Origin: Filimonas lacunae
GTDB lineage: Bacteria; Bacteroidota; Bacteroidia; Chitinophagales; Chitinophagaceae
Direction of reading: 5' to 3'
NCBI RefSeq assembly: GCF_002355595.1
Contig: NZ_AP017422.1
Location: forward strand, 620,001-684,000
DNA length: 64,000 bases
A model generated the notes under the pieces. The model was not told the origin of the DNA, did not search any database, and saw only the letters and a list, made by a program, of their open reading frames with translations. Shown here piece by piece: positions 1 to 64,000 of this stretch. The position numbers and the translations under genes were made by a program. The first letter of the stretch is position 1; every line of letters begins with the position of its first letter.

Positions 1-1
1 T

Positions 2-1189
2 GCCATTGCCATGTTATTTGCAGGCAGGGTAATTGATAAAGTAGGAACTAAATGGGGATATGGCCTTGCTATTACCATATGGTCGATTGGCGCTTTAGTG
101 CACGCATTTTCTTTCCCGATAGGATCAGGTATTGCCAATATACTTCAATTATTAGGTATTACTGTCTGGAGTGCCTCTGTATTAGGCTTTATGTTTTCCC
201 GTATGGTGCTGGCCCTGGGCGAAGCTGGTAACTTTCCGGCAGCTATTAAAGCTACAGCCGAATACTTCCCGCAAAAAGAGCGTTCCCTGGCTACAGGTAT
301 ATTTAACTCCGGGGCTAATATCGGCGCTATCATTGCGCCTATTTCCATTCCTGCTATTCAGGCAGCATGGGGATGGGAAGCGGCTTTTGTGATAGTAGGT
401 TTGTTTGGATTTTTATGGTTGGGCTTCTGGCTGTTTTTCTATGAAAAACCAGAGAAGCAAAAAAGACTGTCGCCGGAAGAACTGGCTTATATTAATAGCG
501 ATGAAGCGGTACATGTTGCCCCTTCTGAAGATGTGGCCGTTCAACAAAAGATATCATGGACAAAACTGTTAGGTTATAATCAAACCTGGGCTTTTGTAGT
601 AGGTAAGTTTTTAACAGATGGTGTATGGTGGTTTTTCCTGTTCTGGTTACCTGCCTACCTAAAAGCAGCCTATGGTCTTACCGGACAGGCCATTTCTATG
701 CCGCTGGCTATCTTATACAGCCTTTCTATGATTGGCAGTATCAGTGGCGGATGGTTCCCCGTTTATTTCATCAACAAAGGATTAAGCCCATTTGCAGGCC
801 GCAGACGCGCTATGCTGGTAATAGCCCTGGTGCCATTGCTGGTGTTATTGGCGCAGCCTTTAGGCTATATCAGCTTCTGGGTTCCTGTATTGTTAATAGG
901 TATTGGAACCGCTGCCCACCAGGCATGGAGTGCTAACATCTTCACTACCGTATCAGACATGTTCCCTAAAAAAGCCGTAGGCTCTATTGTGGGTATTGGT
1001 GGTATGGCCGGTGGTTTAGGTGGTGTGCTGATTTCTAAAGTAGGTGGAGCACTGTTTGATCATTACAAAAAAGTAGGACACATTGAAACAGGATATACTA
1101 TCATGTTTGCATTTTGTGCCATTGCTTATTTACTGGCATGGGTGATTATGAAGGCTTTAGTGCCTGCACACAAACCAGTAGAATTATAA
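2..1189 (+). CDS. MFS transporter, hexuronate (ExuT)-like, 5' truncated by window edge
   Basis: Integral membrane transporter of the major facilitator superfamily, anion:cation symporter branch, which includes hexuronate transporters. The reading frame is open from base 2, so the start lies outside the window. The visible part begins at MFS motif A between helices 2 and 3 (GRVIDKVGTK), so helix 1 and most of helix 2 are missing. The segment RMVLALGEAGNFPAAIKA is typical of the ExuT/GudP-type branch, and about ten further hydrophobic helices follow. A Rho-independent terminator follows the stop. Family assignment is firm. Hexuronate as substrate is inferred from similarity and from the pectate lyase locus 37 kb downstream; other sugar acids are possible. 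Confidence 0.85.
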   Translation, partial: AIAMLFAGRVIDKVGTKWGYGLAITIWSIGALVHAFSFPIGSGIANILQLLGITVWSASVLGFMFSRMVLALGEAGNFPAAIKATAEYFPQKERSLATGIFNSGANIGAIIAPISIPAIQAAWGWEAAFVIVGLFGFLWLGFWLFFYEKPEKQKRLSPEELAYINSDEAVHVAPSEDVAVQQKISWTKLLGYNQTWAFVVGKFLTDGVWWFFLFWLPAYLKAAYGLTGQAISMPLAILYSLSMIGSISGGWFPVYFINKGLSPFAGRRRAMLVIALVPLLVLLAQPLGYISFWVPVLLIGIGTAAHQAWSANIFTTVSDMFPKKAVGSIVGIGGMAGGLGGVLISKVGGALFDHYKKVGHIETGYTIMFAFCAIAYLLAWVIMKALVPAHKPVEL

Positions 1190-1218
1190 TCAGGGTTTAT
1201 TAGCTGAATGATACAAGA

Positions 1219-1254
1219 AAGCCGCTTCTGTTAAAGGATGCGGCTTTTCTTTTT
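1219..1254 (+). terminator. Rho-independent terminator of the MFS gene
   Basis: AAGCCGC (1219-1225) pairs with GCGGCTT (1240-1246) and is followed by a T-rich tract (1247-1254), 30 bases after the transporter stop. Confidence 0.8.
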
Positions 1255-1385
1255 GCGGTAATTCTGCCTGTTTATCGCAATATTTCACCATTTGGTACAC
1301 ACATACCCTGGCTGCGTAGCAGCATTTTGTATTTAACGATGGCTGGCATTTGCTTTGAAATATGTACAGTATAAAAGCAAACAAT

Positions 1386-1829
1386 ATGAAAAAGGTAATC
1401 GTTCTCTCAGCAGTAGTCATCAGCAGCCTGGTATTTAGCCATTCAGCTAACGCTCAGGTTCGATTCAATGTAAGCATAAATGTAGGTGCTCAGCCTACCT
1501 GGGTAAATAACAGTAACACGCGTGATGCGGATTATTACTATATACCTGATGCCGATTGCTACTATTCCGTTAACGAAAAAATGTATGTATACCGCGATGG
1601 GGCTAACTGGAGAAAAGCGCCTCAGTTACCTGGTCGTTTCAAAAACTTTGACTTCCGTAATAAAAGAGTAATTGGTATTAAAGGACAGGAGGCACCGTAT
1701 ATGCACCATGCTGAAAACAGGAATGCTTATAATAATGCCAATGAAAAGTTTAACCATCAACAACCTGACCGTCAGCCACAACGTGGTAATGACAACAAGG
1801 GAAACAATGGTTTTGGAAGACGTTCATAA
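1386..1829 (+). CDS. Small secreted hypothetical protein
   Basis: A 147-residue protein with a clear signal peptide (MKKVIVLSAVVISSLVFSHS..ANA, cut near residue 24). The ATG at 1386 is preferred over an in-frame ATG at 1362 because it places the charged n-region at the start of the signal peptide. The mature part has a Tyr-rich segment (DADYYYIPDADCYYSVNEKM) with one cysteine, then a stretch ending in a Gly/Asn/Gln/Arg-rich low-complexity tail that is probably disordered. Similar short secreted proteins are common in Bacteroidota and have no known function. The gene is flanked by terminators on both sides, so it is probably monocistronic. Confidence 0.7.
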   Translation: MKKVIVLSAVVISSLVFSHSANAQVRFNVSINVGAQPTWVNNSNTRDADYYYIPDADCYYSVNEKMYVYRDGANWRKAPQLPGRFKNFDFRNKRVIGIKGQEAPYMHHAENRNAYNNANEKFNHQQPDRQPQRGNDNKGNNGFGRRS

Positions 1830-1860
1830 GCGTAGTAGAGATAGCGTTTTAACGTGTAAA

Positions 1861-1890
1861 GCGGCCTGCCTGTTGGCGGGTCGTTTTTGT
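1861..1890 (+). terminator. Rho-independent terminator after the secreted protein gene
   Basis: GCGGCCTGCC (1861-1870) pairs with GGCGGGTCGT (1875-1884), using G-U pairs, with a TGTT loop and a following T-run. Confidence 0.7.
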
Positions 1891-1949
1891 TGAATCAGGA
1901 GGGCAAAGTAAATAACAGGCTGGAGCCTGAGTTTGTAGCGTAACACCCT

Positions 1950-3329
1950 TTAAAACCTTACAATCACGCGCCCTTTCTTCTTCTTATTCCCAATCCATTT
2001 AGGACCATTTTCCAAAGCGGAAATAGCTTTATCATTCATGGAGTTATTGAACGATTTCAGCACTTTCATATCGTAAGGGTTGCCATTAGCGTCAATAGCA
2101 AATTCCAATTCTATTTCACCGGTTATCTTTTGGCTGGAGCCGGTGGTATCCATTTCCTGGTGTATCTTTTTATATACATATTCCTGGAACGATTGCCAGC
2201 CACCATCGGGATACAAGCTATCTGTGCCTGATTTTTTAGCGGTTTCTTTGGCTTTGCTGCGGGTATGTAATTCTGTTACTACCATATCAGACAATGATTC
2301 GCCTTCTTCTTCCAGTGAAATAACATTGCTTTTAGAAGCAGATACGCTGGCTACAGTGGTTTCGTAACCTACCGAAGCAATTTCCACCTTGCCGGTAGAG
2401 TCCATTGCTTTTACAGCAAAGCGGCCTTTGTCATCTGTAATAGAAAAGGCATGTCCGTTTACTGCTTTTACAGTAGCACCTGCCAGGGCTTTGCCATGTT
2501 GGTCAGTAATGGTGCCTGATAATTTATAAGAAGCAGGCGCGGCGGCTGCTACACTTTTCTCAACACTAACACCAGCGGTGCGGTTTTGTAAGGCAGCTGC
2601 TACACGTTGATTGTTGGCGGCATAGCCCGTTACCACTACCTCGTTGAGCTTATCTTTATACGCACCTATACCTATGGTATCGGCCCATGTTGAGGTCACA
2701 GTTTGAGGTGGTATAGCAGCGGGTGTGAGCGAAAGCAGCGGCGCGGCAGCTTCTTCTTTCTTCTGTTCAGAAGGCAATAGCTGTTTTTTGGGGGCCATGC
2801 TTTGTACTTCAACCGCTGTGCTATTGGAAAGTGTAGGCAGTTTTTGTGTCCTTTTTACTGTTTCCCGGCTGGGCTTGATAGTATCGCCCACTACCGGAAC
2901 TATTTTAGGAGTTACCAGCGGGGCAGGAGCAGTGGAAGCTGCAGGCTGTTGTGGCTGGTTTTGTGCCAGTTCGCGACTGGCCTGGCTATCCGGTGTATAA
3001 GAAGGTTGCAGAATCTGGTAGCTGATAGCACCTGCGCCGGCAATCACAATCACTAGTGCGGCAACTTTCCACCATTGCCAGCTGGTGCGGGCAATAGGGG
3101 TTATTATAGCCTCTTCTTTCGACTGTTGCAAAGAAGCGGCAATCTGGTTCAGATGTTTGGCTGCCAGCTGCAGGGGAGCGTGTGAATAGCCTTCCAGGGC
3201 ATCTGCCAGGAAGGGGTCCTGCAGGGCGGCTTTCTCCATATCGTGCATCTCACCCGGCAGCATTTTGCCGGATAGGTACCTTTCGATGTCAGAAAGAGAA
3301 TAATTGATATGTGCATTTTGATCAGCCAT
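1950..3329 (-). CDS. Composite anti-sigma-like membrane protein with carboxypeptidase-regulatory and TonB-like domains
   Basis: A 459-residue protein in three parts. Residues 1-50 are an acidic cytosolic segment (SLSDIERYLSGKMLPGEM) typical of Bacteroidota anti-sigma factors. One membrane helix lies near 86-107 (WWKVAALVIVIAGAGA). The periplasmic part has a Pro/Ala-rich linker, a CarboxypepD_reg-like beta-sandwich near 270-345 (GTITDQHGKALAGATV) and a C-terminal TonB-like domain near 375-459 (GEIELEFAIDANGNPYDMKV, ending RVIVRF). The start overlaps the end of the upstream ECF sigma gene by 8 bases, so the two are translationally coupled. Likely role: it holds the sigma factor at the membrane and senses a periplasmic or outer-membrane signal. 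The architecture is seen; the signalling role is inferred. Confidence 0.8.
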   Translation of the reverse strand: MADQNAHINYSLSDIERYLSGKMLPGEMHDMEKAALQDPFLADALEGYSHAPLQLAAKHLNQIAASLQQSKEEAIITPIARTSWQWWKVAALVIVIAGAGAISYQILQPSYTPDSQASRELAQNQPQQPAASTAPAPLVTPKIVPVVGDTIKPSRETVKRTQKLPTLSNSTAVEVQSMAPKKQLLPSEQKKEEAAAPLLSLTPAAIPPQTVTSTWADTIGIGAYKDKLNEVVVTGYAANNQRVAAALQNRTAGVSVEKSVAAAAPASYKLSGTITDQHGKALAGATVKAVNGHAFSITDDKGRFAVKAMDSTGKVEIASVGYETTVASVSASKSNVISLEEEGESLSDMVVTELHTRSKAKETAKKSGTDSLYPDGGWQSFQEYVYKKIHQEMDTTGSSQKITGEIELEFAIDANGNPYDMKVLKSFNNSMNDKAISALENGPKWIGNKKKKGRVIVRF

Positions 3330-3891
3330 TGCTTTCCATGCAATTTTTTAGGTTTCTTCTGCCGTTTTGAATCAGGCTTCGCACCTTGTTCCAGTCGTTA
3401 CCGGTAATGCCGGTTATTTCGTTATAACATTTGTTTTGAAGGTAAAAGAGTTGTACCGCCTGTTTCTGTGCTTCCGGAAGCGTTTCCAGGCACGATTCCA
3501 GTTTTTTAAATTCCTGTTCTTTATCCAATACACTATCCAGATGCGAAAAATCTTCCGATTGCACAAGGTTGACGTCAAAAGAAACGGTAATAGTTTGCTT
3601 CATTTTGCGTAACTGCATGAGACAGTGGTTTTTAGCTACCACATACAGCCAGCCTTTAAAATTGTCTACCTCGTGATTAGGCAGTTTTACCAGCAGTTCC
3701 TGGTAAATGTTCATTACGGCATCTTTGGATGATTCTGCGTCGTTCAGGTATTTAAAACAAACACCATACACCAGATCGGCATAGCGTAGGTAAAGTGTGG
3801 CCAGCACTTGCTGGTCGCCGGTATGGCGAAAAGCAGTCAGCAATTCTTCATCGCTGCGGGGTGCTGTATTTTCCACGTGCATAACTCTCAT
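3322..3891 (-). CDS. ECF-type sigma-70 RNA polymerase sigma factor
   Basis: A sigma factor of about 189 residues with region 2 (ATLYLRYADLVYGVCFKYL, then KDAVMNIYQELLVKL and GWLYVVAKNHCLMQLRK) and region 4 (LETLPEAQKQAVQLFYLQNK..YNEITGITGNDWNKVRSLIQNGRRNLK). The frame is open further upstream to 3996, but that extension runs into the divergent promoter region and lacks sigma homology. ATG at 3891 or 3882 is therefore chosen. It is followed with an 8-base overlap by its putative anti-sigma partner. It may control the divergent operon starting at 4017 as well as itself. No promoter motif could be assigned. Confidence 0.85.
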   Translation of the reverse strand: MRVMHVENTAPRSDEELLTAFRHTGDQQVLATLYLRYADLVYGVCFKYLNDAESSKDAVMNIYQELLVKLPNHEVDNFKGWLYVVAKNHCLMQLRKMKQTITVSFDVNLVQSEDFSHLDSVLDKEQEFKKLESCLETLPEAQKQAVQLFYLQNKCYNEITGITGNDWNKVRSLIQNGRRNLKNCMESNG

Positions 3892-4016
3892 GTGCGAACA
3901 CCAAATTAGAGAATTATCCATAACCGGCAAGCAAACCCATAGGAATTGTGGACTTTTTTTAACCCCTTTTTTATGTAATCCCCATTTTTTAAGCATCTGG
4001 CTGTAAAAACCAGCTT

Positions 4017-5033
4017 ATGAAGCCAACTATACGATTGCAAATTCCTACGCCCTGCCACGAAAACTGGAACGAAATGACGCCTGTGGAACAGGGTCGTTTT
4101 TGTAATGCTTGTAACAAGGCCGTGGTAGATTTTAGTATTATGACCGACCAGCAGATTCTGGATCACCTGGCAAAAGCAGCAGGCAGTACCTGCGGGAGGG
4201 TAAACAATACTCAATTACTACGTGATATACAGCCAATGCCTATACCGCCTAAAACCAAATGGTGGATGGCGCTGGCAATGCCTTTATTGTTATTCTTTAA
4301 TAGAAGCATAGCCCAGTCAACTATAAAAGCGAAGGCAGCCACCGACCAGCAGCAAGCGCCTGAAAAACGTACACTGAAAATGGGGAAAATGGCTCCCCGC
4401 AAGGTGCAGCTTTCGGGTAAAGTAACCGATGCACAGGGCGCACCTATAGCCTATGCAGTACTTTCCATTTCCACTACACAGGATGGAACCACTACCAACG
4501 AACAGGGCGAATACAGCATACAATTGGCTACCTGGGCCGATTCGGTTGTACTGGAAGTAAGCAGCCTTGGATACTTTAACAACCGCCAGACTATTGCGCT
4601 TGACAACCGTGTAACAAAAGATGTAGTATTAGAGGAAAACGTAAACACACTGAAGCCGGTTACAGTAGCAAGCTATGGAAAAGTGGTGGGCCGTTTAGTA
4701 ATGGGCGGTGTAAGTGTGATGAAAGTAGACACTTTACTGATGCGTACAAAAGATACCATTGCCAGACTGGTAAAACAACCCCGTTTTACAGTAGCCCCTA
4801 ATCCGGTACAAAGGCATCAGCAGGTAAATGTATATGTAAAAGACCTGGATAACTATTCACTACAGGTGATTAATAACAGTGGAGTAGTGATGTATACACA
4901 AACCTATAAAGCCGCTAAAGGAATAACACAGCAAATAACACTTCCCTCCAACTGCATACCAGGCCTGTATTACGTGCGTATGGTAGACATGCAAACCCAA
5001 AAACAATATACCAACAAATTAATAGTATTATGA
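4017..5033 (+). CDS. Cys4-module protein with internal export segment, carboxypeptidase-regulatory domain and T9SS sorting domain
   Basis: A 338-residue protein. Residues 1-75 form a module with four cysteines at C13, C29, C32 and C59 (GRFCNACNKAVVDFS), probably metal binding. A hydrophobic segment near 80-100 follows (KWWMALAMPLLLFFNRSIAQ) and resembles a signal peptide with a cleavage site after AQ, preceded by the Cys module. Next come a CarboxypepD_reg-like domain near 128-205 (LSGKVTDAQGAPIAYAVL) and a C-terminal Por-type sorting domain (VAPNPVQRHQQVNVYV..GLYYVRMVD) as used by T9SS. It overlaps the next gene by 4 bases (ATGA). No enzymatic function is evident; a surface or envelope role tied to the adjacent sigma system is inferred. 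Confidence 0.75.
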   Translation: MKPTIRLQIPTPCHENWNEMTPVEQGRFCNACNKAVVDFSIMTDQQILDHLAKAAGSTCGRVNNTQLLRDIQPMPIPPKTKWWMALAMPLLLFFNRSIAQSTIKAKAATDQQQAPEKRTLKMGKMAPRKVQLSGKVTDAQGAPIAYAVLSISTTQDGTTTNEQGEYSIQLATWADSVVLEVSSLGYFNNRQTIALDNRVTKDVVLEENVNTLKPVTVASYGKVVGRLVMGGVSVMKVDTLLMRTKDTIARLVKQPRFTVAPNPVQRHQQVNVYVKDLDNYSLQVINNSGVVMYTQTYKAAKGITQQITLPSNCIPGLYYVRMVDMQTQKQYTNKLIVL

Positions 5034-5833
5034 GTGGAGTAAGAATTGGCATTGAAAACCCTTGTAACGAAAGCTGGCAGGGCATGCAGCCTGTACAGCA
5101 TGGCCGCTTTTGTAACGCCTGTAGCAAAACGGTAGTGGATTTTAGCAGCATGACCGATCAGCAGATATTGGATTTTTTATCACATTCAAAAGGGGGTATT
5201 TGTGCCCGTATACGTGAAAGCCAATCAGGAAGGGAGCTACAGCCTATGCCAGTGCCACCTAAAGCAAAGTGGTGGCTGATGTGTACTATGCCTTTGATGC
5301 TTTGGTGGAATCGCGCAACCGCACAAATGCCTGCTAAAAGAACAGATAGCACTACACAAAAGCAACCTTTGAAAGAGAATGATAACTTACCACCAGTTGT
5401 AGTAATGGCGTATCCCCCTAAAGGTGGGCATACCACTTTTATTCCCGGAATAGGAGGGGGCACCATCAAAGGCATAGTACGTAATAACCTGGGCGAGCCT
5501 GTGCAGTATGCTTTTATTACAACAGCCGATAGCTGCGCCACCGATTTTACCAATGCTGACGGTGCATTTACCCTTCATTTATATAGCATAGCAGACAGTG
5601 TTACACTGATGGCAAGTGCAGGAGCAGCTGCGGTAACACAAACCATACATCCGCAGCTATATACATCCGTTACGTTGGTGTTGCAAAATAAACTACCTGT
5701 AATCAAAAATGTTACAGTGGAGGAACAATTGCAAGGCAAACTGGAAGAAATAGATTACATGGGAGTAGTAGTCTATTCTAAAAAGCCTTCTCTATGGCAT
5801 CGGATTTTTCACGGCAAAAGAAAAAGAAGATGA
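5030..5833 (+). CDS. Paralogous Cys4-module protein with carboxypeptidase-regulatory-like domain
   Basis: A 267-residue protein whose N-terminal module repeats that of the preceding gene, with identical cysteine spacing (C12, C28, C31, C58) and the same PMPVPPKAKWW lead into a hydrophobic export-type segment (MCTMPLMLWWNRATAQ). The rest carries a CarboxypepD_reg-like stretch (IKGIVRNNLGEPVQYAFIT, near 145-220) but no T9SS tail. The start is fixed by the ATGA overlap with the upstream stop, so the pair is translationally coupled and arose by tandem duplication. Function unknown. The basic C-terminus (HGKRKRR) is unusual for an exported domain. Confidence 0.7.
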   Translation: MSGVRIGIENPCNESWQGMQPVQHGRFCNACSKTVVDFSSMTDQQILDFLSHSKGGICARIRESQSGRELQPMPVPPKAKWWLMCTMPLMLWWNRATAQMPAKRTDSTTQKQPLKENDNLPPVVVMAYPPKGGHTTFIPGIGGGTIKGIVRNNLGEPVQYAFITTADSCATDFTNADGAFTLHLYSIADSVTLMASAGAAAVTQTIHPQLYTSVTLVLQNKLPVIKNVTVEEQLQGKLEEIDYMGVVVYSKKPSLWHRIFHGKRKRR

Positions 5834-5915
5834 TCGCAAAAGAAATAGCATAAAAAATACTTTCTTTCTTATGTAATCAAAAGCGTAGCCGCATCCTTAT
5901 AGCAAATGTAGTTTT

Positions 5916-7880
5916 ATGAAATACGCATCACCCCTGTTATTAATACTGCTGTTACTGTTTGCCTTTAAACAGCAGGACACATGGAAGTTAAGTGGTAAAG
6001 TTACGGACGCTGCCGGCAAGCCATTGACTGGCGTTAGTGTAAGCATTAAAGGATCAAAGAAAACGGTGCTTACAGATAATATAGGCGCTTTTGCCATTAC
6101 CACCTCTGTTGAAAAACCAACCGTAATTTTTTCATACATCGGTTATGTCACCCAGGAAGTAGCTGTTACCAGTAAAAAGAGCATCACGGTTGTAATGCAG
6201 CCAGCAGAAGCTGCGCTGGATGAAGTGGTTGTGGTAGAACGTCAACCTCAGGTGAAGAAAGATGTTAAGGGATCTATACAAAGGCTGCAAGGTCGCGTGC
6301 CGGGTTTAAAAGTAGAGGCAGCGGCAGGTACTGCCAGTTATTTTGCAATAAAAAGTTTTGCTACATCGCCGGTTGCCGATAAAGAAAATGTATGGTACAA
6401 CCCCGCGCCACAAGCATACGACACCAACGGTGAAGGATACAGCGCTATGAAAGAAAACGATTTCCTGAAAACAGGTGATAATCCGTTGTCTACTTTCTCG
6501 ATTGATGTAGATGCCGCTTCCTATAGCAATATACGCAGGTTCATTACCGATGGCATGATGCCACCTACAGATGCAGTTCGCGTAGAAGAAATGATTAACT
6601 ATTTTACTTATCATTATCCACAGCCCGCCGATGCGCATCCTTTTAGCGTAAACACCGAAATAGCTACTTGTCCCTGGAACAGCAAGCACAGGCTGGCTTT
6701 AATTGGCCTGCAGGGTAAACTGATGGCAGAAGATAAACTGCCTGCTTCGAACCTGGTGTTTTTAATAGATGTAAGCGGTAGCATGGAAGATGATAACAAA
6801 CTGCCACTGGTAAAATCTTCCCTGGAACTGTTAACCGATAAATTAAGACCACAGGATAAAGTTGCCATTGTAACCTATGCTGGTAATGCAGGCCTGGTGT
6901 TACCCTCTACCAGCGGTGATGACAAGCTTACCATTAAAAAGGCTATTAAAAACATGAGTGCCGGTGGCTCTACCGCAGGTGGCCAGGGTATTGAACTGGC
7001 TTATAAAGTAGCGATGGCAAACCTGGTAAAAGAAGGCAACAACCGTATTATCTTATGTACCGATGGCGACTTTAACGTAGGCGCCAGCAGCGAAGGCGAT
7101 TTAATCAAGCTCATTGAAAAAGAAAGAGAGAAAGGTATTTTCTTAACTGTGCTGGGTTATGGCATGGGCAACTACCAGGATAGTAAAATGCAACAGCTGG
7201 CCGATAAAGGCAACGGCAACCATGCATATATAGATGGCATCAGCGAAGCGCAAAAAGTGCTGGTACATGAGTTTGGAGGTACACTGTTTACCATTGCCAA
7301 AGATGTAAAGCTGCAGGTGGAATTCAATCCCGCTAAAGTAAAAGGGTACCGTTTAATCGGGTATGAAAACAGGGTACTGGCAAAAGAAGACTTTAACAAC
7401 GATAAAAAAGATGCCGGTGAATTAGGCAGCGGCCACACGGTAACGGCTTTATATGAAATTATCCCAATCGGCGTGGATGCACCAGAGCTGGACAGCGTTG
7501 ACAAACTGCGTTATCAGCCTGTAGTGGCTGCTGCTGCCAACAGCACACCTGCAACAGTATCCGGCGAAGTATTGAACATCAAACTGCGTTACAAACAACC
7601 CGATGGCAACACCAGCCGTTTACTGGAAAAGCCGGTATTGGATAACCAGTTATCATTTGAAAAGGCTTCTGAAAATTTACGCTTTGCCGCCGCAGTAGCT
7701 GCGTTTGGCATGAAGCTGAGAGAATCGAAATATGCCGGTAGTATCTCTTATAAAGAAATTGCCGAAATAGCAGAAAAAGCCAAGGGTGAAGACAAAGAAA
7801 AATACCGTACTGAATTTATAGGGCTGGTAAAAGAAGCCAATAATATATCCAGGAAAGCAGATATAGGAGATAGGCGATAA
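5916..7880 (+). CDS. YfbK-like von Willebrand factor A domain protein with carboxypeptidase-regulatory domain
   Basis: A 654-residue envelope protein. A hydrophobic N-terminus (LLLILLLLFAF) acts as a signal sequence. A CarboxypepD_reg-like domain spans about 25-95 (LSGKVTDAAGKPLTGVSV), and the linker reads like the start of a SusC plug (SIQRLQGRVPGLKVEAAAG). A VWA-associated N-terminal domain follows (NPLSTFSIDVDAASYSNIRR), then a VWA domain with a MIDAS metal site DVSGS at 285-289, and a YfbK-type C-terminal domain (DUF3520, from about 480). YfbK-like proteins have no proven reaction; VWA domains bind protein partners through a divalent metal. It is last in the plus-strand run divergent from the first ECF sigma gene. 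Confidence 0.85.
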   Translation: MKYASPLLLILLLLFAFKQQDTWKLSGKVTDAAGKPLTGVSVSIKGSKKTVLTDNIGAFAITTSVEKPTVIFSYIGYVTQEVAVTSKKSITVVMQPAEAALDEVVVVERQPQVKKDVKGSIQRLQGRVPGLKVEAAAGTASYFAIKSFATSPVADKENVWYNPAPQAYDTNGEGYSAMKENDFLKTGDNPLSTFSIDVDAASYSNIRRFITDGMMPPTDAVRVEEMINYFTYHYPQPADAHPFSVNTEIATCPWNSKHRLALIGLQGKLMAEDKLPASNLVFLIDVSGSMEDDNKLPLVKSSLELLTDKLRPQDKVAIVTYAGNAGLVLPSTSGDDKLTIKKAIKNMSAGGSTAGGQGIELAYKVAMANLVKEGNNRIILCTDGDFNVGASSEGDLIKLIEKEREKGIFLTVLGYGMGNYQDSKMQQLADKGNGNHAYIDGISEAQKVLVHEFGGTLFTIAKDVKLQVEFNPAKVKGYRLIGYENRVLAKEDFNNDKKDAGELGSGHTVTALYEIIPIGVDAPELDSVDKLRYQPVVAAAANSTPATVSGEVLNIKLRYKQPDGNTSRLLEKPVLDNQLSFEKASENLRFAAAVAAFGMKLRESKYAGSISYKEIAEIAEKAKGEDKEKYRTEFIGLVKEANNISRKADIGDRR

Positions 7881-7939
7881 GATTGGTGGAATTATCTTTT
7901 TTTGGCTAATTTCGCCCGCTGTTAGATAAGCATACCCTA

Positions 7940-8506
7940 TTGTCCGAATATCCTACATATAGTAACGAAGCACTGGTTCAGCTGATACAGCAGGATGACC
8001 GGATGGCCTTTGAAATATTGTATCGGCGATTATGGGTAGAGATGTATGATACTGCTTATCAACGTTTAAAAAACGATGCCCAGGCGGAAGATATAGTACA
8101 GGATGTGTTTACCAGTTTGTGGACACGCCGTGCTTCTCTTAATATAGACAACGTAACGGGGTATTTACATACAGCTGTTCGTTTTAAAGTTTTCAACTAT
8201 GTGCAGCGGGGGGCTGCACATAGTTTTTTAGAACCTTTCCAATCCCTTGCCAGCCCGGCAAACGCCGATGATAAATTGCTGGAAAAAGAACTCAGCGCCT
8301 TACTCGCTGCCTACGAAGCCGCTTTACCTGACAAACGGCGCAAAATATTTCAACTGTACTTTCACGAACGACTTTCTACCCGCGAAATAGCCGATATGCT
8401 CGATATTTCTCAAAAAACAGTGCAAAACCAGCTGGGAACTACCTTACAGGACCTGCGCGCAGGTGTATTACCACTGCTGATATTACTGACTTCCACCCTC
8501 AAATAA
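7940..8506 (+). CDS. ECF RNA polymerase sigma-70 factor, Bacteroidetes FecI-like, TTG start
   Basis: A 188-residue sigma factor with region 2 (FEILYRRLWVEMYDTAYQRL, QAEDIVQDVFTSLWTRR) and region 4 (LPDKRRKIFQLYFHERLSTREIADMLDISQKTVQNQL). It lacks ATG. The frame is bounded upstream by a stop at 7907, and the TTG at 7940 gives the family-typical N-terminus SEYPTYSNEALVQLIQQDD, so TTG is taken as the start; the next in-frame ATG at about 8003 would cut into region 2. It sits 72 bases before a FecR-type anti-sigma gene and a SusC gene with an STN domain, the standard trans-envelope signalling arrangement. Confidence 0.88.
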   Translation: MSEYPTYSNEALVQLIQQDDRMAFEILYRRLWVEMYDTAYQRLKNDAQAEDIVQDVFTSLWTRRASLNIDNVTGYLHTAVRFKVFNYVQRGAAHSFLEPFQSLASPANADDKLLEKELSALLAAYEAALPDKRRKIFQLYFHERLSTREIADMLDISQKTVQNQLGTTLQDLRAGVLPLLILLTSTLK

Positions 8507-8578
8507 AAAAAGTTAAATTTTTTTTGGGAGTTTTTCCGGTTCGTGTGACATACTATAAAACAGACACACGCAACATTT

Positions 8579-9760
8579 ATGTTACCGGTAAATCCAACTG
8601 AACTGCTTAAGCTGGTAAAAAAATACCAGGAGGGAACTGCTACTCCTGCCGAAAAGGATTTTATTGAACAATACTATCAGCACTTTCACACACAGGAGAA
8701 GGCATCTGCCCAATGGAACAACGATCACAAACAACAACTGGAAAATAACCTGCTGCAACGCATCAACCTGCAAATTGAGCAGGAAAGCACGCCCGTGGTT
8801 CCTGTTGTGCCTTTATACAAACGTAGCCTGTTTAAAATAGCCGCTGCCGTACTATTACTGGCAACGGGCACGGCTATCTACATAGCATCGCAGCACACAG
8901 ACAACAAACATACCGCAACCGCTCAGCAGGATGTTGCACCAGGTGGAAACAAAGCCACCCTTACCCTGGCGGATGGGTCAGTAATTGTATTGGACAATGC
9001 CGGTAACGGGAAACTTACCTCACAAAATAATTTCAGTGTTATTAAAGCCAGTGATGGCAAAATTGCTTACCAGCAGGATAGCGTTGCCAGTGCTTTAGTC
9101 ATGCAATACAACCTGCTGTCTACTCCTTTAGGCGGGCGCTACCAGGTAACCTTATCTGATGGCACCACGGTATGGCTAAATTCTTCCAGTTCCTTACGTT
9201 ATCCTACTGCTTTTAATGGCGCCACCCGCGAAGTGGAATTAACAGGCGAGGGTTATTTTGAAGTAGCCAGAAATTCAGCCAAGCCTTTTCACGTAATAGT
9301 GCCGGTGAAAAGAGCAGGCGAGCGTAAAATGGATGTAAAAGTGTTGGGTACCCATTTCAATATCAATGCTTATGAGGAAGAGCAGCAAGTGAACACTACA
9401 CTGCTGGAAGGCTCGGTTGTAGTAGGTATTGGCAGCCAGAGCAAATGTATAGCTCCCGGACAGGCAGCGGCGTTGGACCTTTATTCACAGCAACTGCTGG
9501 TGAAGAACGCCGATACAGAAGGGGCGGTAGCCTGGAAAAATGGCCGCTTTGCCTTTCACCACCAGAACATAAAAGAAGTCATGCGCCAGATTGCACGCTG
9601 GTATAATGTAGAAATAGTTTACGAAGGGAAGATAAGTGATGAAGATTTTGGCGGTGAAATACCTTGTAGTGAAAACCTGTCGAAAGTATTGAAAATGCTG
9701 GAGCTGACCGGTATTGTGCATTTTAGATTGGAAGACAGGAAAGTGATTGTAAAGCCATAA
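8579..9760 (+). CDS. FecR-family anti-sigma factor (DUF4974)
   Basis: A 393-residue inner-membrane regulator. The cytosolic N-terminal 80 residues bind the sigma factor. One transmembrane helix lies near 83-103 (FKIAAAVLLLATGTAIYIAS). The periplasmic FecR domain (LSTPLGGRYQVTLSDGTTVW to about 300) and a C-terminal DUF4974 secretin/TonB-like domain follow (FHHQNIKEVMRQIARWYNVE). It relays the signal from the STN-containing SusC protein encoded next to the ECF sigma factor upstream. The A/T-rich leader before the start has no recognisable Shine-Dalgarno, as usual in this phylum. Confidence 0.93.
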   Translation: MLPVNPTELLKLVKKYQEGTATPAEKDFIEQYYQHFHTQEKASAQWNNDHKQQLENNLLQRINLQIEQESTPVVPVVPLYKRSLFKIAAAVLLLATGTAIYIASQHTDNKHTATAQQDVAPGGNKATLTLADGSVIVLDNAGNGKLTSQNNFSVIKASDGKIAYQQDSVASALVMQYNLLSTPLGGRYQVTLSDGTTVWLNSSSSLRYPTAFNGATREVELTGEGYFEVARNSAKPFHVIVPVKRAGERKMDVKVLGTHFNINAYEEEQQVNTTLLEGSVVVGIGSQSKCIAPGQAAALDLYSQQLLVKNADTEGAVAWKNGRFAFHHQNIKEVMRQIARWYNVEIVYEGKISDEDFGGEIPCSENLSKVLKMLELTGIVHFRLEDRKVIVKP

Positions 9761-9847
9761 CGATCAAAAAACTTTTTTCACCTTTTAACCCCTTTTAGCA
9801 ATGTAGAGTTAGAGAGAGCAGACTACGGATGCCAGGCTAAACAAAAA

Positions 9848-9872
9848 CCGGGAGTGCTGCGAACACCCCCGG
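9848..9872 (+). promoter_or_regulatory. Hairpin in the leader of the SusC/SusD operon
   Basis: CCGGGAGTG (9848-9856) pairs with CACCCCCGG (9864-9872) with one A-C mismatch and a 7-base loop, about 70 bases before the SusC start. No T-run follows, so it is not a simple terminator. It may stabilise the mRNA 5' end or mark a processing site between anti-sigma and transporter genes. Function inferred only. Confidence 0.4.
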
Positions 9873-9942
9873 AAGAAAGGTTTAGCGATAAGCGAGATAT
9901 TGACTTAACCACTTAATCAACAAAACCAAACGGTATAAAAGT

Positions 9943-12900
9943 ATGAATCTATTCGTACGTGGCAATGCTATGCCACCTGAGAAGTTATTTTCTAAACAAA
10001 AGCTGTTAGTGATGAAACTGACCATAGTATTTCTTTTAGCAGGTATGTTACAGCTTCACGCCCGCGGCTTTAGCCAGCAGGTATCGATACATGTAAAAGA
10101 TGCTTCCCTGGAAGAAGTGTTTGCGGCTATTAAAAAGCAAACAGGCTATACTTTCTTATATACCTATCCCATGCTGCAGAAAGCCGGTAAGGTGGATATG
10201 GCATTGTCTAACGTAAGCTTGAAGCAGGCGTTGGACGAATGTTTTAAAAATCAGCCGTTGGTATACAATATTGTGGATAATGCAGTAATTGTGAAGGTAA
10301 AGGAAGTGCAGCAACAGCAGGTGTTGCAGGCGGCTTTTCAGCCACCGGTGGTGTCTGCTGTTTCGGGCAATGTAACAGATGATAAGGGCAATCTGGTAGA
10401 AGGTGCCAGTGTGGTAATAAAAGAACTGAACCTGAACACTCAAACCAATAACAAAGGTGCTTTTAGCTTTGCCGATATTGCTGAAGGAACCTACACGGTA
10501 GAAGTAACCATGATTGGTTTTAAAAAGCAGGAAAGAAAATTAACTGTAAAAGGCAAACAGGTAATAGTGAGCTTTGTGCTGGTTACTCAACAAAATCAGT
10601 TGGATGAAACTGTGGTAATTGCTTATGGTACTACCACTAAACGCTACAACACCAGTTCTGTTGGAACAGTTAAAGCGGAAGTAATTCAAAGCCAGCCTAT
10701 AGATAACCCGTTGAATGCTTTACAGGGCAGGATAGCAGGCTTGCAGCTGACACAAGGCAACGGTATACCAGGTAGTCAGACTACTGTGCAAATTCGCGGA
10801 CGAACTTCATTAGATATCAGCACTACTGGTAACATGCCATTGTATGTAATTGATGGGGTTACTTTCAGTGGTTTTAACGGCGGTCAACCAGCTTCTGATA
10901 ACCTGGCATTGAATGGAACTACCACATCTGCCGGTGCTATCAGTCCTTTTTACAACATTAACCCTAACGATATTGAGCGTATTGATGTGCTGAAAGATGC
11001 GGATGCTACCGCTATTTATGGTGCACGTGGGTCTAATGGTGTAATCTTGATCACTACCAAAAAAGGCAGGGCAGGTACAACCAAGCTGGATGCAAATGTT
11101 AGCTCGGGCGCAGGCAAGGTAGGGAGATTTGTGCCTATGATGGACATTCACCAGTATTTACAAATGCGCAGAGAAGCATTTGCGAATGCCGGCACTACTC
11201 CTACAGCCACTAATGCCCCTGATTTACTGGTATGGGACAGCACTAAAACTACCGACTGGCAAAAATACCTGATAGGTGGTAGTGCAGCTATGACCAGCGC
11301 TAATGCTACAGTAAGTGGCGGTAACGGTGGTACACGTTTCCTGTTTAATAGTAACTATACACATAATGGTACAGTGTTCCAGGGCGATTTTCATTCCAAT
11401 CGTTTCTCTAACAGGTTAAATCTCGATCATACCACACGCGATCAGAAACTGAACATTAGTATGGATATAAGTTATTCTACCGACAACACCATATTGCCTA
11501 TGTATGATGCCGGTTCAAACTTCTATAATTTACCACCTAACTACCCTATGTATGCCAGCACTGGTTCATTATATTGGGCGCCTGTTACGTATGCCAGCAC
11601 AAACCCTAAAGCATATGAGGCTAAAGTGAATGAGAGTAAAACCACCAACCTCCTGGCTAACTTTAGCCTGAAGTATAATATCTATAAAAGTTTATTCTTC
11701 AAAGTAACCGGTGGTTATAACGTAGTTACTTTAAATCAGAATGGCCGTCAGCCAATGTCGTCCTATAACCCGGCTTCCACCACTACCGGCAGATCGGTTT
11801 TTACTAACAATCGTAACGAAACATTGGTAGCTGAGCCTCAGCTCGAATACACTACAAAAGTGTGGAAAGGTAAATTGCAGGCATTGGTAGGAAGTACCTT
11901 TCAAAAAGCCACTTCCAGTGGTTCCAGCATTACTGGTACAGGGTATACCAATGATGCATTGTTAACAAGCCTTATCAGTGCTGCCGCTTTTGCAGTTAGC
12001 AGCAACACTAATTATATCTATAAGTTTAACTCAGGTTTTGGCCGTTTAAACTATAACATACTGGGTAAATACATTGTTAATGCTACTTTCAGAAGGGATG
12101 GTTCTTCCCGTTTTGGCGCCAACTATGCGCATGGTAATTTTGGAGCCGGCGGTGCAGCGTGGATATTCTCTGAAGAAAAATTTGTGAAGCAGGCATTGCC
12201 TCTCCTGAGTTTTGGTAAGTTAAGAGGAAGCTTTGGCATTACCGGTAATGATCAGATACCTAACTATAAGTACATGACCTTGTACAATGTAGCAGGTTCT
12301 GGTTACAACTATCAGGGAGGAGTAGTGACTTATCCTACGGTTTCCAGTGTATATCCTAACAATGATTTAAGATGGGAAAGCAACAAAAAAGCAGAGTTAG
12401 GCCTGGAACTGGGCTTTATAGAAAACCGTATTGTATTTAATGCTACTTACTATAGAAACGTTGCCAGCAACCAACTGCTGAATGTGAACCTGCCGGCGCA
12501 GGTGGGTACCGATTCTTACCTGGGTAACTTCCCGGCTACTGTGGTAAACCAGGGATGGGAGCTGGAGTTAAATACTACCAACATTCGTAAAAAGGATTTT
12601 GAATGGACCTCTTCCTTCAATATTTCTATTACCAAAAACAGGCTTACTAAATTCCCCGGTTTAAAAGGTTCTTCTTATGAGTCATCTTATGCAATAGGTC
12701 AACCAGCAGATCTAATCTGGATTTATAATTACCTGGGCGTAGATCCTCAAACCGGTGGCTATCGTTTTGAAGATAAAAACAGTGATGGTACTATTAACTA
12801 TGTATCTGACCGTCAGTATGCCAAAGTGGGTACTCCTTATTTCGGAGGTTTAAACAACACCTTTACTTATAAAGGCTTCCAGTTAGGCTTCTTCTTCCAG

Positions 12901-13344
12901 TTTGCACATCGCTATGGCTATACTAACAATATTATTGGTCCTATAGGTGGTTCCATGTACAACCAGAATACATCTGTTGTAAACAGGTGGCAAAAGGAGG
13001 GAGATAATACCGTGTTAGGAAAAGCAACTACTTCTACCAGTGGACCGGGTGGACTCAATGCTTCTTTAATAAACACATCTACTGCTTTCTGGGGTGATGC
13101 ATCTTTCCTGAGATTTAAAAACATCAACCTTACTTATCAGCTGCCACAGTTGTGGATTCAAAAGCTGAAAATGTCGTCATGCAGCATTTACGTACAGGTA
13201 CAGAATGTATATACCTGGTCTAAACAAAAATACCTGTTAGATCCTGAAACTTCTATTGTGGGCGCAGCTCCTGGCCTGGGCGCCGGTACTATGGCTGTGC
13301 CACCTTTAAGAACTATGGTGGCTGGTATTCGTTGTTCATTCTAA
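9943..13344 (+). CDS. SusC/RagA TonB-dependent outer-membrane transporter with STN signalling domain
   Basis: A 1133-residue outer-membrane importer. It has an N-terminal signal sequence (LLVMKLTIVFLLAGMLQLHA), then an STN secretin/TonB short domain near 45-105 (VSIHVKDASLEEVFAAIKKQ) that signals to FecR. A CarboxypepD_reg domain follows near 140-215, then the plug with its SusC signature (ATAIYGARGSNGVILITTKKG) and a TonB-dependent beta-barrel ending in an aromatic residue (GIRCSF). The start at 9943 gives a long n-region; a later Met at about residue 25 is possible. Substrate unknown; with the SusD partner it imports an oligomer, and its expression is presumably induced through the upstream sigma/FecR pair. 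Confidence 0.93.
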   Translation: MNLFVRGNAMPPEKLFSKQKLLVMKLTIVFLLAGMLQLHARGFSQQVSIHVKDASLEEVFAAIKKQTGYTFLYTYPMLQKAGKVDMALSNVSLKQALDECFKNQPLVYNIVDNAVIVKVKEVQQQQVLQAAFQPPVVSAVSGNVTDDKGNLVEGASVVIKELNLNTQTNNKGAFSFADIAEGTYTVEVTMIGFKKQERKLTVKGKQVIVSFVLVTQQNQLDETVVIAYGTTTKRYNTSSVGTVKAEVIQSQPIDNPLNALQGRIAGLQLTQGNGIPGSQTTVQIRGRTSLDISTTGNMPLYVIDGVTFSGFNGGQPASDNLALNGTTTSAGAISPFYNINPNDIERIDVLKDADATAIYGARGSNGVILITTKKGRAGTTKLDANVSSGAGKVGRFVPMMDIHQYLQMRREAFANAGTTPTATNAPDLLVWDSTKTTDWQKYLIGGSAAMTSANATVSGGNGGTRFLFNSNYTHNGTVFQGDFHSNRFSNRLNLDHTTRDQKLNISMDISYSTDNTILPMYDAGSNFYNLPPNYPMYASTGSLYWAPVTYASTNPKAYEAKVNESKTTNLLANFSLKYNIYKSLFFKVTGGYNVVTLNQNGRQPMSSYNPASTTTGRSVFTNNRNETLVAEPQLEYTTKVWKGKLQALVGSTFQKATSSGSSITGTGYTNDALLTSLISAAAFAVSSNTNYIYKFNSGFGRLNYNILGKYIVNATFRRDGSSRFGANYAHGNFGAGGAAWIFSEEKFVKQALPLLSFGKLRGSFGITGNDQIPNYKYMTLYNVAGSGYNYQGGVVTYPTVSSVYPNNDLRWESNKKAELGLELGFIENRIVFNATYYRNVASNQLLNVNLPAQVGTDSYLGNFPATVVNQGWELELNTTNIRKKDFEWTSSFNISITKNRLTKFPGLKGSSYESSYAIGQPADLIWIYNYLGVDPQTGGYRFEDKNSDGTINYVSDRQYAKVGTPYFGGLNNTFTYKGFQLGFFFQFAHRYGYTNNIIGPIGGSMYNQNTSVVNRWQKEGDNTVLGKATTSTSGPGGLNASLINTSTAFWGDASFLRFKNINLTYQLPQLWIQKLKMSSCSIYVQVQNVYTWSKQKYLLDPETSIVGAAPGLGAGTMAVPPLRTMVAGIRCSF

Positions 13345-13358
13345 AACAAAAAAGTAAC

Positions 13359-14768
13359 ATGAAGTTTATTACATATTCAGTTCGTTCAATAAAAATGCAG
13401 GCGATGGCGCTGGCCGGGGTAGTATTGCTGGCTTCCTGCTCTAAAAGCCTTGATCCGGGTATTCCTAATGGATCAATAGGTGGTGATGCAGTATTTACTT
13501 CTGATAACTCCGCTACTTCAGCAGTAATGGCTATATACAGCTACTCTTATACATATGAGTTTTTAAAGGCACAGACTATTCAGACAGGACTTTCTTCTGA
13601 TGAGTTAATGTATACCATGTCATCTGCTACTACAGATGCAGCGTATGCTGAGTTTTCGGTTAATAACCTTACAGTAGGCAATACAGTACTTCTTCCACAC
13701 TGGAAAAATGCCTACTATGTAATGGCTCAGATAAACCTGGCTATTGATGGCGTAACCAACTCTACCGGTATTACTGCCAGCACTAAAAGCCTGTTACTGG
13801 GTGAGTTAAAATTCTGGCGTGCTTATATATACTTTAGTATGTATAATACATTTGGTCCCGTGCCATTAATTGTAAGTGCAGGTGCCAATGACGCTGAGAC
13901 TAATAAGTACATGCCAAGAACAGACTCTGCTACTATGTTCAAGCAAATTTTTGCCGATCTTACAGAGGCACAAAGCTTATTGCCGGTAGCCTACACCGGA
14001 ACGCTGAGAGGACGTGTAAATAAGGCGGTGGCTTCGGCTTTACTGGCCCGTTTATACCTGTACCAGAAAGATTATGCTAATGCTGAGGCGCAGGCTGCTT
14101 CTGTAATAGGGCAAACCAGCACTTATTCTTTTATGAAGGATCTGACCAAGGTGTTTAAAAATGCAAGTACAGAAACTATCTGGCAAATACCGTCTTATTA
14201 CGGTTATTCTACCGTTGGATATAATTATGTAACACTTACTACCACTACTTTACCGCCCTGGTATCTGAACAAAGCTGTATACAGCTCATTTGATACAGCT
14301 GATTTGCGGAAGGCTAACTGGACTTCTTACGTGGTAAATGGTACTGATACGCTACGTACTATTACTAAATATAAATTACCCAGCAGCACTACAGCCGGGG
14401 ATGAAGCTACTGTAATGATGCGTTTGCCAGAGCAATACCTGATTCGTGCTGAAGCCAGGTTAAAACAGGGGAATACTTCTGGTGCTACCAGTGATTTAGA
14501 CAGTGTTCGTGTAAGAGCAGGCCTGGCATTGTTAAGTGAAAGTTTAACAGCAGATCAACTGATGGATGAGGTAATGTTACAACGTAAACTGGAATTGTTT
14601 GGTGAGCAAGGCCACCGTTGGTTTGATTTAAAGCGTACCAACAGGGCTATCAGTGAGCTGGGCGCCAGCAGGCCTGCATTGGTATCTAAACCAGGGCATC
14701 TGTTGTTCCCTATTCCGGATAACCAGCGCTCGCTGAATACCAATCTTACGCAAAACAACGATTACTAA
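13359..14768 (+). CDS. RagB/SusD-family nutrient-binding lipoprotein
   Basis: A surface lipoprotein of about 469 residues that caps the SusC barrel encoded 14 bases upstream. ATG at 13359 is chosen over an upstream in-frame codon inside the SusC end because it gives a compact signal peptide with lipobox LLASC (Cys27). The C-terminal SusD signature is clear (YLIRAEARLKQGN, LFGEQGHRWFDLKRTN, LLFPIPDNQRSLNTNLTQNNDY). TPR-like helices occupy the middle. Ligand not predictable from sequence. Confidence 0.92.
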   Translation: MKFITYSVRSIKMQAMALAGVVLLASCSKSLDPGIPNGSIGGDAVFTSDNSATSAVMAIYSYSYTYEFLKAQTIQTGLSSDELMYTMSSATTDAAYAEFSVNNLTVGNTVLLPHWKNAYYVMAQINLAIDGVTNSTGITASTKSLLLGELKFWRAYIYFSMYNTFGPVPLIVSAGANDAETNKYMPRTDSATMFKQIFADLTEAQSLLPVAYTGTLRGRVNKAVASALLARLYLYQKDYANAEAQAASVIGQTSTYSFMKDLTKVFKNASTETIWQIPSYYGYSTVGYNYVTLTTTTLPPWYLNKAVYSSFDTADLRKANWTSYVVNGTDTLRTITKYKLPSSTTAGDEATVMMRLPEQYLIRAEARLKQGNTSGATSDLDSVRVRAGLALLSESLTADQLMDEVMLQRKLELFGEQGHRWFDLKRTNRAISELGASRPALVSKPGHLLFPIPDNQRSLNTNLTQNNDY

Positions 14769-14789
14769 TACTAATCAAGATAAACGAGT

Positions 14790-15932
14790 ATGAAGAAACT
14801 GGCCTTTTATATATGTACAGCTTTTGCAGCTGCTGCGGTAACCACCGCAGCAGCCCAAACTGCTAAAAAAGCAGTAAAAGCAAAAGTGAAAGGGTATGCC
14901 ATCGCAGGCACTATTGCCGGGCTGGATACAGGCTGGGTATACCTGGTAAAAGAAGTGGGTGAAGAAAAAATAACCGATTCTGCACGGGTACAAAACGGGC
15001 AGTTCCGGTTTGCCGGCACTGTGCCTTATCCTGTTTTTGCTTTTATCAAACAAGGCAAAACCTACAGCCAGGGCGCTTTCTTCCTGGAAAATACCCCGGT
15101 AACATTTAACGCAAAAAAAGATTCATTGAGCAGTGCTGTAGTAAAAGCAGGTGCGGTAAATGAAGACTGGAAAGCCTATTGCGAAGCATTTAACGTCGTG
15201 AAGGTAAAGGCAGGTGTTTATTACCGTTTGTCCGATTCGTTAAACAAAGTATTTAAAGGCAAGCCGGATTCGGCTTCCAAAGCGTTGCTCGATGCTTCCC
15301 GTAAACAGCTGGAACAAGAAGATGATCAGGTGCATACTACATTTGTGCAGTCACATACATCCTCTGCAGTAAGTGCTTTTGCAGCCCTTACCCATTATGC
15401 GGGTTACAATGCTTTTGATAAAGCTGCAGATATGTATGCTATCATGGACACGGTAGCAAGGGCATCTTATTACGGCAAGAAATTACAGGAGGCATTGCTA
15501 TTAACCAGGAAAACCGCTATAGGTTCAAAGCCGCAATTAACCATGGTTGATACGGCTGGAAGGCCTGTGTCTTTGTCTGATTTTAAAGGCAAATATGTGC
15601 TGGTTGATTTCTGGGCTAGTTGGTGCGGTCCCTGCCGTAAAGAAAACCCGAACTTAGTGGCAGCTTATAACACCTGGCACGAAGCAGGATTGGAAATAGT
15701 TGGTGTATCCTTAGATGGAAGCAAAGAAGCCTGGTTGAAGGCTATTCATGCCGATCATTTAAACTGGACACACCTGAGCGATTTGCAAGGTTGGAAAAAT
15801 GCAGCTGCATTAGAGTTTGGTATTAAATCAGTGCCCACTAACTTTCTGTTAGATAAAGAAGGAAAGGTAATAGCCAAAGATTTACGCGGTGAAGATTTAC
15901 AGAAGAGACTGAAAGTTTTGTTGGGGTCTTAA
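14790..15932 (+). CDS. TlpA-like thiol-disulfide oxidoreductase with DUF4369 domain
   Basis: A 380-residue periplasmic protein with signal peptide (FYICTAFAAAAVTTAAAQ). A DUF4369-type N-terminal domain follows (AIAGTIAGLDTGWVYLVK to about 130), then a helical middle and an AhpC/TSA-TlpA thioredoxin domain from about 250 with active site WCGPC (Cys279, Cys282) and cis-Pro region KSVPTNFLLD. It probably reduces or isomerises disulfides of envelope proteins. It lies 21 bases after SusD and before a terminator, so it is the last gene of the transporter operon. Such proteins often accompany SusCD pairs; what it acts on here is not known. Confidence 0.88.
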   Translation: MKKLAFYICTAFAAAAVTTAAAQTAKKAVKAKVKGYAIAGTIAGLDTGWVYLVKEVGEEKITDSARVQNGQFRFAGTVPYPVFAFIKQGKTYSQGAFFLENTPVTFNAKKDSLSSAVVKAGAVNEDWKAYCEAFNVVKVKAGVYYRLSDSLNKVFKGKPDSASKALLDASRKQLEQEDDQVHTTFVQSHTSSAVSAFAALTHYAGYNAFDKAADMYAIMDTVARASYYGKKLQEALLLTRKTAIGSKPQLTMVDTAGRPVSLSDFKGKYVLVDFWASWCGPCRKENPNLVAAYNTWHEAGLEIVGVSLDGSKEAWLKAIHADHLNWTHLSDLQGWKNAAALEFGIKSVPTNFLLDKEGKVIAKDLRGEDLQKRLKVLLGS

Positions 15933-15963
15933 TCAACATATTATATCCCCCTTGGATTGTCAA

Positions 15964-15995
15964 AAGGAGCGCTGTGTTTACAGCCTCCTTTTTTT
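15964..15995. terminator. Bidirectional terminator between the thioredoxin gene and xerD
   Basis: AAGGAG (15964-15969) with CTCCTT (15985-15990) and inner GCTG/CAGC form a stem followed by T5-6 on the plus strand, with A-residues before it. The gene pair is convergent, and xerD ends inside the T-run. Confidence 0.75.
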
Positions 15996-16893
15996 ATTGA
16001 AAGGCCGGATGGAACTGGTGTAAGGTAGCGCGCAGGTAATCCCGGTCGAGGTGCGTATATATTTCTGTAGTGGTAATACTTTCATGGCCCAGCATTTCCT
16101 GTACAGCCCGCAAGTCGGCCCCACCTTCTACCAGGTGAGTGGCAAAGGAATGACGAAAAGTATGGGGTGAAATGTTTTTGGTTATTTGAGCTGCTAATGC
16201 AAGGTCCTTGATAATGTAAAAGATCATCACGCGTGACAAGCTTTTACCAAACCTGTTTAAGAACAGGATATCATCCTGTCCTTTTTGCGGCTGCTGGTGC
16301 ACTCTCACATTATCTTTATACAGCTTAATATATTTGATGGCATCACTGCCAATAGGCACCAGTCTTTCTTTATCCCCTTTACCAATCACCCGGATAAAGC
16401 CCACATCCAGGTACAGGCAACTGATTTTAAGGTTGATCACTTCACTTACCCGCAGGCCACAACTGTACATTGTTTCCAATATGGCTTTGTTGCGTGCGCT
16501 ATCCGGCTTACTCATATCCAGTGCCCCTATCAGCTGCTCAATCTCTTCAAAGCTTAATACATCAGGCAGGCTGCGTTTTAGCTTAGGGGCTTCCAGCAAT
16601 GGGGTAGGATCTATAGCAGTAATGTTTTCTATCAGGCAATATTTATAAAACCCGCGAATGCCCGAAATAATGCGGGCCTGCGAACTGGGTGTCATACCAA
16701 GTTCATTCACCCATTGCACAAACTGCTGTAAATCTTTCAGGGTAACATCCGATGGGGCCTTTTGATTGCCGGTGGCCAGCAGGTATTCCGTCAGCTTTTC
16801 TATATCGCGCAGGTAAGCTTCTACCGAGTTATCGCTCAGTGAACGTTCCAGCTGCAAATAAGCTTTAAACCCTTTTTTATACGCCTGCCACAT
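15994..16893 (-). CDS. xerD: Tyrosine recombinase XerD
   Basis: A 299-residue site-specific recombinase that resolves chromosome dimers at dif with XerC. The N-terminal SAM-like core-binding domain (residues 1-85, YLQLERSLSDNSVEAYLRDI) and the catalytic domain are complete. Catalytic residues are visible in GLRVSEV (Arg), HTFRHSFATH (His, Arg), GHESITTTEIYTH (His, Tyr nucleophile) and the Lys in the KGDKERLVP hairpin. It is monocistronic by position, convergent with the thioredoxin gene and divergent from the YkgJ gene. XerD versus XerC was not tested by phylogeny. Confidence 0.9.
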   Translation of the reverse strand: MWQAYKKGFKAYLQLERSLSDNSVEAYLRDIEKLTEYLLATGNQKAPSDVTLKDLQQFVQWVNELGMTPSSQARIISGIRGFYKYCLIENITAIDPTPLLEAPKLKRSLPDVLSFEEIEQLIGALDMSKPDSARNKAILETMYSCGLRVSEVINLKISCLYLDVGFIRVIGKGDKERLVPIGSDAIKYIKLYKDNVRVHQQPQKGQDDILFLNRFGKSLSRVMIFYIIKDLALAAQITKNISPHTFRHSFATHLVEGGADLRAVQEMLGHESITTTEIYTHLDRDYLRATLHQFHPAFQ

Positions 16894-16988
16894 AGAGGAT
16901 GCCTATTATTACAGGTAAAGAAAACAATTTTATGGTACATTCATATTGTTAATCCGTATTGAATCTGTTCAACTAACCTGGATGTTAC

Positions 16989-17528
16989 ATGGCAAAACCG
17001 GTAGATTTTCCTGCTTTCAAACAAAAAGTGAGTGAGAATAAAGTGGCGATGCGGAGGTTTTTAGGCAAGCTGGAAAAAGAGCCACCGCGTTTTTTAGATA
17101 AAATGGCTGTTGCGTTAGAGGGAGAAGTGTGGCAGCACACAGATTGCTTATCGTGCGCTAACTGCTGCAAAACTATGAGCCCCACGTTTACGCAGCAGGA
17201 TATAAAGCGTATAGCTACGCATTTAAAAATGACCCCATCGGCTTTTAAAGAGCAATGGCTGGATTACGATGAAAAAGAAGGGGAATGGTCGAATAAAAAG
17301 CAACCTTGTCAATTCTTAAACCTTGCCACCAACAAATGCCACATTTACGAAGTAAGGCCCGATGACTGTGCCGGTTTTCCGCATTTAACCAAGCGTAAAA
17401 TGAAAGATTACCTGCACGTTCACCAGCAAAATGTGGAGTATTGTCCCGCAACATACCGCATGGTAGAGCGTATGCAACAGCAGGTGGTAAAGAAGAAAGG
17501 GGAGTGGATATTTACCTATCCCGACTAG
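16989..17528 (+). CDS. YkgJ-family cysteine cluster protein
   Basis: A 179-residue cytosolic protein of the YkgJ/UPF0153 family, which coordinates metal through clustered cysteines. Visible cysteines are C53, C56, C59 and C60 (CLSCANCC) and later CQFL, KCHIYEVRPDDCAGFPH and YCPA. Biochemical role unknown for the family. Its last 4 bases overlap the end of the convergent yraN gene. Confidence 0.85.
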   Translation: MAKPVDFPAFKQKVSENKVAMRRFLGKLEKEPPRFLDKMAVALEGEVWQHTDCLSCANCCKTMSPTFTQQDIKRIATHLKMTPSAFKEQWLDYDEKEGEWSNKKQPCQFLNLATNKCHIYEVRPDDCAGFPHLTKRKMKDYLHVHQQNVEYCPATYRMVERMQQQVVKKKGEWIFTYPD

Positions 17529-17881
17529 AAAAATACATCTTCAATTAAAAAATATTCATCCGGTTTTCCGGCGTGCAGGTTAATAGACAGCACATCAAAC
17601 TGTAGCAGCACCCAAGTATTGTTTTGTGCCTGGTAAGCCAGGGCAGCCTGCTTTAAACAGTTCATTTTGGTACGGTTGATACTTTCTTCGGGAAGCCCGA
17701 AAATAGTGGATGTGCGCGTTTTTACTTCTACAAAATGTAACCGGTTTTGCCGGGTGGCTATAATGTCTACCTCGCAGCGTTTGTGCCGCCAGTTCTGTTC
17801 CAGTATGGCATACCCTTGCTGCTGCAGCCAGCCGGCTGCCAACGCTTCCCCCTTATTGCCGGTTGTGTTATTATCAGACAT
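17525..17881 (-). CDS. yraN: YraN/UPF0102-family endonuclease-like protein
   Basis: A 118-residue protein with the restriction-endonuclease-like fold motifs of UPF0102: GNKGEALAAGWLQQQGY, then CEVDIIA and VEVKTR (Asp..Glu-x-Lys metal site). Length matches the family (about 120). The family is nuclease-like, but its physiological substrate is not established. It is convergent with the YkgJ gene, overlapping by 4 bases, and divergent from manA. Confidence 0.88.
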   Translation of the reverse strand: MSDNNTTGNKGEALAAGWLQQQGYAILEQNWRHKRCEVDIIATRQNRLHFVEVKTRTSTIFGLPEESINRTKMNCLKQAALAYQAQNNTWVLLQFDVLSINLHAGKPDEYFLIEDVFF

Positions 17882-17920
17882 TGTAGTATCTTTCGCGGGT
17901 TAAACCCTTATGGTGTTAAT

Positions 17921-19138
17921 ATGTTACAAGATAGAATTTACGAACTGAAAGGCAAAGTGCAGCATTATGCGTGGGGAGGATATGACTATATCCCTCATTG
18001 GTTACAAATGCAAAACAGCAACCCTCCTTTACCCTATGCGGAGTATTGGATGGGCGCCCACCCCTCTGCACCTTCCCTGTTGCGTGCCAACAGCGATGTA
18101 ATTGAGTTGAACTACCTGATAAAGCAGTTACCCGAAGTGGCTTTAGGTAAAGAAACCTGGAACCGTTTTGGCGAATTGCCTTACCTGTTTAAAATACTGG
18201 ACGTAAAGGAAATGCTGAGTATTCAGGTGCATCCCTCCAAAATAGAAGCGGAGAAAGGGTTTGATGCCGAGGAAGCAGCAGGTATTCCTATTAACGCCGC
18301 CAACCGCAACTATAAAGACAGGAACCATAAGCCCGAAGTAATGGTGGCCCTGAGTGAGTTTTGGCTGCTGCACGGTTTTTTACAACCCGAAGCGCTGAAA
18401 AAAGTACTTAACAGTGTACCTGCCTTTTCTTCCCTGGCTCCTTTATTTGAAAAAGAAGGGTATAAAGCACTGTATCAGCACGTAATGGAGCTGCCACAGC
18501 AACAGGTGAATTTAATGCTGTTACCGCTGGTACTGGCTGAAAGACAGAAGTTCAAAGCTGGACAGCTTACCAAACACCAGCCAGGTTGGTGGGTAGCCAA
18601 ATTATATGAAGGACAGGAGTTTATTGGTGATATTGACCGTGGTGTATTCTCCATCTACTTCTTCAACATTGTAGAAGTGCAGCCAGGTGGTGCTGTGTTT
18701 CAGGGAGCAGGCGTACCGCACGCTTACCTGGAAGGACAGAATGTTGAGCTGATGGCCAACAGCGATAATGTACTGCGTGGCGGGTTAACCCCCAAGCACG
18801 TAGATGTGCCTGAATTATTAAAACATACCACCTTTGAAGGCATTACCCCGGTAATTATGCAGGGCGATGACACAGGTAAAGGGGAAAGAGTATACAATTG
18901 TCCCGTACCTGACTTCGGCATCAGTAAAATTCAGCTGCCAGCCGGCCAGTCGCTACGTCATATCAGCACATCGCTGGAAATCATCGTGGTAATAGAAGGC
19001 ACCCTGCGCTTAGCCGGGCGCGGTATTGTTACCATAGGAAAGGGGGGCGCTGTAGCCATTCTGGCAGCGGAAGCCTATGAGTTACAGGCACTTGAGCCGG
19101 TACTGGCTTACAGGGCTTTTGTACCCCGTTTAAACTAA
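17921..19138 (+). CDS. manA: Mannose-6-phosphate isomerase, class I
   Basis: A 405-residue zinc isomerase interconverting fructose-6-phosphate and mannose-6-phosphate. Zinc-site motifs are visible: QVHPSK, the Glu of NHKPEVMVAL and the His of GAGVPHAYLEGQNVE; the family signature VELMANSDNVLRGGLTPKHVD is complete. ATG at 17921 (MLQDRIYELKGKVQHYAWGG) matches family N-termini; the open frame upstream to 17747 overlaps yraN antisense and is not used. It supplies mannose units for surface glycans or catabolises mannose. Confidence 0.92.
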   Translation: MLQDRIYELKGKVQHYAWGGYDYIPHWLQMQNSNPPLPYAEYWMGAHPSAPSLLRANSDVIELNYLIKQLPEVALGKETWNRFGELPYLFKILDVKEMLSIQVHPSKIEAEKGFDAEEAAGIPINAANRNYKDRNHKPEVMVALSEFWLLHGFLQPEALKKVLNSVPAFSSLAPLFEKEGYKALYQHVMELPQQQVNLMLLPLVLAERQKFKAGQLTKHQPGWWVAKLYEGQEFIGDIDRGVFSIYFFNIVEVQPGGAVFQGAGVPHAYLEGQNVELMANSDNVLRGGLTPKHVDVPELLKHTTFEGITPVIMQGDDTGKGERVYNCPVPDFGISKIQLPAGQSLRHISTSLEIIVVIEGTLRLAGRGIVTIGKGGAVAILAAEAYELQALEPVLAYRAFVPRLN

Positions 19139-19180
19139 AAACTGTATTTTTGTCGTATTATTAGTAATACTTGTTGCGCA

Positions 19181-19768
19181 ATGAAGAATTCTAAATCTGT
19201 ATTGATTGCCTTTTGCCTGTTGATGGTAGTATTTATCCTTTGCCGGATGTTTAACCATACCAGTGGTTTTACGCCGCAGTTTGCTATGGCCATATTTGGA
19301 GGTGCTATATTCAGAAATAACAAAAAGTGGGCATTTGCACTGCCGTTGATCCCCTTGTTTTTAGGCGATGTATTATTTCAGATAATGTACCTGATGGGAA
19401 AATCAAACTTTCCGGGCTTTTACGAAGGTCAGTTACAGAACTATTTACTGTTTGCAGCATTAACCACCCTCGGTTTTTTAGTAAGCGAAAGAGGTGTTGT
19501 AAACAAAGTGGTGAGCATTTTTTGTACCTCACTGGCTGCTCCTACAGTATACTTTTTCCTGTCAAACTTCCTGTTATGGGCTTCAAACAGCGGAACCAGA
19601 GGTTTTAACCGTCCTAAAACATGGGATGGCTTAATATTATGTTTCCAGGATGCACTGCCATTCTATCCTAACAGTTTGTATTCAACCGTATTTTTCTCTG
19701 CTGTATTGTTTGGCGGTTATTACCTGGTGCAATACACCACTACTTCCAACAAGCTGGCAGCCGAGTAA
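19181..19768 (+). CDS. DUF6580-type integral membrane protein
   Basis: A 195-residue protein with about five transmembrane segments (SVLIAFCLLMVVFILCRMF; FALPLIPLFLGDVLFQIMYL; LLFAALTTLGFLV; a region near 110-130; LYSTVFFSAVLFGGYYLV). The N-terminal pattern (FNHTSGFTPQFAMAIFGGAIF) and the conserved LFLGD match DUF6580, whose members recall ECF-transporter S components. Function not proven. It is followed 8 bases later by a one-helix protein. Confidence 0.75.
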   Translation: MKNSKSVLIAFCLLMVVFILCRMFNHTSGFTPQFAMAIFGGAIFRNNKKWAFALPLIPLFLGDVLFQIMYLMGKSNFPGFYEGQLQNYLLFAALTTLGFLVSERGVVNKVVSIFCTSLAAPTVYFFLSNFLLWASNSGTRGFNRPKTWDGLILCFQDALPFYPNSLYSTVFFSAVLFGGYYLVQYTTTSNKLAAE

Positions 19769-19776
19769 ATTAATAA

Positions 19777-19965
19777 ATGATAGGTATTATGGGTTTCTGG
19801 AGACAAATAGCAGAGTATTTATACATTAAGAAAAAAGATCCTAATGTACCTACCAATACTTATACAAAGGCCATGCACGGCATGAACAGGATCTCTATAT
19901 TTATGTTTCTGATATGCATAATTATCATCCTGGTGAAGTATGTTTTTATTCCATTGTTTAAATAA
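19777..19965 (+). CDS. DUF6728-like single-helix membrane protein
   Basis: A 62-residue protein: a polar N-terminal half (FWRQIAEYLYIKKKDPNVP) and one C-terminal transmembrane helix (ISIFMFLICIIIILVKYVFI). The pattern is typical of the DUF6728 family of Bacteroidota. Start is 19777 or the in-frame ATG at 19789 (MGFWRQ), which fits family N-termini slightly better. It is probably co-transcribed with the DUF6580 gene and is followed by a strong terminator. Confidence 0.72.
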   Translation: MIGIMGFWRQIAEYLYIKKKDPNVPTNTYTKAMHGMNRISIFMFLICIIIILVKYVFIPLFK

Positions 19966-19985
19966 GATCAATAAGATATAAGGAG

Positions 19986-20013
19986 AAGGAGTAGCGTAAG
20001 CTGCTCCTTTTTT
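19986..20013 (+). terminator. Rho-independent terminator after the DUF6728 gene
   Basis: AAGGAGTAGC (19986-19995), GTAA loop, GCTGCTCCTT (20000-20009) with one G-U pair, then a T-run. Confidence 0.85.
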
Positions 20014-20065
20014 ATTGCCCTGACCAGAGCGCATTGCCTGTGGTTCAAGGGTGTTTTATTAACAA

Positions 20066-20149
20066 AAAGTGTGTATTTTAACTATAAAAACCTTCCCCAT
20101 GGCACCCCCACGCAATAGGGAAGTAGTGGGCACAAGTTCAATAGCACTG
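20066..20149. repeat. Degenerate left copy of the 84-bp repeat, cut off from the array by IS3
   Basis: From the TTTTAACTATAAAAACC segment onward this resembles the array unit at 21797-22132. Its last 32 bases (20118-20149, starting GGGAAGTAGTGGGCAC and ending ATAGCACTG) are identical to 22104-22135. The IS3 element begins directly after it. Confidence 0.75.
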
Positions 20150-20200
20150 TGTCTCGTCCTGAAATAGCTTGACAGTTAAGAGCCTAAATCTGAAAAGAAG

Positions 20201-20599
20201 ATGGCTAAAAACAGTCAGATCAAGAGTTTTAAAAACGTAATTGGGGTGAAGCTGAGTGATGATCCCCGTATCAATCATTACGAAGTAAGTTTTCGGCGCT
20301 GGCTGGCGCGTGAGATTCATTATGGACGCGTTAGCGTAGCTCAGGCAACGGTTGAATTGAGTATAAGCGACACACAGATTCGTTTGATTTGTAAGCAATA
20401 TCCTCCTGAGGTAGTAACTTTACCTGCAATGACTGAAGCGGAAAAAAAGAAGCTGGAAGAATTAGAGAAGCAGGTAAAACTGCTTCAAAAGCAGCTTGAA
20501 CACGCTGAGATCAAGAATATTGCCCTCGAAACGCTCATTGATGTAGCGGAAAATGATCTCAAAATTCCCATCCGAAAAAAGCCTGGTGCCAAACAGTGA
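20201..20599 (+). CDS. IS3-family transposase OrfA
   Basis: A 132-residue DNA-binding protein with a helix-turn-helix (RVSVAQATVELSISDTQIRLI) and a C-terminal coiled coil (AEKKKLEELEKQVKLLQKQL) that mediates multimerisation. Near its end the heptamer A AAA AAG (20575-20581), in the right register, is the classic IS3 -1 slippery site. Slippage there joins OrfA to OrfB without an intervening stop. The stop codon also overlaps a GTG start for OrfB. Confidence 0.9.
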   Translation: MAKNSQIKSFKNVIGVKLSDDPRINHYEVSFRRWLAREIHYGRVSVAQATVELSISDTQIRLICKQYPPEVVTLPAMTEAEKKKLEELEKQVKLLQKQLEHAEIKNIALETLIDVAENDLKIPIRKKPGAKQ

Positions 20600-21555
20600 A
20601 CCTGCTTACAGAACTGCACCCTCATATTGGGGTAGGTCAGTTTTGTACAGTGTTTGGCAAGACCCGTCAAGCCTGGTATTATGCTACACGCACCCAGGCT
20701 GAGCAGGAAATGACAGATTCTATTGTAGTAAAAATGGTGAAAGAAATACGGGAGGAACAACCTCGCTTGGGTACCCGTAAGCTCTACTATCTGTTGGAAC
20801 CTCAGCTACAGGCGCATGGAATTAAAATGGGCCGTGATGCTCTATTTGATATGCTGGAACGCTATGACCTGCTTATCCGTCATCGCAGACGGCGTGCTAT
20901 TACCACCGATAGCAACCATCCTTACCGTAAATATGATAACTTAATACAGCACTTGATATTAACAGGTAAAAATCAACTTTGGGTTAGTGATATTACCTAT
21001 CTGCGAGTATCAGAAGGCTTCTGCTACCTGAGTCTTGTAACTGATGCTTTTAGTCGTAAAATAGTTGGCTACCGCCTGTGGCCTAATCTGGCAGCGCGTG
21101 GAAGCATAGAAGCGCTAAACATGGCTTTAAATGAACAGCAGCCTGGGCGGAACATGCTCATACACCATTCTGATCGCGGTGTACAATACTGCTGTTCTGA
21201 TTATGTTGGACAGTTGCAAAACTATCAGATCAATATTAGTATGAGTCATAAAGGAGATCCCTATCAGAATGCAATAGCAGAGCGGGTTAACGGTATTCTA
21301 AAGCATGAATATAGTCTTAATAAAGAGTTTGAAGATCTAGTTCAGGCCACCAAAGCTGTACAGGCTGCCGTAAACTTATACAACAGCCGCAGCCCCCATG
21401 ATAGTTTAAGTTATCTGACGCCGGACCAGGCACATGAACTAACCGGAATAATCAAAAGGAACTGGCGGACTTACAGTAAGCATATTATTAAGAATCAGGA
21501 CTTAGAAGTAAGCAACGTAGGATTAGGGAAGCTCTGTAACGCCAAACAGGATTAA
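20596..21555 (+). CDS. IS3-family transposase OrfB (DDE integrase core)
   Basis: A 319-residue catalytic subunit. HTH_21-like region (PRLGTRKLYYLLEPQLQAHG) precedes the rve integrase core with DDE residues in WVSDITY (Asp), HHSDRGVQY (Asp) and NAIAERVNGILK (Glu). It lies in the -1 frame relative to OrfA and is reached by frameshift at 20575-20581, giving the OrfAB transposase. A GTG at 20596 overlapping the OrfA stop (GTGA) could allow separate synthesis. Confidence 0.92.
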   Translation: MNLLTELHPHIGVGQFCTVFGKTRQAWYYATRTQAEQEMTDSIVVKMVKEIREEQPRLGTRKLYYLLEPQLQAHGIKMGRDALFDMLERYDLLIRHRRRRAITTDSNHPYRKYDNLIQHLILTGKNQLWVSDITYLRVSEGFCYLSLVTDAFSRKIVGYRLWPNLAARGSIEALNMALNEQQPGRNMLIHHSDRGVQYCCSDYVGQLQNYQINISMSHKGDPYQNAIAERVNGILKHEYSLNKEFEDLVQATKAVQAAVNLYNSRSPHDSLSYLTPDQAHELTGIIKRNWRTYSKHIIKNQDLEVSNVGLGKLCNAKQD

Positions 21556-21623
21556 GTTTATCATAAACAGGACTAAGCGCAAGCCTGTTAAGGAAGCCCG
21601 GATGAGCTGGCTGGAACGTAACA

Positions 21624-21652
21624 AAAAACAGGATTTTGAGAATCCTGTTTTT
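21624..21652 (+). terminator. Terminator inside the IS3 element downstream of OrfB
   Basis: AAAAACAGGATT (21624-21635), TTGAG loop, AATCCTGTTTTT (21641-21652): a perfect 12-bp stem with its own T-run. The rest of 21556-21796 holds no ORF. Confidence 0.7.
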
Positions 21653-21796
21653 GACAGCAGGTTTATGCGCTCATCCTGACAGATCAGGATAGGATCACTG
21701 AGACCCCTGTAAACTGATGTTAGAATTAAATTTTATCTTGCAACAACTACTTATTATTAACTGCTCTCTACTGTCAAGTTTTTTTAGGACGGGTCA

Positions 21797-22200
21797 CTGG
21801 TGACGAATTTTACAGCTATAGGGATCTTCCCCATGACTTCCTCACTCCACGGGGAAGTAGTAGCGATCATCCCCATAGTAGTGGCGATGAGTTTTACAGC
21901 TATGGGGATCATCCTTATGACTTCCTCACTCCATGGGGAAGTAGTGGCGATCATCCCCATAGTAGTAGTGACGAATTTTACAGCTATAGGGATCTTCCCC
22001 ATGACTTCCTCACTCCACGAGGAAGTAGTGGCGATCATCCCCATAGTAGTGGCGATGAGTTTTACAGCTATGGGGATCATCCTCATGACTTCCTCACTCC
22101 ATGGGGAAGTAGTGGGCACAAGTTCAATAGCACTGGTAACGAATTTTACAGTTATAAGGATCATACCTATAACTGCATGTATTTACTTTACTGCTATAAG
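21797..22200. repeat. 84-bp tandem repeat array (two alternating unit types) rich in inverted repeats
   Basis: Four exact 84-bp units: 21797-21880, 21881-21964, 21965-22048 and 22049-22132, plus a decayed fifth to about 22200. Units 1 and 3 (TGACGAATTTTACAGC type) alternate with units 2 and 4 (CGATGAGTTTTACAGC type), so the higher-order period is 168 bp. Each unit holds an inverted repeat such as CTTCCCC (21826-21832) with GGGGAAG (21851-21857). A second, ATCCCCATAG (21869-21878) with CTATGGGGAT (21900-21909), spans unit borders. Because 84 is divisible by 3, frames stay open on both strands, but the predicted peptides look non-coding. Confidence 0.93.
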
Positions 22201-22722
22201 AATCTGATTCATTCTCTTTTGTTGGCCGCCTGTTAACCTGGCGTGTGTTACCGTAACTGTCCTGCTTGTAACGCTGGTGAATAGAAGCTTTATCCTGTTG
22301 TAGTTAACTTTCGCTGCTCCCTGATTTTGCTACAAATGTTCCCCTTTGAGCAGGACACAGCAGGACAGTTGTGTTCTTTATCTATGATATCTTCGATTTC
22401 ATCAGGTACTACTTGCCCCCATTTTCAAGTGCCTGATAATTAACGATTGCCATTTTATAACTAAGAAGCTAATTGCAGTGCTATATGAAAAAGATAGAAA
22501 CTGTCCGTTGGAAGGGTAGTACGCCCTGTTCCTTATCCACTTGTATTTTATTGAATGAATTGTTGCCGCGACCGATGCGGGGTATTGTGTTTTACCCCTA
22601 ACGCATGCATACCCACAGGTAGGCAACACATATAACTGCTGCAAAAACAGCTGCTGCTGCCGTATGCCCATGCGTTAAGCTGACATATCATTTTTCTACT
22701 TACTTATTTACTGTTTACTATT
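22201..22722. other. 522-bp non-coding leader region before the pectin locus
   Basis: No convincing gene. It holds a perfect 12-bp inverted repeat AACTGTCCTGCT (22255-22266) / AGCAGGACAGTT (22359-22370), 92 bp apart, and a long stem-loop at 22599-22677. The region must contain the promoter of the fasciclin-SusCD operon, but no -33/-7 pair could be assigned with confidence. Confidence 0.6.
22599..22677 (+). promoter_or_regulatory. Candidate structured 5' leader element of the pectin locus
   Basis: Left arm TAACGCATGCATAC (22599-22612) pairs with GTATG-CC-CATGCGTTA (22662-22677) apart from a 2-base bulge, enclosing a 49-base loop with an inner GCTG/CAGC stem. It ends 45 bases before the first gene. 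A regulatory RNA structure or DNA operator is possible; it matches no riboswitch class known to me. Confidence 0.35.
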
Positions 22723-24987
22723 ATGAACAGAACCATTACCAGCGTATTGCTTGTAACGGCTGCCGTGTGCGCATTAGCAGGCTGCCGTAAAAAAGAATGG
22801 GACGAACATTACGAAAGACCCGCAACCCTGGAACCCCCTATTTACCAACAGCTGCAAGCAGCGGGTAAGTTTAAAAGCCTGCTTACCCTGATAGACAAAG
22901 GAGGGTACAAAGAAACACTTGCCAATGGAGGTTACTGGACATTGTTTGCACCTAATGACGAAGCGTTTACTACGTATCTGCAACAGATACACAAGTCATC
23001 GGCTGATGATATAGCTGATGATACTGCCCGTATGATAGTGCAGTATTTACTGGTGTATAACTCCTACACAAAAGCCAGGCTGGACGATTACCAGTCTACC
23101 GCCAGTGGTAGTGCAGGATGGATACCTTCTTCTGCTTTCCGCCGTCGTACTGCTTATTACTCCGGTTTTTATACCGATCATGATGCCAATGGACAAACCA
23201 TCACCGCTATTGCTAATAACCGCAACAGTTTGGCTGGTAGTGTAGCGGGTGGTTATATGTCAACTGATTATAATAATAAATATATTTCTTACTTTATAGA
23301 TGACTATTTTAATACGCATCAGTTAACTGCAACCGATTACAATTACTTCTACCCTCAAACGCAGTACACTGGTTTTAACGTTGGTGCAGCTAAAGTAGTA
23401 AGGCCAGATCTTGCAGCCGAAAACGGTGTAATACATGAGGTGGACAAAGTGCTTACACCGCAACCCAGCATAGATGAATATGTAAAAAATAAGCCGGAGT
23501 ACAGCAGCTTCTGGGCCATATTAAACAGGTTGAAACTGAACAATATGGTACAGTTTGCCTATAATGCCGATGCCACTAAACGGTATAATATATTAAAAGG
23601 TAACAACGATCAGGTATATGTTAAAGTATATAACTACCTGTTGTCTTTTTCACCTAACAACGAAAATCATTTAAAGGCAGAAGACAATGACGGCCAGAAA
23701 GATTGCTGGACTTTGTTTGTACCTGACAACGCCGCAGTAGATAAGTATGTAAAAGAAGTGCTTTGCGAATATTATCCCTCGTTGGATGCCGTGCCGGTGC
23801 AGGTAATAGCCGACTTCTTAAATGCACATATGTTTTCTACAGTGGTGTGGCCTACCCAGTTTGGAACTACACGCAACGGGGCAGGAGAGGAAGCGCGCTT
23901 TGATGCCAATGCAGATGTTACAGATAAACAGTTTTTAAGTAACGGTATTGTTTACGGCACCAATAAAGTACAGGAAGCCAATGTGTTTAGAACGGTATAT
24001 GGGAAAATGTATTTAAACCCTGCTTACCAGATGATGACCCGCTTACTGGATGTGTCGGGTCAGAAAGTAAAACTTACGCAGGCCAACACGCAGGCCACTT
24101 TATTGCTGATACCCGATACCGCTTTTCATACAGCGGGTTATTATTATAATACGGCCAAAAGTCAGTGGGAATACCGCACCCTGGCAGGAACTACTACCAA
24201 CGGGGTATATGATAAACTGGCGCGTATTGTAAGCACCTGTGTATTTATGGAACCTTATCGCAGCCAACTGGAAAGCCTGGCTGGTAAGGGCATTGTAAAA
24301 TCGGGTGATAATGGCATTGAAGGGGAGTATATCATTTATAATAATTACAATATTCAAACGGCTGCATTGGTAGAAACCGGTGCGGTGGCGCATGTAGACA
24401 GTAGTAAAACGGCCATGAATGGCAGAGTGTATTATCTCAACTCCCTATTGCCTTATTCCGAAAACAACATAGGATATCACATCCGGCGTATAGGAACTGA
24501 TGTCAATTCGCCTTTCAATTATTTCTGGCAATACCTGCAGAATTCACAAATATATACCGCTGCCACCAACCAGGTCACCGGGTTGACAGGTGGTTTTTAT
24601 ACTGTGTTTATACCAGATAAAGCGGCTATTGTAAAAGCGGTGAATGCCGGCTTGCTGCCAGGTACAGGCACAGCACCCAACAAAGTGCCCAACTTTGCAC
24701 CTACCTCAGCAGCTGATAAGCAATTGGTGCAAAACTTTATACAATATCATATACTGGAAAACCACACGGTGATACCGGATGGCGATGTAAGCGGCAAATT
24801 TGGTACTGTGTATAAAAATGCAGTAGGTACTTCGCTGCAAATAACCGTGTATAATTCGCCTGGTGCCATGCAAATAACCGACAACCGGGGCAGTGTATCC
24901 AACCTGGAGCTGGATAACAGCAACCAATTATCCAATCGTTGTGTGATTCACCTGATAGACAATTTTCTGAACTATAATGCCCAATAA
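22723..24987 (+). CDS. Multi-FAS1 (fasciclin) domain lipoprotein
   Basis: A 754-residue lipoprotein (lipobox ALAGC at 18-22, followed by RKKEWDEHYERP). It appears to contain four consecutive FAS1-like domains: about 39-250 (LLTLIDKGGYKETLANGGYWTLFAPND), 250-430 (CWTLFVPDNAAVDKYV), 430-605 (more degenerate, LLLIPDTAFHTAG) and 606-754 (GGFYTVFIPDKAAIVKAV). FAS1 domains mediate adhesion or protein/glycan contacts. First gene of the pectin locus, 16 bases before a SusC gene. Inferred role: surface glycan-binding subunit in the place that SusE/F-type proteins take in other loci. Domain borders are approximate. Confidence 0.8.
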   Translation: MNRTITSVLLVTAAVCALAGCRKKEWDEHYERPATLEPPIYQQLQAAGKFKSLLTLIDKGGYKETLANGGYWTLFAPNDEAFTTYLQQIHKSSADDIADDTARMIVQYLLVYNSYTKARLDDYQSTASGSAGWIPSSAFRRRTAYYSGFYTDHDANGQTITAIANNRNSLAGSVAGGYMSTDYNNKYISYFIDDYFNTHQLTATDYNYFYPQTQYTGFNVGAAKVVRPDLAAENGVIHEVDKVLTPQPSIDEYVKNKPEYSSFWAILNRLKLNNMVQFAYNADATKRYNILKGNNDQVYVKVYNYLLSFSPNNENHLKAEDNDGQKDCWTLFVPDNAAVDKYVKEVLCEYYPSLDAVPVQVIADFLNAHMFSTVVWPTQFGTTRNGAGEEARFDANADVTDKQFLSNGIVYGTNKVQEANVFRTVYGKMYLNPAYQMMTRLLDVSGQKVKLTQANTQATLLLIPDTAFHTAGYYYNTAKSQWEYRTLAGTTTNGVYDKLARIVSTCVFMEPYRSQLESLAGKGIVKSGDNGIEGEYIIYNNYNIQTAALVETGAVAHVDSSKTAMNGRVYYLNSLLPYSENNIGYHIRRIGTDVNSPFNYFWQYLQNSQIYTAATNQVTGLTGGFYTVFIPDKAAIVKAVNAGLLPGTGTAPNKVPNFAPTSAADKQLVQNFIQYHILENHTVIPDGDVSGKFGTVYKNAVGTSLQITVYNSPGAMQITDNRGSVSNLELDNSNQLSNRCVIHLIDNFLNYNAQ

Positions 24988-25002
24988 ACCAAAACAGCAA
25001 GT

Positions 25003-28000
25003 ATGAACATTCGATTACACTACATAATATATTGCTTGTTGCTGCTTTGTTGTTGTGGCATAACAGCCCATGCCCAGGACGCACAACAGGGAATTACCGT
25101 AACCGGTAAAGTAACCGATAAAGAAGGCAAAGGCATACACGGTGTATCTGTAACAGAGGTAGATGCAGATAAGCGTATTATCCGGGGTGTTAGCACCGAC
25201 GTGGATGGAAACTTTGCTATTCGCATTTCCAATGTAAAAAATAAGCTGGCCTTTTCTATCATTGGCTTCCAGGATGTAGAAGGCATGGCCATCAACAGCC
25301 GCAGAACATTTAACGTAAGCCTGCAACCAGGAAGCAAAAGCATGGAGGAAGTGATAGTGGTGGCACAGAAGAAAATTGATAACGGTATGCTGCCCGTGTC
25401 GGACAGGAACATGACCGTTGCTGCTGCTAAAATCAATGCCAAGGACATGGAGGAAATGCAGGCGGCTTCTATAGACCAGGCATTACAGGGCCGTGTTTCC
25501 GGTGTGGATATTGCTGCCAATTCCGGCGATCCCGGTGCAGGCATGCAAATACGTATCCGTGGCACCTCTTCCATCAACTCTTCTAACGATCCTTTGATTG
25601 TAGTGGATGGTATGCCTTACGAAACACAGATACCTACCGATTTTAACTTTGGTACGGCGGATGATCAGGGCTATGCGTCTTTATTAAACATTGCCCCGTC
25701 TGATATCAAAGACATTACTATTTTAAAAGATGCGGCCGCCACTGCCGTATGGGGTTCCCGTGCCGCCAATGGTGTGCTGGTGATCAATACCAAGCGTGGT
25801 GCTAAAGGCAAGCCTGTATTAAGTTACACATTCAAAGGTTCGTTGTCGGCCAAACCACAGGCTATTCCTATGCTCAATGGCTATCAATATGCCACCCTGG
25901 TACAGGAAGCCTATATGAACCGCAACGGGGTGCCCTTGAATACGCAAACCGTAAACGAGTTTAAATACGATCCCAACGATCCTTACTGGTATAAAAACTA
26001 CAGTAACAATACAGATTGGATCAAAGCTATTTCCAGGCTGGGTACTATACAGGATCACAACATTTCCATGACAGGCGGGGGCGATAAAGCCAGGTATTAT
26101 GCATCGCTGGGCTATTTTTCACAGGTGGGTGTTACCAAAGGAACGGATATGAAAAGAATTTCTACCCGTATCAACCTTGATTATAACGTATCGGACAGGT
26201 TGCGTTTCAGAACCGATCTTTCCTTTGCCTATACCAACAACAGCCGCAACTTTGTAAACTCGAAAGATGGGCAGGATAATATCCGTTCTATAGCCTATAC
26301 CAAAATGCCTAACATGGGTATTTATGAGTATGATGAATATGGCAATCTTACACCTAACTATTTTTCACCTGCTGTGAATATACAGGGTCAATATCCCAAC
26401 ACCTACAACCCGGTAGCCATGGCCAACTCAGCCGAAAACCGGATTATTACCCAGCGTGTGATACCCAAGTTTAATATTCAGTATAACCTGAAACCGGGAG
26501 TGTGGATGGCTACTATGGATGTGCAGTTTGATATCAGTGGCACAAAGAATAAACAATTTTTACCACAGATTGCTACCGGCCGTCCCTGGACAGAAGCTGT
26601 GGTAAACCAGGCCTACGATGGGGATAACGATGGTTTTAACGTGCAAACCAAAACCGCAGTAGTATATACGCCTAAGTTTAAAAATGACGATCATTCACTG
26701 GTAGCGTTGGCCAACCTGATGACGTATGATAACAAAAGTATCAGCTATCAGGCGCAAACCTCCAACACGCCTTCTTCCGATTTGCAGGACCCCTCTGTAC
26801 CATCCCGTGTAAATGGCGCCAACTCCAACCTGTCGGCTACCACCAAACAAACCCGCACAGCAGGCGCTTTGATCAACGCGCAATATGGTTATAAAGACAG
26901 GTATATGTTCAACGTAGGTATAAGGGGCGATGCCAATTCACGATTAGCACCTAATAACCGCTATGGCCTGTTTCCTTCGCTCTCTACCCGCTGGCGCATT
27001 TCGGGCGAGCCGTTTATGCAGCACACCAACAAATGGCTGGATGAATTGAGTTTACGTTTGAGCTACGGCCAAAGCGGTAATGCGCCTAAAAACGATTATA
27101 CCTACTACAATAAGTACAGCAATTTTGACTGGAACTACCTGGATGAATCGGGCATCTACTCTGCCAACATGAAGCTGAACAATCTGAAATGGGAAACCGT
27201 GATAGGGCAGAACCTGGGTGTTAACCTGGCTATGCTTAAAAACAGGGTGATAGTGGATGTGGAAGTATATCGCAACAGAACCAGGGACCTGTTTTTCTAT
27301 AACCTGCAAACAGCTGGTATCAACGGCTATAGCAAGGTAGATATGAACGTAGGCACCATGGACAACCAGGGATGGGAATTATCCATTAACACCGTGCCTT
27401 ATAAGAATAAGAAATGGCTGGTGGAATTCAATTTCAATATTTCGCGCAACGAAAACATGATACGTGAAATATCAGAATACTATCCCATTGAAAAAGGCAA
27501 TATCAGCACCAATGGACAATATAAAACCTATATGCAGGTGAACAACCCTTTTGGGTCTTTTTATGGATTCCGGTATAAAGGGGTGTATAAAGACCTGAGT
27601 GAAACCGTTGCCCACAATGAAAAAGGTGGTGCTATTACTACGCCATCCGGTCAGCCTGTTTATATGCGTTTTAACTATCCTGCTACAGATTATGTGTTTC
27701 AGCCCGGCGATGCGAAGTATGAAGACGTTAACCACGATGGCACTATCGATTACCGCGATATTGTTTACCTGGGCAACAGTAACCCCATGTTTACAGGTGG
27801 CTTTGGTTTGAATGTAGGATATGGCAATCTTAGACTGTCCAGCTTTTTCAGCTTCCGTTACAAATACAATATTGTAAATGCAACAGAAATGAAAAGCACC
27901 AGCATGTATAGCTACGATAACCAAAGCACTACGGTGCTGCAACGCTGGCGCAAAGAGGGTGATGTTACCAATGTGCCACGTGCTTTATTCCAGACAGGTT

Positions 28001-28281
28001 ATAACTGGCTGGGTAGCGACAGGTATGTAGAGAATGGTTCGTTCCTGCGCTTTAGAACAGTAACCCTGCGCTATACGCTGGAGAAAAGGCTGACGGATAA
28101 GCTACACATTAAAAGCCTGAGTAGCTACCTGACCGTAGAAAACCTGTTTACATGGACTAAATACACCGGACAGGACCCCGAAGTGAGTTTACGTGGCAGT
28201 GACCCATTCAGGGTAGCTACTGACAACTCTATGACGCCGCCGGTGAAAACGATAACATTGGGCTTAACGGCTTCTTTTTAA
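25003..28281 (+). CDS. SusC/RagA TonB-linked outer-membrane transporter (pectin locus, first pair)
   Basis: A 1092-residue importer with signal peptide (LLLLCCCGITAHAQ), CarboxypepD_reg domain at about 30-110 (VTGKVTDKEGKGIHGVSV), plug with SusC signature (LKDAAATAVWGSRAANGVLV) and a TonB-dependent barrel ending TLGLTASF. No STN domain, so it does not fit the FecR signalling type. Substrate is probably an oligogalacturonide or other pectin fragment, judged from the pectate lyase in the same gene run. SusD follows after 28 bases. Confidence 0.93.
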   Translation: MNIRLHYIIYCLLLLCCCGITAHAQDAQQGITVTGKVTDKEGKGIHGVSVTEVDADKRIIRGVSTDVDGNFAIRISNVKNKLAFSIIGFQDVEGMAINSRRTFNVSLQPGSKSMEEVIVVAQKKIDNGMLPVSDRNMTVAAAKINAKDMEEMQAASIDQALQGRVSGVDIAANSGDPGAGMQIRIRGTSSINSSNDPLIVVDGMPYETQIPTDFNFGTADDQGYASLLNIAPSDIKDITILKDAAATAVWGSRAANGVLVINTKRGAKGKPVLSYTFKGSLSAKPQAIPMLNGYQYATLVQEAYMNRNGVPLNTQTVNEFKYDPNDPYWYKNYSNNTDWIKAISRLGTIQDHNISMTGGGDKARYYASLGYFSQVGVTKGTDMKRISTRINLDYNVSDRLRFRTDLSFAYTNNSRNFVNSKDGQDNIRSIAYTKMPNMGIYEYDEYGNLTPNYFSPAVNIQGQYPNTYNPVAMANSAENRIITQRVIPKFNIQYNLKPGVWMATMDVQFDISGTKNKQFLPQIATGRPWTEAVVNQAYDGDNDGFNVQTKTAVVYTPKFKNDDHSLVALANLMTYDNKSISYQAQTSNTPSSDLQDPSVPSRVNGANSNLSATTKQTRTAGALINAQYGYKDRYMFNVGIRGDANSRLAPNNRYGLFPSLSTRWRISGEPFMQHTNKWLDELSLRLSYGQSGNAPKNDYTYYNKYSNFDWNYLDESGIYSANMKLNNLKWETVIGQNLGVNLAMLKNRVIVDVEVYRNRTRDLFFYNLQTAGINGYSKVDMNVGTMDNQGWELSINTVPYKNKKWLVEFNFNISRNENMIREISEYYPIEKGNISTNGQYKTYMQVNNPFGSFYGFRYKGVYKDLSETVAHNEKGGAITTPSGQPVYMRFNYPATDYVFQPGDAKYEDVNHDGTIDYRDIVYLGNSNPMFTGGFGLNVGYGNLRLSSFFSFRYKYNIVNATEMKSTSMYSYDNQSTTVLQRWRKEGDVTNVPRALFQTGYNWLGSDRYVENGSFLRFRTVTLRYTLEKRLTDKLHIKSLSSYLTVENLFTWTKYTGQDPEVSLRGSDPFRVATDNSMTPPVKTITLGLTASF

Positions 28282-28309
28282 TTACGCTGATTGTTTAAAT
28301 AGCTGTGCT

Positions 28310-29809
28310 ATGTTATATAACAAACGATACTTTGCCATTATACTGATACTGTTGCTTACCGGCACTACCTCGTGTAAGAAATGGTTTGACCTGAAACCTT
28401 CGGACGGTATTGTAAATGAAGACTACTGGAAAACAAAAGAAGATGTGCATGCTGCTGTAATAGGGGCCTATGCCTCTTTACTGGGCGATCCTGCCGGTAG
28501 TGATTCCCGCGACTTATCCGAAATTCTTTTTCTGTGGGGTGAATTGCGGGCCGATATGCTGGCGCCTTCCACCGGCACCAAGGCAGAAGACTACGAAGTA
28601 ATGAATATGAACACTTCGCCTGCCAACACCATCACCGATTGGAAGCCGTTGTACAGAACCATTAATTATTGTAACACCATATTAAGGAATGCCCCTGAGG
28701 TAATGAACCTGGATAAAACCTTAACACAGGATGTATTAAACGGTTACCTGGCCGAAGCTAAATCCTTACGTGCTTTACTCTACTTTTACCTGGTAAGAAG
28801 CTTTGGCGATGTGCCTTTGAAGCTGGAGCCCACCACCAGCGATGATGAAATTGTTACGTTGCCCAAAAGTACACAGCAGGAAGTGTTGCAACAGATTTTA
28901 GCTGATTTGAATGACGCGGAGAGCAAAGCCCTGTTAACCTATGGCGCACAGGCCAGCGATAAAGGGCGTATTACCCGCTATACCATCAATGCTATACAGG
29001 CAGATGTGTACCTGTGGATGGAACAATACAATGATGCCATTACCGCCTGCAACAAAGTGATAAACGCTAAAAAATTTGGATTGATCAGTGGTAGCACTGC
29101 CTGGTACAACACACTTTACTACAGTGGCAACTCCAACGAAAGCCTGTTTGAGTTCCAGTTCAATAAACAGAAGATTAATAACTTCCTGTACATGTTTTAT
29201 AATGTAAAACGATTTGTGGCTTCTACCGTGGTAATGGATCAGGTGTATTCCACAGAAAGTTTCAACAAAGACATACGTGGTGATGGCGCATCGGTAAGAG
29301 CTGCCGATAATCTCATCTGGAAGTATGTTGGTAAAAATGACAAGGATGTAAGAGCTACAGACGAGGCGTATGCACATTGGTTTGTATACCGCTATGCAGA
29401 TATTTTGCTGTTGAAAGCCGAAGCATTGGCGCAGTTGAAAACGGAAACGGCCTGTACAGAAGCGTTAAACCTGGTGTACACGATTCGCCAGCGTGCCAAT
29501 GCTTTACCGTCAACAGACAATGCGCCTTCTGCTGTTGATTTTGATGGTGTAGCCCGCTTTGTGCTGGAAGAGCAGGCCAGGGAACAGATGTATGAGGGTA
29601 AACGCTGGTATAACCTGCTGCGTTTTGCCAAACGCAATAACTACGCACACCTGGATGTATTGCTGGACCTGGTATCGGTAACGGTTCCGTTGAATATGAT
29701 GAACTCGGCCAAAGCCAAAATAAGAGATTACAACAGCCATTATTTTCCCATATATCAATATGAACTGCAAACCAATAAAAGCCTGGTGCAGAACCCATTC
29801 TATAAATAG
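28310..29809 (+). CDS. RagB/SusD-family lipoprotein (pectin locus, first pair)
   Basis: A 499-residue surface lipoprotein with a lipobox-like end of the signal peptide (LLLTGTTSC). It has SusD_RagB features: YLAEAKSLRALLYFYLVRSFG, RITRYTINAIQADVYLW, and the C-terminal EQAREQMYEGKRWYNLLRFA and FPIYQYELQTNKSLVQNPFYK. Partner of the preceding SusC. A FAS1 lipoprotein gene follows 16 bases later. Confidence 0.92.
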   Translation: MLYNKRYFAIILILLLTGTTSCKKWFDLKPSDGIVNEDYWKTKEDVHAAVIGAYASLLGDPAGSDSRDLSEILFLWGELRADMLAPSTGTKAEDYEVMNMNTSPANTITDWKPLYRTINYCNTILRNAPEVMNLDKTLTQDVLNGYLAEAKSLRALLYFYLVRSFGDVPLKLEPTTSDDEIVTLPKSTQQEVLQQILADLNDAESKALLTYGAQASDKGRITRYTINAIQADVYLWMEQYNDAITACNKVINAKKFGLISGSTAWYNTLYYSGNSNESLFEFQFNKQKINNFLYMFYNVKRFVASTVVMDQVYSTESFNKDIRGDGASVRAADNLIWKYVGKNDKDVRATDEAYAHWFVYRYADILLLKAEALAQLKTETACTEALNLVYTIRQRANALPSTDNAPSAVDFDGVARFVLEEQAREQMYEGKRWYNLLRFAKRNNYAHLDVLLDLVSVTVPLNMMNSAKAKIRDYNSHYFPIYQYELQTNKSLVQNPFYK

Positions 29810-29825
29810 TAAAACATTGCTTGTT

Positions 29826-31481
29826 ATGAAAAAGATGATTACACTGGCAGTGATTGCCATTACGATGCTGGTAATAATTTCAGTACAAAGCTGTAAGAAA
29901 ACAGACCTGGTAGAATCTACTACCACTGATGTAAACATACTGGCTTACCTGAAGCAATTTCCTGATCAGTTTTCCAGCCTGGTAAACATTATCGACAAAG
30001 TGGGCTATAGCGACTTTTTAAATGCTTATGGCACTTATACCTTATTTGCGCCCACCAACGCTGCCGTTAAAACCTGGCTGCAACAGAAAGGAAAGGGCAG
30101 CATTGATCAGATGGATGCAGACGAACTGAAAGGTTTGTTGAAATTGCATTTACTGGAAGAAGTAGTGAACACCAGCAATTTTACCGATGGTAAGTTACCG
30201 GCTGCCACTATGTATGGTCAATACCTGATAACGGGAGTGGCTAATAAAGAGGGCTCTTCTTCTTACATTGTAAACCGTCAGGCTTATATCACACAGCCTA
30301 ACATTACAACAGGTAACGGGGTGATACAGGTAATTGATGGCGTGTTAACACCGGCACAATACAGCGTGGCCCAGTTGCTGGAGCAAGACGCTTCTTTCTC
30401 TATATTCCTGCAGGCAGTAAAAGAAACAGGTTATTACGATACGCTGAATGTGGTACAGCAGGGGGATGTGCGCAAATGGTATACTTTGATTGCAGAAAAC
30501 AACCAGGCCCTGGCAGATTCTGGCTACAGCAGCTATGCGGCGTTAAAAGCCAGGTATTGCAACACCGGCGATCCTAAAAATGCGGTGGATAGTTTGCATC
30601 TGTTTGTGGCTTACCACATATTACCTGATATCAAATACCTGGCAGATATTGTGATGGCTGGCTCGCACGAAACACTGGCTCCATTGGAAGTGATCACCGA
30701 TAAAGTGGTGAATCAACAGGTATTGCTGAATGATGATGAGTTTAATGGTGAGCATGAGCAGGGAGTATTGATTGATCAGGCCAGCAGTGACGTTTCAGCC
30801 ACTAACGGCGTATTGCATCGTGCCACTGCACACCTGCCTATGAAGTTGCGCAGTCCCTTCCCCGTATACTGGGATTTAGCTCAGTTTCCTGAGTTAACCC
30901 GTCTGGCGGCATACTACCGCAAAGCCAATTATGTATTCGAGTATGGAAGTGATATAGCAGATGTTAAATGGGAAAAAGGTAGCCTTACCTATCAGAATGG
31001 TAAAAGCGGTTTCCTGGGCGATTATCTGCAAATACAACTCGGCACCAGCAGCAGCGGATCTTGGATTGAATTTACTACACCGTTACTGGTAAAAGGAAAA
31101 TATAAAGTATGGTTCTGTTACCGTCAGGAAGCATCGGGTGGTGATAAAAACGTTACCTGCCAGGTAAGCTTCGACTCTGTGCCGTTAACCAGCGCCCTGG
31201 TTCAATTCCATGTGAAGAACTCTACGGTAGATGCTGCTAAAGATGCAGAGCAGGAAGCACTTGGCTGGAAATGTTACATGGTGCCAGCTGCTGGTTTTGC
31301 AGTAGGACGCATGGTGGGTATTGTTGATGTAAAAGTAACCGGAAGGCATAAACTAAAGCTTTCTGTAGCCGCAGGCAGCAACGGTACCAACGATATGGAT
31401 ATGGTACACTTTATTCCGGTAGGTGCGAACCAGATATATCCAAGGTTTAAAACAGACGGTACCCTTGTTACCACCCCTTAA
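29826..31481 (+). CDS. FAS1-domain lipoprotein with C-terminal beta-sandwich
   Basis: A 551-residue lipoprotein (lipobox ISVQSC). ATG at 29826 is used; the frame runs upstream into the SusD end without a signal sequence. Two FAS1 domains: about 30-180 (VGYSDFLNAYGTYTLFAPTNAAV .. TTGNGVIQVIDGVLTP) and 180-350 (ending ATNGVLHRATAHLP). Residues from about 370 form a separate all-beta region (NYVFEYGSDIADVKWEKGSL .. GRHKLKLSVAAG) that resembles the galactose-binding/CBM-like or DUF5108 modules found with FAS1 domains in Bacteroidota. This would suit glycan binding at the cell surface; the CBM identity is a suggestion only. Confidence 0.78.
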   Translation: MKKMITLAVIAITMLVIISVQSCKKTDLVESTTTDVNILAYLKQFPDQFSSLVNIIDKVGYSDFLNAYGTYTLFAPTNAAVKTWLQQKGKGSIDQMDADELKGLLKLHLLEEVVNTSNFTDGKLPAATMYGQYLITGVANKEGSSSYIVNRQAYITQPNITTGNGVIQVIDGVLTPAQYSVAQLLEQDASFSIFLQAVKETGYYDTLNVVQQGDVRKWYTLIAENNQALADSGYSSYAALKARYCNTGDPKNAVDSLHLFVAYHILPDIKYLADIVMAGSHETLAPLEVITDKVVNQQVLLNDDEFNGEHEQGVLIDQASSDVSATNGVLHRATAHLPMKLRSPFPVYWDLAQFPELTRLAAYYRKANYVFEYGSDIADVKWEKGSLTYQNGKSGFLGDYLQIQLGTSSSGSWIEFTTPLLVKGKYKVWFCYRQEASGGDKNVTCQVSFDSVPLTSALVQFHVKNSTVDAAKDAEQEALGWKCYMVPAAGFAVGRMVGIVDVKVTGRHKLKLSVAAGSNGTNDMDMVHFIPVGANQIYPRFKTDGTLVTTP

Positions 31482-31501
31482 TTCACTATTAATTGAACAG
31501 T

Positions 31502-33004
31502 ATGCGATACGGAAAATATTATTGGTGGCTGCTCCTTTTTACAGGCTTCATTGCCTGTAAAAAGTGGAGCGACCACACGGAAGTAAAAGAACAGGCGTTG
31601 AACCAGGATTTAATGGAACAGATAAGCAGTCGCAGCAATCTTAGTCTTTTTAAAACCTACCTGGTGAAAACAGGGCTGGATAAAGAATTAACCGCTTCTA
31701 AAAACTTTACAGTTTTTGCCCCGGTAGATGCTGTATTAAAGAACCTGGATGCAGCAGTAGTGAACAATACCGACAGTTTGCGCAAGGTGCTGTTAAACCA
31801 TATTGCCGGCCAGCTGTATTTTACCCGCATGGCCAATGACTCGGTAAGAGCCTATATGCTGAATGGAAAGCGCGTGTTTTTTTACCAGCAACACTTTGAT
31901 GATGCTAACATTACTGAGGGAGATATTTATGTAAAGAATGGGGTGCTACAGATTATTGATAAAGTGGTGCCGCCATTACCTAACGCCTGGCAACTGATAG
32001 ATAGTTTGCAGGATGTGTATGCGCAAAATGCTTACATAGCGCGGTTAACTTACCAGAAGCAAGACCCCACCAAAGCGGAAGTAGACAGTATTAACCCTAT
32101 TACAGGGGAAATTGTATACAAACCCGGCACTGGCATTGTAACGGTAAATACTTTTACCGATAAGGTATACAACCTGGATAATGAAGATAGCCTGTATACT
32201 TACCTGGTACTGGATGATAATGCATACGCTACAGAAAAAACGCGTCAGAAGCCTTTTTTCAAAAGCACAGATGCTGTTATTACAGAAGGGAATGCTGCCT
32301 GGAATGTTGTGAAAGATCTGGCCATAAAGGGGCTGTACAGTATAGATAAGCTGCCTGATACATTGCTTTCTAAATTCAATGTGCGTGTGCCCGTTTCAAA
32401 AGCCAATATCGTTGCCACGCATAAAGTAAGCAATGGAATTGTATATGTGTTAAGCGCCAGCGCCAGTCCCATGAAAGATAAGATACCGGAATGTATTGTG
32501 CAGGGCGAAAATCCTTTTGCATTTAAAGGAGATGTAATATCCAAAACCTTTTATCGCATACGCAACAATCCAAACACCGGTAAGTCATTTAACGATATGT
32601 ATATTCAAAGCCCTGGTGCTTCGTTCTATGTAGAATACATTACCAATGAAGTGTACACGGCCAAATACAAGGTGTATTGGGTGGCGTTAAGCGATTATAC
32701 CTACCGTACAGATAATGATGATTATACCTACGGCACTACCACTGCGTTTCAACAGCGGCTGGCAATGGATTCCAGTGCCAATGCCACTTCACTACCTTAT
32801 ACAGCGGTGAATCCCTACACTTACACAGAAACTTACCTGGGCGAGTATACAAAGGGCAGTTACGACTTTCCTATTTATATCCTGAACAGGTTGAGCGGTA
32901 ATGTAGTTACACCAGCCACGGTACATATGTATTTAACAGCTGCCGCTTCTACCCCTAACTATTTAAGTCTGGATTATATAAAACTGGTTCCTGTATTAGA
33001 ATAA
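31502..33004 (+). CDS. FAS1-domain lipoprotein
   Basis: A 500-residue lipoprotein (lipobox FIAC, then KKWSDH). ATG at 31502 is preferred to the TTG at 31493. One clear FAS1 domain spans about 35-160 (FKTYLVKTGLDKELTASKNFTVFAP .. YVKNGVLQIIDKVVPPLPN). A degenerate second follows to about 330 (VSKANIVATHKVSNGIVYVL). The C-terminal 150 residues are all-beta and end in LSLDYIKLVPVLE, a closing strand similar in style to the previous gene (MDMVHFIPV). The two adjacent proteins are probably distant duplicates. Spacing of 20 bases on each side places it in the same operon. Confidence 0.75.
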   Translation: MRYGKYYWWLLLFTGFIACKKWSDHTEVKEQALNQDLMEQISSRSNLSLFKTYLVKTGLDKELTASKNFTVFAPVDAVLKNLDAAVVNNTDSLRKVLLNHIAGQLYFTRMANDSVRAYMLNGKRVFFYQQHFDDANITEGDIYVKNGVLQIIDKVVPPLPNAWQLIDSLQDVYAQNAYIARLTYQKQDPTKAEVDSINPITGEIVYKPGTGIVTVNTFTDKVYNLDNEDSLYTYLVLDDNAYATEKTRQKPFFKSTDAVITEGNAAWNVVKDLAIKGLYSIDKLPDTLLSKFNVRVPVSKANIVATHKVSNGIVYVLSASASPMKDKIPECIVQGENPFAFKGDVISKTFYRIRNNPNTGKSFNDMYIQSPGASFYVEYITNEVYTAKYKVYWVALSDYTYRTDNDDYTYGTTTAFQQRLAMDSSANATSLPYTAVNPYTYTETYLGEYTKGSYDFPIYILNRLSGNVVTPATVHMYLTAAASTPNYLSLDYIKLVPVLE

Positions 33005-33023
33005 CGCGACTAAATTATTGATT

Positions 33024-36000
33024 ATGCTATTGAAACAGTCTGCCCTGGTTACGCTTTTACTTTTGTGCTGCCTTAGCCTGCATGCACAAAAGGATAAAGC
33101 AGTAAAAGGGCGTATTACAGATGCTACTACAGGAAACCCCTTACGCGGTGTAAGAATCAGTTATAAAGAACTCACCGCTGCTATTACAGACAGTGTGGGC
33201 AATTTTACCATACAGGTGCCTTCTTACGATGTATCGATACATGTGGAAAGTGAAGGCTACCAGGCGAAAGAAATTGCATTGAAAGGGAAAAGCCAGGTTA
33301 CTGCTGCATTATATGAAACGGACTATACCTCTTTTTACAGTGATATCACTATCCCTTTTACACGTACCTCACGCTCGGCCGTAGCAGGTGCTGCCACCAG
33401 CATTACTGCGAATGATACCTGGGGTGCAGCGCCCGAAACACCGGATTCGTATTTGCAGGGTAAAGTGGCAGGTTTAAACGCCATTCGCCGGTCCGGCACA
33501 CCAGGCATGGGCGCAAACCTGTTCTTGCGTGGTTTTACTTCCCTGTATGCCACCAACCAGCCTTTAATTGTGGTGGACGGAATTATATTCGATATTGACA
33601 ATTATGGTTCTTCGTTGGTAAATGGTTACTACAACAATCCTTTATCGTTAATAGACCTGCGTGATATAGATAATATTACCGTATTAAAAGACGGAGCATC
33701 TGTATATGGTACTAAAGGAGCCAACGGTGTAATATTGATTACCACCGCCAGGGCCCGGCAGGAAGCCACTAAAATAGATGTGGCTTTATATGGAGGTGTA
33801 AACGTGGCACCTGCTACCATGCCGGTAATGAATGCCGCAGATTACAGGATTTACTTATCAGAGATGCTGCAATCACAGGGCCTTACCGGTAATCAGATTC
33901 AGGCATTGCCTTATATGAATGATGATAAAACCAGTCCTGATTATTATCCCAATCATTATCAAACCAACTGGCAAAAACAGGTATTGCATAACAGTGCTGT
34001 ACAAAATTTGTACATGAAAATAACCGGCGGTGATAATATTGCGCGGTATGGCTTATCGGTTGGGTTCTTAAAAAATAATGGTGTAATAAAAAGCACAGGC
34101 CTTAGCCGTTATAACATGCGTTTTAACGGTGATTTTAACCTTAGCAAAAAGCTGACAGCTACTGCTAACCTGGGCTTTACTTACTACGAGCAGCAACTCA
34201 AGAACATGGGTATAGATGCACATACCAATCCGTTATTGACGGCATTGGTAAAGTCGCCGTTTTTACCTATTCACGAAGTAGCAGCAAGTGGTGCAGAATC
34301 GCCCAATCTGGCCGATGCAGATGTGTTTCATGTAAGCAACCCTACAGCATTGATACAAAGCATGAGTGCGCAAAACAAAAGCTATCGTTTTAGTGGCAGC
34401 ATCAATTTTAATTACCAGCTAACAAGGCAAATAGCATTGAGTACTGCAATAGGTGTTACCATGGATAAAAGCCGGGAAACATTTTTTGTGCCACAAAAAG
34501 GGGTAGTAAGTGATACACTCGAAAATGCGGTGGCTAAAAACAGGTCAGGCGCACAGGTGATAAGAATGTTCAGTTTGTTTAACGATACACGCCTGACGTA
34601 TTCCAATGTGTTTCAACGTAAACACACCCTGAGTGCAAGATTGGGTGTGCGTTACCTGAAAGGCGAAGCCGAGCAGGATTATGGCCTGGGCTATAACGCC
34701 GCAACCGATAAGTTAACCGGCATCGGATACGGTCTTAATTCGTTGCGTCGCATTGGGGGAAGTATAGGCGACTGGAAATGGGTCAACGGGTATGCGAATG
34801 TTGATTACAACCTGTCGGGCAAATACTTTCTGTCGCTGAACGTAGCTGCCGATGCATCTTCCCGCTTTGGTAGCAATACCGGCACGCCGGTAATGCCTTC
34901 ATTGTCTGCGGCCTGGTTGCTTTCTTCCGAAAACTTTATGGCAGGCACTACCTGGCTGGATATGTTGAAACTACGTGCCTCGGCTGGTAAAACCGGTAAT
35001 GATGATATTGGCAATTTTACTGCCCGCAAATATTATGTATCTCAAAACCTGTTAGGTGTATCTGGCCTGGTAAGAGGTAACACCGGTAACCCTAACCTGC
35101 AATGGGAAGCGGTTACCCGTCTGAACGCCGGTGTAGACATTGCTATACTGAACGAACGTGTAAGCATGAGTGCAGATGTATACACCAGCAAAACCAATAA
35201 GATGATCGTGTACGAACCAGCCACCACAGTAAGTGGCATGGATTACATTGTTACCAACAGCGGTGCTATGAAAACCAATGGTTGGGAACTGGCTATGAAT
35301 GCACGTATTATTAATAACAAATCGCTGAAATGGGATATGGGTTTTACCCTTTCGCATTATACCAGCAAGGTTACTCAACTGCCTGTAGATGCCATTGAAA
35401 CCGCTTATGCAGATGGTGCTTATATTACCCGTGCAGGCGGGGCGCCCAATCTCTTTTATGGTTATAAAACAGCAGGTGTATACAGCTCTGATGCGCAGGC
35501 AGCTTCAGAAGGTTTGATGAATAAAATGTCGGATGGTAGTTACAAAGCTTTTGCCGGAGGGGATGTTCGCTTTGCAAACACAACTACTGATGATAAAAAT
35601 ATTGATGCCGGCGACAGGCAGGTAATTGGCAACCCTAACCCAAAATATACCGGTGGTATTACTTCCCGCGTAGTATGGAAACAATGGTCGCTCGACGCCT
35701 TGTTCACCTTTAGTCAGGGTAATGATATTTATAACTACACCCGCCGCCAGCTGGAATCTATGTCAGGCTATGCGAACCAGCTCAGTTCAGTAAACAACAG
35801 GTGGCGCAACAACGGGCAGCAAACCAATATGCCTAAAGCTACCTGGGGCGATGCTATGGGTAACAGCCGCTTTAGCGATCGTTGGATAGAAGACGGTTCC
35901 TACTTCCGTTTAAGGAACGTAAACATCGCTTATAACGTGCCGCTGCCATCTGGTTTTGTAAAGAATATGACGGTATATGCTTCTGCCACCAACCTGTTTA

Positions 36001-36128
36001 CGCTTACAAAATACCTGGGCTACGATCCTGAATTTGATGCCACCAGCAGCGTATACGGGCAGGGCGTAGATGTAACGCTTACGCCATTGTATAAGACTTT
36101 TCAAATGGGTGTGAGGTTAGGATTATAA
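33024..36128 (+). CDS. SusC/RagA TonB-linked outer-membrane transporter (pectin locus, second pair)
   Basis: An importer of about 1034 residues. ATG at 33024 is used (MLLKQSALVTLLLLCCLSLHAQ, signal peptide); an in-frame TTG at 33018 is less likely. CarboxypepD_reg domain at about 27-100 (VKGRITDATTGNPLRGVRI). The plug has a shortened SusC box (LKDGASVYGTKGANGVILIT) and the barrel ends FQMGVRLGL. It is distinct enough from the first SusC of the locus to suggest a different oligomer size or substituent. No STN domain. Confidence 0.92.
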   Translation: MLLKQSALVTLLLLCCLSLHAQKDKAVKGRITDATTGNPLRGVRISYKELTAAITDSVGNFTIQVPSYDVSIHVESEGYQAKEIALKGKSQVTAALYETDYTSFYSDITIPFTRTSRSAVAGAATSITANDTWGAAPETPDSYLQGKVAGLNAIRRSGTPGMGANLFLRGFTSLYATNQPLIVVDGIIFDIDNYGSSLVNGYYNNPLSLIDLRDIDNITVLKDGASVYGTKGANGVILITTARARQEATKIDVALYGGVNVAPATMPVMNAADYRIYLSEMLQSQGLTGNQIQALPYMNDDKTSPDYYPNHYQTNWQKQVLHNSAVQNLYMKITGGDNIARYGLSVGFLKNNGVIKSTGLSRYNMRFNGDFNLSKKLTATANLGFTYYEQQLKNMGIDAHTNPLLTALVKSPFLPIHEVAASGAESPNLADADVFHVSNPTALIQSMSAQNKSYRFSGSINFNYQLTRQIALSTAIGVTMDKSRETFFVPQKGVVSDTLENAVAKNRSGAQVIRMFSLFNDTRLTYSNVFQRKHTLSARLGVRYLKGEAEQDYGLGYNAATDKLTGIGYGLNSLRRIGGSIGDWKWVNGYANVDYNLSGKYFLSLNVAADASSRFGSNTGTPVMPSLSAAWLLSSENFMAGTTWLDMLKLRASAGKTGNDDIGNFTARKYYVSQNLLGVSGLVRGNTGNPNLQWEAVTRLNAGVDIAILNERVSMSADVYTSKTNKMIVYEPATTVSGMDYIVTNSGAMKTNGWELAMNARIINNKSLKWDMGFTLSHYTSKVTQLPVDAIETAYADGAYITRAGGAPNLFYGYKTAGVYSSDAQAASEGLMNKMSDGSYKAFAGGDVRFANTTTDDKNIDAGDRQVIGNPNPKYTGGITSRVVWKQWSLDALFTFSQGNDIYNYTRRQLESMSGYANQLSSVNNRWRNNGQQTNMPKATWGDAMGNSRFSDRWIEDGSYFRLRNVNIAYNVPLPSGFVKNMTVYASATNLFTLTKYLGYDPEFDATSSVYGQGVDVTLTPLYKTFQMGVRLGL

Positions 36129-36154
36129 ACAAATTGAATACTGAAACGAAGTAT

Positions 36155-37855
36155 ATGAAATTATCTAAGTATATACTGTTAGCGTTGTTGCTGCCAGCTT
36201 TACTGGCCGGTTGTAAAAAGCTGGTAGAAACAGAGCCTAAAGACGTGCTGGACGAAAAGGAAATGTACAATGATGTGTACGATGCCGATGCTGCTGTAAT
36301 GGGGTTGTACGGTAAGCTTATGGGCCTGGCCGAACGTTATGTGGTGTTGAACGAACTGCGTGCCGATTTAATGAGTACTACCATAAATGCCAGTCAATAC
36401 CTGAATCAGTTAAATGAACATGGGCAGATCAGTTCGGATAACCCATACACCAGCCCACGTCCGTTTTACGAAGTGATTGTTAACTGCAATGATATCTTGT
36501 ACAACCTGGATATTATGCGTAAAGACAAAAAGCTGAAAGAAGACCAGTACAGCGCCCGCTACTCGGATGTAGCGGCCCTGCGTGCCTGGGTGTATTTGCA
36601 GGTGGGTATTCACTTTGGTAACATTCCTTACATCACCAGCCCTTTATCTAACGTCAATGATCTGGCAGGTATTGAGCAAATGCCCCGCATTCCTTTTGCG
36701 CAATTGCTGGATAGCTTAATAGCTTCGGTAAATGCTTTGCCTACACTCAACGATTATCCTTCCGGAACCAGCCTGACTACTACAGTAGATGGTTATGTAA
36801 CCAACAAATTCTTTATCAATAAACAAGTGGTAAAAGGAGAGTTGTATTTATGGCGTGGTAAAGGAACGGATTACACTACAGCTGCCGCTGCTTTTAAAAC
36901 CGTATTGGAATCAGGAGGCACGGGAGAGTTTGATAAATACCGCCTGCGCTATGCGGATATAGTAAATCATAAAGATTTATCGGTAGGCTATGTGCGTTAC
37001 CGGGAATGGGATGAAACCCAGCTGATCAACAATAATTCCCAGGGCTGGCGCAGTATTTTTGCCCGTAGCCAGGATGATATGTTTAACTGGGAATGGGTAT
37101 GGTTTCTGCCTTTTAGCTCCGATTTCGCGCCCACCAATCCTTTCATCAACCTGTTCTCCAATCGTGGAGGTAGTTACCTGTTAAAGCCTTCGCAGGCTGC
37201 CATTGATAAATGGAACAGCCAGGTGCAGAAAAATGAATTACCTTACGATGCAAGAGGTAAAGTGTTTACCTGGCAAAACCTGGATGGCCAACCCGTAATT
37301 ATGAAGTATTTGTACAACTACCTGGATGAAACTTCTTTCACTCCCATTAGCCTGTTGCAGAAAAACGGAAAATGGTTTTTGTACCGTGCTGCTTCACTGC
37401 ACCTGGATTTTGCAGAAGCGGCCAACAGGGATAACCAGCACACGGTTGCCTATGCTTTATTAAACCAGGGGATCAACCTTACCTTTGGCGGACAAACCGC
37501 ATCAGCTGCTCCTTATTATTTTGATGGTCGTACACTTTCTACACCTACCTATTATGGCGACTGGTATAGAAACCGTGGTGTACGTGGCCGTGCCATGTTG
37601 AAATCGACAGAAGTAACGGGAGACAGCACGCTTGCTATCGAAAGCAGTATTATTAACGAAGCTGCGCTGGAATTGGCCTATGAAGGCCGCCGCTGGCCCG
37701 ACCTGGTGCGTATTGCATTAAGAAGAGATGATCCTGCATTCCTTGCAGATAAAGTATACGCCAAGCTGTTAAAGGACAATAACCCGCAGGCCGCCGCCGT
37801 TCGCACTAAACTATTAAATAAAGAAAACTGGTACTTACCTTTCAAATGGAAATAA
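36155..37855 (+). CDS. RagB/SusD-family lipoprotein (pectin locus, second pair)
   Basis: A lipoprotein of about 566 residues with ATG at 36155 and lipobox LLAGC (then KKLVETEPKDVLDEKEMYN). SusD-type motifs: YSDVAALRAWVYLQVGIHFG, ELYLWRGKGTDYTTAAAAF and the C-terminal EAALELAYEGRRWPDLVRIA. It ends KENWYLPFKWK, and its last 10 bases overlap the start of the pectate lyase gene, which indicates tight coupling of binding protein and enzyme. Confidence 0.92.
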   Translation: MKLSKYILLALLLPALLAGCKKLVETEPKDVLDEKEMYNDVYDADAAVMGLYGKLMGLAERYVVLNELRADLMSTTINASQYLNQLNEHGQISSDNPYTSPRPFYEVIVNCNDILYNLDIMRKDKKLKEDQYSARYSDVAALRAWVYLQVGIHFGNIPYITSPLSNVNDLAGIEQMPRIPFAQLLDSLIASVNALPTLNDYPSGTSLTTTVDGYVTNKFFINKQVVKGELYLWRGKGTDYTTAAAAFKTVLESGGTGEFDKYRLRYADIVNHKDLSVGYVRYREWDETQLINNNSQGWRSIFARSQDDMFNWEWVWFLPFSSDFAPTNPFINLFSNRGGSYLLKPSQAAIDKWNSQVQKNELPYDARGKVFTWQNLDGQPVIMKYLYNYLDETSFTPISLLQKNGKWFLYRAASLHLDFAEAANRDNQHTVAYALLNQGINLTFGGQTASAAPYYFDGRTLSTPTYYGDWYRNRGVRGRAMLKSTEVTGDSTLAIESSIINEAALELAYEGRRWPDLVRIALRRDDPAFLADKVYAKLLKDNNPQAAAVRTKLLNKENWYLPFKWK

Positions 37856-39093
37856 AAGCAGTAGTTATAACAGCAGTATTATTGTGTACAAAAGCATGGG
37901 CTCAATTACCCGCCTTCCCCGGTGCATCCGGCTTTGGCGCCGCAGCAAGCGGTGGCAGGGGAGGTGAAGTGTATCATGTTACCAATTTGCAGGATAGCGG
38001 CTATGGAACGTTCCGCGATGCGGTAAGCAAGCCCGACAGGACAATTGTATTTGACACCTGCGGCATCATCACTATTAATGATAAAATAAAGGCATCCCCC
38101 CGCCTTACCATTGCAGGACAAACTGCCCCGGGCGATGGCATTGTAATATATGGCAATGGTGTTTCTTTTGCCTCTAACACCATTGTTCGTTATCTGCGCT
38201 TCCGGGGAAGCAGCAGCATGCCACGTGGGGCCTGCACAGTGGTGGCCGATGACCTGGAAGATATCATCTTCGATCACGTATCTATTCAATGGGGACGCTG
38301 GGATAACCTGCATTTGAAAAATAGTTCCCGCGTTACCTTTCAGCATTGCCTGATAGGCGAGAGCATTGACCCGCAACGTTTCGGTGCTTTATTCGAAGGC
38401 CCTACCAACGTTACCGTGCATCATTGCCTGTGGATAGATAACCAAAGCCGAAACCCCAAAGCAAAAGCCGGCATAGAGTACATCAACAACGTAGTATACA
38501 ACTGGGGGGTGAATGGCCTCGTTGGTGGACACTCCGCCGAAAATCATTACCAGGACGTGATCAATAACTACTTCATCGCCGGCCCACAAAGCACCGATAA
38601 GTTTATTGGCATGTTCTCCGGCACCGATCACGTATACCACACCGGTAATTTTGCTGATCTCAACAAAAATGGCAAACTGGATGGCCGCCTGGTAATAGAC
38701 ACAGATTTTGTATCTGCCACTGCAACACTACTACCACAACCCACCCATAAAGCCCCCATTAAAGTAAAAGTGCAGGATGCTTCCAGTGCTTATACAGAAG
38801 TATGCAAACAAGCCGGTGCATCTTTGCGTCGCGATGGCGTTGATACCCGTATTATCTCATATCTAAAGTCGCTGGGAACAACAGGAGAAATCTTCCGCAC
38901 CGACTCCGCTGCGGGTGGATTAGTGCCGTTGAAAACGGCTGCTGCTTTAGCTGACACAGATAAAGACGGTATTCCTGATAAATGGGAGCGTGTAATGAAG
39001 CTAAACGAAAAAGACCCCACAGATGCGAATAAAAAGAACGCAGAGGGCTACACGAATATTGAACGGTATTTTAATGAGTTGCTATTGAACTAA
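37846..39093 (+). CDS. Pectate lyase, polysaccharide lyase family 1-like, secreted
   Basis: A 415-residue enzyme expected to cleave homogalacturonan by calcium-dependent beta-elimination. Signal peptide MEIKAVVITAVLLCTKAWAQ. A right-handed beta-helix (Pec_lyase_C) covers about 22-290: GFGAAASGGRGGEVYHVTNL, TRTIVFDTCG-like strand (DRTIVFDTCGIITI), LTIAGQTAPGDGI, DDLEDIIFDHVSIQWG, and HHCLWIDNQSRNPKAKAG with the Asn-Pro step near the catalytic region. The C-terminus has a calcium-type TSP3-like motif (ADTDKDGIPDKWERVMKL). Start overlaps SusD by 10 bases. It is the only carbohydrate-active enzyme visible in the locus and identifies pectin as the likely substrate. No T9SS domain. Confidence 0.88.
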   Translation: MEIKAVVITAVLLCTKAWAQLPAFPGASGFGAAASGGRGGEVYHVTNLQDSGYGTFRDAVSKPDRTIVFDTCGIITINDKIKASPRLTIAGQTAPGDGIVIYGNGVSFASNTIVRYLRFRGSSSMPRGACTVVADDLEDIIFDHVSIQWGRWDNLHLKNSSRVTFQHCLIGESIDPQRFGALFEGPTNVTVHHCLWIDNQSRNPKAKAGIEYINNVVYNWGVNGLVGGHSAENHYQDVINNYFIAGPQSTDKFIGMFSGTDHVYHTGNFADLNKNGKLDGRLVIDTDFVSATATLLPQPTHKAPIKVKVQDASSAYTEVCKQAGASLRRDGVDTRIISYLKSLGTTGEIFRTDSAAGGLVPLKTAAALADTDKDGIPDKWERVMKLNEKDPTDANKKNAEGYTNIERYFNELLLN

Positions 39094-39100
39094 ATGTAAA

Positions 39101-39126
39101 AAGCCTGCTGTGAAGCAGGCTTTTTT
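39101..39126 (+). terminator. Terminator of the pectin operon
   Basis: AAGCCTGC (39101-39108), TGTGAA loop, GCAGGCTT (39115-39122), then T-run, 8 bases after the pectate lyase stop. Confidence 0.88.
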
Positions 39127-39130
39127 ATGT

Positions 39131-39301
39131 TTAAGCATTTTTATAAGAAGGTGGATGTTGTGTCAGATTTTTAATAGCTCGTTCAACTTTCTTAACAATG
39201 AGCGGGTCTTTGTTAAGATCAGGCATTTTTTTTATGTCATTGTTAACTTTGCCAGTATTGTTCTTTTTAGAACCATTATGTTTAGATATAGATGCACCCA
39301 T
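39131..39301 (-). CDS. Small hypothetical protein (56 aa) paired with DUF6934
   Basis: An ATG-to-TAA frame of 56 codons, beginning MGASISKHNGSKKNNTG and ending LTQHPPSYKNA. It is Lys/Asn-rich, polar and has no signal peptide. It starts 32 bases after the stop of the DUF6934 gene on the same strand and ends just before the facing operon terminator. The opposite strand is also open here, but that frame codes for an implausible hydrophobic peptide. I do not recognise the protein. A role as partner of DUF6934 (small operon, possibly toxin-antitoxin-like) is a guess from position. Confidence 0.5.
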   Translation of the reverse strand: MGASISKHNGSKKNNTGKVNNDIKKMPDLNKDPLIVKKVERAIKNLTQHPPSYKNA

Positions 39302-39333
39302 AATTCCTCAGTTCTTAATATAAATGTACTGTT

Positions 39334-39786
39334 TTATTTACGTGTAACCAAAAAAGCCCTATAGTTCTGTCCCTTGTTAAAGGTTTCCCAATTATAATTG
39401 TTCAATTGCCCCTCAATAACAAACAGATTATTTATTTCATTTAAATGAAAAGCTATACTCATCTGGTATAGTCTTGTGCGTGATAACGTGCTGCCTTCAA
39501 TGTAGATTTTATGATTGGGATATTGATCCGTTACCTGAAAAATGGTGTCAGCGACTGTAAACAGTATTTTTTCTCTGTCTGAATTATTACTAACGGTCAA
39601 GTCTGATAGAGTTTGTTGTTCTTCATCCCAATCTCCGAATCCCAAATTGAAATGGTGTTTATCATTAGCCTTGAAATAAGTATATATAATGTACTTTTTA
39701 ATATTACCATTAGGTCCTGTGCTCTCAAAAGAATATTGTAGCAGCGTTGAATCCTCTGCTTTGTACTCATATTTCTCCAATAACAT
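39334..39786 (-). CDS. DUF6934-family protein
   Basis: A 150-residue cytosolic protein. The family pattern as I recall it is complete: YSFESTGPNGNIKKYIIYTY, FNLGFGDWDEEQ, SNNSDREKILFTVADTI, YPNHKIYIEGSTLSRTRLYQ and a C-terminal YRAFLVTRK. DUF6934 is frequent in accessory regions of Bacteroidota and has no assigned function. The gene is A/T-richer than its neighbours and lies between the pectin operon and lpxB, which would fit acquired DNA. Confidence 0.7.
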   Translation of the reverse strand: MLLEKYEYKAEDSTLLQYSFESTGPNGNIKKYIIYTYFKANDKHHFNLGFGDWDEEQQTLSDLTVSNNSDREKILFTVADTIFQVTDQYPNHKIYIEGSTLSRTRLYQMSIAFHLNEINNLFVIEGQLNNYNWETFNKGQNYRAFLVTRK

Positions 39787-39909
39787 TTTATAATTAGAAA
39801 AAGTTAATGATGAATAAATGGCTTACGCATTTAAAAATAAAAGCATTGAAGTAATAAGTCTTGTTCATTTTATTCACTGAGGGTGATGTGTTCAATGATA
39901 GACGTAAAA

Positions 39910-39950
39910 AAAAGCCTGCTATGTTAAAGTATAGCAGGCTTTTCTTTTTT
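39910..39950. terminator. Bidirectional terminator downstream of lpxB
   Basis: AAAAGCCTGCTAT (39910-39922) pairs perfectly with ATAGCAGGCTTTT (39931-39943), with an A-run before it and a T-run after it, so it can act on either strand. It lies about 95 bases after the lpxB stop (minus strand). Confidence 0.85.
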
Positions 39951-40043
39951 ATAGGATGGGCGGTAAGTCTGAATTTAATCCGCCGGGCAAATATTTGATT
40001 TGTAAAATGAGGTAGAAAAAATAGTATGTAGAGCTGTTTTTTG

Positions 40044-41147
40044 CTATCCCATAAACTCCACAATGCTCTTCGCTGCATTAGCCGAAGCATTACCACCAGC
40101 AGACAATAGTTCATGCAACTGGCCATAATCTTGCTTTAATTGCTCTTTGCGCAGTGGATCGTTCAATAATTTTGTTAGCTCTTCCGTAAGGTTGCCAGGA
40201 GTAAGGTCGTGCTGTATCAACTCCTTCACTACCATCTTATCCATGATCAGGTTTACCAATGATATGTATTTCACTTTAATCAATCGCTTTGCTATCTGGT
40301 AACTGATATTGCTGCCCTTGTAACAAACAATCTCTGGCACTTTAAATAAGGCTGTTTCTAACGTTGCGGTACCGCTGGTTACCAATGCCGCTACGGATTG
40401 TTTTAGCAGTGCATACGTTTGATTACGCACGGCAGTAACGTTGCTGTAAGGCTGTAACAGGCTGCTGTAAAAGCTGTCTTCCTGGCCTGGGGCCATCGCT
40501 ACTACAAAACGGTGGTTGGGAAAGCGTTTGGTTACTTCCAGCATAATGGGCAGCTTCTTAAGTATCTCCTGCTTTCTGCTACCGGGTAATAATGCAATAG
40601 TAGGCAGGGGAGAAGTAGGCACAGCGGAAGAGTCGGTAACATTATCAATCACCTTTACCAGTGGGTGACCCACATATTCTACTTCCCAGTTCCATTTATC
40701 GCGGAAGTAATCTTTTTCAAAAGGAAGGATCACCAGCATTTTGTCAATGCAGGTTTTCATTTTCTTCACACGGTTTTCTTTCCAGGCCCATACCTGCGGA
40801 GAGATGTAATAAATAACCTTAATGCCCTGCTCTTTGGCCCATTCGGCAATGCGCAGGTTAAATCCGGGATAGTCTACCAGAACGATAACATCAGGCTTGT
40901 ATTGCAGTATGTCTTCTTTGCAAAAAGACAGGTTGCGTAATATGGTGCGAAGGTTCATGATCACCTCCACAAAGCCCATAAAAGCCAGTTCGCGGTAATG
41001 TTTTACCAAAGTAACACCAGCAGCCTGCATTAAATCGCCACCCCAGCCACGTACTTTGGTAGCTGGTTGTAGTTGTAATATCTCTTTCACCAGGTTACTG
41101 CCGTGCAGATCACCACTAGCCTCGCCAGCAATAATGTAATACTTCAT
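40044..41147 (-). CDS. lpxB: Lipid-A-disaccharide synthase
   Basis: A 367-residue glycosyltransferase (GT19) that condenses UDP-diacylglucosamine with lipid X to form lipid A disaccharide-1-phosphate at the inner membrane. Family motifs: MKYYIIAGEASGDLHGSNLV, GWGGDLMQAAGV, VDYPGFNLRIA, YYISPQVWAWKENRVKKMK, LPGSRKQEI and TSGTATLETALFKVPEIVCYK. Length is normal. Transcribed after surE and a small membrane protein. Confidence 0.95.
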   Translation of the reverse strand: MKYYIIAGEASGDLHGSNLVKEILQLQPATKVRGWGGDLMQAAGVTLVKHYRELAFMGFVEVIMNLRTILRNLSFCKEDILQYKPDVIVLVDYPGFNLRIAEWAKEQGIKVIYYISPQVWAWKENRVKKMKTCIDKMLVILPFEKDYFRDKWNWEVEYVGHPLVKVIDNVTDSSAVPTSPLPTIALLPGSRKQEILKKLPIMLEVTKRFPNHRFVVAMAPGQEDSFYSSLLQPYSNVTAVRNQTYALLKQSVAALVTSGTATLETALFKVPEIVCYKGSNISYQIAKRLIKVKYISLVNLIMDKMVVKELIQHDLTPGNLTEELTKLLNDPLRKEQLKQDYGQLHELLSAGGNASANAAKSIVEFMG

Positions 41148-41195
41148 TTGTTTATGCAGGTGCCTGTTACCGGGCTATTGCAGGGCAACAGCCGC

Positions 41196-41492
41196 TTACA
41201 GGAAATATTTTAATATCAGTGAACCTACTGCGTACACACAGGTAGATGCGAAAATGCCCTTGGCTGTGTCGTCACGCCTGGTATTGATGTAAATAGTGAA
41301 CAGCACAGCGTTAGCAAGCAACGATACGCTTACAATGCCCGTGATTAATGTTTTTTGAGAGCCTAACAGTCTGAAAAAATCAGCGATAGTAGCGGCGGGA
41401 TAAAACTTCCATAAATAATAAAGCGCCATTCCAAAAACAGGCGCAATTATACCCAGGACGATACCCAATTTAAGGTTGTCTTTTCTTAGCAT
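41196..41492 (-). CDS. Small membrane protein, function unknown
   Basis: A 98-residue protein with three predicted transmembrane helices (about 8-29, 49-68 and 79-97). Its ATG immediately abuts the surE stop codon, and lpxB follows 48 bases later, so it belongs to a surE-lpxB operon. No motif suggests an activity. Confidence 0.75.
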   Translation of the reverse strand: MLRKDNLKLGIVLGIIAPVFGMALYYLWKFYPAATIADFFRLLGSQKTLITGIVSVSLLANAVLFTIYINTRRDDTAKGIFASTCVYAVGSLILKYFL

Positions 41493-42299
41493 TTATTTGG
41501 TAATTAAGGATTGTTCCAGTTTGTCCTTTAATTTATAATAAGTGAGATCAAATTGTACGGGCACAACACTTACGTAGTTGTTTTTCAATGCCCACACATC
41601 TGTGTCTTTACCCTTGTCGAAGTTTACAAATTCACCTGTTAACCAGTAGTAGGTTTTGTTATGCGGATCTTTTCTCTCTGCAAACTCTTCTTCGTACTTG
41701 GCGTAAGCCTGGCGACATACTTTTAATCCTTTCAATAAGTCTTTAGATACAGGAGGTACGTTCACGTTTAAGCACAGGTGCTTATCTATCTTTTTACCCA
41801 ATACCTGTGTTACCAGCAAACGCGCATAGTGCTGTGCACCAGTGAAGTCTGCTTCTACACTATAATCCAACAGGCTGAATCCGATGCTGGGAATGCTTTC
41901 AATAGCTGCTTCCAGCGCCGCAGACATAGTGCCTGAATAAATAACATTGATGGAATGATTAGCGCCATGGTTAATGCCGCTAAGACATATATCTGGTTTG
42001 CCTTTCAATATTTTATCTACTGCCAGCTTCACACAATCTACCGGTGTGCCGCTGCACGACCAGGCTTCTACCCCTTCAAACAGATTATTCATCTGTTGCA
42101 ATCTTAACGGATGTCCTATGGTAATGGCATGTCCCATGCCGCTTTGTGGCTTATCGGGAGCCACCACTACTATTTTACCCAGCCCCTTTACCGATTCTAC
42201 CAGCGCTTTAATGCCGGGAGCGGTAATACCATCATCATTCGTAATCAGTATAACGGGTTCTTTCTTCGTGTTAGATGCTACTTTCTTAGCTTTTGCCAT
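41493..42299 (-). CDS. surE: 5'/3'-nucleotidase SurE
   Basis: A 268-residue metal-dependent nucleoside-monophosphate phosphatase. The signature ILITNDDGITAPGIKAL carries the paired Asp metal ligands; SGINHGANHSINVIYSGTMSAALEA and the DVWALKNNYVSVVPVQFDLT end are typical. ATG at 42299 is used (MAKAKKVASNTKKE, a short Lys-rich lead); an earlier in-frame codon at 42359 adds residues outside the family. First gene of the surE-lpxB run. Confidence 0.93.
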   Translation of the reverse strand: MAKAKKVASNTKKEPVILITNDDGITAPGIKALVESVKGLGKIVVVAPDKPQSGMGHAITIGHPLRLQQMNNLFEGVEAWSCSGTPVDCVKLAVDKILKGKPDICLSGINHGANHSINVIYSGTMSAALEAAIESIPSIGFSLLDYSVEADFTGAQHYARLLVTQVLGKKIDKHLCLNVNVPPVSKDLLKGLKVCRQAYAKYEEEFAERKDPHNKTYYWLTGEFVNFDKGKDTDVWALKNNYVSVVPVQFDLTYYKLKDKLEQSLITK

Positions 42300-42487
42300 A
42301 ATATATTGCAATATACACACTTTCCAGCCTATTGTGTAACGTAAACGCAGCCGTAACAACAGCTTAACAGGCTTTTAGTGAAAGGAAAAGATAAAAAATA
42401 GTGGCAGGTGCGAATGGAACAACGATTCTATATCAATGGGATAGCGGATTTAGCATTTTTTAGAAAAATGCAAACAAATTTGGCTAA

Positions 42488-42500
42488 AACTAAATTAGTT
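42488..42500. promoter_or_regulatory. Candidate operator palindrome upstream of the S24/XRE regulator
   Basis: AACTAA-A-TTAGTT is a perfect 13-bp palindrome, 30 bases before the regulator start and just downstream of a TTTG (42479-42482) that could be a -33 element. It is a plausible autoregulatory site, inferred from position and symmetry. Confidence 0.4.
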
Positions 42501-42529
42501 AGTATTTTGCCTTCATAAATTATCAAGCC

Positions 42530-43309
42530 ATGAGTCACGCGGGAAAAAATCTGCGTTATCTGCGCAAATTGCGCGGCTGGACGCAGGAAGAATTTGCGAA
42601 TAAACTGAATATAAAGAGATCATTAGTAGGCGCTTATGAAGAAGAAAGGGCGGAACCACGCCTGGAAGTGCTGGAGGTGATTTGCGGACTGTTTAAATTA
42701 AGCCTGGACGAATTGTTACTGGAAGACTTGACCGCATCGGGATCGGGCGGAAAAACCACCAGCAGTGGAGGTAATAGCTACCTGGACAAACGCAGGCAGA
42801 TGAAAATGTCCGGCGAAGTGCAGCAAATTCATTTTGTGCCTGTTAAAGCCGCAGCAGGTTATTTAGCAGGATATGCCGATCCTGAATTCGTTGACGAGTT
42901 AAACACCTTTACCTTACCTATGCTGGCTCCCGGTCAATACCGTGCTTTTGAAATTATCGGAGACAGTATGTTACCTACCCCCAGCGGCAGTGTAATAGTA
43001 GGCGAGAAAGTGAGCGAAATTGAGGATGTAAAATCCAGCAACACTTATATCGTGATCTCCAAAAGCGAAGGCATTGTTTACAAACGTATTATGCGTAATA
43101 ATAAGTTGAAAAACAAGCTCACCCTGGTAAGTGATAATCCTATTTACGAACCGTATAACGTGAACACCGAAGACGTGCTGGAAGTGTGGAAAGCGCAGAT
43201 GGTGATTACCAAAGCCAACACTCAACAACTGTGGGATGTGAACCAGCTGGCCGGATTGGTAAACAATCTGCAGGAGCAGGTGAGCAGCCTGAAGAAGAAG
43301 GTAGGTTAA
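42530..43309 (+). CDS. XRE-family LexA-like regulator with S24 autopeptidase domain
   Basis: A 259-residue transcription factor. An HTH_3/XRE domain spans 1-65 (LRYLRKLRGWTQEEFANKLN). The C-terminal S24 domain has the catalytic pair Ser146 (IIGDSMLPT) and Lys185 (GIVYKRIM) and a plausible Ala109-Gly110 cleavage site (KAAAGYLAG). Spacing is close to LexA. The end (QEQVSSLKKKVG) is a short coiled coil. The architecture predicts a repressor that cleaves itself on DNA damage (RecA-dependent), or a phage-repressor-like regulator. Targets are unknown; the nearby minus-strand repair cluster is a candidate. Confidence 0.87.
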   Translation: MSHAGKNLRYLRKLRGWTQEEFANKLNIKRSLVGAYEEERAEPRLEVLEVICGLFKLSLDELLLEDLTASGSGGKTTSSGGNSYLDKRRQMKMSGEVQQIHFVPVKAAAGYLAGYADPEFVDELNTFTLPMLAPGQYRAFEIIGDSMLPTPSGSVIVGEKVSEIEDVKSSNTYIVISKSEGIVYKRIMRNNKLKNKLTLVSDNPIYEPYNVNTEDVLEVWKAQMVITKANTQQLWDVNQLAGLVNNLQEQVSSLKKKVG

Positions 43310-43338
43310 CTGGTAACAGACTAATATAAGTTAACAAA

Positions 43339-44238
43339 CTAGTACAGGTCCATTGCCAGCTTAAACGTATGGCAATGTGCTGTAACTATTGTTCTTACAT
43401 CGGGAGAATAACCACCGCCCATAGCTACGGTAACGGGAATGCCTTTCTGTTTCAATAACTGAAACACATAGCTATCCCTTTCCCGGCATCCTTCTGGCGT
43501 AACCTTTAGTTTGCCAAACTTATCCGTGTTGAGTATATCCACGCCGGATAAATAAAAAGCAAAATCTGGCTGCACCTCCTCCAGTAAACGGGGCAGGTGC
43601 TGATGCAGTAACTGCAGGTAGGTAAGTGTGTCTGTACCATCCGTTAACGGAACATCCAGGTTAGACTGTTCTTTATGAAATGGATAGTTATGCGCACCAT
43701 GCATACTAAAAGTAAACACCCGCTCTTCATGTTGGAAAATACTGGCTGTGCCGTTGCCCTGATGCACGTCCAGATCGATAATAAGAATGCGGGAAGCCAG
43801 CTTCTTTTGCAACAGGTAATTAGCTGCTACTGCCATATCATTCAACAGGCAAAACCCTTCACCACGGTCTGCAAACGCATGGTGTGTGCCACCCGCGACA
43901 TTTAAAGCCACACCCTGCTCCATTGCGTGATAACAACAATCAATAGTGCCCTGCGCAATCACCAGCTCCCGGTGGGTAAGGGAAGGAGATTGCGGAAAGC
44001 CTATCTTTCGCTGCTCCGAAGCAGTTAGTGTTTGCTGTACCAGTTTATCAAAATAATGGGCATCGTGCGTCCACAACACCACTTCCCGCGAACATTCTTT
44101 CGGTGAAAACAAATTGTTTTCAGTGATGTATCCTTCGTGCAGTAACTGTTCGGGAATCAGCTCGTATTTCTGCATAGGAAAACGATGCCCTTCCGGCAAT
44201 GGCTGTATATAACAGGGATCGAATGCAATTTTTACCAT
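43339..44238 (-). CDS. Histone deacetylase-family (acetoin utilisation-like) amidohydrolase
   Basis: A 299-residue zinc deacetylase-fold enzyme. The charge-relay and zinc-site motifs are present: NVAGGTHHAFADRGEGFC (paired His), IIDLDVHQGNGTA (Asp, His zinc ligands), FYLSGVDIL (Asp) and VTVAMGGGYSPD. Bacterial members act on acetylated lysines, polyamines or small amides; the substrate here is not known. It starts 17 bases after the pdeM stop on the same strand and so is probably the last gene of the DNA repair operon. Confidence 0.88.
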   Translation of the reverse strand: MVKIAFDPCYIQPLPEGHRFPMQKYELIPEQLLHEGYITENNLFSPKECSREVVLWTHDAHYFDKLVQQTLTASEQRKIGFPQSPSLTHRELVIAQGTIDCCYHAMEQGVALNVAGGTHHAFADRGEGFCLLNDMAVAANYLLQKKLASRILIIDLDVHQGNGTASIFQHEERVFTFSMHGAHNYPFHKEQSNLDVPLTDGTDTLTYLQLLHQHLPRLLEEVQPDFAFYLSGVDILNTDKFGKLKVTPEGCRERDSYVFQLLKQKGIPVTVAMGGGYSPDVRTIVTAHCHTFKLAMDLY

Positions 44239-44255
44239 GAATACAATACCCGTGT

Positions 44256-44915
44256 TTAAGTAGTAATAGCAATGACTGATTGGTTTACAATAGCAAATAC
44301 GCTATCGCTGGAAGTAGGCTGAATGCCCGCCAGCCCGGTAAAGCGGCTGAATGCAGGCAACACCGCATAAGACGAGCCGAAATAATAACACGGAAATTGT
44401 AACGACTGTTTACCCATGCCATTAATACGAATGCCCGGGTGTATATGTCCGGAGAATACATAATAACCCGGAGCAGAACAGTGTGATTCCGGATCGTGTG
44501 TAAAACAAAACTCGTCTTGTATATACTGATGATCGTATGTAATAATGCCTGCCTGTGCATACCAGGCATCACCCAATATATCATGGTTACCCTTCACCAG
44601 TTTAAAATCTACCTGTGGCAAATCGTTACGCCAGCGCATAAACAAATCCATTTCTTTATTCATGCGGCTGTGGAAGAGGTCACCGGTAATGATCAGCTCT
44701 TTAGGCTGGTAATGCTGTATACAGCTAAACAGGCGTTGTAAATCTTCCTGGAAAACAGATTGCGGTACCGCTATACCTGCCGAACGGAAATGCCCTGTTT
44801 TGCCAAAATGCAAATCGGAAACGATCAACGCATTGGCTTCCTGCCAAAACACGCAACGCCCGGCGGATAGCCAGAGTGTGTTGTTGCGGATGGTATGCGA
44901 TACAGGAGTGAACAT
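44256..44915 (-). CDS. pdeM: Ligase-associated DNA damage response phosphoesterase PdeM
   Basis: A 219-residue metallophosphoesterase. The binuclear metal motifs are complete: VSDLHFGKTGHFR, TGDLFHSR, VKGNHDILG, FTHDP and FSGHIHPGIRI. It belongs to the set exonuclease-ligase-helicase-phosphoesterase known from Pseudomonas and other bacteria (MPE of the Lhr-Mpe-Lig-Exo cluster). It follows the helicase by 16 bases and precedes the HDAC-like gene by 17. Confidence 0.92.
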   Translation of the reverse strand: MFTPVSHTIRNNTLWLSAGRCVFWQEANALIVSDLHFGKTGHFRSAGIAVPQSVFQEDLQRLFSCIQHYQPKELIITGDLFHSRMNKEMDLFMRWRNDLPQVDFKLVKGNHDILGDAWYAQAGIITYDHQYIQDEFCFTHDPESHCSAPGYYVFSGHIHPGIRINGMGKQSLQFPCYYFGSSYAVLPAFSRFTGLAGIQPTSSDSVFAIVNQSVIAITT

Positions 44916-44931
44916 GCGGGAGCAAAGATAC

Positions 44932-47397
44932 CTACTTTTCCAGTTGTTGCTGCATACGACGAACGCGGTCTTCCAGTTGCTCGGACGACATATCTTCCCG
45001 CAAACTATCCACCTTAATGGGAAAGCAGAATGGGGTAAGCCGTTGCGGTACGGTAATTACCACTTTGCTTTGCTGTATGCGTTGCAAAGCCGCACGCAGG
45101 CGTGCTTCCTCCATCTGTTGATCCAGTACCTCCTGGTAAGCTTGTCTTAACAAAATATTATACGGATCGTACTCCGCAAATACTTTAAACAGTAGGGATG
45201 CGGATGATTGTAAATGACGGGCCTTCTTATGCTCACCCGGGTAGCCCTGGAATATCAATCCGCCAATAACAGCTACGTCGCGAAACTTACGCTTTGCCAT
45301 TTCAGCCGCATTGGCGCTACGTTGTATGTCATGAATGAGATTATCTGTGCTGAATAGCTCATATACATTGGAGTCATCCACAGGTATAGGTTGATCGCTC
45401 AACAGCTCAAACCCATAATCGTTCATCGCTATAGAAAAGGTGATGGGTAGTATCCGGCTAATGCGGTAAGCCAGTAAAGCAGCCATGGCCTCATGCACCA
45501 GTCTTCCTTCAAAAGGATATACGAACAGGTGATGCCCGTCTTTCGTTTCTATATGCTCAATCAGTAACTCGTTTGACTTTGGAATATGCGACAGGTATTC
45601 CTGCAATTCAAACAGAGGATGCAGAACCGTTAGTTCCGGCTCCTCAGCTTTCTTACTCAACGCCAGGTTAAAGGTTTCGCGCAACACCAGTCCCAGGTTA
45701 GCAGAGAGGGGCAAGCGCCCACCATTCCACGCGGGCACAATGCTTTTGGGGGCATTGGATTTTTTCACGATCACCGTCATATCCTTAATGCCTACCAGTT
45801 GCAGGTTACGTCCTGCCAGCGTAAAGCTATCGCCCGGCTCCAGTCGGCTGATAAAATACTCTTCTATCACGCCAATATACCCACCACTCATAAACTTCAC
45901 CTTCAACATAGCATCGCTTACAATAGTGCCTATATGCATGCGGTGGCGCATAGCCATGCGCCTGCCGGTGATGCGAAACACACCATCAATCACCTCTACT
46001 TTTTTATAATCATCATATTGTTGTAAGGCACTGCCACCGGTAGTGATATGCGCCAGCACCTGCTGCCATTCGTTATCATTCATCTCCGCATAACACCAGG
46101 TGCTTTTCACTTCCTTATACGCCTGGTCGGCCGTAAAACCTTCGCCAATAGCCAGTGTACACAGATATTGCACCAGCACATCAAAGCATAGGATCATCGG
46201 ATCACGGCTTTCTACCATTTCCTGCTTAATAGCCTTCTTTAACGCTGCAGCTTCTACCAGCTCCAGCGAGTGTGTGGGTAAAAAGTAAATTTTACTTACT
46301 TCTCCCGGCCTGTGTCCGCTACGCCCGGCCCGTTGTAAAAAACGCGCCACCCCTTTAGGAGAACCTACCTGTATCACTGTATCTACAGGTCTGAAATCCA
46401 CTCCAAGGTCAAGGCTGGCCGTACACACCACCGCCTTCAATGTTTCTGCATGCAAAGCTTCTTCCACCCATATGCGCAACTGGTGTTCAATACTGCCATG
46501 ATGCAAAGCAATTGCTCCTGCCAGTTGCGGAGCAATTGTTAACAAGGTTTGATACCACCGTTCACTCATGCCCCGCGTATTGATGAATATAAGCGTGGTC
46601 TTGCTCTGTTCAATAATCGGAATAATCTTATCAGCCAGCTTAATACCCAGATGTCCTGCCCAGGGGTACTTTTCTATTTCATCCGGTAGGATAGATTCTA
46701 TATAAATAGGCTTATCCAGTTTGGCGCGCACAATAACGCCCTTTTGCTGCAAAGGCCGCATCAGCACATCCTTTGCCTGCTCCAGGTTGCCAATGGTAGC
46801 GCTGATGCCCCATAAAGAGAGTGGTAAGTTGGTGGTGGTGAGTTGAGAGTTTACTATCCGGGAAAGCGCCAACTCTACCTGCACGCCCCGTTTGCTACCT
46901 AATAGTTCATGCCATTCGTCAATAGCAATAACCCGGAGTGTTTTAAACAGATCTGGGTATCCCTTTTGTGCTAATAGCAGGTGTAGACTTTCCGGAGTGA
47001 TAATCAGTACCTCGGGAATATTCCTTTTTTGTTTCTGCCGCTCACTCATATGTGTGTCTCCATTACGCACACCTACCTGCCAGGGAATGCCTAACTCCAA
47101 TAAGGCTTCTTCCATAGCCCGGCCAACATCTTTAGCCAATGCCCGCAATGGCGACACCCATAGTAGCCTTAACCCGTTTTTACGTGGCTTCTGATAGCTG
47201 TCAGGATATTCATTGATGTATTGTATAACAGCCCCAAGGAACACAGAAAATGTTTTACCAAACCCTGTGGGCGCATTCACCAGTCCGCTCTTACCTTTTA
47301 CAATATGCTGCCAGGTTTCCTCCTGGAAAGCGAAGGCTTTAAATTCTTTGCTGGTAAGCCATTCTGTTATAACCGTATATCCTTTAGTTGCGCTCAA
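44932..47397 (-). CDS. Ligase-associated DNA damage response DExH helicase (Lhr-like)
   Basis: An 821-residue superfamily 2 helicase of the Lhr core type. Walker A is APTGFGKT (42-49), box II is DEWHELLGSKRG, motif III-like SLWGISATIGNLEQA. The helicase C domain has LIFINTRGMSERWYQTL, LDLGVDFRPVDTVIQVGSPK and the motif VI region LQRAGRSGHRPGEVSKI. Winged-helix and Lhr-specific C-terminal domains follow. Family members are ATP-driven 3'-5' single-strand translocases. Its usual upstream neighbour, the ligase, is separated here by 2.2 kb of mobile DNA, so the gene must now use a promoter at 47398-47500 or read-through. Confidence 0.93.
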   Translation of the reverse strand: MSATKGYTVITEWLTSKEFKAFAFQEETWQHIVKGKSGLVNAPTGFGKTFSVFLGAVIQYINEYPDSYQKPRKNGLRLLWVSPLRALAKDVGRAMEEALLELGIPWQVGVRNGDTHMSERQKQKRNIPEVLIITPESLHLLLAQKGYPDLFKTLRVIAIDEWHELLGSKRGVQVELALSRIVNSQLTTTNLPLSLWGISATIGNLEQAKDVLMRPLQQKGVIVRAKLDKPIYIESILPDEIEKYPWAGHLGIKLADKIIPIIEQSKTTLIFINTRGMSERWYQTLLTIAPQLAGAIALHHGSIEHQLRIWVEEALHAETLKAVVCTASLDLGVDFRPVDTVIQVGSPKGVARFLQRAGRSGHRPGEVSKIYFLPTHSLELVEAAALKKAIKQEMVESRDPMILCFDVLVQYLCTLAIGEGFTADQAYKEVKSTWCYAEMNDNEWQQVLAHITTGGSALQQYDDYKKVEVIDGVFRITGRRMAMRHRMHIGTIVSDAMLKVKFMSGGYIGVIEEYFISRLEPGDSFTLAGRNLQLVGIKDMTVIVKKSNAPKSIVPAWNGGRLPLSANLGLVLRETFNLALSKKAEEPELTVLHPLFELQEYLSHIPKSNELLIEHIETKDGHHLFVYPFEGRLVHEAMAALLAYRISRILPITFSIAMNDYGFELLSDQPIPVDDSNVYELFSTDNLIHDIQRSANAAEMAKRKFRDVAVIGGLIFQGYPGEHKKARHLQSSASLLFKVFAEYDPYNILLRQAYQEVLDQQMEEARLRAALQRIQQSKVVITVPQRLTPFCFPIKVDSLREDMSSEQLEDRVRRMQQQLEK

Positions 47398-47509
47398 AAT
47401 ACTATTGCTATATTTTGATATTACAAATATGTAGCCATGTTGTGCAATATAGCTGAAACATTGGGTGAGATAAAATCAGGGAAAGTTTTAACTTGGATAA
47501 AATGAAAAT

Positions 47510-47701
47510 ATGGGCGATGTAAAGCTTGACAGTATCAAGGGAATGTTGAGTGTTTTCTCAAAAAATGAGGATGTAGTTACTGATAATGTAGATCAATATA
47601 ATAAGGAGCTACAAGAGGCGGAAAAAGATTATGAACAGGAAGAATATATTGATCATGATGAATTCATGAAACAAATAAAAGCATGGTATATCAGGGAGTA
47701 A
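47510..47701 (+). CDS. Small acidic antitoxin-like protein
   Basis: A 63-residue acidic protein (KNEDVVTDNVDQYNKELQEA, then EYIDHDEFMKQIKAWYIRE). The C-terminal pattern resembles type II antitoxins of the ParD/RelB class, which end in a hydrophobic toxin-clasping helix. No toxin gene follows: 47702-47791 holds no ORF, and the next gene is a RhuM fragment. It may be an orphan antitoxin left after deletion. It lies in inserted DNA that splits the repair operon. Confidence 0.5.
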   Translation: MGDVKLDSIKGMLSVFSKNEDVVTDNVDQYNKELQEAEKDYEQEEYIDHDEFMKQIKAWYIRE

Positions 47702-47791
47702 GATAAATCAATAGGACTAATTGGGTTTTGTACTTACTTTACAACAAAGCCGTTAGGCTAGTAGAGACAGCTTGTATTAAATACGACAATA

Positions 47792-48337
47792 ATGGAGAAA
47801 ATTGAAATCCTATTATACAGTGTGCCAGAAGGAAGGGCTACTATTGAAGTGTTTTATGAACAGGAAACCTTTTGGCTTTCTCAGAAAAAGATGGCTGAAC
47901 TGTTTAATGTGGATATAAGAACCGTTAACGAACACCTGAAAAATATTTTTTCCTCCCATGAACTAGAAGAAGATTCAACTATCCGGAAATTCCGGATAGT
48001 TCAAAAAGAAGGAAATAGAGAAGTAAGCAGAGATATTGACTTTTATCATCTGGATTGTATTATAGCGGTAGGTTACCGTGTAAACAGCAAAGAAGCTACT
48101 CATTTTCGCATTTGGGCCACTAAAACTCTCCGGGAATATGTTATTAAGGGGTTTTTGCTGGATGATGAGCGGTTAAAGCAAGGTAAAAGTTTTGGAAAAG
48201 ACTACTTTGAAGAGTTACTGGAGCGTATACGTGAAATAAGAGCGAGCGAACGGAGGTTTTACCAGAAAATTACAGATATCTATGCACAATGTAGCATAGA
48301 TTATGATCCTGCTTCAGATGTATTAGATAGTATTTGA
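47792..48337 (+). pseudogene. RhuM-family protein, 3' truncated by an IS481-family element
   Basis: A 181-codon N-terminal part of a RhuM/KilA-N-like protein: TIEVFYEQETFWLSQKKMAELF (winged-helix-like), VNEHLKNIFSSHELEE, HLDCIIAVGYRVNSKEATHFR, LREYVIKGFLLDDERLKQGK and RASERRFYQKITDIYAQC. Family members are usually about 330 residues; here the frame ends after YDPASDVLDSI, and the TGA stop (48335-48337) is supplied by the IS terminal repeat. The missing C-terminal half is not found beyond the element. RhuM-family function is not well defined. Either a pseudogene or a shortened DNA-binding protein. Confidence 0.75.
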
Positions 48338-48366
48338 TCTGACAAACGAGGATTAAAACAAAGATA

Positions 48367-49416
48367 TTAAGCTGCTGAATATAGGTCATTCAGCAGCTTT
48401 TGTTTTGCTAAAGGTAGTGATTCGATAAATGTCTGCATAGGAGTTTTACCAAAGCAATATCTGCCACTATGTGGTCTTTCGTTGTTGTAGTACTCCATCC
48501 AAGCATCCAGATCATTTTGCAGATCGTCGATGCTGTCGTACAGTTTTTTCCGGAATGTGACCGCGTAAAATTCTTCTTGCATAGTCCTGTGAAGCCTTTC
48601 ACAGATACCGTTCGTCTGTGGATGCCGCACCTGGGTTTTGGTGTGATCAATACCCTCGATTTGCAGGTATAGTTCATATTCGTGGTGCTCTGGTTTGCCT
48701 TTGTACTCAGTGCCACGGTCTGTAAGAATTCGAAGAAGTGGGATCTGATGTGATTCAAAGAAAGGCAATACCCGATCATTCAGCGTATCTGCTGCTGTAA
48801 GGGCTGTTTTGCCGTCATAGAGCTTGGCAAAGGCCACACGACTATAGGTATCAATGAAGGTTTGCTGATAGATCCTGCCCACGCCCTTAATTGTGCCCAC
48901 GTAGTAAGTATCCTGGGAACCGAGGTAACCTGGATGCATAGTTTCTATTTCACCCTGGGATTCCCGCTTTTCTTTTTTGCGCTCCATTGCTATCATCTGA
49001 GCTTCGGTAAGTATCAGACCATCCTGAGCCACACGGGCTTCTAATGCTTTCAGGCGCTTATCAAATACTTCCAGATCATGGCGTTGCCAAACACTACGAA
49101 CACCACCGCCTGAAATAAAAATACCCTTCTTGCGCAGTTCATTACTGGTCCGCTGCTGCCCCCAGGCAGGATTCTCGAAGGCCATAGTAACCACTGCTTC
49201 TTCGATGGCTGGCTCAACGCGATTCTTGATAATAGGTTTCTTTCGGCTGATTTCGTGAAGGGCATTTTCTCCTCCGGTATCGTACAGCTCTTTAATTCTG
49301 TAGAAGCTGTCGCGACTGTAGCCCATTACCTTGCAAGCTTGAGATACATTGCCTAAATGAGCCGCTAAATTGAGGAGTCCTAACTTGGTTTTGATTAACT
49401 TAGTTTCAGATTTCAT
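48367..49416 (-). CDS. IS481-family transposase (DDE)
   Basis: A 349-residue transposase. An N-terminal helix-turn-helix (VSQACKVMGYSRDSFYRIKE) and a second HTH (NPAWGQQRTSNELRKKGIFI) precede the rve integrase core. DDE candidates are the Asp of SQDTYYVGTIKG, the Asp of ILTDRGTEYKG and the Glu of TNGICERLHRTMQEEF; the C-terminal YYNNERPHSGRYCFGKTPMQ is characteristic. The frame is intact, so the element could be mobile. Confidence 0.93.
   Translation of the reverse strand: MKSETKLIKTKLGLLNLAAHLGNVSQACKVMGYSRDSFYRIKELYDTGGENALHEISRKKPIIKNRVEPAIEEAVVTMAFENPAWGQQRTSNELRKKGIFISGGGVRSVWQRHDLEVFDKRLKALEARVAQDGLILTEAQMIAMERKKEKRESQGEIETMHPGYLGSQDTYYVGTIKGVGRIYQQTFIDTYSRVAFAKLYDGKTALTAADTLNDRVLPFFESHQIPLLRILTDRGTEYKGKPEHHEYELYLQIEGIDHTKTQVRHPQTNGICERLHRTMQEEFYAVTFRKKLYDSIDDLQNDLDAWMEYYNNERPHSGRYCFGKTPMQTFIESLPLAKQKLLNDLYSAA
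48371..48406 (+). terminator. Plus-strand terminator at the IS481 edge
   Basis: GCTGCTGAAT (48371-48380) and ATTCAGCAGC (48388-48397) form a perfect 10-bp stem followed by TTTTGTTTTG on the plus strand. It overlaps the last codons of the transposase gene and would stop incoming transcription from the RhuM side. Confidence 0.6.
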
Positions 49417-49585
49417 GGTCTGACATTTTGGGATTGGTTAAAAGTGTGGTTACTTAAAATTAATCCCATTTGTCAGATCAAATCTTAACTTCTACAGATA
49501 AAAAGAGCAACTAGGCCAAATTCATTTAGCAGCAAATGGTCGGCTTGTTTCTGGCACGTATGGCATTAGTTTTAAATTTAATCAT

Positions 49586-51184
49586 TTACTTCCCATACAA
49601 TTCCAGCATCTTTTTCAAATCATCCAAGGTATTAATCTCCTCCGGCTTTTTATCAGTGCGCCACCGGCTGATACGCGGAAAGCGAAGCGCTACGCCGCTC
49701 TTATGCCGGTTGCTGGCGGCGATACCTTCAAAGGCAATTTCAAACACCAGTTCAGGCTTTACCGTACGCACGGGACCGAACTTTTCAATAGCATTGTTCT
49801 TTACAAAAGCATCTACCTGTGCAAATTCTTTATCTGTTAAACCCGAATAGGCTTTGGTAAAGCTTACCAGCTTATCGCCATCTCTTACGGCAAAAGTATA
49901 ATCGGTATACAGGTTACTACGGCGTCCGTGCCCCTTTTGTGCATATATCATTACGGCATCAATGGTAAGCGGATCAATCTTCCATTTCCACCAGTCGCCC
50001 ACTTTCCGGCCTACCTGGTAGGCGGAAGATTTACGTTTTAACATCAGGCCTTCTGCCACGCGTTGCCGGGCTTCCATGCGTATTTCTGTTAACTGTGGCC
50101 AGCTATCAAAAGGGATTACGGCGGATAGTAATAAAGAAGGGTGCTGGATTGTGTTTACAATCTGTTCCAGATGTTGCCTGCGCGTTTCCAGTGGTTGCTC
50201 CCGGCAATCTTCATAATTATATTCCAGCAGGTCGTAAGCAAAGAAGGCGATAGGGGTTTCTTCCAGATTTTTCTTTGTTACATTCTTGCGTCCTATGCGT
50301 GTTTGTAGTAAGGCAAAGGGTAGGGGTGTACCATTGACAGCAGGGATGATCTCGCCATCCATTACAATGCCATCGGGTAGCAAAGTTTGCAGTATATGGT
50401 ATTCCGGGAATTTCTCTGTCATCAATTCCTCGCCGCGACTCCATACAAACAGTTCATTATTTCGCTTAATAATTTGTCCGCGAATGCCATCCCATTTCCA
50501 TTCCGCCTGCCACTCCTGTGGCGTGCCCAGTTCTTCCGGGGCTTTATCCAGCTGGTGTGCGAGATAGAAGGGATAGGGCTTAGAGAAATCTATATTAGTA
50601 GCCTGTTCACTTAACAGGTGTTCAAAACTGGTGGTGGCAGGGTTCCAGTTACCACTGATACGGTGTGCGATAACAGAAGCAGAAAGGTTGATCTTTTTAG
50701 CCAGGGCGTTCACCATGGTCTTTTGCGATACGCCTATTCTAAAGCCGCCTGTTAGTAATTTGTTGAACACGAATATTTCTTCCCGCTGCATTTGACGCCA
50801 GCAGCTGGTGATAAATTCTTTCTTTGCGGCTTCATCCGCTTTTTCCAGTAATACCAGTTGTTGCAGGTAATTGGTGAGTGAGCTGCCTTCTGTTGATAAC
50901 AAAGAAGGTGGAGGTAACAGCAAGGCGATTGTTTCTGCTAAATCGCCTACTGTATGATAGCTTTCTTCAAACAACCAGGCCGGTATGTCTGTTAGCTCCA
51001 TACACCACTGCTGCAAAAATCCCGAGCTGATAATACGCTTAGGCCGTCTGCCACTGAACAGGGCTATCACCCAAACTTTATCTTTATCATCAGCGGTAAC
51101 AAAATAGTTAGCCAATGCATCCAGCTTTTCGTTGGTGCCGGTAGAGGTGCCTAAAGTATGTACCAGTTCTGCAAATGCTTTCAT
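49586..51184 (-). CDS. ATP-dependent DNA ligase (ligase-associated DNA damage response)
   Basis: A 532-residue ligase. An N-terminal DNA-binding domain (about 1-190), then the adenylation domain with the nucleotidyl-acceptor Lys230 in WKWDGIRGQ, motif III-like FFAYDLLEYN, motif IV region EGLMLKRKSS, motif V WWKWKIDPLT, and an OB-fold C-terminal domain (PELVFEIAFEGIAAS). It seals nicks in the repair pathway of the Lhr-Mpe-Lig-Exo cluster. Its start lies 3 bases after the exonuclease stop. Downstream (minus strand) the operon is interrupted by the IS481/RhuM segment. Confidence 0.94.
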   Translation of the reverse strand: MKAFAELVHTLGTSTGTNEKLDALANYFVTADDKDKVWVIALFSGRRPKRIISSGFLQQWCMELTDIPAWLFEESYHTVGDLAETIALLLPPPSLLSTEGSSLTNYLQQLVLLEKADEAAKKEFITSCWRQMQREEIFVFNKLLTGGFRIGVSQKTMVNALAKKINLSASVIAHRISGNWNPATTSFEHLLSEQATNIDFSKPYPFYLAHQLDKAPEELGTPQEWQAEWKWDGIRGQIIKRNNELFVWSRGEELMTEKFPEYHILQTLLPDGIVMDGEIIPAVNGTPLPFALLQTRIGRKNVTKKNLEETPIAFFAYDLLEYNYEDCREQPLETRRQHLEQIVNTIQHPSLLLSAVIPFDSWPQLTEIRMEARQRVAEGLMLKRKSSAYQVGRKVGDWWKWKIDPLTIDAVMIYAQKGHGRRSNLYTDYTFAVRDGDKLVSFTKAYSGLTDKEFAQVDAFVKNNAIEKFGPVRTVKPELVFEIAFEGIAASNRHKSGVALRFPRISRWRTDKKPEEINTLDDLKKMLELYGK

Positions 51185-51187
51185 AGT

Positions 51188-52213
51188 TTATTCTGCTACA
51201 GGGGTGATGGTATCTGCTTCTGCATTTTCTTCTTCGCCGCCATATTCCGTTTTTACTTCTGCACTCCAGATGCCTTTTTCGTTCAGGTAACGGCTGAGGG
51301 TGCTTTGAAAGCCATGTGTTACATATACTTTTTCCGCACCGGTGGCTGCTATGCTGCTGAGTAAACCATTCCAGTCGGCATGGTCACTTAATGTAAAGCC
51401 CGCATCGGCATTATGCCGGCGCACGTTACCACGCACCTGCATCCAGCCACTGCAAACACCTACGCGATAAGGCGAAAAGCGGCGCATCCACGGGCTATCT
51501 TCTGCACTGGAGGGAGCAATAACAATACTGTTCTTTAACTCGGCCTTACTGGTCTCAGGTGTTACACGAATTACTTCCGGTAAAACGATACCTGCCGAAG
51601 CTATAGCCTGCTGCATGTTCCAGATAGCGCCATGCACATAAATGGGTTGTTGCAAAGGGGCAAGTGCGGTAATAATACGTTGTGCTTTGCCCAGGCTGTA
51701 ACCAATAATCACACTGGTGTTAAACTGCTGTTGGTTGTGCGTTACCCATTGCCGTATATCATTGTAAATGTCTGCCTGTTTTTTCCAGTTGTAAATAGGC
51801 AGGCCAAAGGTAGACTCTGTAATAAACGCATGGCAGGGGATGGGAGTAAAGGCACCACTAATGCCATCATCTTCGGTTTTATAATCTCCGCTCACTACCC
51901 AAACCTCTCCTTTATATTCCAGGCGTATTTGTGACGAGCCGATAATATGCCCGGCGGGATGCAGGGATATTTTTACCCCATTCATAAATACAGGCTCGTC
52001 CCATTCAACGGTTTCGTAATGGTTATTGCCTAAGCGCGCCTGTAATATGGGTTTGGTATAGGTATGGCACAGGTAATACTGATGGCCCCAGCGGGCATGA
52101 TCGCTGTGTGCATGGGTGATAACCGCTTTAGCCACGGGGCGCCAGGGATCGATATAAAAATCGCCGGCCGGGCAATAAAGCCCTTTATCTGTAAAAGAAA
52201 GTAGCTGCCCCAT
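51188..52213 (-). CDS. Ligase-associated DNA damage response exonuclease
   Basis: A 341-residue metallo-beta-lactamase/beta-CASP nuclease related to mRNA 3'-end processing factors. Metal motif HAHSDHARWG, then HPAGHIIGSSQIRLEY, VSGDYKTEDDG, TESTFGLPIYNW and SDHADWNGLL are in the expected order. First gene of the repair cluster, preceded by a 111-base spacer with a hairpin that ends the upstream transcript. Confidence 0.93.
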   Translation of the reverse strand: MGQLLSFTDKGLYCPAGDFYIDPWRPVAKAVITHAHSDHARWGHQYYLCHTYTKPILQARLGNNHYETVEWDEPVFMNGVKISLHPAGHIIGSSQIRLEYKGEVWVVSGDYKTEDDGISGAFTPIPCHAFITESTFGLPIYNWKKQADIYNDIRQWVTHNQQQFNTSVIIGYSLGKAQRIITALAPLQQPIYVHGAIWNMQQAIASAGIVLPEVIRVTPETSKAELKNSIVIAPSSAEDSPWMRRFSPYRVGVCSGWMQVRGNVRRHNADAGFTLSDHADWNGLLSSIAATGAEKVYVTHGFQSTLSRYLNEKGIWSAEVKTEYGGEEENAEADTITPVAE

Positions 52214-52271
52214 GATGATAGCACTGTTGTGTTTATTAGTTCATAAGTTACTATATAGCAAACACAATGCA

Positions 52272-52304
52272 AAATGCCAGCCAGAAACAATCCGGCTGGC
52301 ATTT
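52272..52304 (-). terminator. Terminator-like hairpin after the periplasmic binding protein gene
   Basis: AAATGCCAGCC (52272-52282) pairs with GGCTGGCATTT (52294-52304), perfect 11-bp stem, 11-base loop. On the minus strand only a short T-tract follows, so termination may be partial. Confidence 0.6.
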
Positions 52305-52324
52305 CACCTGTAACTACAGTATAC

Positions 52325-53506
52325 TTAATTAATGCTTTTTACAGCTCCGTCCTGTAGCTTAATAAAGTACAGCTTTTTATTCTCCAGGTAATCCGGAACA
52401 AACGAAGTGCTGGTTAAACGCACTGCTTCAAAACGGAAATCGCTGGCTATTTTATAGCTGGAATCGGACAGGTTGTTGATGAAATCATTTTTATCCTTTA
52501 ACAACAGCTTGGAAAAGTGATACATGCTTTCAAAGCCTTTAAATACCATATCGCTGGGGCGGCCCTGTAGCTTGTTTTTATACTGCTTGGTAATAGAAGC
52601 ACCCACCCTGTCGGTACGTGAAAAATTGTAAGGAGTAGAATATACCACCTCAATGTTTTTAACACTGGTAGGGTTGATAATATCCCAGGTAGGCATGCCC
52701 ACCGCTACACTGCGATAACTGGTAGCATTGTTTAAAGTATGTGCCACCAGACTACCAAATGTTTCGTTTACACTGCCGCAGATAACAATGTTTTGACGGG
52801 TGCTGTCCATATGAGCCAGTAATTGTTCTGGTGTGAAATTATCAGACAGTTCTACTGTTTTATACTTTAGCTTATCAGGTATAGAATCCATTGCAGTAAA
52901 GTAATCTTTGATCTTACTTTCTACAGCTCCTTTACGGGTAACATAAATCATCTTACCTATTACATAGTTGTGCTGTACATACTTGTAAATACCTTCTACG
53001 TGCGTTTTTAAGGTAGAATTTACCATTACGAAAAAGGGATTAGAAGTAAGGCCGGCATCGTTAGGATAGGTGGCAGATATTACAGGGATGTTTTTGCTGA
53101 ACGAAAACTCGGAAATCACTTTTTGCTCTGCTGCGTTGTTTAGCGAAGCAATGATGAGCGAAAAGTTCATATAATCGAGTGTTTTAACAATAGTGGTGAT
53201 GTTCTGGCCTACTTTTTTAGTGTCGTAGATCCAAACTTCTATGTTGGCGTGTTCTTTGTTCAGCGAATCGATAGCCATCATAACACCATTATAGAAATCC
53301 AACCCCGGAGTCATAAACTTGGGCAAATTGGCATTGCCTAATTTATAAGAGTAACCATTGAAGGCCGAATCGATATACAGAGGTGCCAGAACCGCTACAC
53401 GAAGCGCTTTAGGCTTTACAGCTACAGTATTATCCTGGGCGGAAATGCTGTTGAATAAACAACAAAACACGGCCAGGATAATGATGGATTTAGTTTTTAG
53501 GGTCAT
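52325..53506 (-). CDS. Type 1 periplasmic ligand-binding protein
   Basis: A 393-residue exported protein with signal peptide (IIILAVFCCLFNSISAQ) and the two-lobe periplasmic binding fold of the amino-acid/amide ABC type (LRVAVLAPLYIDSAF, GLDFYNGVMMAIDSL, IIASLNNAAEQKVISEF, IPVISATYPND, GKMIYVTRKGAVESKI). In Bacteroidota such proteins often carry a LysM domain; none is present here. No ABC permease is adjacent, so a transport role is unproven and a cell-wall-related role is as likely. It lies 39 bases after guaA and may be co-transcribed with it. Confidence 0.82.
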   Translation of the reverse strand: MTLKTKSIIILAVFCCLFNSISAQDNTVAVKPKALRVAVLAPLYIDSAFNGYSYKLGNANLPKFMTPGLDFYNGVMMAIDSLNKEHANIEVWIYDTKKVGQNITTIVKTLDYMNFSLIIASLNNAAEQKVISEFSFSKNIPVISATYPNDAGLTSNPFFVMVNSTLKTHVEGIYKYVQHNYVIGKMIYVTRKGAVESKIKDYFTAMDSIPDKLKYKTVELSDNFTPEQLLAHMDSTRQNIVICGSVNETFGSLVAHTLNNATSYRSVAVGMPTWDIINPTSVKNIEVVYSTPYNFSRTDRVGASITKQYKNKLQGRPSDMVFKGFESMYHFSKLLLKDKNDFINNLSDSSYKIASDFRFEAVRLTSTSFVPDYLENKKLYFIKLQDGAVKSIN

Positions 53507-53545
53507 ACTTTTTTATTTGCATTACGCATCCGTCAAAATTAATGC

Positions 53546-55075
53546 CTATTCCCACTCAATGGTAGCAGGTGGTTTTGAGCTGATGTCATATACGACCCTG
53601 TTAATTCCTTTTACGTTGTTGATGATTTCGTTAGAAATCTTAGCCAGCAATTCGTAAGGCAGGTGGCTCCAGTCGGCAGTCATACCATCAACGGAACTTA
53701 CTGCACGTAAACAAACTACGTTTTCGTAAGTGCGCTCATCACCCATTACACCCACAGAGTGAACAGGAAGGAAGATAGCACCGGCTTGCCATACTTTATC
53801 GTACCAGCCAGAAGATTTTAAGTTATTAATGTAAATAGCGTCGGCTTCCTGCAGAATAGCTACTTTTTCCGGGGTAATATCGCCCAGGATACGGATAGCC
53901 AATCCTGGACCAGGGAAAGGATGACGGCCCAGCAGGGTGTCGTCTAAGCCCAAAGCCTTGCCTACGCGGCGAACTTCATCTTTAAATAAGGTGTTCAGCG
54001 GCTCTACCACTTTCAGTTTCATGAAATCAGGTAAACCACCTACGTTATGGTGCGATTTAATGGTAGCAGATGGGCCTTTTACCGATACCGATTCAATTAC
54101 ATCGGGGTAAATAGTGCCTTGTCCCAGCCATTTTACATTTTGTACCTCATGTGCAGCATCGTCAAACACTTCAATAAATACGCGGCCAATGGCTTTGCGC
54201 TTTTGCTCAGGATCAGTTAATCCGGCTAGCGCACCTAAAAAGCGATCACTGGCTTTAATACCACGGACATTTAAGCCCATATGCTTGTAAGAATCCAGCA
54301 CCTGCTCAAATTCATCTTTGCGCAGTAAGCCATTATCTACAAATATGCAATGCAGGTTTTTGCCAATAGCCTGGTGCAATAACACCGCAGCTACTGATGA
54401 GTCTACACCGCCGGATAAGCCTAATACCACCAGGTCGTTACCCAGTTTTTCGCGAAGGCCGGCAATGGTAGTATCAATGAATGCATCAGGCGTCCAGTCT
54501 TGCTTGCAGCCACAAATAGTAGTGAGGAAGTTTTCCAGCAATTGCTTACCGTCGGTGCTATGTGTAACCTCTGGGTGAAACTGTATACAATAGGTTTGCG
54601 AACCGGTAATGTGGTACGCCGCTACTTTTACAGAGTCGGTGCTGGCTATGATTTCAAAGTTGGCCGGCACGCTGGAAATAGTGTCGCCATGCGACATCCA
54701 CACCTGTGACAGGTTACCTACTTTGTTAAACAGTGGGTTATTGTGATCGATATAATGCAGGTTGGCCCGTCCGTATTCACGGATTTTAGAAGGAACTACT
54801 TCGCCACCGGAGTGCTGAGCAATATACTGCGCACCATAGCAAACGCCTAACAGCGGGAATTTGCCATGAAACAGGCTCAGATCTATTTGGGGAGCGTCTT
54901 CCTGACGAACGGAGTACGGACTACCGGAGAATATTACTCCTTTTACACTGTCATCGAATTCCGGAAGATGATTGAACGGATGGATTTCACAATAAACATT
55001 AAGCTCTCTGACTCTTCGGGCAATTAACTGTGTATATTGGGACCCGAAGTCAAGAATGATGATCTTTTCTTGCAT
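53546..55075 (-). CDS. guaA: GMP synthase (glutamine-hydrolysing)
   Basis: A 509-residue enzyme converting XMP to GMP with ATP and glutamine. The class I glutamine amidotransferase domain has the catalytic Cys in [15 protein letters not shown] and His/Glu in [10 protein letters not shown]. The ATP-pyrophosphatase domain has the PP-loop [10 protein letters not shown]. The C-terminal dimerisation domain ends [16 protein letters not shown] at 55075 ([21 protein letters not shown]) is chosen over an in-frame TTG two codons earlier. Confidence 0.96.
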
Positions 55076-55225
55076 GGGCAAAATTAAACATTATATGCAA
55101 AGCACCAAATGGAGACTCTCAACCCGTAATTCTGCCTTTTAAAAAACAAAATCTTGTCCGATTTGTACATGAAAATAACTTTTTTCATTATTTTGGATAA
55201 CAAACACTTACAATTGTTTTAGGTG

Positions 55226-55924
55226 ATGGAAAACACATACAGAATATTGCTGGCTGAAGACGAGCCAAAGTTGAGCCAGGTGATCCAGGACGAGTTAGCT
55301 CGGCAGGGATACCAGGCAGACGTAGCATATGACGGATTGATTGCTGAAAAATTATTTAAACAACACACGTATGCGCTGGTGCTGTTAGATATCAACTTGC
55401 CATACAAAAACGGTTTAGCGCTGTGTAAAGAGTTCAGAGAACATAATAAAAACGTACCTATTATTATGTTAACGGCCCTGGGAGAGTTGTCTGATAAAAT
55501 GGACGCTTTTAACCTGGGAGCGGACGATTACATTGTAAAGCCTTTTCATTTTGACGAATTGTTTGCCCGTATTAAGGTTTTCCTGAAGCGTTCCGATACG
55601 GCTGCGGAAGGCGGAGAGAAGATTGTGGTGGCTGACATGGAAATTGACATGGAAAACAAAATGGTAACCCGCAGCGGCAAAAGCATTAGTCTTACTGCCA
55701 AAGAGTTTGCCCTTTTGGTGTTATTGTCCCGCAATAAAGGCAAGGTGATTTCCAAGCATGATATCCTGGAGAAGGTGTGGGAGTTAAGCTTTGATACCGG
55801 AACCAATACCATTGAGGTATATATAAGCTTCCTGCGCAACAAAATTGACAAGCCTTTTGAGGTGAAGCTAATTCATACAAAGCCTGGGTTTGGTTATTAC
55901 GTGAGAGAGACTGCATTATCGTAA
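55226..55924 (+). CDS. OmpR-family response regulator
   Basis: A 232-residue two-component regulator: receiver domain with acidic pocket (Glu11, Asp12), phospho-acceptor Asp55 (VLLDINLPYKNG) and conserved Lys (YIVKPFHFDEL), followed by a winged-helix DNA-binding domain (LTAKEFALLVLLSRNKGKVI, TIEVYISFLRNKID). ATG at 55226 is used; a GTG directly before it would add one residue. The sensor kinase gene starts 1 base after the stop. Target genes unknown. Confidence 0.94.
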   Translation: MENTYRILLAEDEPKLSQVIQDELARQGYQADVAYDGLIAEKLFKQHTYALVLLDINLPYKNGLALCKEFREHNKNVPIIMLTALGELSDKMDAFNLGADDYIVKPFHFDELFARIKVFLKRSDTAAEGGEKIVVADMEIDMENKMVTRSGKSISLTAKEFALLVLLSRNKGKVISKHDILEKVWELSFDTGTNTIEVYISFLRNKIDKPFEVKLIHTKPGFGYYVRETALS

Positions 55925-55925
55925 C

Positions 55926-57317
55926 ATGAACCTGAAAGTAAAATTTGCCCTTCTATTCAGTTTACTTGTATCCATTATCCTTATTTCATCAGTATTGGTA
56001 ATCTATTTCCTGTATTCTGATACCAGGAGGGAGGATTTCAATAAACGACTGTGGGCGGAGGCCTTGCAGAATTACCGGGTGTTTTTTCATGTAGACACAC
56101 TGGACAAGCAACTATTACGTGAAATTGACCGCAATTCGCCTGCTAACCTGGTAGAACTGCAAACAGTAATATTGGATGTTTCCTACAAGCAGGTATATGT
56201 TTACCCGGATACCCTGCAATTCAAAGCAGATAAAAATCTGCTTGATAAAATAAGGTGGAATAAAGATGGCTACTTCTATAGCAAAGGCAAGCGTGAGTTT
56301 ATTGGCATGTATGTAGAAGAACATGGGCACGACAGCTACATTATTACTTCTGCAGTAGATCGCTACGGTTTAAGAAAGATGGACCGTTTGCGGCTGATTA
56401 TCGGTTTTGTAATATTTGGAGGAATTCTATTAACCGCCCTGTGCGCCTTCATTTTTGTAAAACAGGTAATAAAGCCGCTGGATAAGATGAAGGCTCAAAT
56501 GCATCGTATTACCGCCAATAACCTGCGAGAGCGTGTTCAGGTAGGAAAAGGATATGATGAGCTGGCGCAAATTGCCGAAAGTTTTAACGCCATGCTGGAA
56601 CGTTTGGAAAAAGGGTTTGAACTGCAAAAAAGCTTTGTTCATCATGCTTCACACGAACTGCGAACGCCTTTGGCCAACATGCTGGCTCAAACAGAAGCAG
56701 CTTTAAACAGAGAACTGAATGCTGCTCAGGCTAAAGAAGTGCTGATGTCACTGAAAGAAGATCAGCATGCTTTGATAGAATTAGCTAATTCTTTACTGTT
56801 ACTATCCCAATACGAACGTATTAATTATTCCGCCAGCTGGCAGGCGGTAAGGCTGGATGAAATCTTATACGATACCATCAGCATGGCACACCAGGTATTC
56901 CCGGATATTAATGTTACGGTAAACTTTGCCACTATTCCCGAAAACGAAGATGATCTGGCTGTAAAGTGTAATGAGGCGTTATTAAGATCGGCTGTTCGTA
57001 ACCTCATTAAAAATGCTTACCTGTATTCTACCAATAAAAGCATGGATGTGCTGATAGAGGTGAAGGAACAGGAAGTGTGCCTGCATGTTGATAATGATGG
57101 TGAAGTATTAACGCTGTCCGAGCAGGAGCGCCTGTTTATTCCTTTCTTCAGGGGCGGCAATGCTATTCGCGCAAAAGGCTTTGGGCTGGGCTTGTTAATC
57201 GTAAGACGTATTGTGAATTTGCACAGGGGAGCCATTATTTACAGCATCCATGAAGGCAGAAACCGCTTTACCTTGTCTTTTCCCAAAGAGGTGCCGGTAG
57301 AGGAAGAAGTACTATAA
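55926..57317 (+). CDS. HAMP-domain sensor histidine kinase
   Basis: A 463-residue membrane kinase: TM1 about 8-28, a periplasmic sensor domain of about 130 residues, TM2 near 160-180 (GFVIFGGILLTALCAFIFV), HAMP (KPLDKMKAQMHRITANNL), HisKA with phospho-acceptor His243 (ASHELRTPLANML), and HATPase_c with N-box NLIKNAYLY and G-box GFGLGLLIV. It partners with the adjacent response regulator. The stimulus cannot be told from sequence. Confidence 0.94.
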   Translation: MNLKVKFALLFSLLVSIILISSVLVIYFLYSDTRREDFNKRLWAEALQNYRVFFHVDTLDKQLLREIDRNSPANLVELQTVILDVSYKQVYVYPDTLQFKADKNLLDKIRWNKDGYFYSKGKREFIGMYVEEHGHDSYIITSAVDRYGLRKMDRLRLIIGFVIFGGILLTALCAFIFVKQVIKPLDKMKAQMHRITANNLRERVQVGKGYDELAQIAESFNAMLERLEKGFELQKSFVHHASHELRTPLANMLAQTEAALNRELNAAQAKEVLMSLKEDQHALIELANSLLLLSQYERINYSASWQAVRLDEILYDTISMAHQVFPDINVTVNFATIPENEDDLAVKCNEALLRSAVRNLIKNAYLYSTNKSMDVLIEVKEQEVCLHVDNDGEVLTLSEQERLFIPFFRGGNAIRAKGFGLGLLIVRRIVNLHRGAIIYSIHEGRNRFTLSFPKEVPVEEEVL

Positions 57318-57342
57318 TAAATTAACGGAACATATAATAACG

Positions 57343-57372
57343 AAAAAAACCAACTGGAATTTCCAGTTGGTT
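57343..57372 (-). terminator. Terminator of rpsT
   Basis: AACCAACTGGAA (57348-57359) and TTCCAGTTGGTT (57361-57372) form a near-perfect stem; the plus-strand A-run at 57343-57347 is a T-run for minus-strand transcripts. It may also end the convergent kinase transcript less efficiently. Confidence 0.82.
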
Positions 57373-57415
57373 ACAATGCGATATTCTGAATAAGATAATA
57401 CTAATCTGATCCGGA

Positions 57416-57679
57416 CTATGCTGCGGTTGCTTTGAAAGCAATCTTCTTCGCCAGTTTGCTTTTCAGGTTGGAAGCTTTGTTCTTATGAATAACACCGCGT
57501 TTAGCCAGTTTGTCAATCATAGAAACTACAGAAGGAAGTTGCTCATCATAAGCTTTTTCTTCTTTCAGAGCTTTCAAGCCGCGGATAGCATTACGAGTTG
57601 TTTTGCCATAGTAACGGTTTCTGTCCCTGCGTTTCTCAGCCTGGCGCACATCTTTCTTTGTAGCTTTATGGTTTGCCAT
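57416..57679 (-). CDS. rpsT: 30S ribosomal protein S20
   Basis: An 87-residue basic protein: MANHKATKKDVRQAEKRRDR, then TRNAIRGLKALKEEKA and LAKRGVIHKNKASNLKSKLA. Length and composition match S20, which binds 16S rRNA. Monocistronic with its own terminator. Confidence 0.95.
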   Translation of the reverse strand: MANHKATKKDVRQAEKRRDRNRYYGKTTRNAIRGLKALKEEKAYDEQLPSVVSMIDKLAKRGVIHKNKASNLKSKLAKKIAFKATAA

Positions 57680-57985
57680 TGAAATGAAATTTTCTTTTAA
57701 AGGATTGCAAAGATAATCAGCTTATCTGAAACATCAAAATCAGAAATGAAAAAATTGGAAGAAATCCACATTCTTTTATTTCTGCCTGCAAAATACGATA
57801 AAATATCCCCATTAATCTAAGGGGGAGACGCATCTGCCAAAAACTAACAGTTATTGGCTTAATCTTAACCATTTTAGACTTTTGAATTTTAACTTATAGA
57901 TTTTGAATTATCTAATCGTCAGAACAACGATATTTGCAAACAATTCTTTCAAAACAGATAATATTTACAAAAACATCCGCTTGGC
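57680..57985. other. 306-bp intergenic region between rpsT and sucA
   Basis: A/T-rich divergent promoter region with no ORF of note. TTTG (57881-57884) and TATAGATTTTG (57895-57905) resemble Bacteroidota -33/-7 elements but the spacing is too short, so no promoter is called. I see no RNA gene here. Confidence 0.5.
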
Positions 57986-60730
57986 ATGAAGGACTTTTCA
58001 TATATAACAAGCTCACATCCAGCCTTTATTGAGAGTTTATACCAGGAGTACGTACAGAATCCTACTAACGTTGATCCTGAACTCAAGAAGTTTTTTGAAG
58101 GTTTTGACTTTGCAATATCCAATGTAAACGGAAACGGAAAGCCAGGAGTAAATGGTAATGTAGCGGTAGACAGTACGCAGCTTACGAAGGAATTTAGTGT
58201 ATACCAGTTAATACAGGCTTATCGAAAGAAGGCCCACCTGGTAGCTAAAACAAATCCCATCAGACCACGTAAAGACCGCAGGGCCAACCTGGAACTGAGT
58301 TATTTTGGGTTAGGGGATGCCGATTTAAAAACAACATTTGAAGCAGGCAAGTTTATTGGTCTGGGTAAAGCTACCCTGCAGGCCATTGTAGACAAGCTTA
58401 CTAAAATATACGCTACTACTGTAGGGGTAGAATACAGTGCGCTCAATGATATGGAGCGTATTGAATGGCTGGCCCAGGCAGTAGAAGACAGATTACAGCA
58501 ACCTGTTTCACTGGATCAGAAAAAACACATTCTGGGCAAACTGAACGAGGGGGTTATTTTTGAAAAGTTCCTGCACACTAAATATATAGGTCAGAAACGC
58601 TTCTCCCTGGAAGGTGGCGAAAGCTTAATTCCGGCTTTGGATGCTATTATCAACAAGGCAGCAGCCAACGACGTAAAAGAAGTAGTAATTGGTATGGCGC
58701 ACCGCGGTCGCTTGAACGTACTGGCCAATACCTTAGGCAAAACTTACGAGCAAATTTTCACTGAATTTGAAGGCGTAATACCTGCCGACAAAACCATGGG
58801 TAGTGGCGATGTTAAATACCACTTGGGCTTTAGCAGCAACCACACTACACCTGCTGGTGGAAGCATCAACGTACAATTATGTCCTAACCCATCGCACCTG
58901 GAAGTGGTAAACCCTATCGTTTTAGGATTTGCCCGTTCTAAAGCCAATGTGTTGTATAACGCAGACTACGATAAAATTCTGCCTATATTAATACATGGTG
59001 ATGCGGCACTGGCTGGCCAGGGCATTGTATACGAAACAGCACAAATGAGCGAGCTGCCTGGTTATCACGTAGGCGGTACCATCCATATCGTTATCAATAA
59101 CCAGATTGGTTTCACTACCGATTTTGATGATGCACGTAGCTCTGATTATTGTACTGCTGTAGCAGCTATCACCCAATCTCCTGTATTACACATTAATGGT
59201 GATGATGCAGAAGCAGTGGTAAAAGCAGTGGAAATTGCTACTGACTACCGTCAGCGTTTCAATTCTGATATATATATCGACATCCTGTGTTACAGAAGAC
59301 ATGGCCACAACGAAGGTGACGAACCTAAGTTTACACAGCCTAATCTGTACGCTTTAATTGAAAAGCATCCGAACCCACGTGAGGTGTACATTCAGTACCT
59401 GTTGCAAAACGGCGAACCTGATGCACAGGAGCTGGCAAAGGAAATGGAAAAGAAATTCTGGGCCGACTTACAGGAGCGTCTGGACGAAGTAAGACAAAAA
59501 CCAATTCCATACACTTTCCAAAAACCGGAAGAGTGGTGGAGAGAACTGCGTAGAAGCACAGAAACAGACTTCGACAAATCTCCTGAAACAGCTATCAGTG
59601 CGGAAGAAGTAACCCGCTTATTCAATGGCTTGATGAAGAAGCCTGACAATTTCTCCCCACTGAAAAAAGTAGAGAAATTATTACAGGATAAAGTAAAAGT
59701 GTTTGAAGCGGAGCAGAAAATTGACTGGGCAACCGGTGAATTACTCGCTTACTCCAGCATACTGGTGTCTAACAAAGATGTACGTTTAAGCGGTGAAGAC
59801 GTTAAACGTGGCACTTTCTCACACAGACATGCAGTAATGTTTGATGAAAACACCAACGAACAATACAACAGGCTTAATCATTTCCAGGAGCAGCAAGGCA
59901 AGCTTCGTGTGTTCAACTCTTTGCTGAGTGAATACGGTGTGTTAGGTTTTGAATATGGATTTGGTATGGCCAACCCCAACTCCTTAGTAGTTTGGGAAGC
60001 GCAGTATGGCGATTTTGCCAATGGTGCTCAAATGATCATTGACCAGTATATTGCCAGCGCCGAGCAAAAATGGGGTACTATGAGCGGTGTGGTATTATTA
60101 TTACCACACGGTTACGAAGGTGGTGGACCAGACCACTCCAGCGCACGTTTAGAGCGCTTCCTGCAAATGAGTGCGGAAATGAACATGATAGTAACCAACA
60201 TTACTACCGCTGCTAACTTCTTCCACGCATTGCGTCGTCAGTTAGCATGGCCTTTCCGTAAGCCATTGATCAACATGTCTCCAAAAGCAAACCTGCGTCA
60301 TGCAGGTAGCTACAGCCATATCAGCGAGTTTACACAAGGTGGGTTCAAAGAAGTAATTGATGATGCTACTGTTGCTAATAAAGGCAAAGTGAAGAAGGTA
60401 TTATTGTGCTCCGGTAAAATCTACTTTGAACTGGCAGAAAGAAAGCAGAAAGAGAATAGGGAAGATGTAGCCGTTGTTCGCTTAGAACAGATTTACCCGC
60501 TGCCGGTGAAACAACTGGAAGCTCTATACCAGCAATATGGCAAAGCCGTATGGTACTGGGTACAGGAAGAGCCATTGAACATGGGCGCTGCTTCCTTCCT
60601 GCAAATGAATCTGAAAACTGTAAACTATGGTATCATCAGCCGTAACGCCAGTGCTTCTACTGCTACTGGTTTTGCTAAGGTGCACGCTGTAGAACAGGCA
60701 GATATAATAGACACTGCATTCAATATTTAA
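57986..60730 (+). CDS. sucA: 2-oxoglutarate dehydrogenase E1 component
   Basis: A 914-residue thiamine-diphosphate enzyme of the TCA cycle, decarboxylating 2-oxoglutarate and passing succinyl to the E2 lipoyl arm. It has the N-terminal E1 segment (ASHPAFIESLYQEYVQN-like, HPAFIESLYQEYVQNPTNVD), GMAHRGRLNVLANTLGK, the ThDP/Mg region (GDAALAGQGIVYETAQMS, VINNQIGFTT), the transketolase-like part (GTFSHRHAVMFDE, VVWEAQYGDFANGAQMI, PHGYEGGGPDHSSARLERFL) and a C-terminal domain. sucB follows 42 bases later. Confidence 0.96.
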   Translation: MKDFSYITSSHPAFIESLYQEYVQNPTNVDPELKKFFEGFDFAISNVNGNGKPGVNGNVAVDSTQLTKEFSVYQLIQAYRKKAHLVAKTNPIRPRKDRRANLELSYFGLGDADLKTTFEAGKFIGLGKATLQAIVDKLTKIYATTVGVEYSALNDMERIEWLAQAVEDRLQQPVSLDQKKHILGKLNEGVIFEKFLHTKYIGQKRFSLEGGESLIPALDAIINKAAANDVKEVVIGMAHRGRLNVLANTLGKTYEQIFTEFEGVIPADKTMGSGDVKYHLGFSSNHTTPAGGSINVQLCPNPSHLEVVNPIVLGFARSKANVLYNADYDKILPILIHGDAALAGQGIVYETAQMSELPGYHVGGTIHIVINNQIGFTTDFDDARSSDYCTAVAAITQSPVLHINGDDAEAVVKAVEIATDYRQRFNSDIYIDILCYRRHGHNEGDEPKFTQPNLYALIEKHPNPREVYIQYLLQNGEPDAQELAKEMEKKFWADLQERLDEVRQKPIPYTFQKPEEWWRELRRSTETDFDKSPETAISAEEVTRLFNGLMKKPDNFSPLKKVEKLLQDKVKVFEAEQKIDWATGELLAYSSILVSNKDVRLSGEDVKRGTFSHRHAVMFDENTNEQYNRLNHFQEQQGKLRVFNSLLSEYGVLGFEYGFGMANPNSLVVWEAQYGDFANGAQMIIDQYIASAEQKWGTMSGVVLLLPHGYEGGGPDHSSARLERFLQMSAEMNMIVTNITTAANFFHALRRQLAWPFRKPLINMSPKANLRHAGSYSHISEFTQGGFKEVIDDATVANKGKVKKVLLCSGKIYFELAERKQKENREDVAVVRLEQIYPLPVKQLEALYQQYGKAVWYWVQEEPLNMGAASFLQMNLKTVNYGIISRNASASTATGFAKVHAVEQADIIDTAFNI

Positions 60731-60772
60731 TTATCTTACCGGCAGAAGAATATACTAACATAATAGAATGTT

Positions 60773-62341
60773 ATGATCGAAATTAAAGTACCAACAGTAG
60801 GCGAATCCATTAGTGAGGTTACGCTGTTGAAGTGGACTAAAAAGGATGGCGAATACGTTGAGCGCGATGAAGTAATAGCAGAACTGGAAAGCGAAAAAGC
60901 AACATTTGAAGTAAATGCAGAACAGGCAGGTGTTTTAAAAACAGTTGCCAAAGAAGGCGATACCATTGAAATTGGTGGTGTACTTGCCAATATTGATGAA
61001 ACTGCTGCCAAGCCTGCCGGTGGCGCAGCTAAAGCAGCCGACAAGCCAGCTGCTGCACCCGCAGCAACTCCAGCCGCGGCCCCTGCTCCGGTAGCAGAAG
61101 CTAAAGCAGTAGGCAAAGGTATTATTGAAATGAAAGTTCCTACCGTTGGTGAATCTATCAGCGAGGTAACTATATTAAAATGGGTGAAGAAAGCAGGTGA
61201 TCTGGTTTTACGCGATGAAGTAATTGCAGAACTGGAAAGCGAAAAAGCCACTTTTGAACTGAATGCTGAAGAAGCAGGCCAGTTACAGCCCGTAGGTAAT
61301 GAAGGCGATGTTATTAAAATTGGTGATGTTATTGCCAAAATCAATACAGATGTAGCTGTACCTGTTGGCGGAAGCAAGCCAGCAGAAGCAAAACCTGCTG
61401 CTAAAGCCGAAGCAACTCCTGCACAAGCGCCTGCAGCCACAGTGGCTGGTGATATCAAAGCTACACCAGTAGCTTCTGCTATTATTGCCGATAAAAAAGT
61501 AAACCCTGCTAACATTACCCCATCTGGTTATGGTGGTAAAATTGTAAAACAGGATGTGTTGGAAGCATTAAATAATCCGGGTAAAAAAGCATTTGGTGGT
61601 CAGGAGCTGGGCTCACGCAACAAGCGCGTAGAGAAAATGAGCAACCTGCGCAAAACTATCAGCCGTCGTCTGGTAGAAAGCAAAAACACCACTGCTATGC
61701 TTACCACTTTTAACGAAGTGGACATGACCAGGATCATGGATGTGCGTAAACAATACAAAGACAAGTTTAAAGAAGCACATGGTGTAAACCTGGGCTTTAT
61801 GAGCTTCTTCTCTAAAGCATGCGCTATCGCTTTAAGCGAATGGCCTGCTGTGAACGGATACATCGATGGCGATCAGTTAACTTATCATGACTATGCCGAT
61901 ATCAGCATTGCTGTAAGCACTCCACGTGGCTTAACCGTACCGGTTATTCGCAACGTAGAAAGCCTGAGCATGGCCGATATTGAGAAAAAAGTAATAGAAC
62001 TGGCCGGTAAAGCACGTGACAACAAGCTTACCATGGATGAATTACAGGGCGGTACCTTTACTATCACCAACGGTGGTGTATTCGGTAGCTTATTAAGTAC
62101 GCCTATTATCAACCTGCCACAGAGCGCTATATTAGGCATGCACAAAATTCAGGAACGCCCCATGGCTATCAACGGCCAGGTGGTGATTCGGCCGATGATG
62201 TACATTGCGTTAAGCTACGATCACCGTATTATCGACGGTCGTGAAAGCGTAAGCTTCCTGGTAAGGGTGAAAGAATTACTGGAAAATCCTGAGCTGTTGC
62301 TGATAGGAAAAGATCCGGTGAAGAGCCTGCTGGAACTGTAA
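60773..62341 (+). CDS. sucB: Dihydrolipoyllysine succinyltransferase (E2) with two lipoyl domains
   Basis: A 522-residue E2 of the 2-oxoglutarate dehydrogenase complex. It has two tandem lipoyl domains, with lipoylated Lys42 and Lys158 in the same [10 protein letters not shown] motif. Ala/Pro/Lys-rich linkers separate them, then an E1/E3-binding domain near 233-270 ([20 protein letters not shown]), and a catalytic domain with His484 and Asp488 ([16 protein letters not shown]). The well-known enterobacterial SucB has one lipoyl domain. ATG at 60773 is used; another ATG at 60768 is out of frame and stops at once. Confidence 0.95.
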
Positions 62342-62393
62342 GTAAAATATTATACATATATCGCCCCTTGAATGAGGGGCGGAAGGAGACTTG

Positions 62394-62428
62394 AAAAGTT
62401 GATATGTTTGCTGCATATCAACTTTTTT
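62394..62428 (+). terminator. Strong terminator after sucAB, preceded by a second hairpin
   Basis: AAAAGTTGATATG (62394-62406), 7-base loop, CATATCAACTTTT (62414-62426), then TT. A smaller hairpin CGCCCCT (62362-62368) / AGGGGCG (62375-62381) lies just upstream. Confidence 0.85.
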
Positions 62429-62447
62429 ATATCCTTAAAGGTTACTT

Positions 62448-63356
62448 ATGAAACGTTTGGCAATGGGTTGTTTAGGAATGCTGGCAGTAACATTTTTTTC
62501 ATGTCAGAAAGAACTAGGACCATTGCCGGCCGATGAAACAAACGAGATCGACACCGTTATTACTATTCCCCCGGTTGATACAACACCCGCTCCTCTGTAC
62601 CTGGTAAAGCTGCAGCAGGATTTCACCCTTTCTGGTGGCAGTAAAGAGTCAAATACTACGAATATCACCTGGGATAGTAATAAGAAAATTACCAGTTACG
62701 CTGTAAGCGGTGTCGCGAATGGCACAGATATATCCCTAAAGTATCGTTTTGACAGGAATTCCAGTGGTAAATTAATTGCTGCTACCGAATCTAATTTCCC
62801 TACAGCTTCCGGTTACGATTCTATTGTGCATAAGGTGTTTTATAAAAGTGGAACAGAGCAGTTAGCTTATGTTACCAGCTTTCAATACGCTTCTGGCTTC
62901 GTGTTAAATGATAGTATTGTATACACATATGATGTAAACGGCTATGTTTCTCAAAAAGAAACCTATTGGGGCCTTGCCGGAATGTTGCAAAAGTATTCCC
63001 GCGAAACCTATACTTATGACGGTAGCGGCAACTTAACCAAGCAGGTAATTGCGGCATGGGATGGCAGCAGTACCTATGTATCCTCTTCTACACTTACTTA
63101 CACCTACAGCACACATAAAACGATGCTGAAACTGGGAGTAGAAGCATTTGTAGTACCGTTACCAAGCCTGTCTTCTCCTAACTATTACTCAGAGTATGTG
63201 CAACGTACGGAGAACAGCACTTTTACAAACGACTATATCAATACTACCTATAACGTGAACGATATGCCGGTTACCGGAACTGTTACCCGTAGCGGCACAG
63301 GTATAGGTAGCGCTTATAATGGTTCTGCAAGCTTTGTATGCACATATATTAAATAG
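62448..63356 (+). CDS. Hypothetical lipoprotein with YD-like repeats
   Basis: A 302-residue lipoprotein (signal peptide ending FFSC, Cys19, then QKELGPLPADE). A Pro/Thr-rich linker is followed by a beta-rich region with repeated Tyr-Asp type strands (VYTYDVNGYVSQKETYWG, ETYTYDGSGNLTKQV), a pattern shared with DUF4595-like and RHS-like proteins of Bacteroidota. Function unknown; probably attached to the cell envelope. It is followed closely by an rRNA methyltransferase gene with no obvious link. Confidence 0.75.
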   Translation: MKRLAMGCLGMLAVTFFSCQKELGPLPADETNEIDTVITIPPVDTTPAPLYLVKLQQDFTLSGGSKESNTTNITWDSNKKITSYAVSGVANGTDISLKYRFDRNSSGKLIAATESNFPTASGYDSIVHKVFYKSGTEQLAYVTSFQYASGFVLNDSIVYTYDVNGYVSQKETYWGLAGMLQKYSRETYTYDGSGNLTKQVIAAWDGSSTYVSSSTLTYTYSTHKTMLKLGVEAFVVPLPSLSSPNYYSEYVQRTENSTFTNDYINTTYNVNDMPVTGTVTRSGTGIGSAYNGSASFVCTYIK

Positions 63357-63398
63357 GCTCACTGCCTGAATAAAGATATTGATGGGTATATTTGCCGC

Positions 63399-64000
63399 GT
63401 GCAATATGCCCATCGTTATATACAATATGCTGTAACCGCTCTTACGGGGTACAACGGTGCCATGCCTTTACAGCATTATCTCAAACAGTTTTTTGCCGCC
63501 GATAAGAAATATGGTTCTAAAGACCGCCGGCATATTACCCACCTTTGTTATTGCTATTTTCGCTCAGGCAATGCTTTACAGCATTTATCTGCCGAAGAAA
63601 GAATAAGGATATCTCTATACCTATGCAGTGATACTTTAGAAGGTTGGACAGGGCTATTTTCAGAAGACTGGGTAACAGCACATTCTAAAGAAGTTGCCCA
63701 ACGTATAGCCTTTATACAGCAGGAAGGTATTGCTTTTCAACCAGGAAGTATATTTCCCTGGCTGGATGAATGTAGCCCGGATATGGACACTGCAGCTTTT
63801 ACACAAAGCCATTTACAACAACCTTTAGTGTTTTTGCGTATCCGTCCCAGACAGGAGAAGCAAGTATTACAGGTATTGGAAAACAACAATATTGTCTATT
63901 CCAGGCCTGAACAAAACTGCATAGCCTTAGCGCCTGGAAGTAAGGCCGATCAGTTGCTGCAAATTAATCAGCAGGTGGTAGTGCAGGATTTGTCTTCACA
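63399..64000 (+). CDS. RsmB/NOP-family rRNA cytosine-C5 methyltransferase, 3' truncated by window edge
   Basis: An open frame of 200 codons without a stop before the window end. It reads VQYAHRYIQYAVTALTGYNG, then MPLQHYLKQFFAADKKYGSK, DRRHITHLCYCYFR and further on FPWLDECSPDMD and QPLVFLRIRPRQEKQVLQVL, matching the N-terminal region of RsmB-like (Fmu/Sun) 16S rRNA m5C methyltransferases of this phylum. The SAM-binding domain lies beyond the edge. The start is probably the GTG at 63399; the first ATG in frame (63462) would drop conserved residues. Confidence 0.75.
   Translation, partial: MQYAHRYIQYAVTALTGYNGAMPLQHYLKQFFAADKKYGSKDRRHITHLCYCYFRSGNALQHLSAEERIRISLYLCSDTLEGWTGLFSEDWVTAHSKEVAQRIAFIQQEGIAFQPGSIFPWLDECSPDMDTAAFTQSHLQQPLVFLRIRPRQEKQVLQVLENNNIVYSRPEQNCIALAPGSKADQLLQINQQVVVQDLSS

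Follow-up and report, generated by a model that had tools for sequence, protein, structure and literature searches.

FAS1 lipoproteins interleaved with two SusCD pairs in a conserved gene cassette of Filimonas lacunae: candidate parts of a pectin-oligosaccharide importer

The window analysed here comprises 64,000 nucleotides of Filimonas lacunae (GCF_002355595.1, NZ_AP017422.1, positions 620,001 to 684,000 of the forward strand), with coordinates counted from its start. The eight open reading frames at 22723-39093, all on one strand, are in our reasonably but not fully confident judgement a single operon for an outer-membrane system taking up pectin oligosaccharides (Table 1). The first seven constitute a cassette, FASa-SusC1-SusD1-FASb-FASc-SusC2-SusD2, whose order is identical in all 67 foreign loci (67/67) with enough contig, and this recurrence makes the arrangement more than chance. 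Since the gene order is kept and pectin enzymes often adjoin it, the FAS1 proteins look like built-in glycan-capture parts of a pectin importer.

Table 1. Features of the operon and its borders (positions in the window).
Feature	Position	Strand	Evidence
Non-coding leader, 515 bases, 5' of FASa; presumed promoter region	22208..22722	+	
FASa lipoprotein, about four FAS1 domains	22723..24987	+	PF02469, hhalign, invariant Cys21
SusC1, TonB-linked SusC/RagA barrel	25003..28281	+	TIGR04056, Pfam
SusD1 lipoprotein lid	28310..29809	+	PF07980 8.3e-26, PF14322
FASb, lipid anchor C23, two FAS1 domains, predicted C-terminal CBM6/35/36-type beta-sandwich	29826..31481	+	PF02469, AF2, Foldseek, VIA-align
FASc, lipid anchor, two FAS1 domains, predicted C-terminal CBM6/35/36-type beta-sandwich	31493..33004	+	PF02469, AF2, Foldseek, VIA-align
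SusC2, second SusC/RagA barrel	33018..36128	+	TIGR04056 643 bits
SusD2 lipoprotein lid	36134..37855	+	PF07980 1e-8, PF14322 2.9e-6
Beta-helix lyase of the PL1 superfamily, terminal gene of the operon	37846..39093	+	phmmer to solved pectate lyase 9buj, 1.7e-25
Intrinsic-terminator-like hairpin, 12 pairs then T-rich	39098..39125	+	4 bases 3' of the lyase stop

The tight packing of three FAS1 lipoproteins, two SusCD pairs, and a lyase, noted in the initial annotation, is confirmed by intergenic gaps that measure, from FASa to the lyase, 15, 28, 16, 11, 13, 5, and -10 bases. An IS3-type insertion and a repeat tract precede the leader. Judging by its sequence, the hairpin behind the lyase, the strongest of the region, probably marks the end of the operon; the total number of hairpins is at chance level, and within the operon the counts of internal promoters and terminators are no higher than chance. 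As in PULs of the SusCD type, both SusC/SusD pairs are adjacent and score above curated cut-offs (TIGR04056; PF07980/PF14322), and a CAZyme is present within the operon, namely the PL1-superfamily lyase that overlaps SusD2 by 10 bases. SusC1 and SusC2 match TIGR04056 with 766 and 643 bits, respectively (NCBIfam cut-off 368), and no STN domain was found in SusC1. The SusC1 and SusC2 families score about 320 bits against each other, versus 1450-1520 bits within SusC1; by these alignment scores SusC2 is a subfamily distinct from SusC1.

The cassette occurs in dozens of soil and water bacteria of the Chitinophagales, Sphingobacteriales, and Cytophagales, and the genome of F. lacunae itself holds four copies. 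The fixed place of FAS1 genes beside SusCD, for which a survey of gene neighbourhoods had been called for, is thus borne out by the foreign loci as well as by the own copies. Sister copy B lies 38 kb upstream of the studied copy, and copy C is rearranged with FASb at the front. Cassettes of one genome have diverged widely from each other in all seven genes, and over 69 cassettes the pairwise distance-matrix correlations of the seven proteins amount to 0.79-0.90 (permuted maximum, 0.20). The order inside the cassette is strictly fixed over deep divergence; the flanks change freely. This constancy does not extend to FAS1 proteins at large: among 55 Bacteroidota FAS1 loci, SusCD is present only at the cassette, at one six-gene variant, and at about two others, and a FAS1 gene is absent from all 40 control SusD loci (0/40). 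A general FAS1-SusCD rule is thereby ruled out, and, because most other Bacteroidota FAS1 proteins are not near SusCD, the association belongs to this subfamily. The second FAS1 protein of the six-gene variant occurs in only two of the 151 genomes of its order. Another FAS1 cluster of F. lacunae, at 2.504-2.508 Mb, was rejected as a cassette member: it comprises a SusC-like barrel, a DUF4397 protein, and a TIG/NHL protein, with no SusD match.

The operon's lyase stays below the cut-off for PF00544 and reaches 81 bits with the NCBIfam PelZ model (cut-off 840), its assignment coming from the solved pectate lyase listed in Table 1. It stands outside the invariant cassette, and it also follows SusD2 in several foreign loci; in its cluster of 13 homologues, nine are directly 3' of SusD2. 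Pectin CAZymes (counted as PL1, PL11, GH28, GH105, and GH106/PL22) flank 34 of the 64 cassette loci and four of the 40 control SusD loci (Fisher p 7e-6), a comparison biased towards the cassette by enzyme profiles that were derived from its own flanks. Copy B is followed by GH28, GH105, and UxaB-, UxaA-, UxaC-, KduD-, KduI-, and KdgK-type genes. Together, these flanks and the neighbours of copy B support the pectin setting that the initial annotation had proposed. Another substrate range is conceivable, though we rate it as rather unlikely: in general, the imported glycans may be something else than the galacturonan backbone, for example plant glycoproteins or side chains rich in rhamnose, arabinose, or galactose, and pectin enzymes would then be frequent neighbours only because pectin contains these sugars. 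Consistent with this, the enzymes vary by locus, GH2, GH43, GH51, and GH106 are frequent neighbours, own copies C and D lack an adjoining galacturonan or rhamnogalacturonan enzyme of the counted clusters, and the distant six-gene variant adjoins sialidase-like genes. Against it, no specific neighbours are commoner than PL1, PL11, GH28, and GH105, which are present beside both the studied copy and copy B. Substrates may differ between copies, given the bare surroundings of copies C and D and the flanks with GH2, GH43, or GH51.

The case for glycan capture comes from the FAS1 proteins themselves. All three match PF02469 above the gathering cut-off of 22 bits (99.7 for FASa, and 97.8 and 58.1 for the other two, in Pfam). 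The lipobox cysteine is invariant in FASa (Cys21, 60 homologues) and FASb and nearly invariant in FASc, and a C-K-K-x-acidic start is common to the FAS1 lipoproteins and the SusD proteins. Comparison of family profiles by hhalign places FAS1 domains of FASa at residues 38-252 (split by an insert), 243-412, 423-573 (weak), and 569-741; a sequence-level search found no CBM in it. The AF2 models of FASb (pLDDT 90.3) and FASc (pLDDT 91.7, pTM 0.85) present FAS1 domains close to those of TGFBIp and periostin (Z about 19-22), followed by a C-terminal beta-sandwich at residues of about 341-532 and 332-501, respectively. The latter domain aligns with the binding module MiXBM 7ehg (FASb, Z 13.3, rmsd 2.4, 132 residues aligned; FASc, Z 13.2), with CBM6 2cdp (FASb, Z 10.1; FASc, Z 13.7, rmsd 2.4, 123 aligned), and with CBM35/36 (Z about 9.4-12.4), so that both models fall within the fold of the CBM6/35/36 clan at Z 9.4-13.7 over about 118-132 residues. 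For FASb, Foldseek returned CBM35 2w47, solved with delta-4,5-anhydrogalacturonic acid (4.5e-5). The likeness to the clan is one of predicted fold, whereas sequence identity is only about 7-20% and no Pfam CBM model matched FASb or FASc up to E 0.1; among solved structures, sequence searches gave FAS1 relatives only, leaving both C-terminal domains without a match. Jelly rolls are a common fold, and Cry-toxin domains are nearly as close to FASb (Z 9.4-9.6). In FASc, D494 is invariant and E339 nearly invariant among homologues, and we presume that they resemble the structural calcium site of the clan. Being lipoproteins beside SusCD with a carbohydrate-binding domain by predicted fold, which among the three applies to FASb and FASc only, these two are probable surface glycan-binding proteins, and the models thereby support the earlier suggestion that FAS1 lipoproteins serve as glycan-binding or scaffold parts.

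FAS1 domains of TGFBIp, periostin, and fasciclin I are adhesion modules. These being the solved relatives, and most Bacteroidota FAS1 genes having no SusCD neighbour, the three proteins could be adhesion or matrix proteins that attach cells to each other or to cell walls and that, although encoded in the same operon as a transporter, take no part in uptake. We consider this improbable because the FAS1 genes are interleaved with both SusCD pairs without variation in 67 loci, the proteins diverge jointly, FASb and FASc have predicted CBM-type domains, and pectin enzymes are present in the flanks. Still less credible is that spread of the cassette as a prefabricated block, with no physical interaction of its products, is all that keeps the seven genes together: the four copies in one genome and a patchy presence (26 of the 149 genomes of the family) would agree with it, whereas a fixed internal order amid changing flanks and the retention of all seven genes in rearranged copy C fit a functional unit better. 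A search of a plasmid collection with FASb DNA gave no match.

SusE/SusF-type proteins are lipoproteins encoded beside SusCD that have carbohydrate-binding beta-sandwich domains. The absence of any SusE/F-like protein from the operon, as first annotated, holds for sequence families (no Pfam SusE/SusF match up to E 0.1) and is misleading otherwise, since FASb and FASc carry predicted CBM-like domains and may on that account fill the 'missing' role. They resemble SusE/SusF in being lipoproteins next to SusCD with a predicted beta-sandwich of carbohydrate-binding type, and they differ in the FAS1 stalk, the CBM6/35/36 type of that domain, and the lack of a family match. Likewise, the absence of a local regulator stands for this operon (no Pfam match for HTCS or ECF/FecR) and fails for the cassette family: an HTCS-type gene is directly 5' of FASa in eight foreign loci, and in own copy D a histidine kinase and an AraC response regulator occupy this place. 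A sigma/FecR set at 3.3-9.8 kb of the window is part of another SusCD locus.

As a whole, the evidence leads us to favour, with some reserve, a machine for the uptake of pectin oligosaccharides, with FASb and FASc as its surface glycan-binding proteins and FASa as spacer or bridge. The lyase, going by its homology, would cut galacturonan. In FASb and FASc, the lipid anchor together with the pair of FAS1 domains would hold the CBM6/35/36-type domain off the membrane, where it could catch pectic chains; FASa, as a string of FAS1 domains, would probably keep the unit together. Two SusD lids and two SusC barrels, between which we infer a division of labour, would import the oligosaccharides, which are probably unsaturated, and the breakdown would be completed by GH28, GH105, and the galacturonate-catabolism enzymes whose genes lie 23-36 kb upstream. 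More tentatively, SusC1D1 and SusC2D2 may stand side by side within a single complex, with FASa as the bridge and with two FAS1-CBM capture arms. If true, such a hetero-double transporter would be unlike known SusCD complexes, which have one SusCD pair, and would form a utilisome of seven different parts with FAS1 domains as structural glue. Under the favoured reading, a family of bacterial FAS1 proteins gains a concrete, testable role in glycan capture, and a blank is filled where the pectin loci of Bacteroidota from soil and freshwater seemingly have no SusE/F. The unusually rigid gene set is a test case for two different SusCD transporters working as one machine.

No description of the cassette or of this FAS1 role was found in the open-access full texts searched. 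A Gramella PUL drawn with SusD includes a gene that the figure legend calls 'FAS1 domain protein' (PMC4891872); the likeness is confined to this legend, as neither a double-SusCD cassette nor a FAS1 role was found in the text of that paper. In the levan and dextran utilisomes of Bacteroides thetaiotaomicron, accessory lipoproteins assemble on a SusCD core (PMC7618045, doi 10.1038/s41586-023-06146-w). The cassette shares with them a SusCD core encoded with glycan-capture surface lipoproteins (putative here) and an enzyme, and differs in its two different SusCD pairs and three FAS1-built lipoproteins. The pectin PULs of Bacteroides xylanisolvens and B. ovatus hold two susC/D-like systems, PL1 lyases, and pectin CAZymes per locus (PMC4769552, where the terms 'Fasciclin' and 'FAS1' are absent). 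The F. lacunae locus likewise unites two SusCD systems with a PL1-type lyase; unlike those PULs, its cassette ties both SusCD pairs and three FAS1 lipoproteins to an unvarying order of seven genes.

The eight genes of the operon in the window lie where the initial annotation had placed them, all on the same strand and with gaps of 15, 28, 16, 11, 13, 5 and -10 bases, and Pfam and NCBIfam upheld the identities claimed for the three FAS1-domain (fasciclin) lipoproteins (FASa, FASb and FASc) and the two SusCD pairs. The last gene encodes a putative lyase, a beta-helix protein that scores under the Pfam PL1 cut-off and matches a solved pectate lyase at 1.7e-25. A hairpin of 12 pairs with a T-rich tail begins 4 bases past its stop codon and, for this reason, the operon plausibly ends there. 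A leader of 515 bases stands 5' of FASa and is abutted upstream by an IS3-type transposase pair followed by a repeat tract that is open on both strands. The window, bases 620001-684000 of the genome, also holds a separate SusCD locus of the ECF/FecR type, composed of a sigma factor, TonB-C/CarboxypepD proteins, FecR, a SusCD pair and a DUF4369-thioredoxin protein.

The first seven genes (FASa-SusC1-SusD1-FASb-FASc-SusC2-SusD2) form a cassette that a FAS1 search of the F. lacunae genome (7.81 Mb, a single contig), followed by reading of the loci, found four times (copies A to D, see table). Gene by gene, the best paralogue of each copy within this genome is only 36-60% identical. SusC1 and SusC2 belong to distinct subfamilies, with about 1450-1520 bits inside SusC1 vs about 320 between the two.

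Locations of the cassette copies and neighbouring or related features in F. lacunae and in one further genome
Feature	Location	Remarks
Copy A	in the window	
Copy B	589640-604872	ends 38 kb ahead of the start of copy A
Copy C	1756373-1771510	FASb shifted to the front
Copy C as read in locus L011	L011:8427-18596	FASb ahead of FASa, all seven genes retained; sole cassette rearrangement seen
Copy D	FASa ends at 3827032	minus strand
Regulator pair of copy D	L014:15446-19417	directly upstream of FASa
Transposase pair and repeat tract	window 20201-22207	
Separate SusCD locus	window 1950-15932	
Second FAS1 cluster, F. lacunae	L015:287-17227	2.496-2.513 Mb
Six-gene FAS1-SusCD variant	L153:155-15850	genome G002

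The FASb alignment, run against 84,980 species genomes, brought up 183 relatives. The top 80 were read, the other 103 being weaker, and these 80 belong to the Chitinophagales, Sphingobacteriales and Cytophagales. The fixed FAS1-SusCD neighbourhood proposed in the initial annotation is borne out among these 80, as all 67 loci on sufficiently long contigs carry the seven genes in identical order, and the 13 partial loci (short contigs or contig ends) show their visible genes in order as well. The genes flanking the cassette vary freely. Pairwise distances of the seven proteins over 69 cassettes are correlated at 0.79-0.90, against at most 0.20 when permuted. Cassettes sharing a genome (copies A-D, and those of Niastella, Pontibacter and Botryobacter) are widely diverged in all seven genes, and six of the seven genes of copy B have their nearest relative in one and the same foreign locus; judged from these sequences, the cassette is therefore inherited mostly as a unit. 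FASb is carried by 26 of 149 genomes of the family, and a phylum-wide sample (n=148) contained it at full length in three genomes besides our own, each with the whole cassette. Two loci stand apart: [Flexibacter] sp. ATCC 35208 has two apparently identical cassettes, inverted to each other on one contig (a recent inverted duplication or an assembly artefact), and in Arachidicoccus ginsenosidivorans two or three ORFs make up each of FASa, SusC1 and SusD1, through decay or sequencing errors, next to an intact FASb-FASc-SusC2-SusD2.

The gene clusters in the flanks of the 80 loci include PL1, PL11 rhamnogalacturonan lyase, GH28, GH88/105, GH106/PL22, GH2, GH51 and GH43. When the five clusters most specific to pectin were turned into profiles, these had hits in 34 of 64 long module loci and in 4 of 40 SusD loci of the same family taken as controls (Fisher p 7e-6), even though the controls had 9.9 kb of coding DNA in their flanks, double the 4.9 kb of the module loci. 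The result stays the same at a relaxed threshold. The test leans towards the module because the enzyme profiles were built from module flanks. Downstream of copy B come GH28, GH105 and UxaB-, UxaA-, UxaC-, KduD-, KduI- and KdgK-type genes, and an MFS transporter gene marks the start of the window. No galacturonan neighbours of this kind were found beside copies C and D: upstream of copy C are a GH51-like and a GH43-like match, and beyond copy D a GH95 gene. Copy D is headed by two separate genes, a sensor histidine kinase with a Reg_prop propeller (1053 aa) and an AraC-type response regulator (260 aa), which represent either a split HTCS or a frameshift; a related HTCS-type regulator occupies the same place in eight foreign loci, there as a single gene.

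AlphaFold2 models of FASb (mean pLDDT 90.3, 68 homologues aligned) and FASc (91.7, 73 homologues) predict the same architecture: two FAS1 domains, then a C-terminal beta-sandwich. The best structural match of the FASb sandwich (residues 341-532) is the binding module MiXBM (7ehg; Z 13.3, rmsd 2.4, 132 aligned), followed by CBM6 (2cdp, Z 10.1) and by CBM35 and CBM36 (Z about 9.4-9.7); Foldseek returned a Clostridium thermocellum CBM35 at 1.5e-5 and the same module in complex with delta-4,5-anhydrogalacturonic acid at 4.5e-5. For FASc (332-501), CBM6 2cdp leads (Z 13.7, rmsd 2.4, 123 aligned), ahead of MiXBM (13.2), CBM36 (about 12.4) and CBM35 (about 11.9). Jelly rolls are a common fold and Cry-toxin domains score near the CBMs for FASb (Z 9.4-9.6), so the fold by itself does not give the function; a Pfam search found no CBM sequence profile in either protein. 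In the FASc alignment of 73 sequences D494 is present in all and E339 in at least 90%, residues that seem similar to those of the structural calcium site in the CBM6/35/36 clan. Profile comparison gave four FAS1 matches for FASa, of which the third in chain order is weak, and found no other domain. The lipobox cysteine does not vary in FASa or FASb and varies little in FASc, and the FAS1 proteins share with SusD proteins a C-K-K-x-acidic start, which fits surface export without proving it.

Among 55 Bacteroidota FAS1 loci, SusCD neighbours were seen only in the module (three), in one six-gene variant and in about two looser cases, a fraction that is a rough guide only since FAS1 score decided the choice of most of the loci and FASb matches that of three. 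None of the 40 SusD control loci contained a FAS1 gene. The variant reads FAS1(648)-SusC-SusD-FAS1(482)-SusC-SusD, then two BNR-repeat sialidase-like genes, and apparently applies the FAS1-SusCD principle to a different substrate; a look at 151 genomes from the same order turned up its second FAS1 protein in two. The second FAS1 cluster of F. lacunae comprises three FAS1 lipoproteins with a SusC-like barrel, a DUF4397 protein, an OMP_b-brl_4 barrel, a TIG/NHL protein and genes of 199 and 331 aa resembling ECF sigma/FecR; no SusD match was found in it.

FASb and FASc are most likely surface glycan-binding proteins (SGBPs) of this SusCD system, each with a lipid anchor, a FAS1 stalk and a predicted CBM-type head, and FASa probably serves as a spacer or bridge. 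Galacturonan would be cut outside the cell by the putative lyase, and the two SusCD pairs would take in different or successive fragments. That the seven proteins are kept in one order and diverge jointly suggests one complex; such a complex, the binding of glycans, exposure at the cell surface and the way in which the SusCD pairs share the work are what we infer. Two susC/D systems within one pectin locus (PMC4769552) and a Gramella locus drawn with a FAS1 gene (PMC4891872) are already known. In the open-access texts searched, neither the seven-gene cassette nor a role of FAS1 proteins as SGBPs was found described. As one complex, the products of the cassette would be akin to the utilisomes of B. 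thetaiotaomicron, in which accessory lipoproteins are seated on SusCD (PMC7618045).
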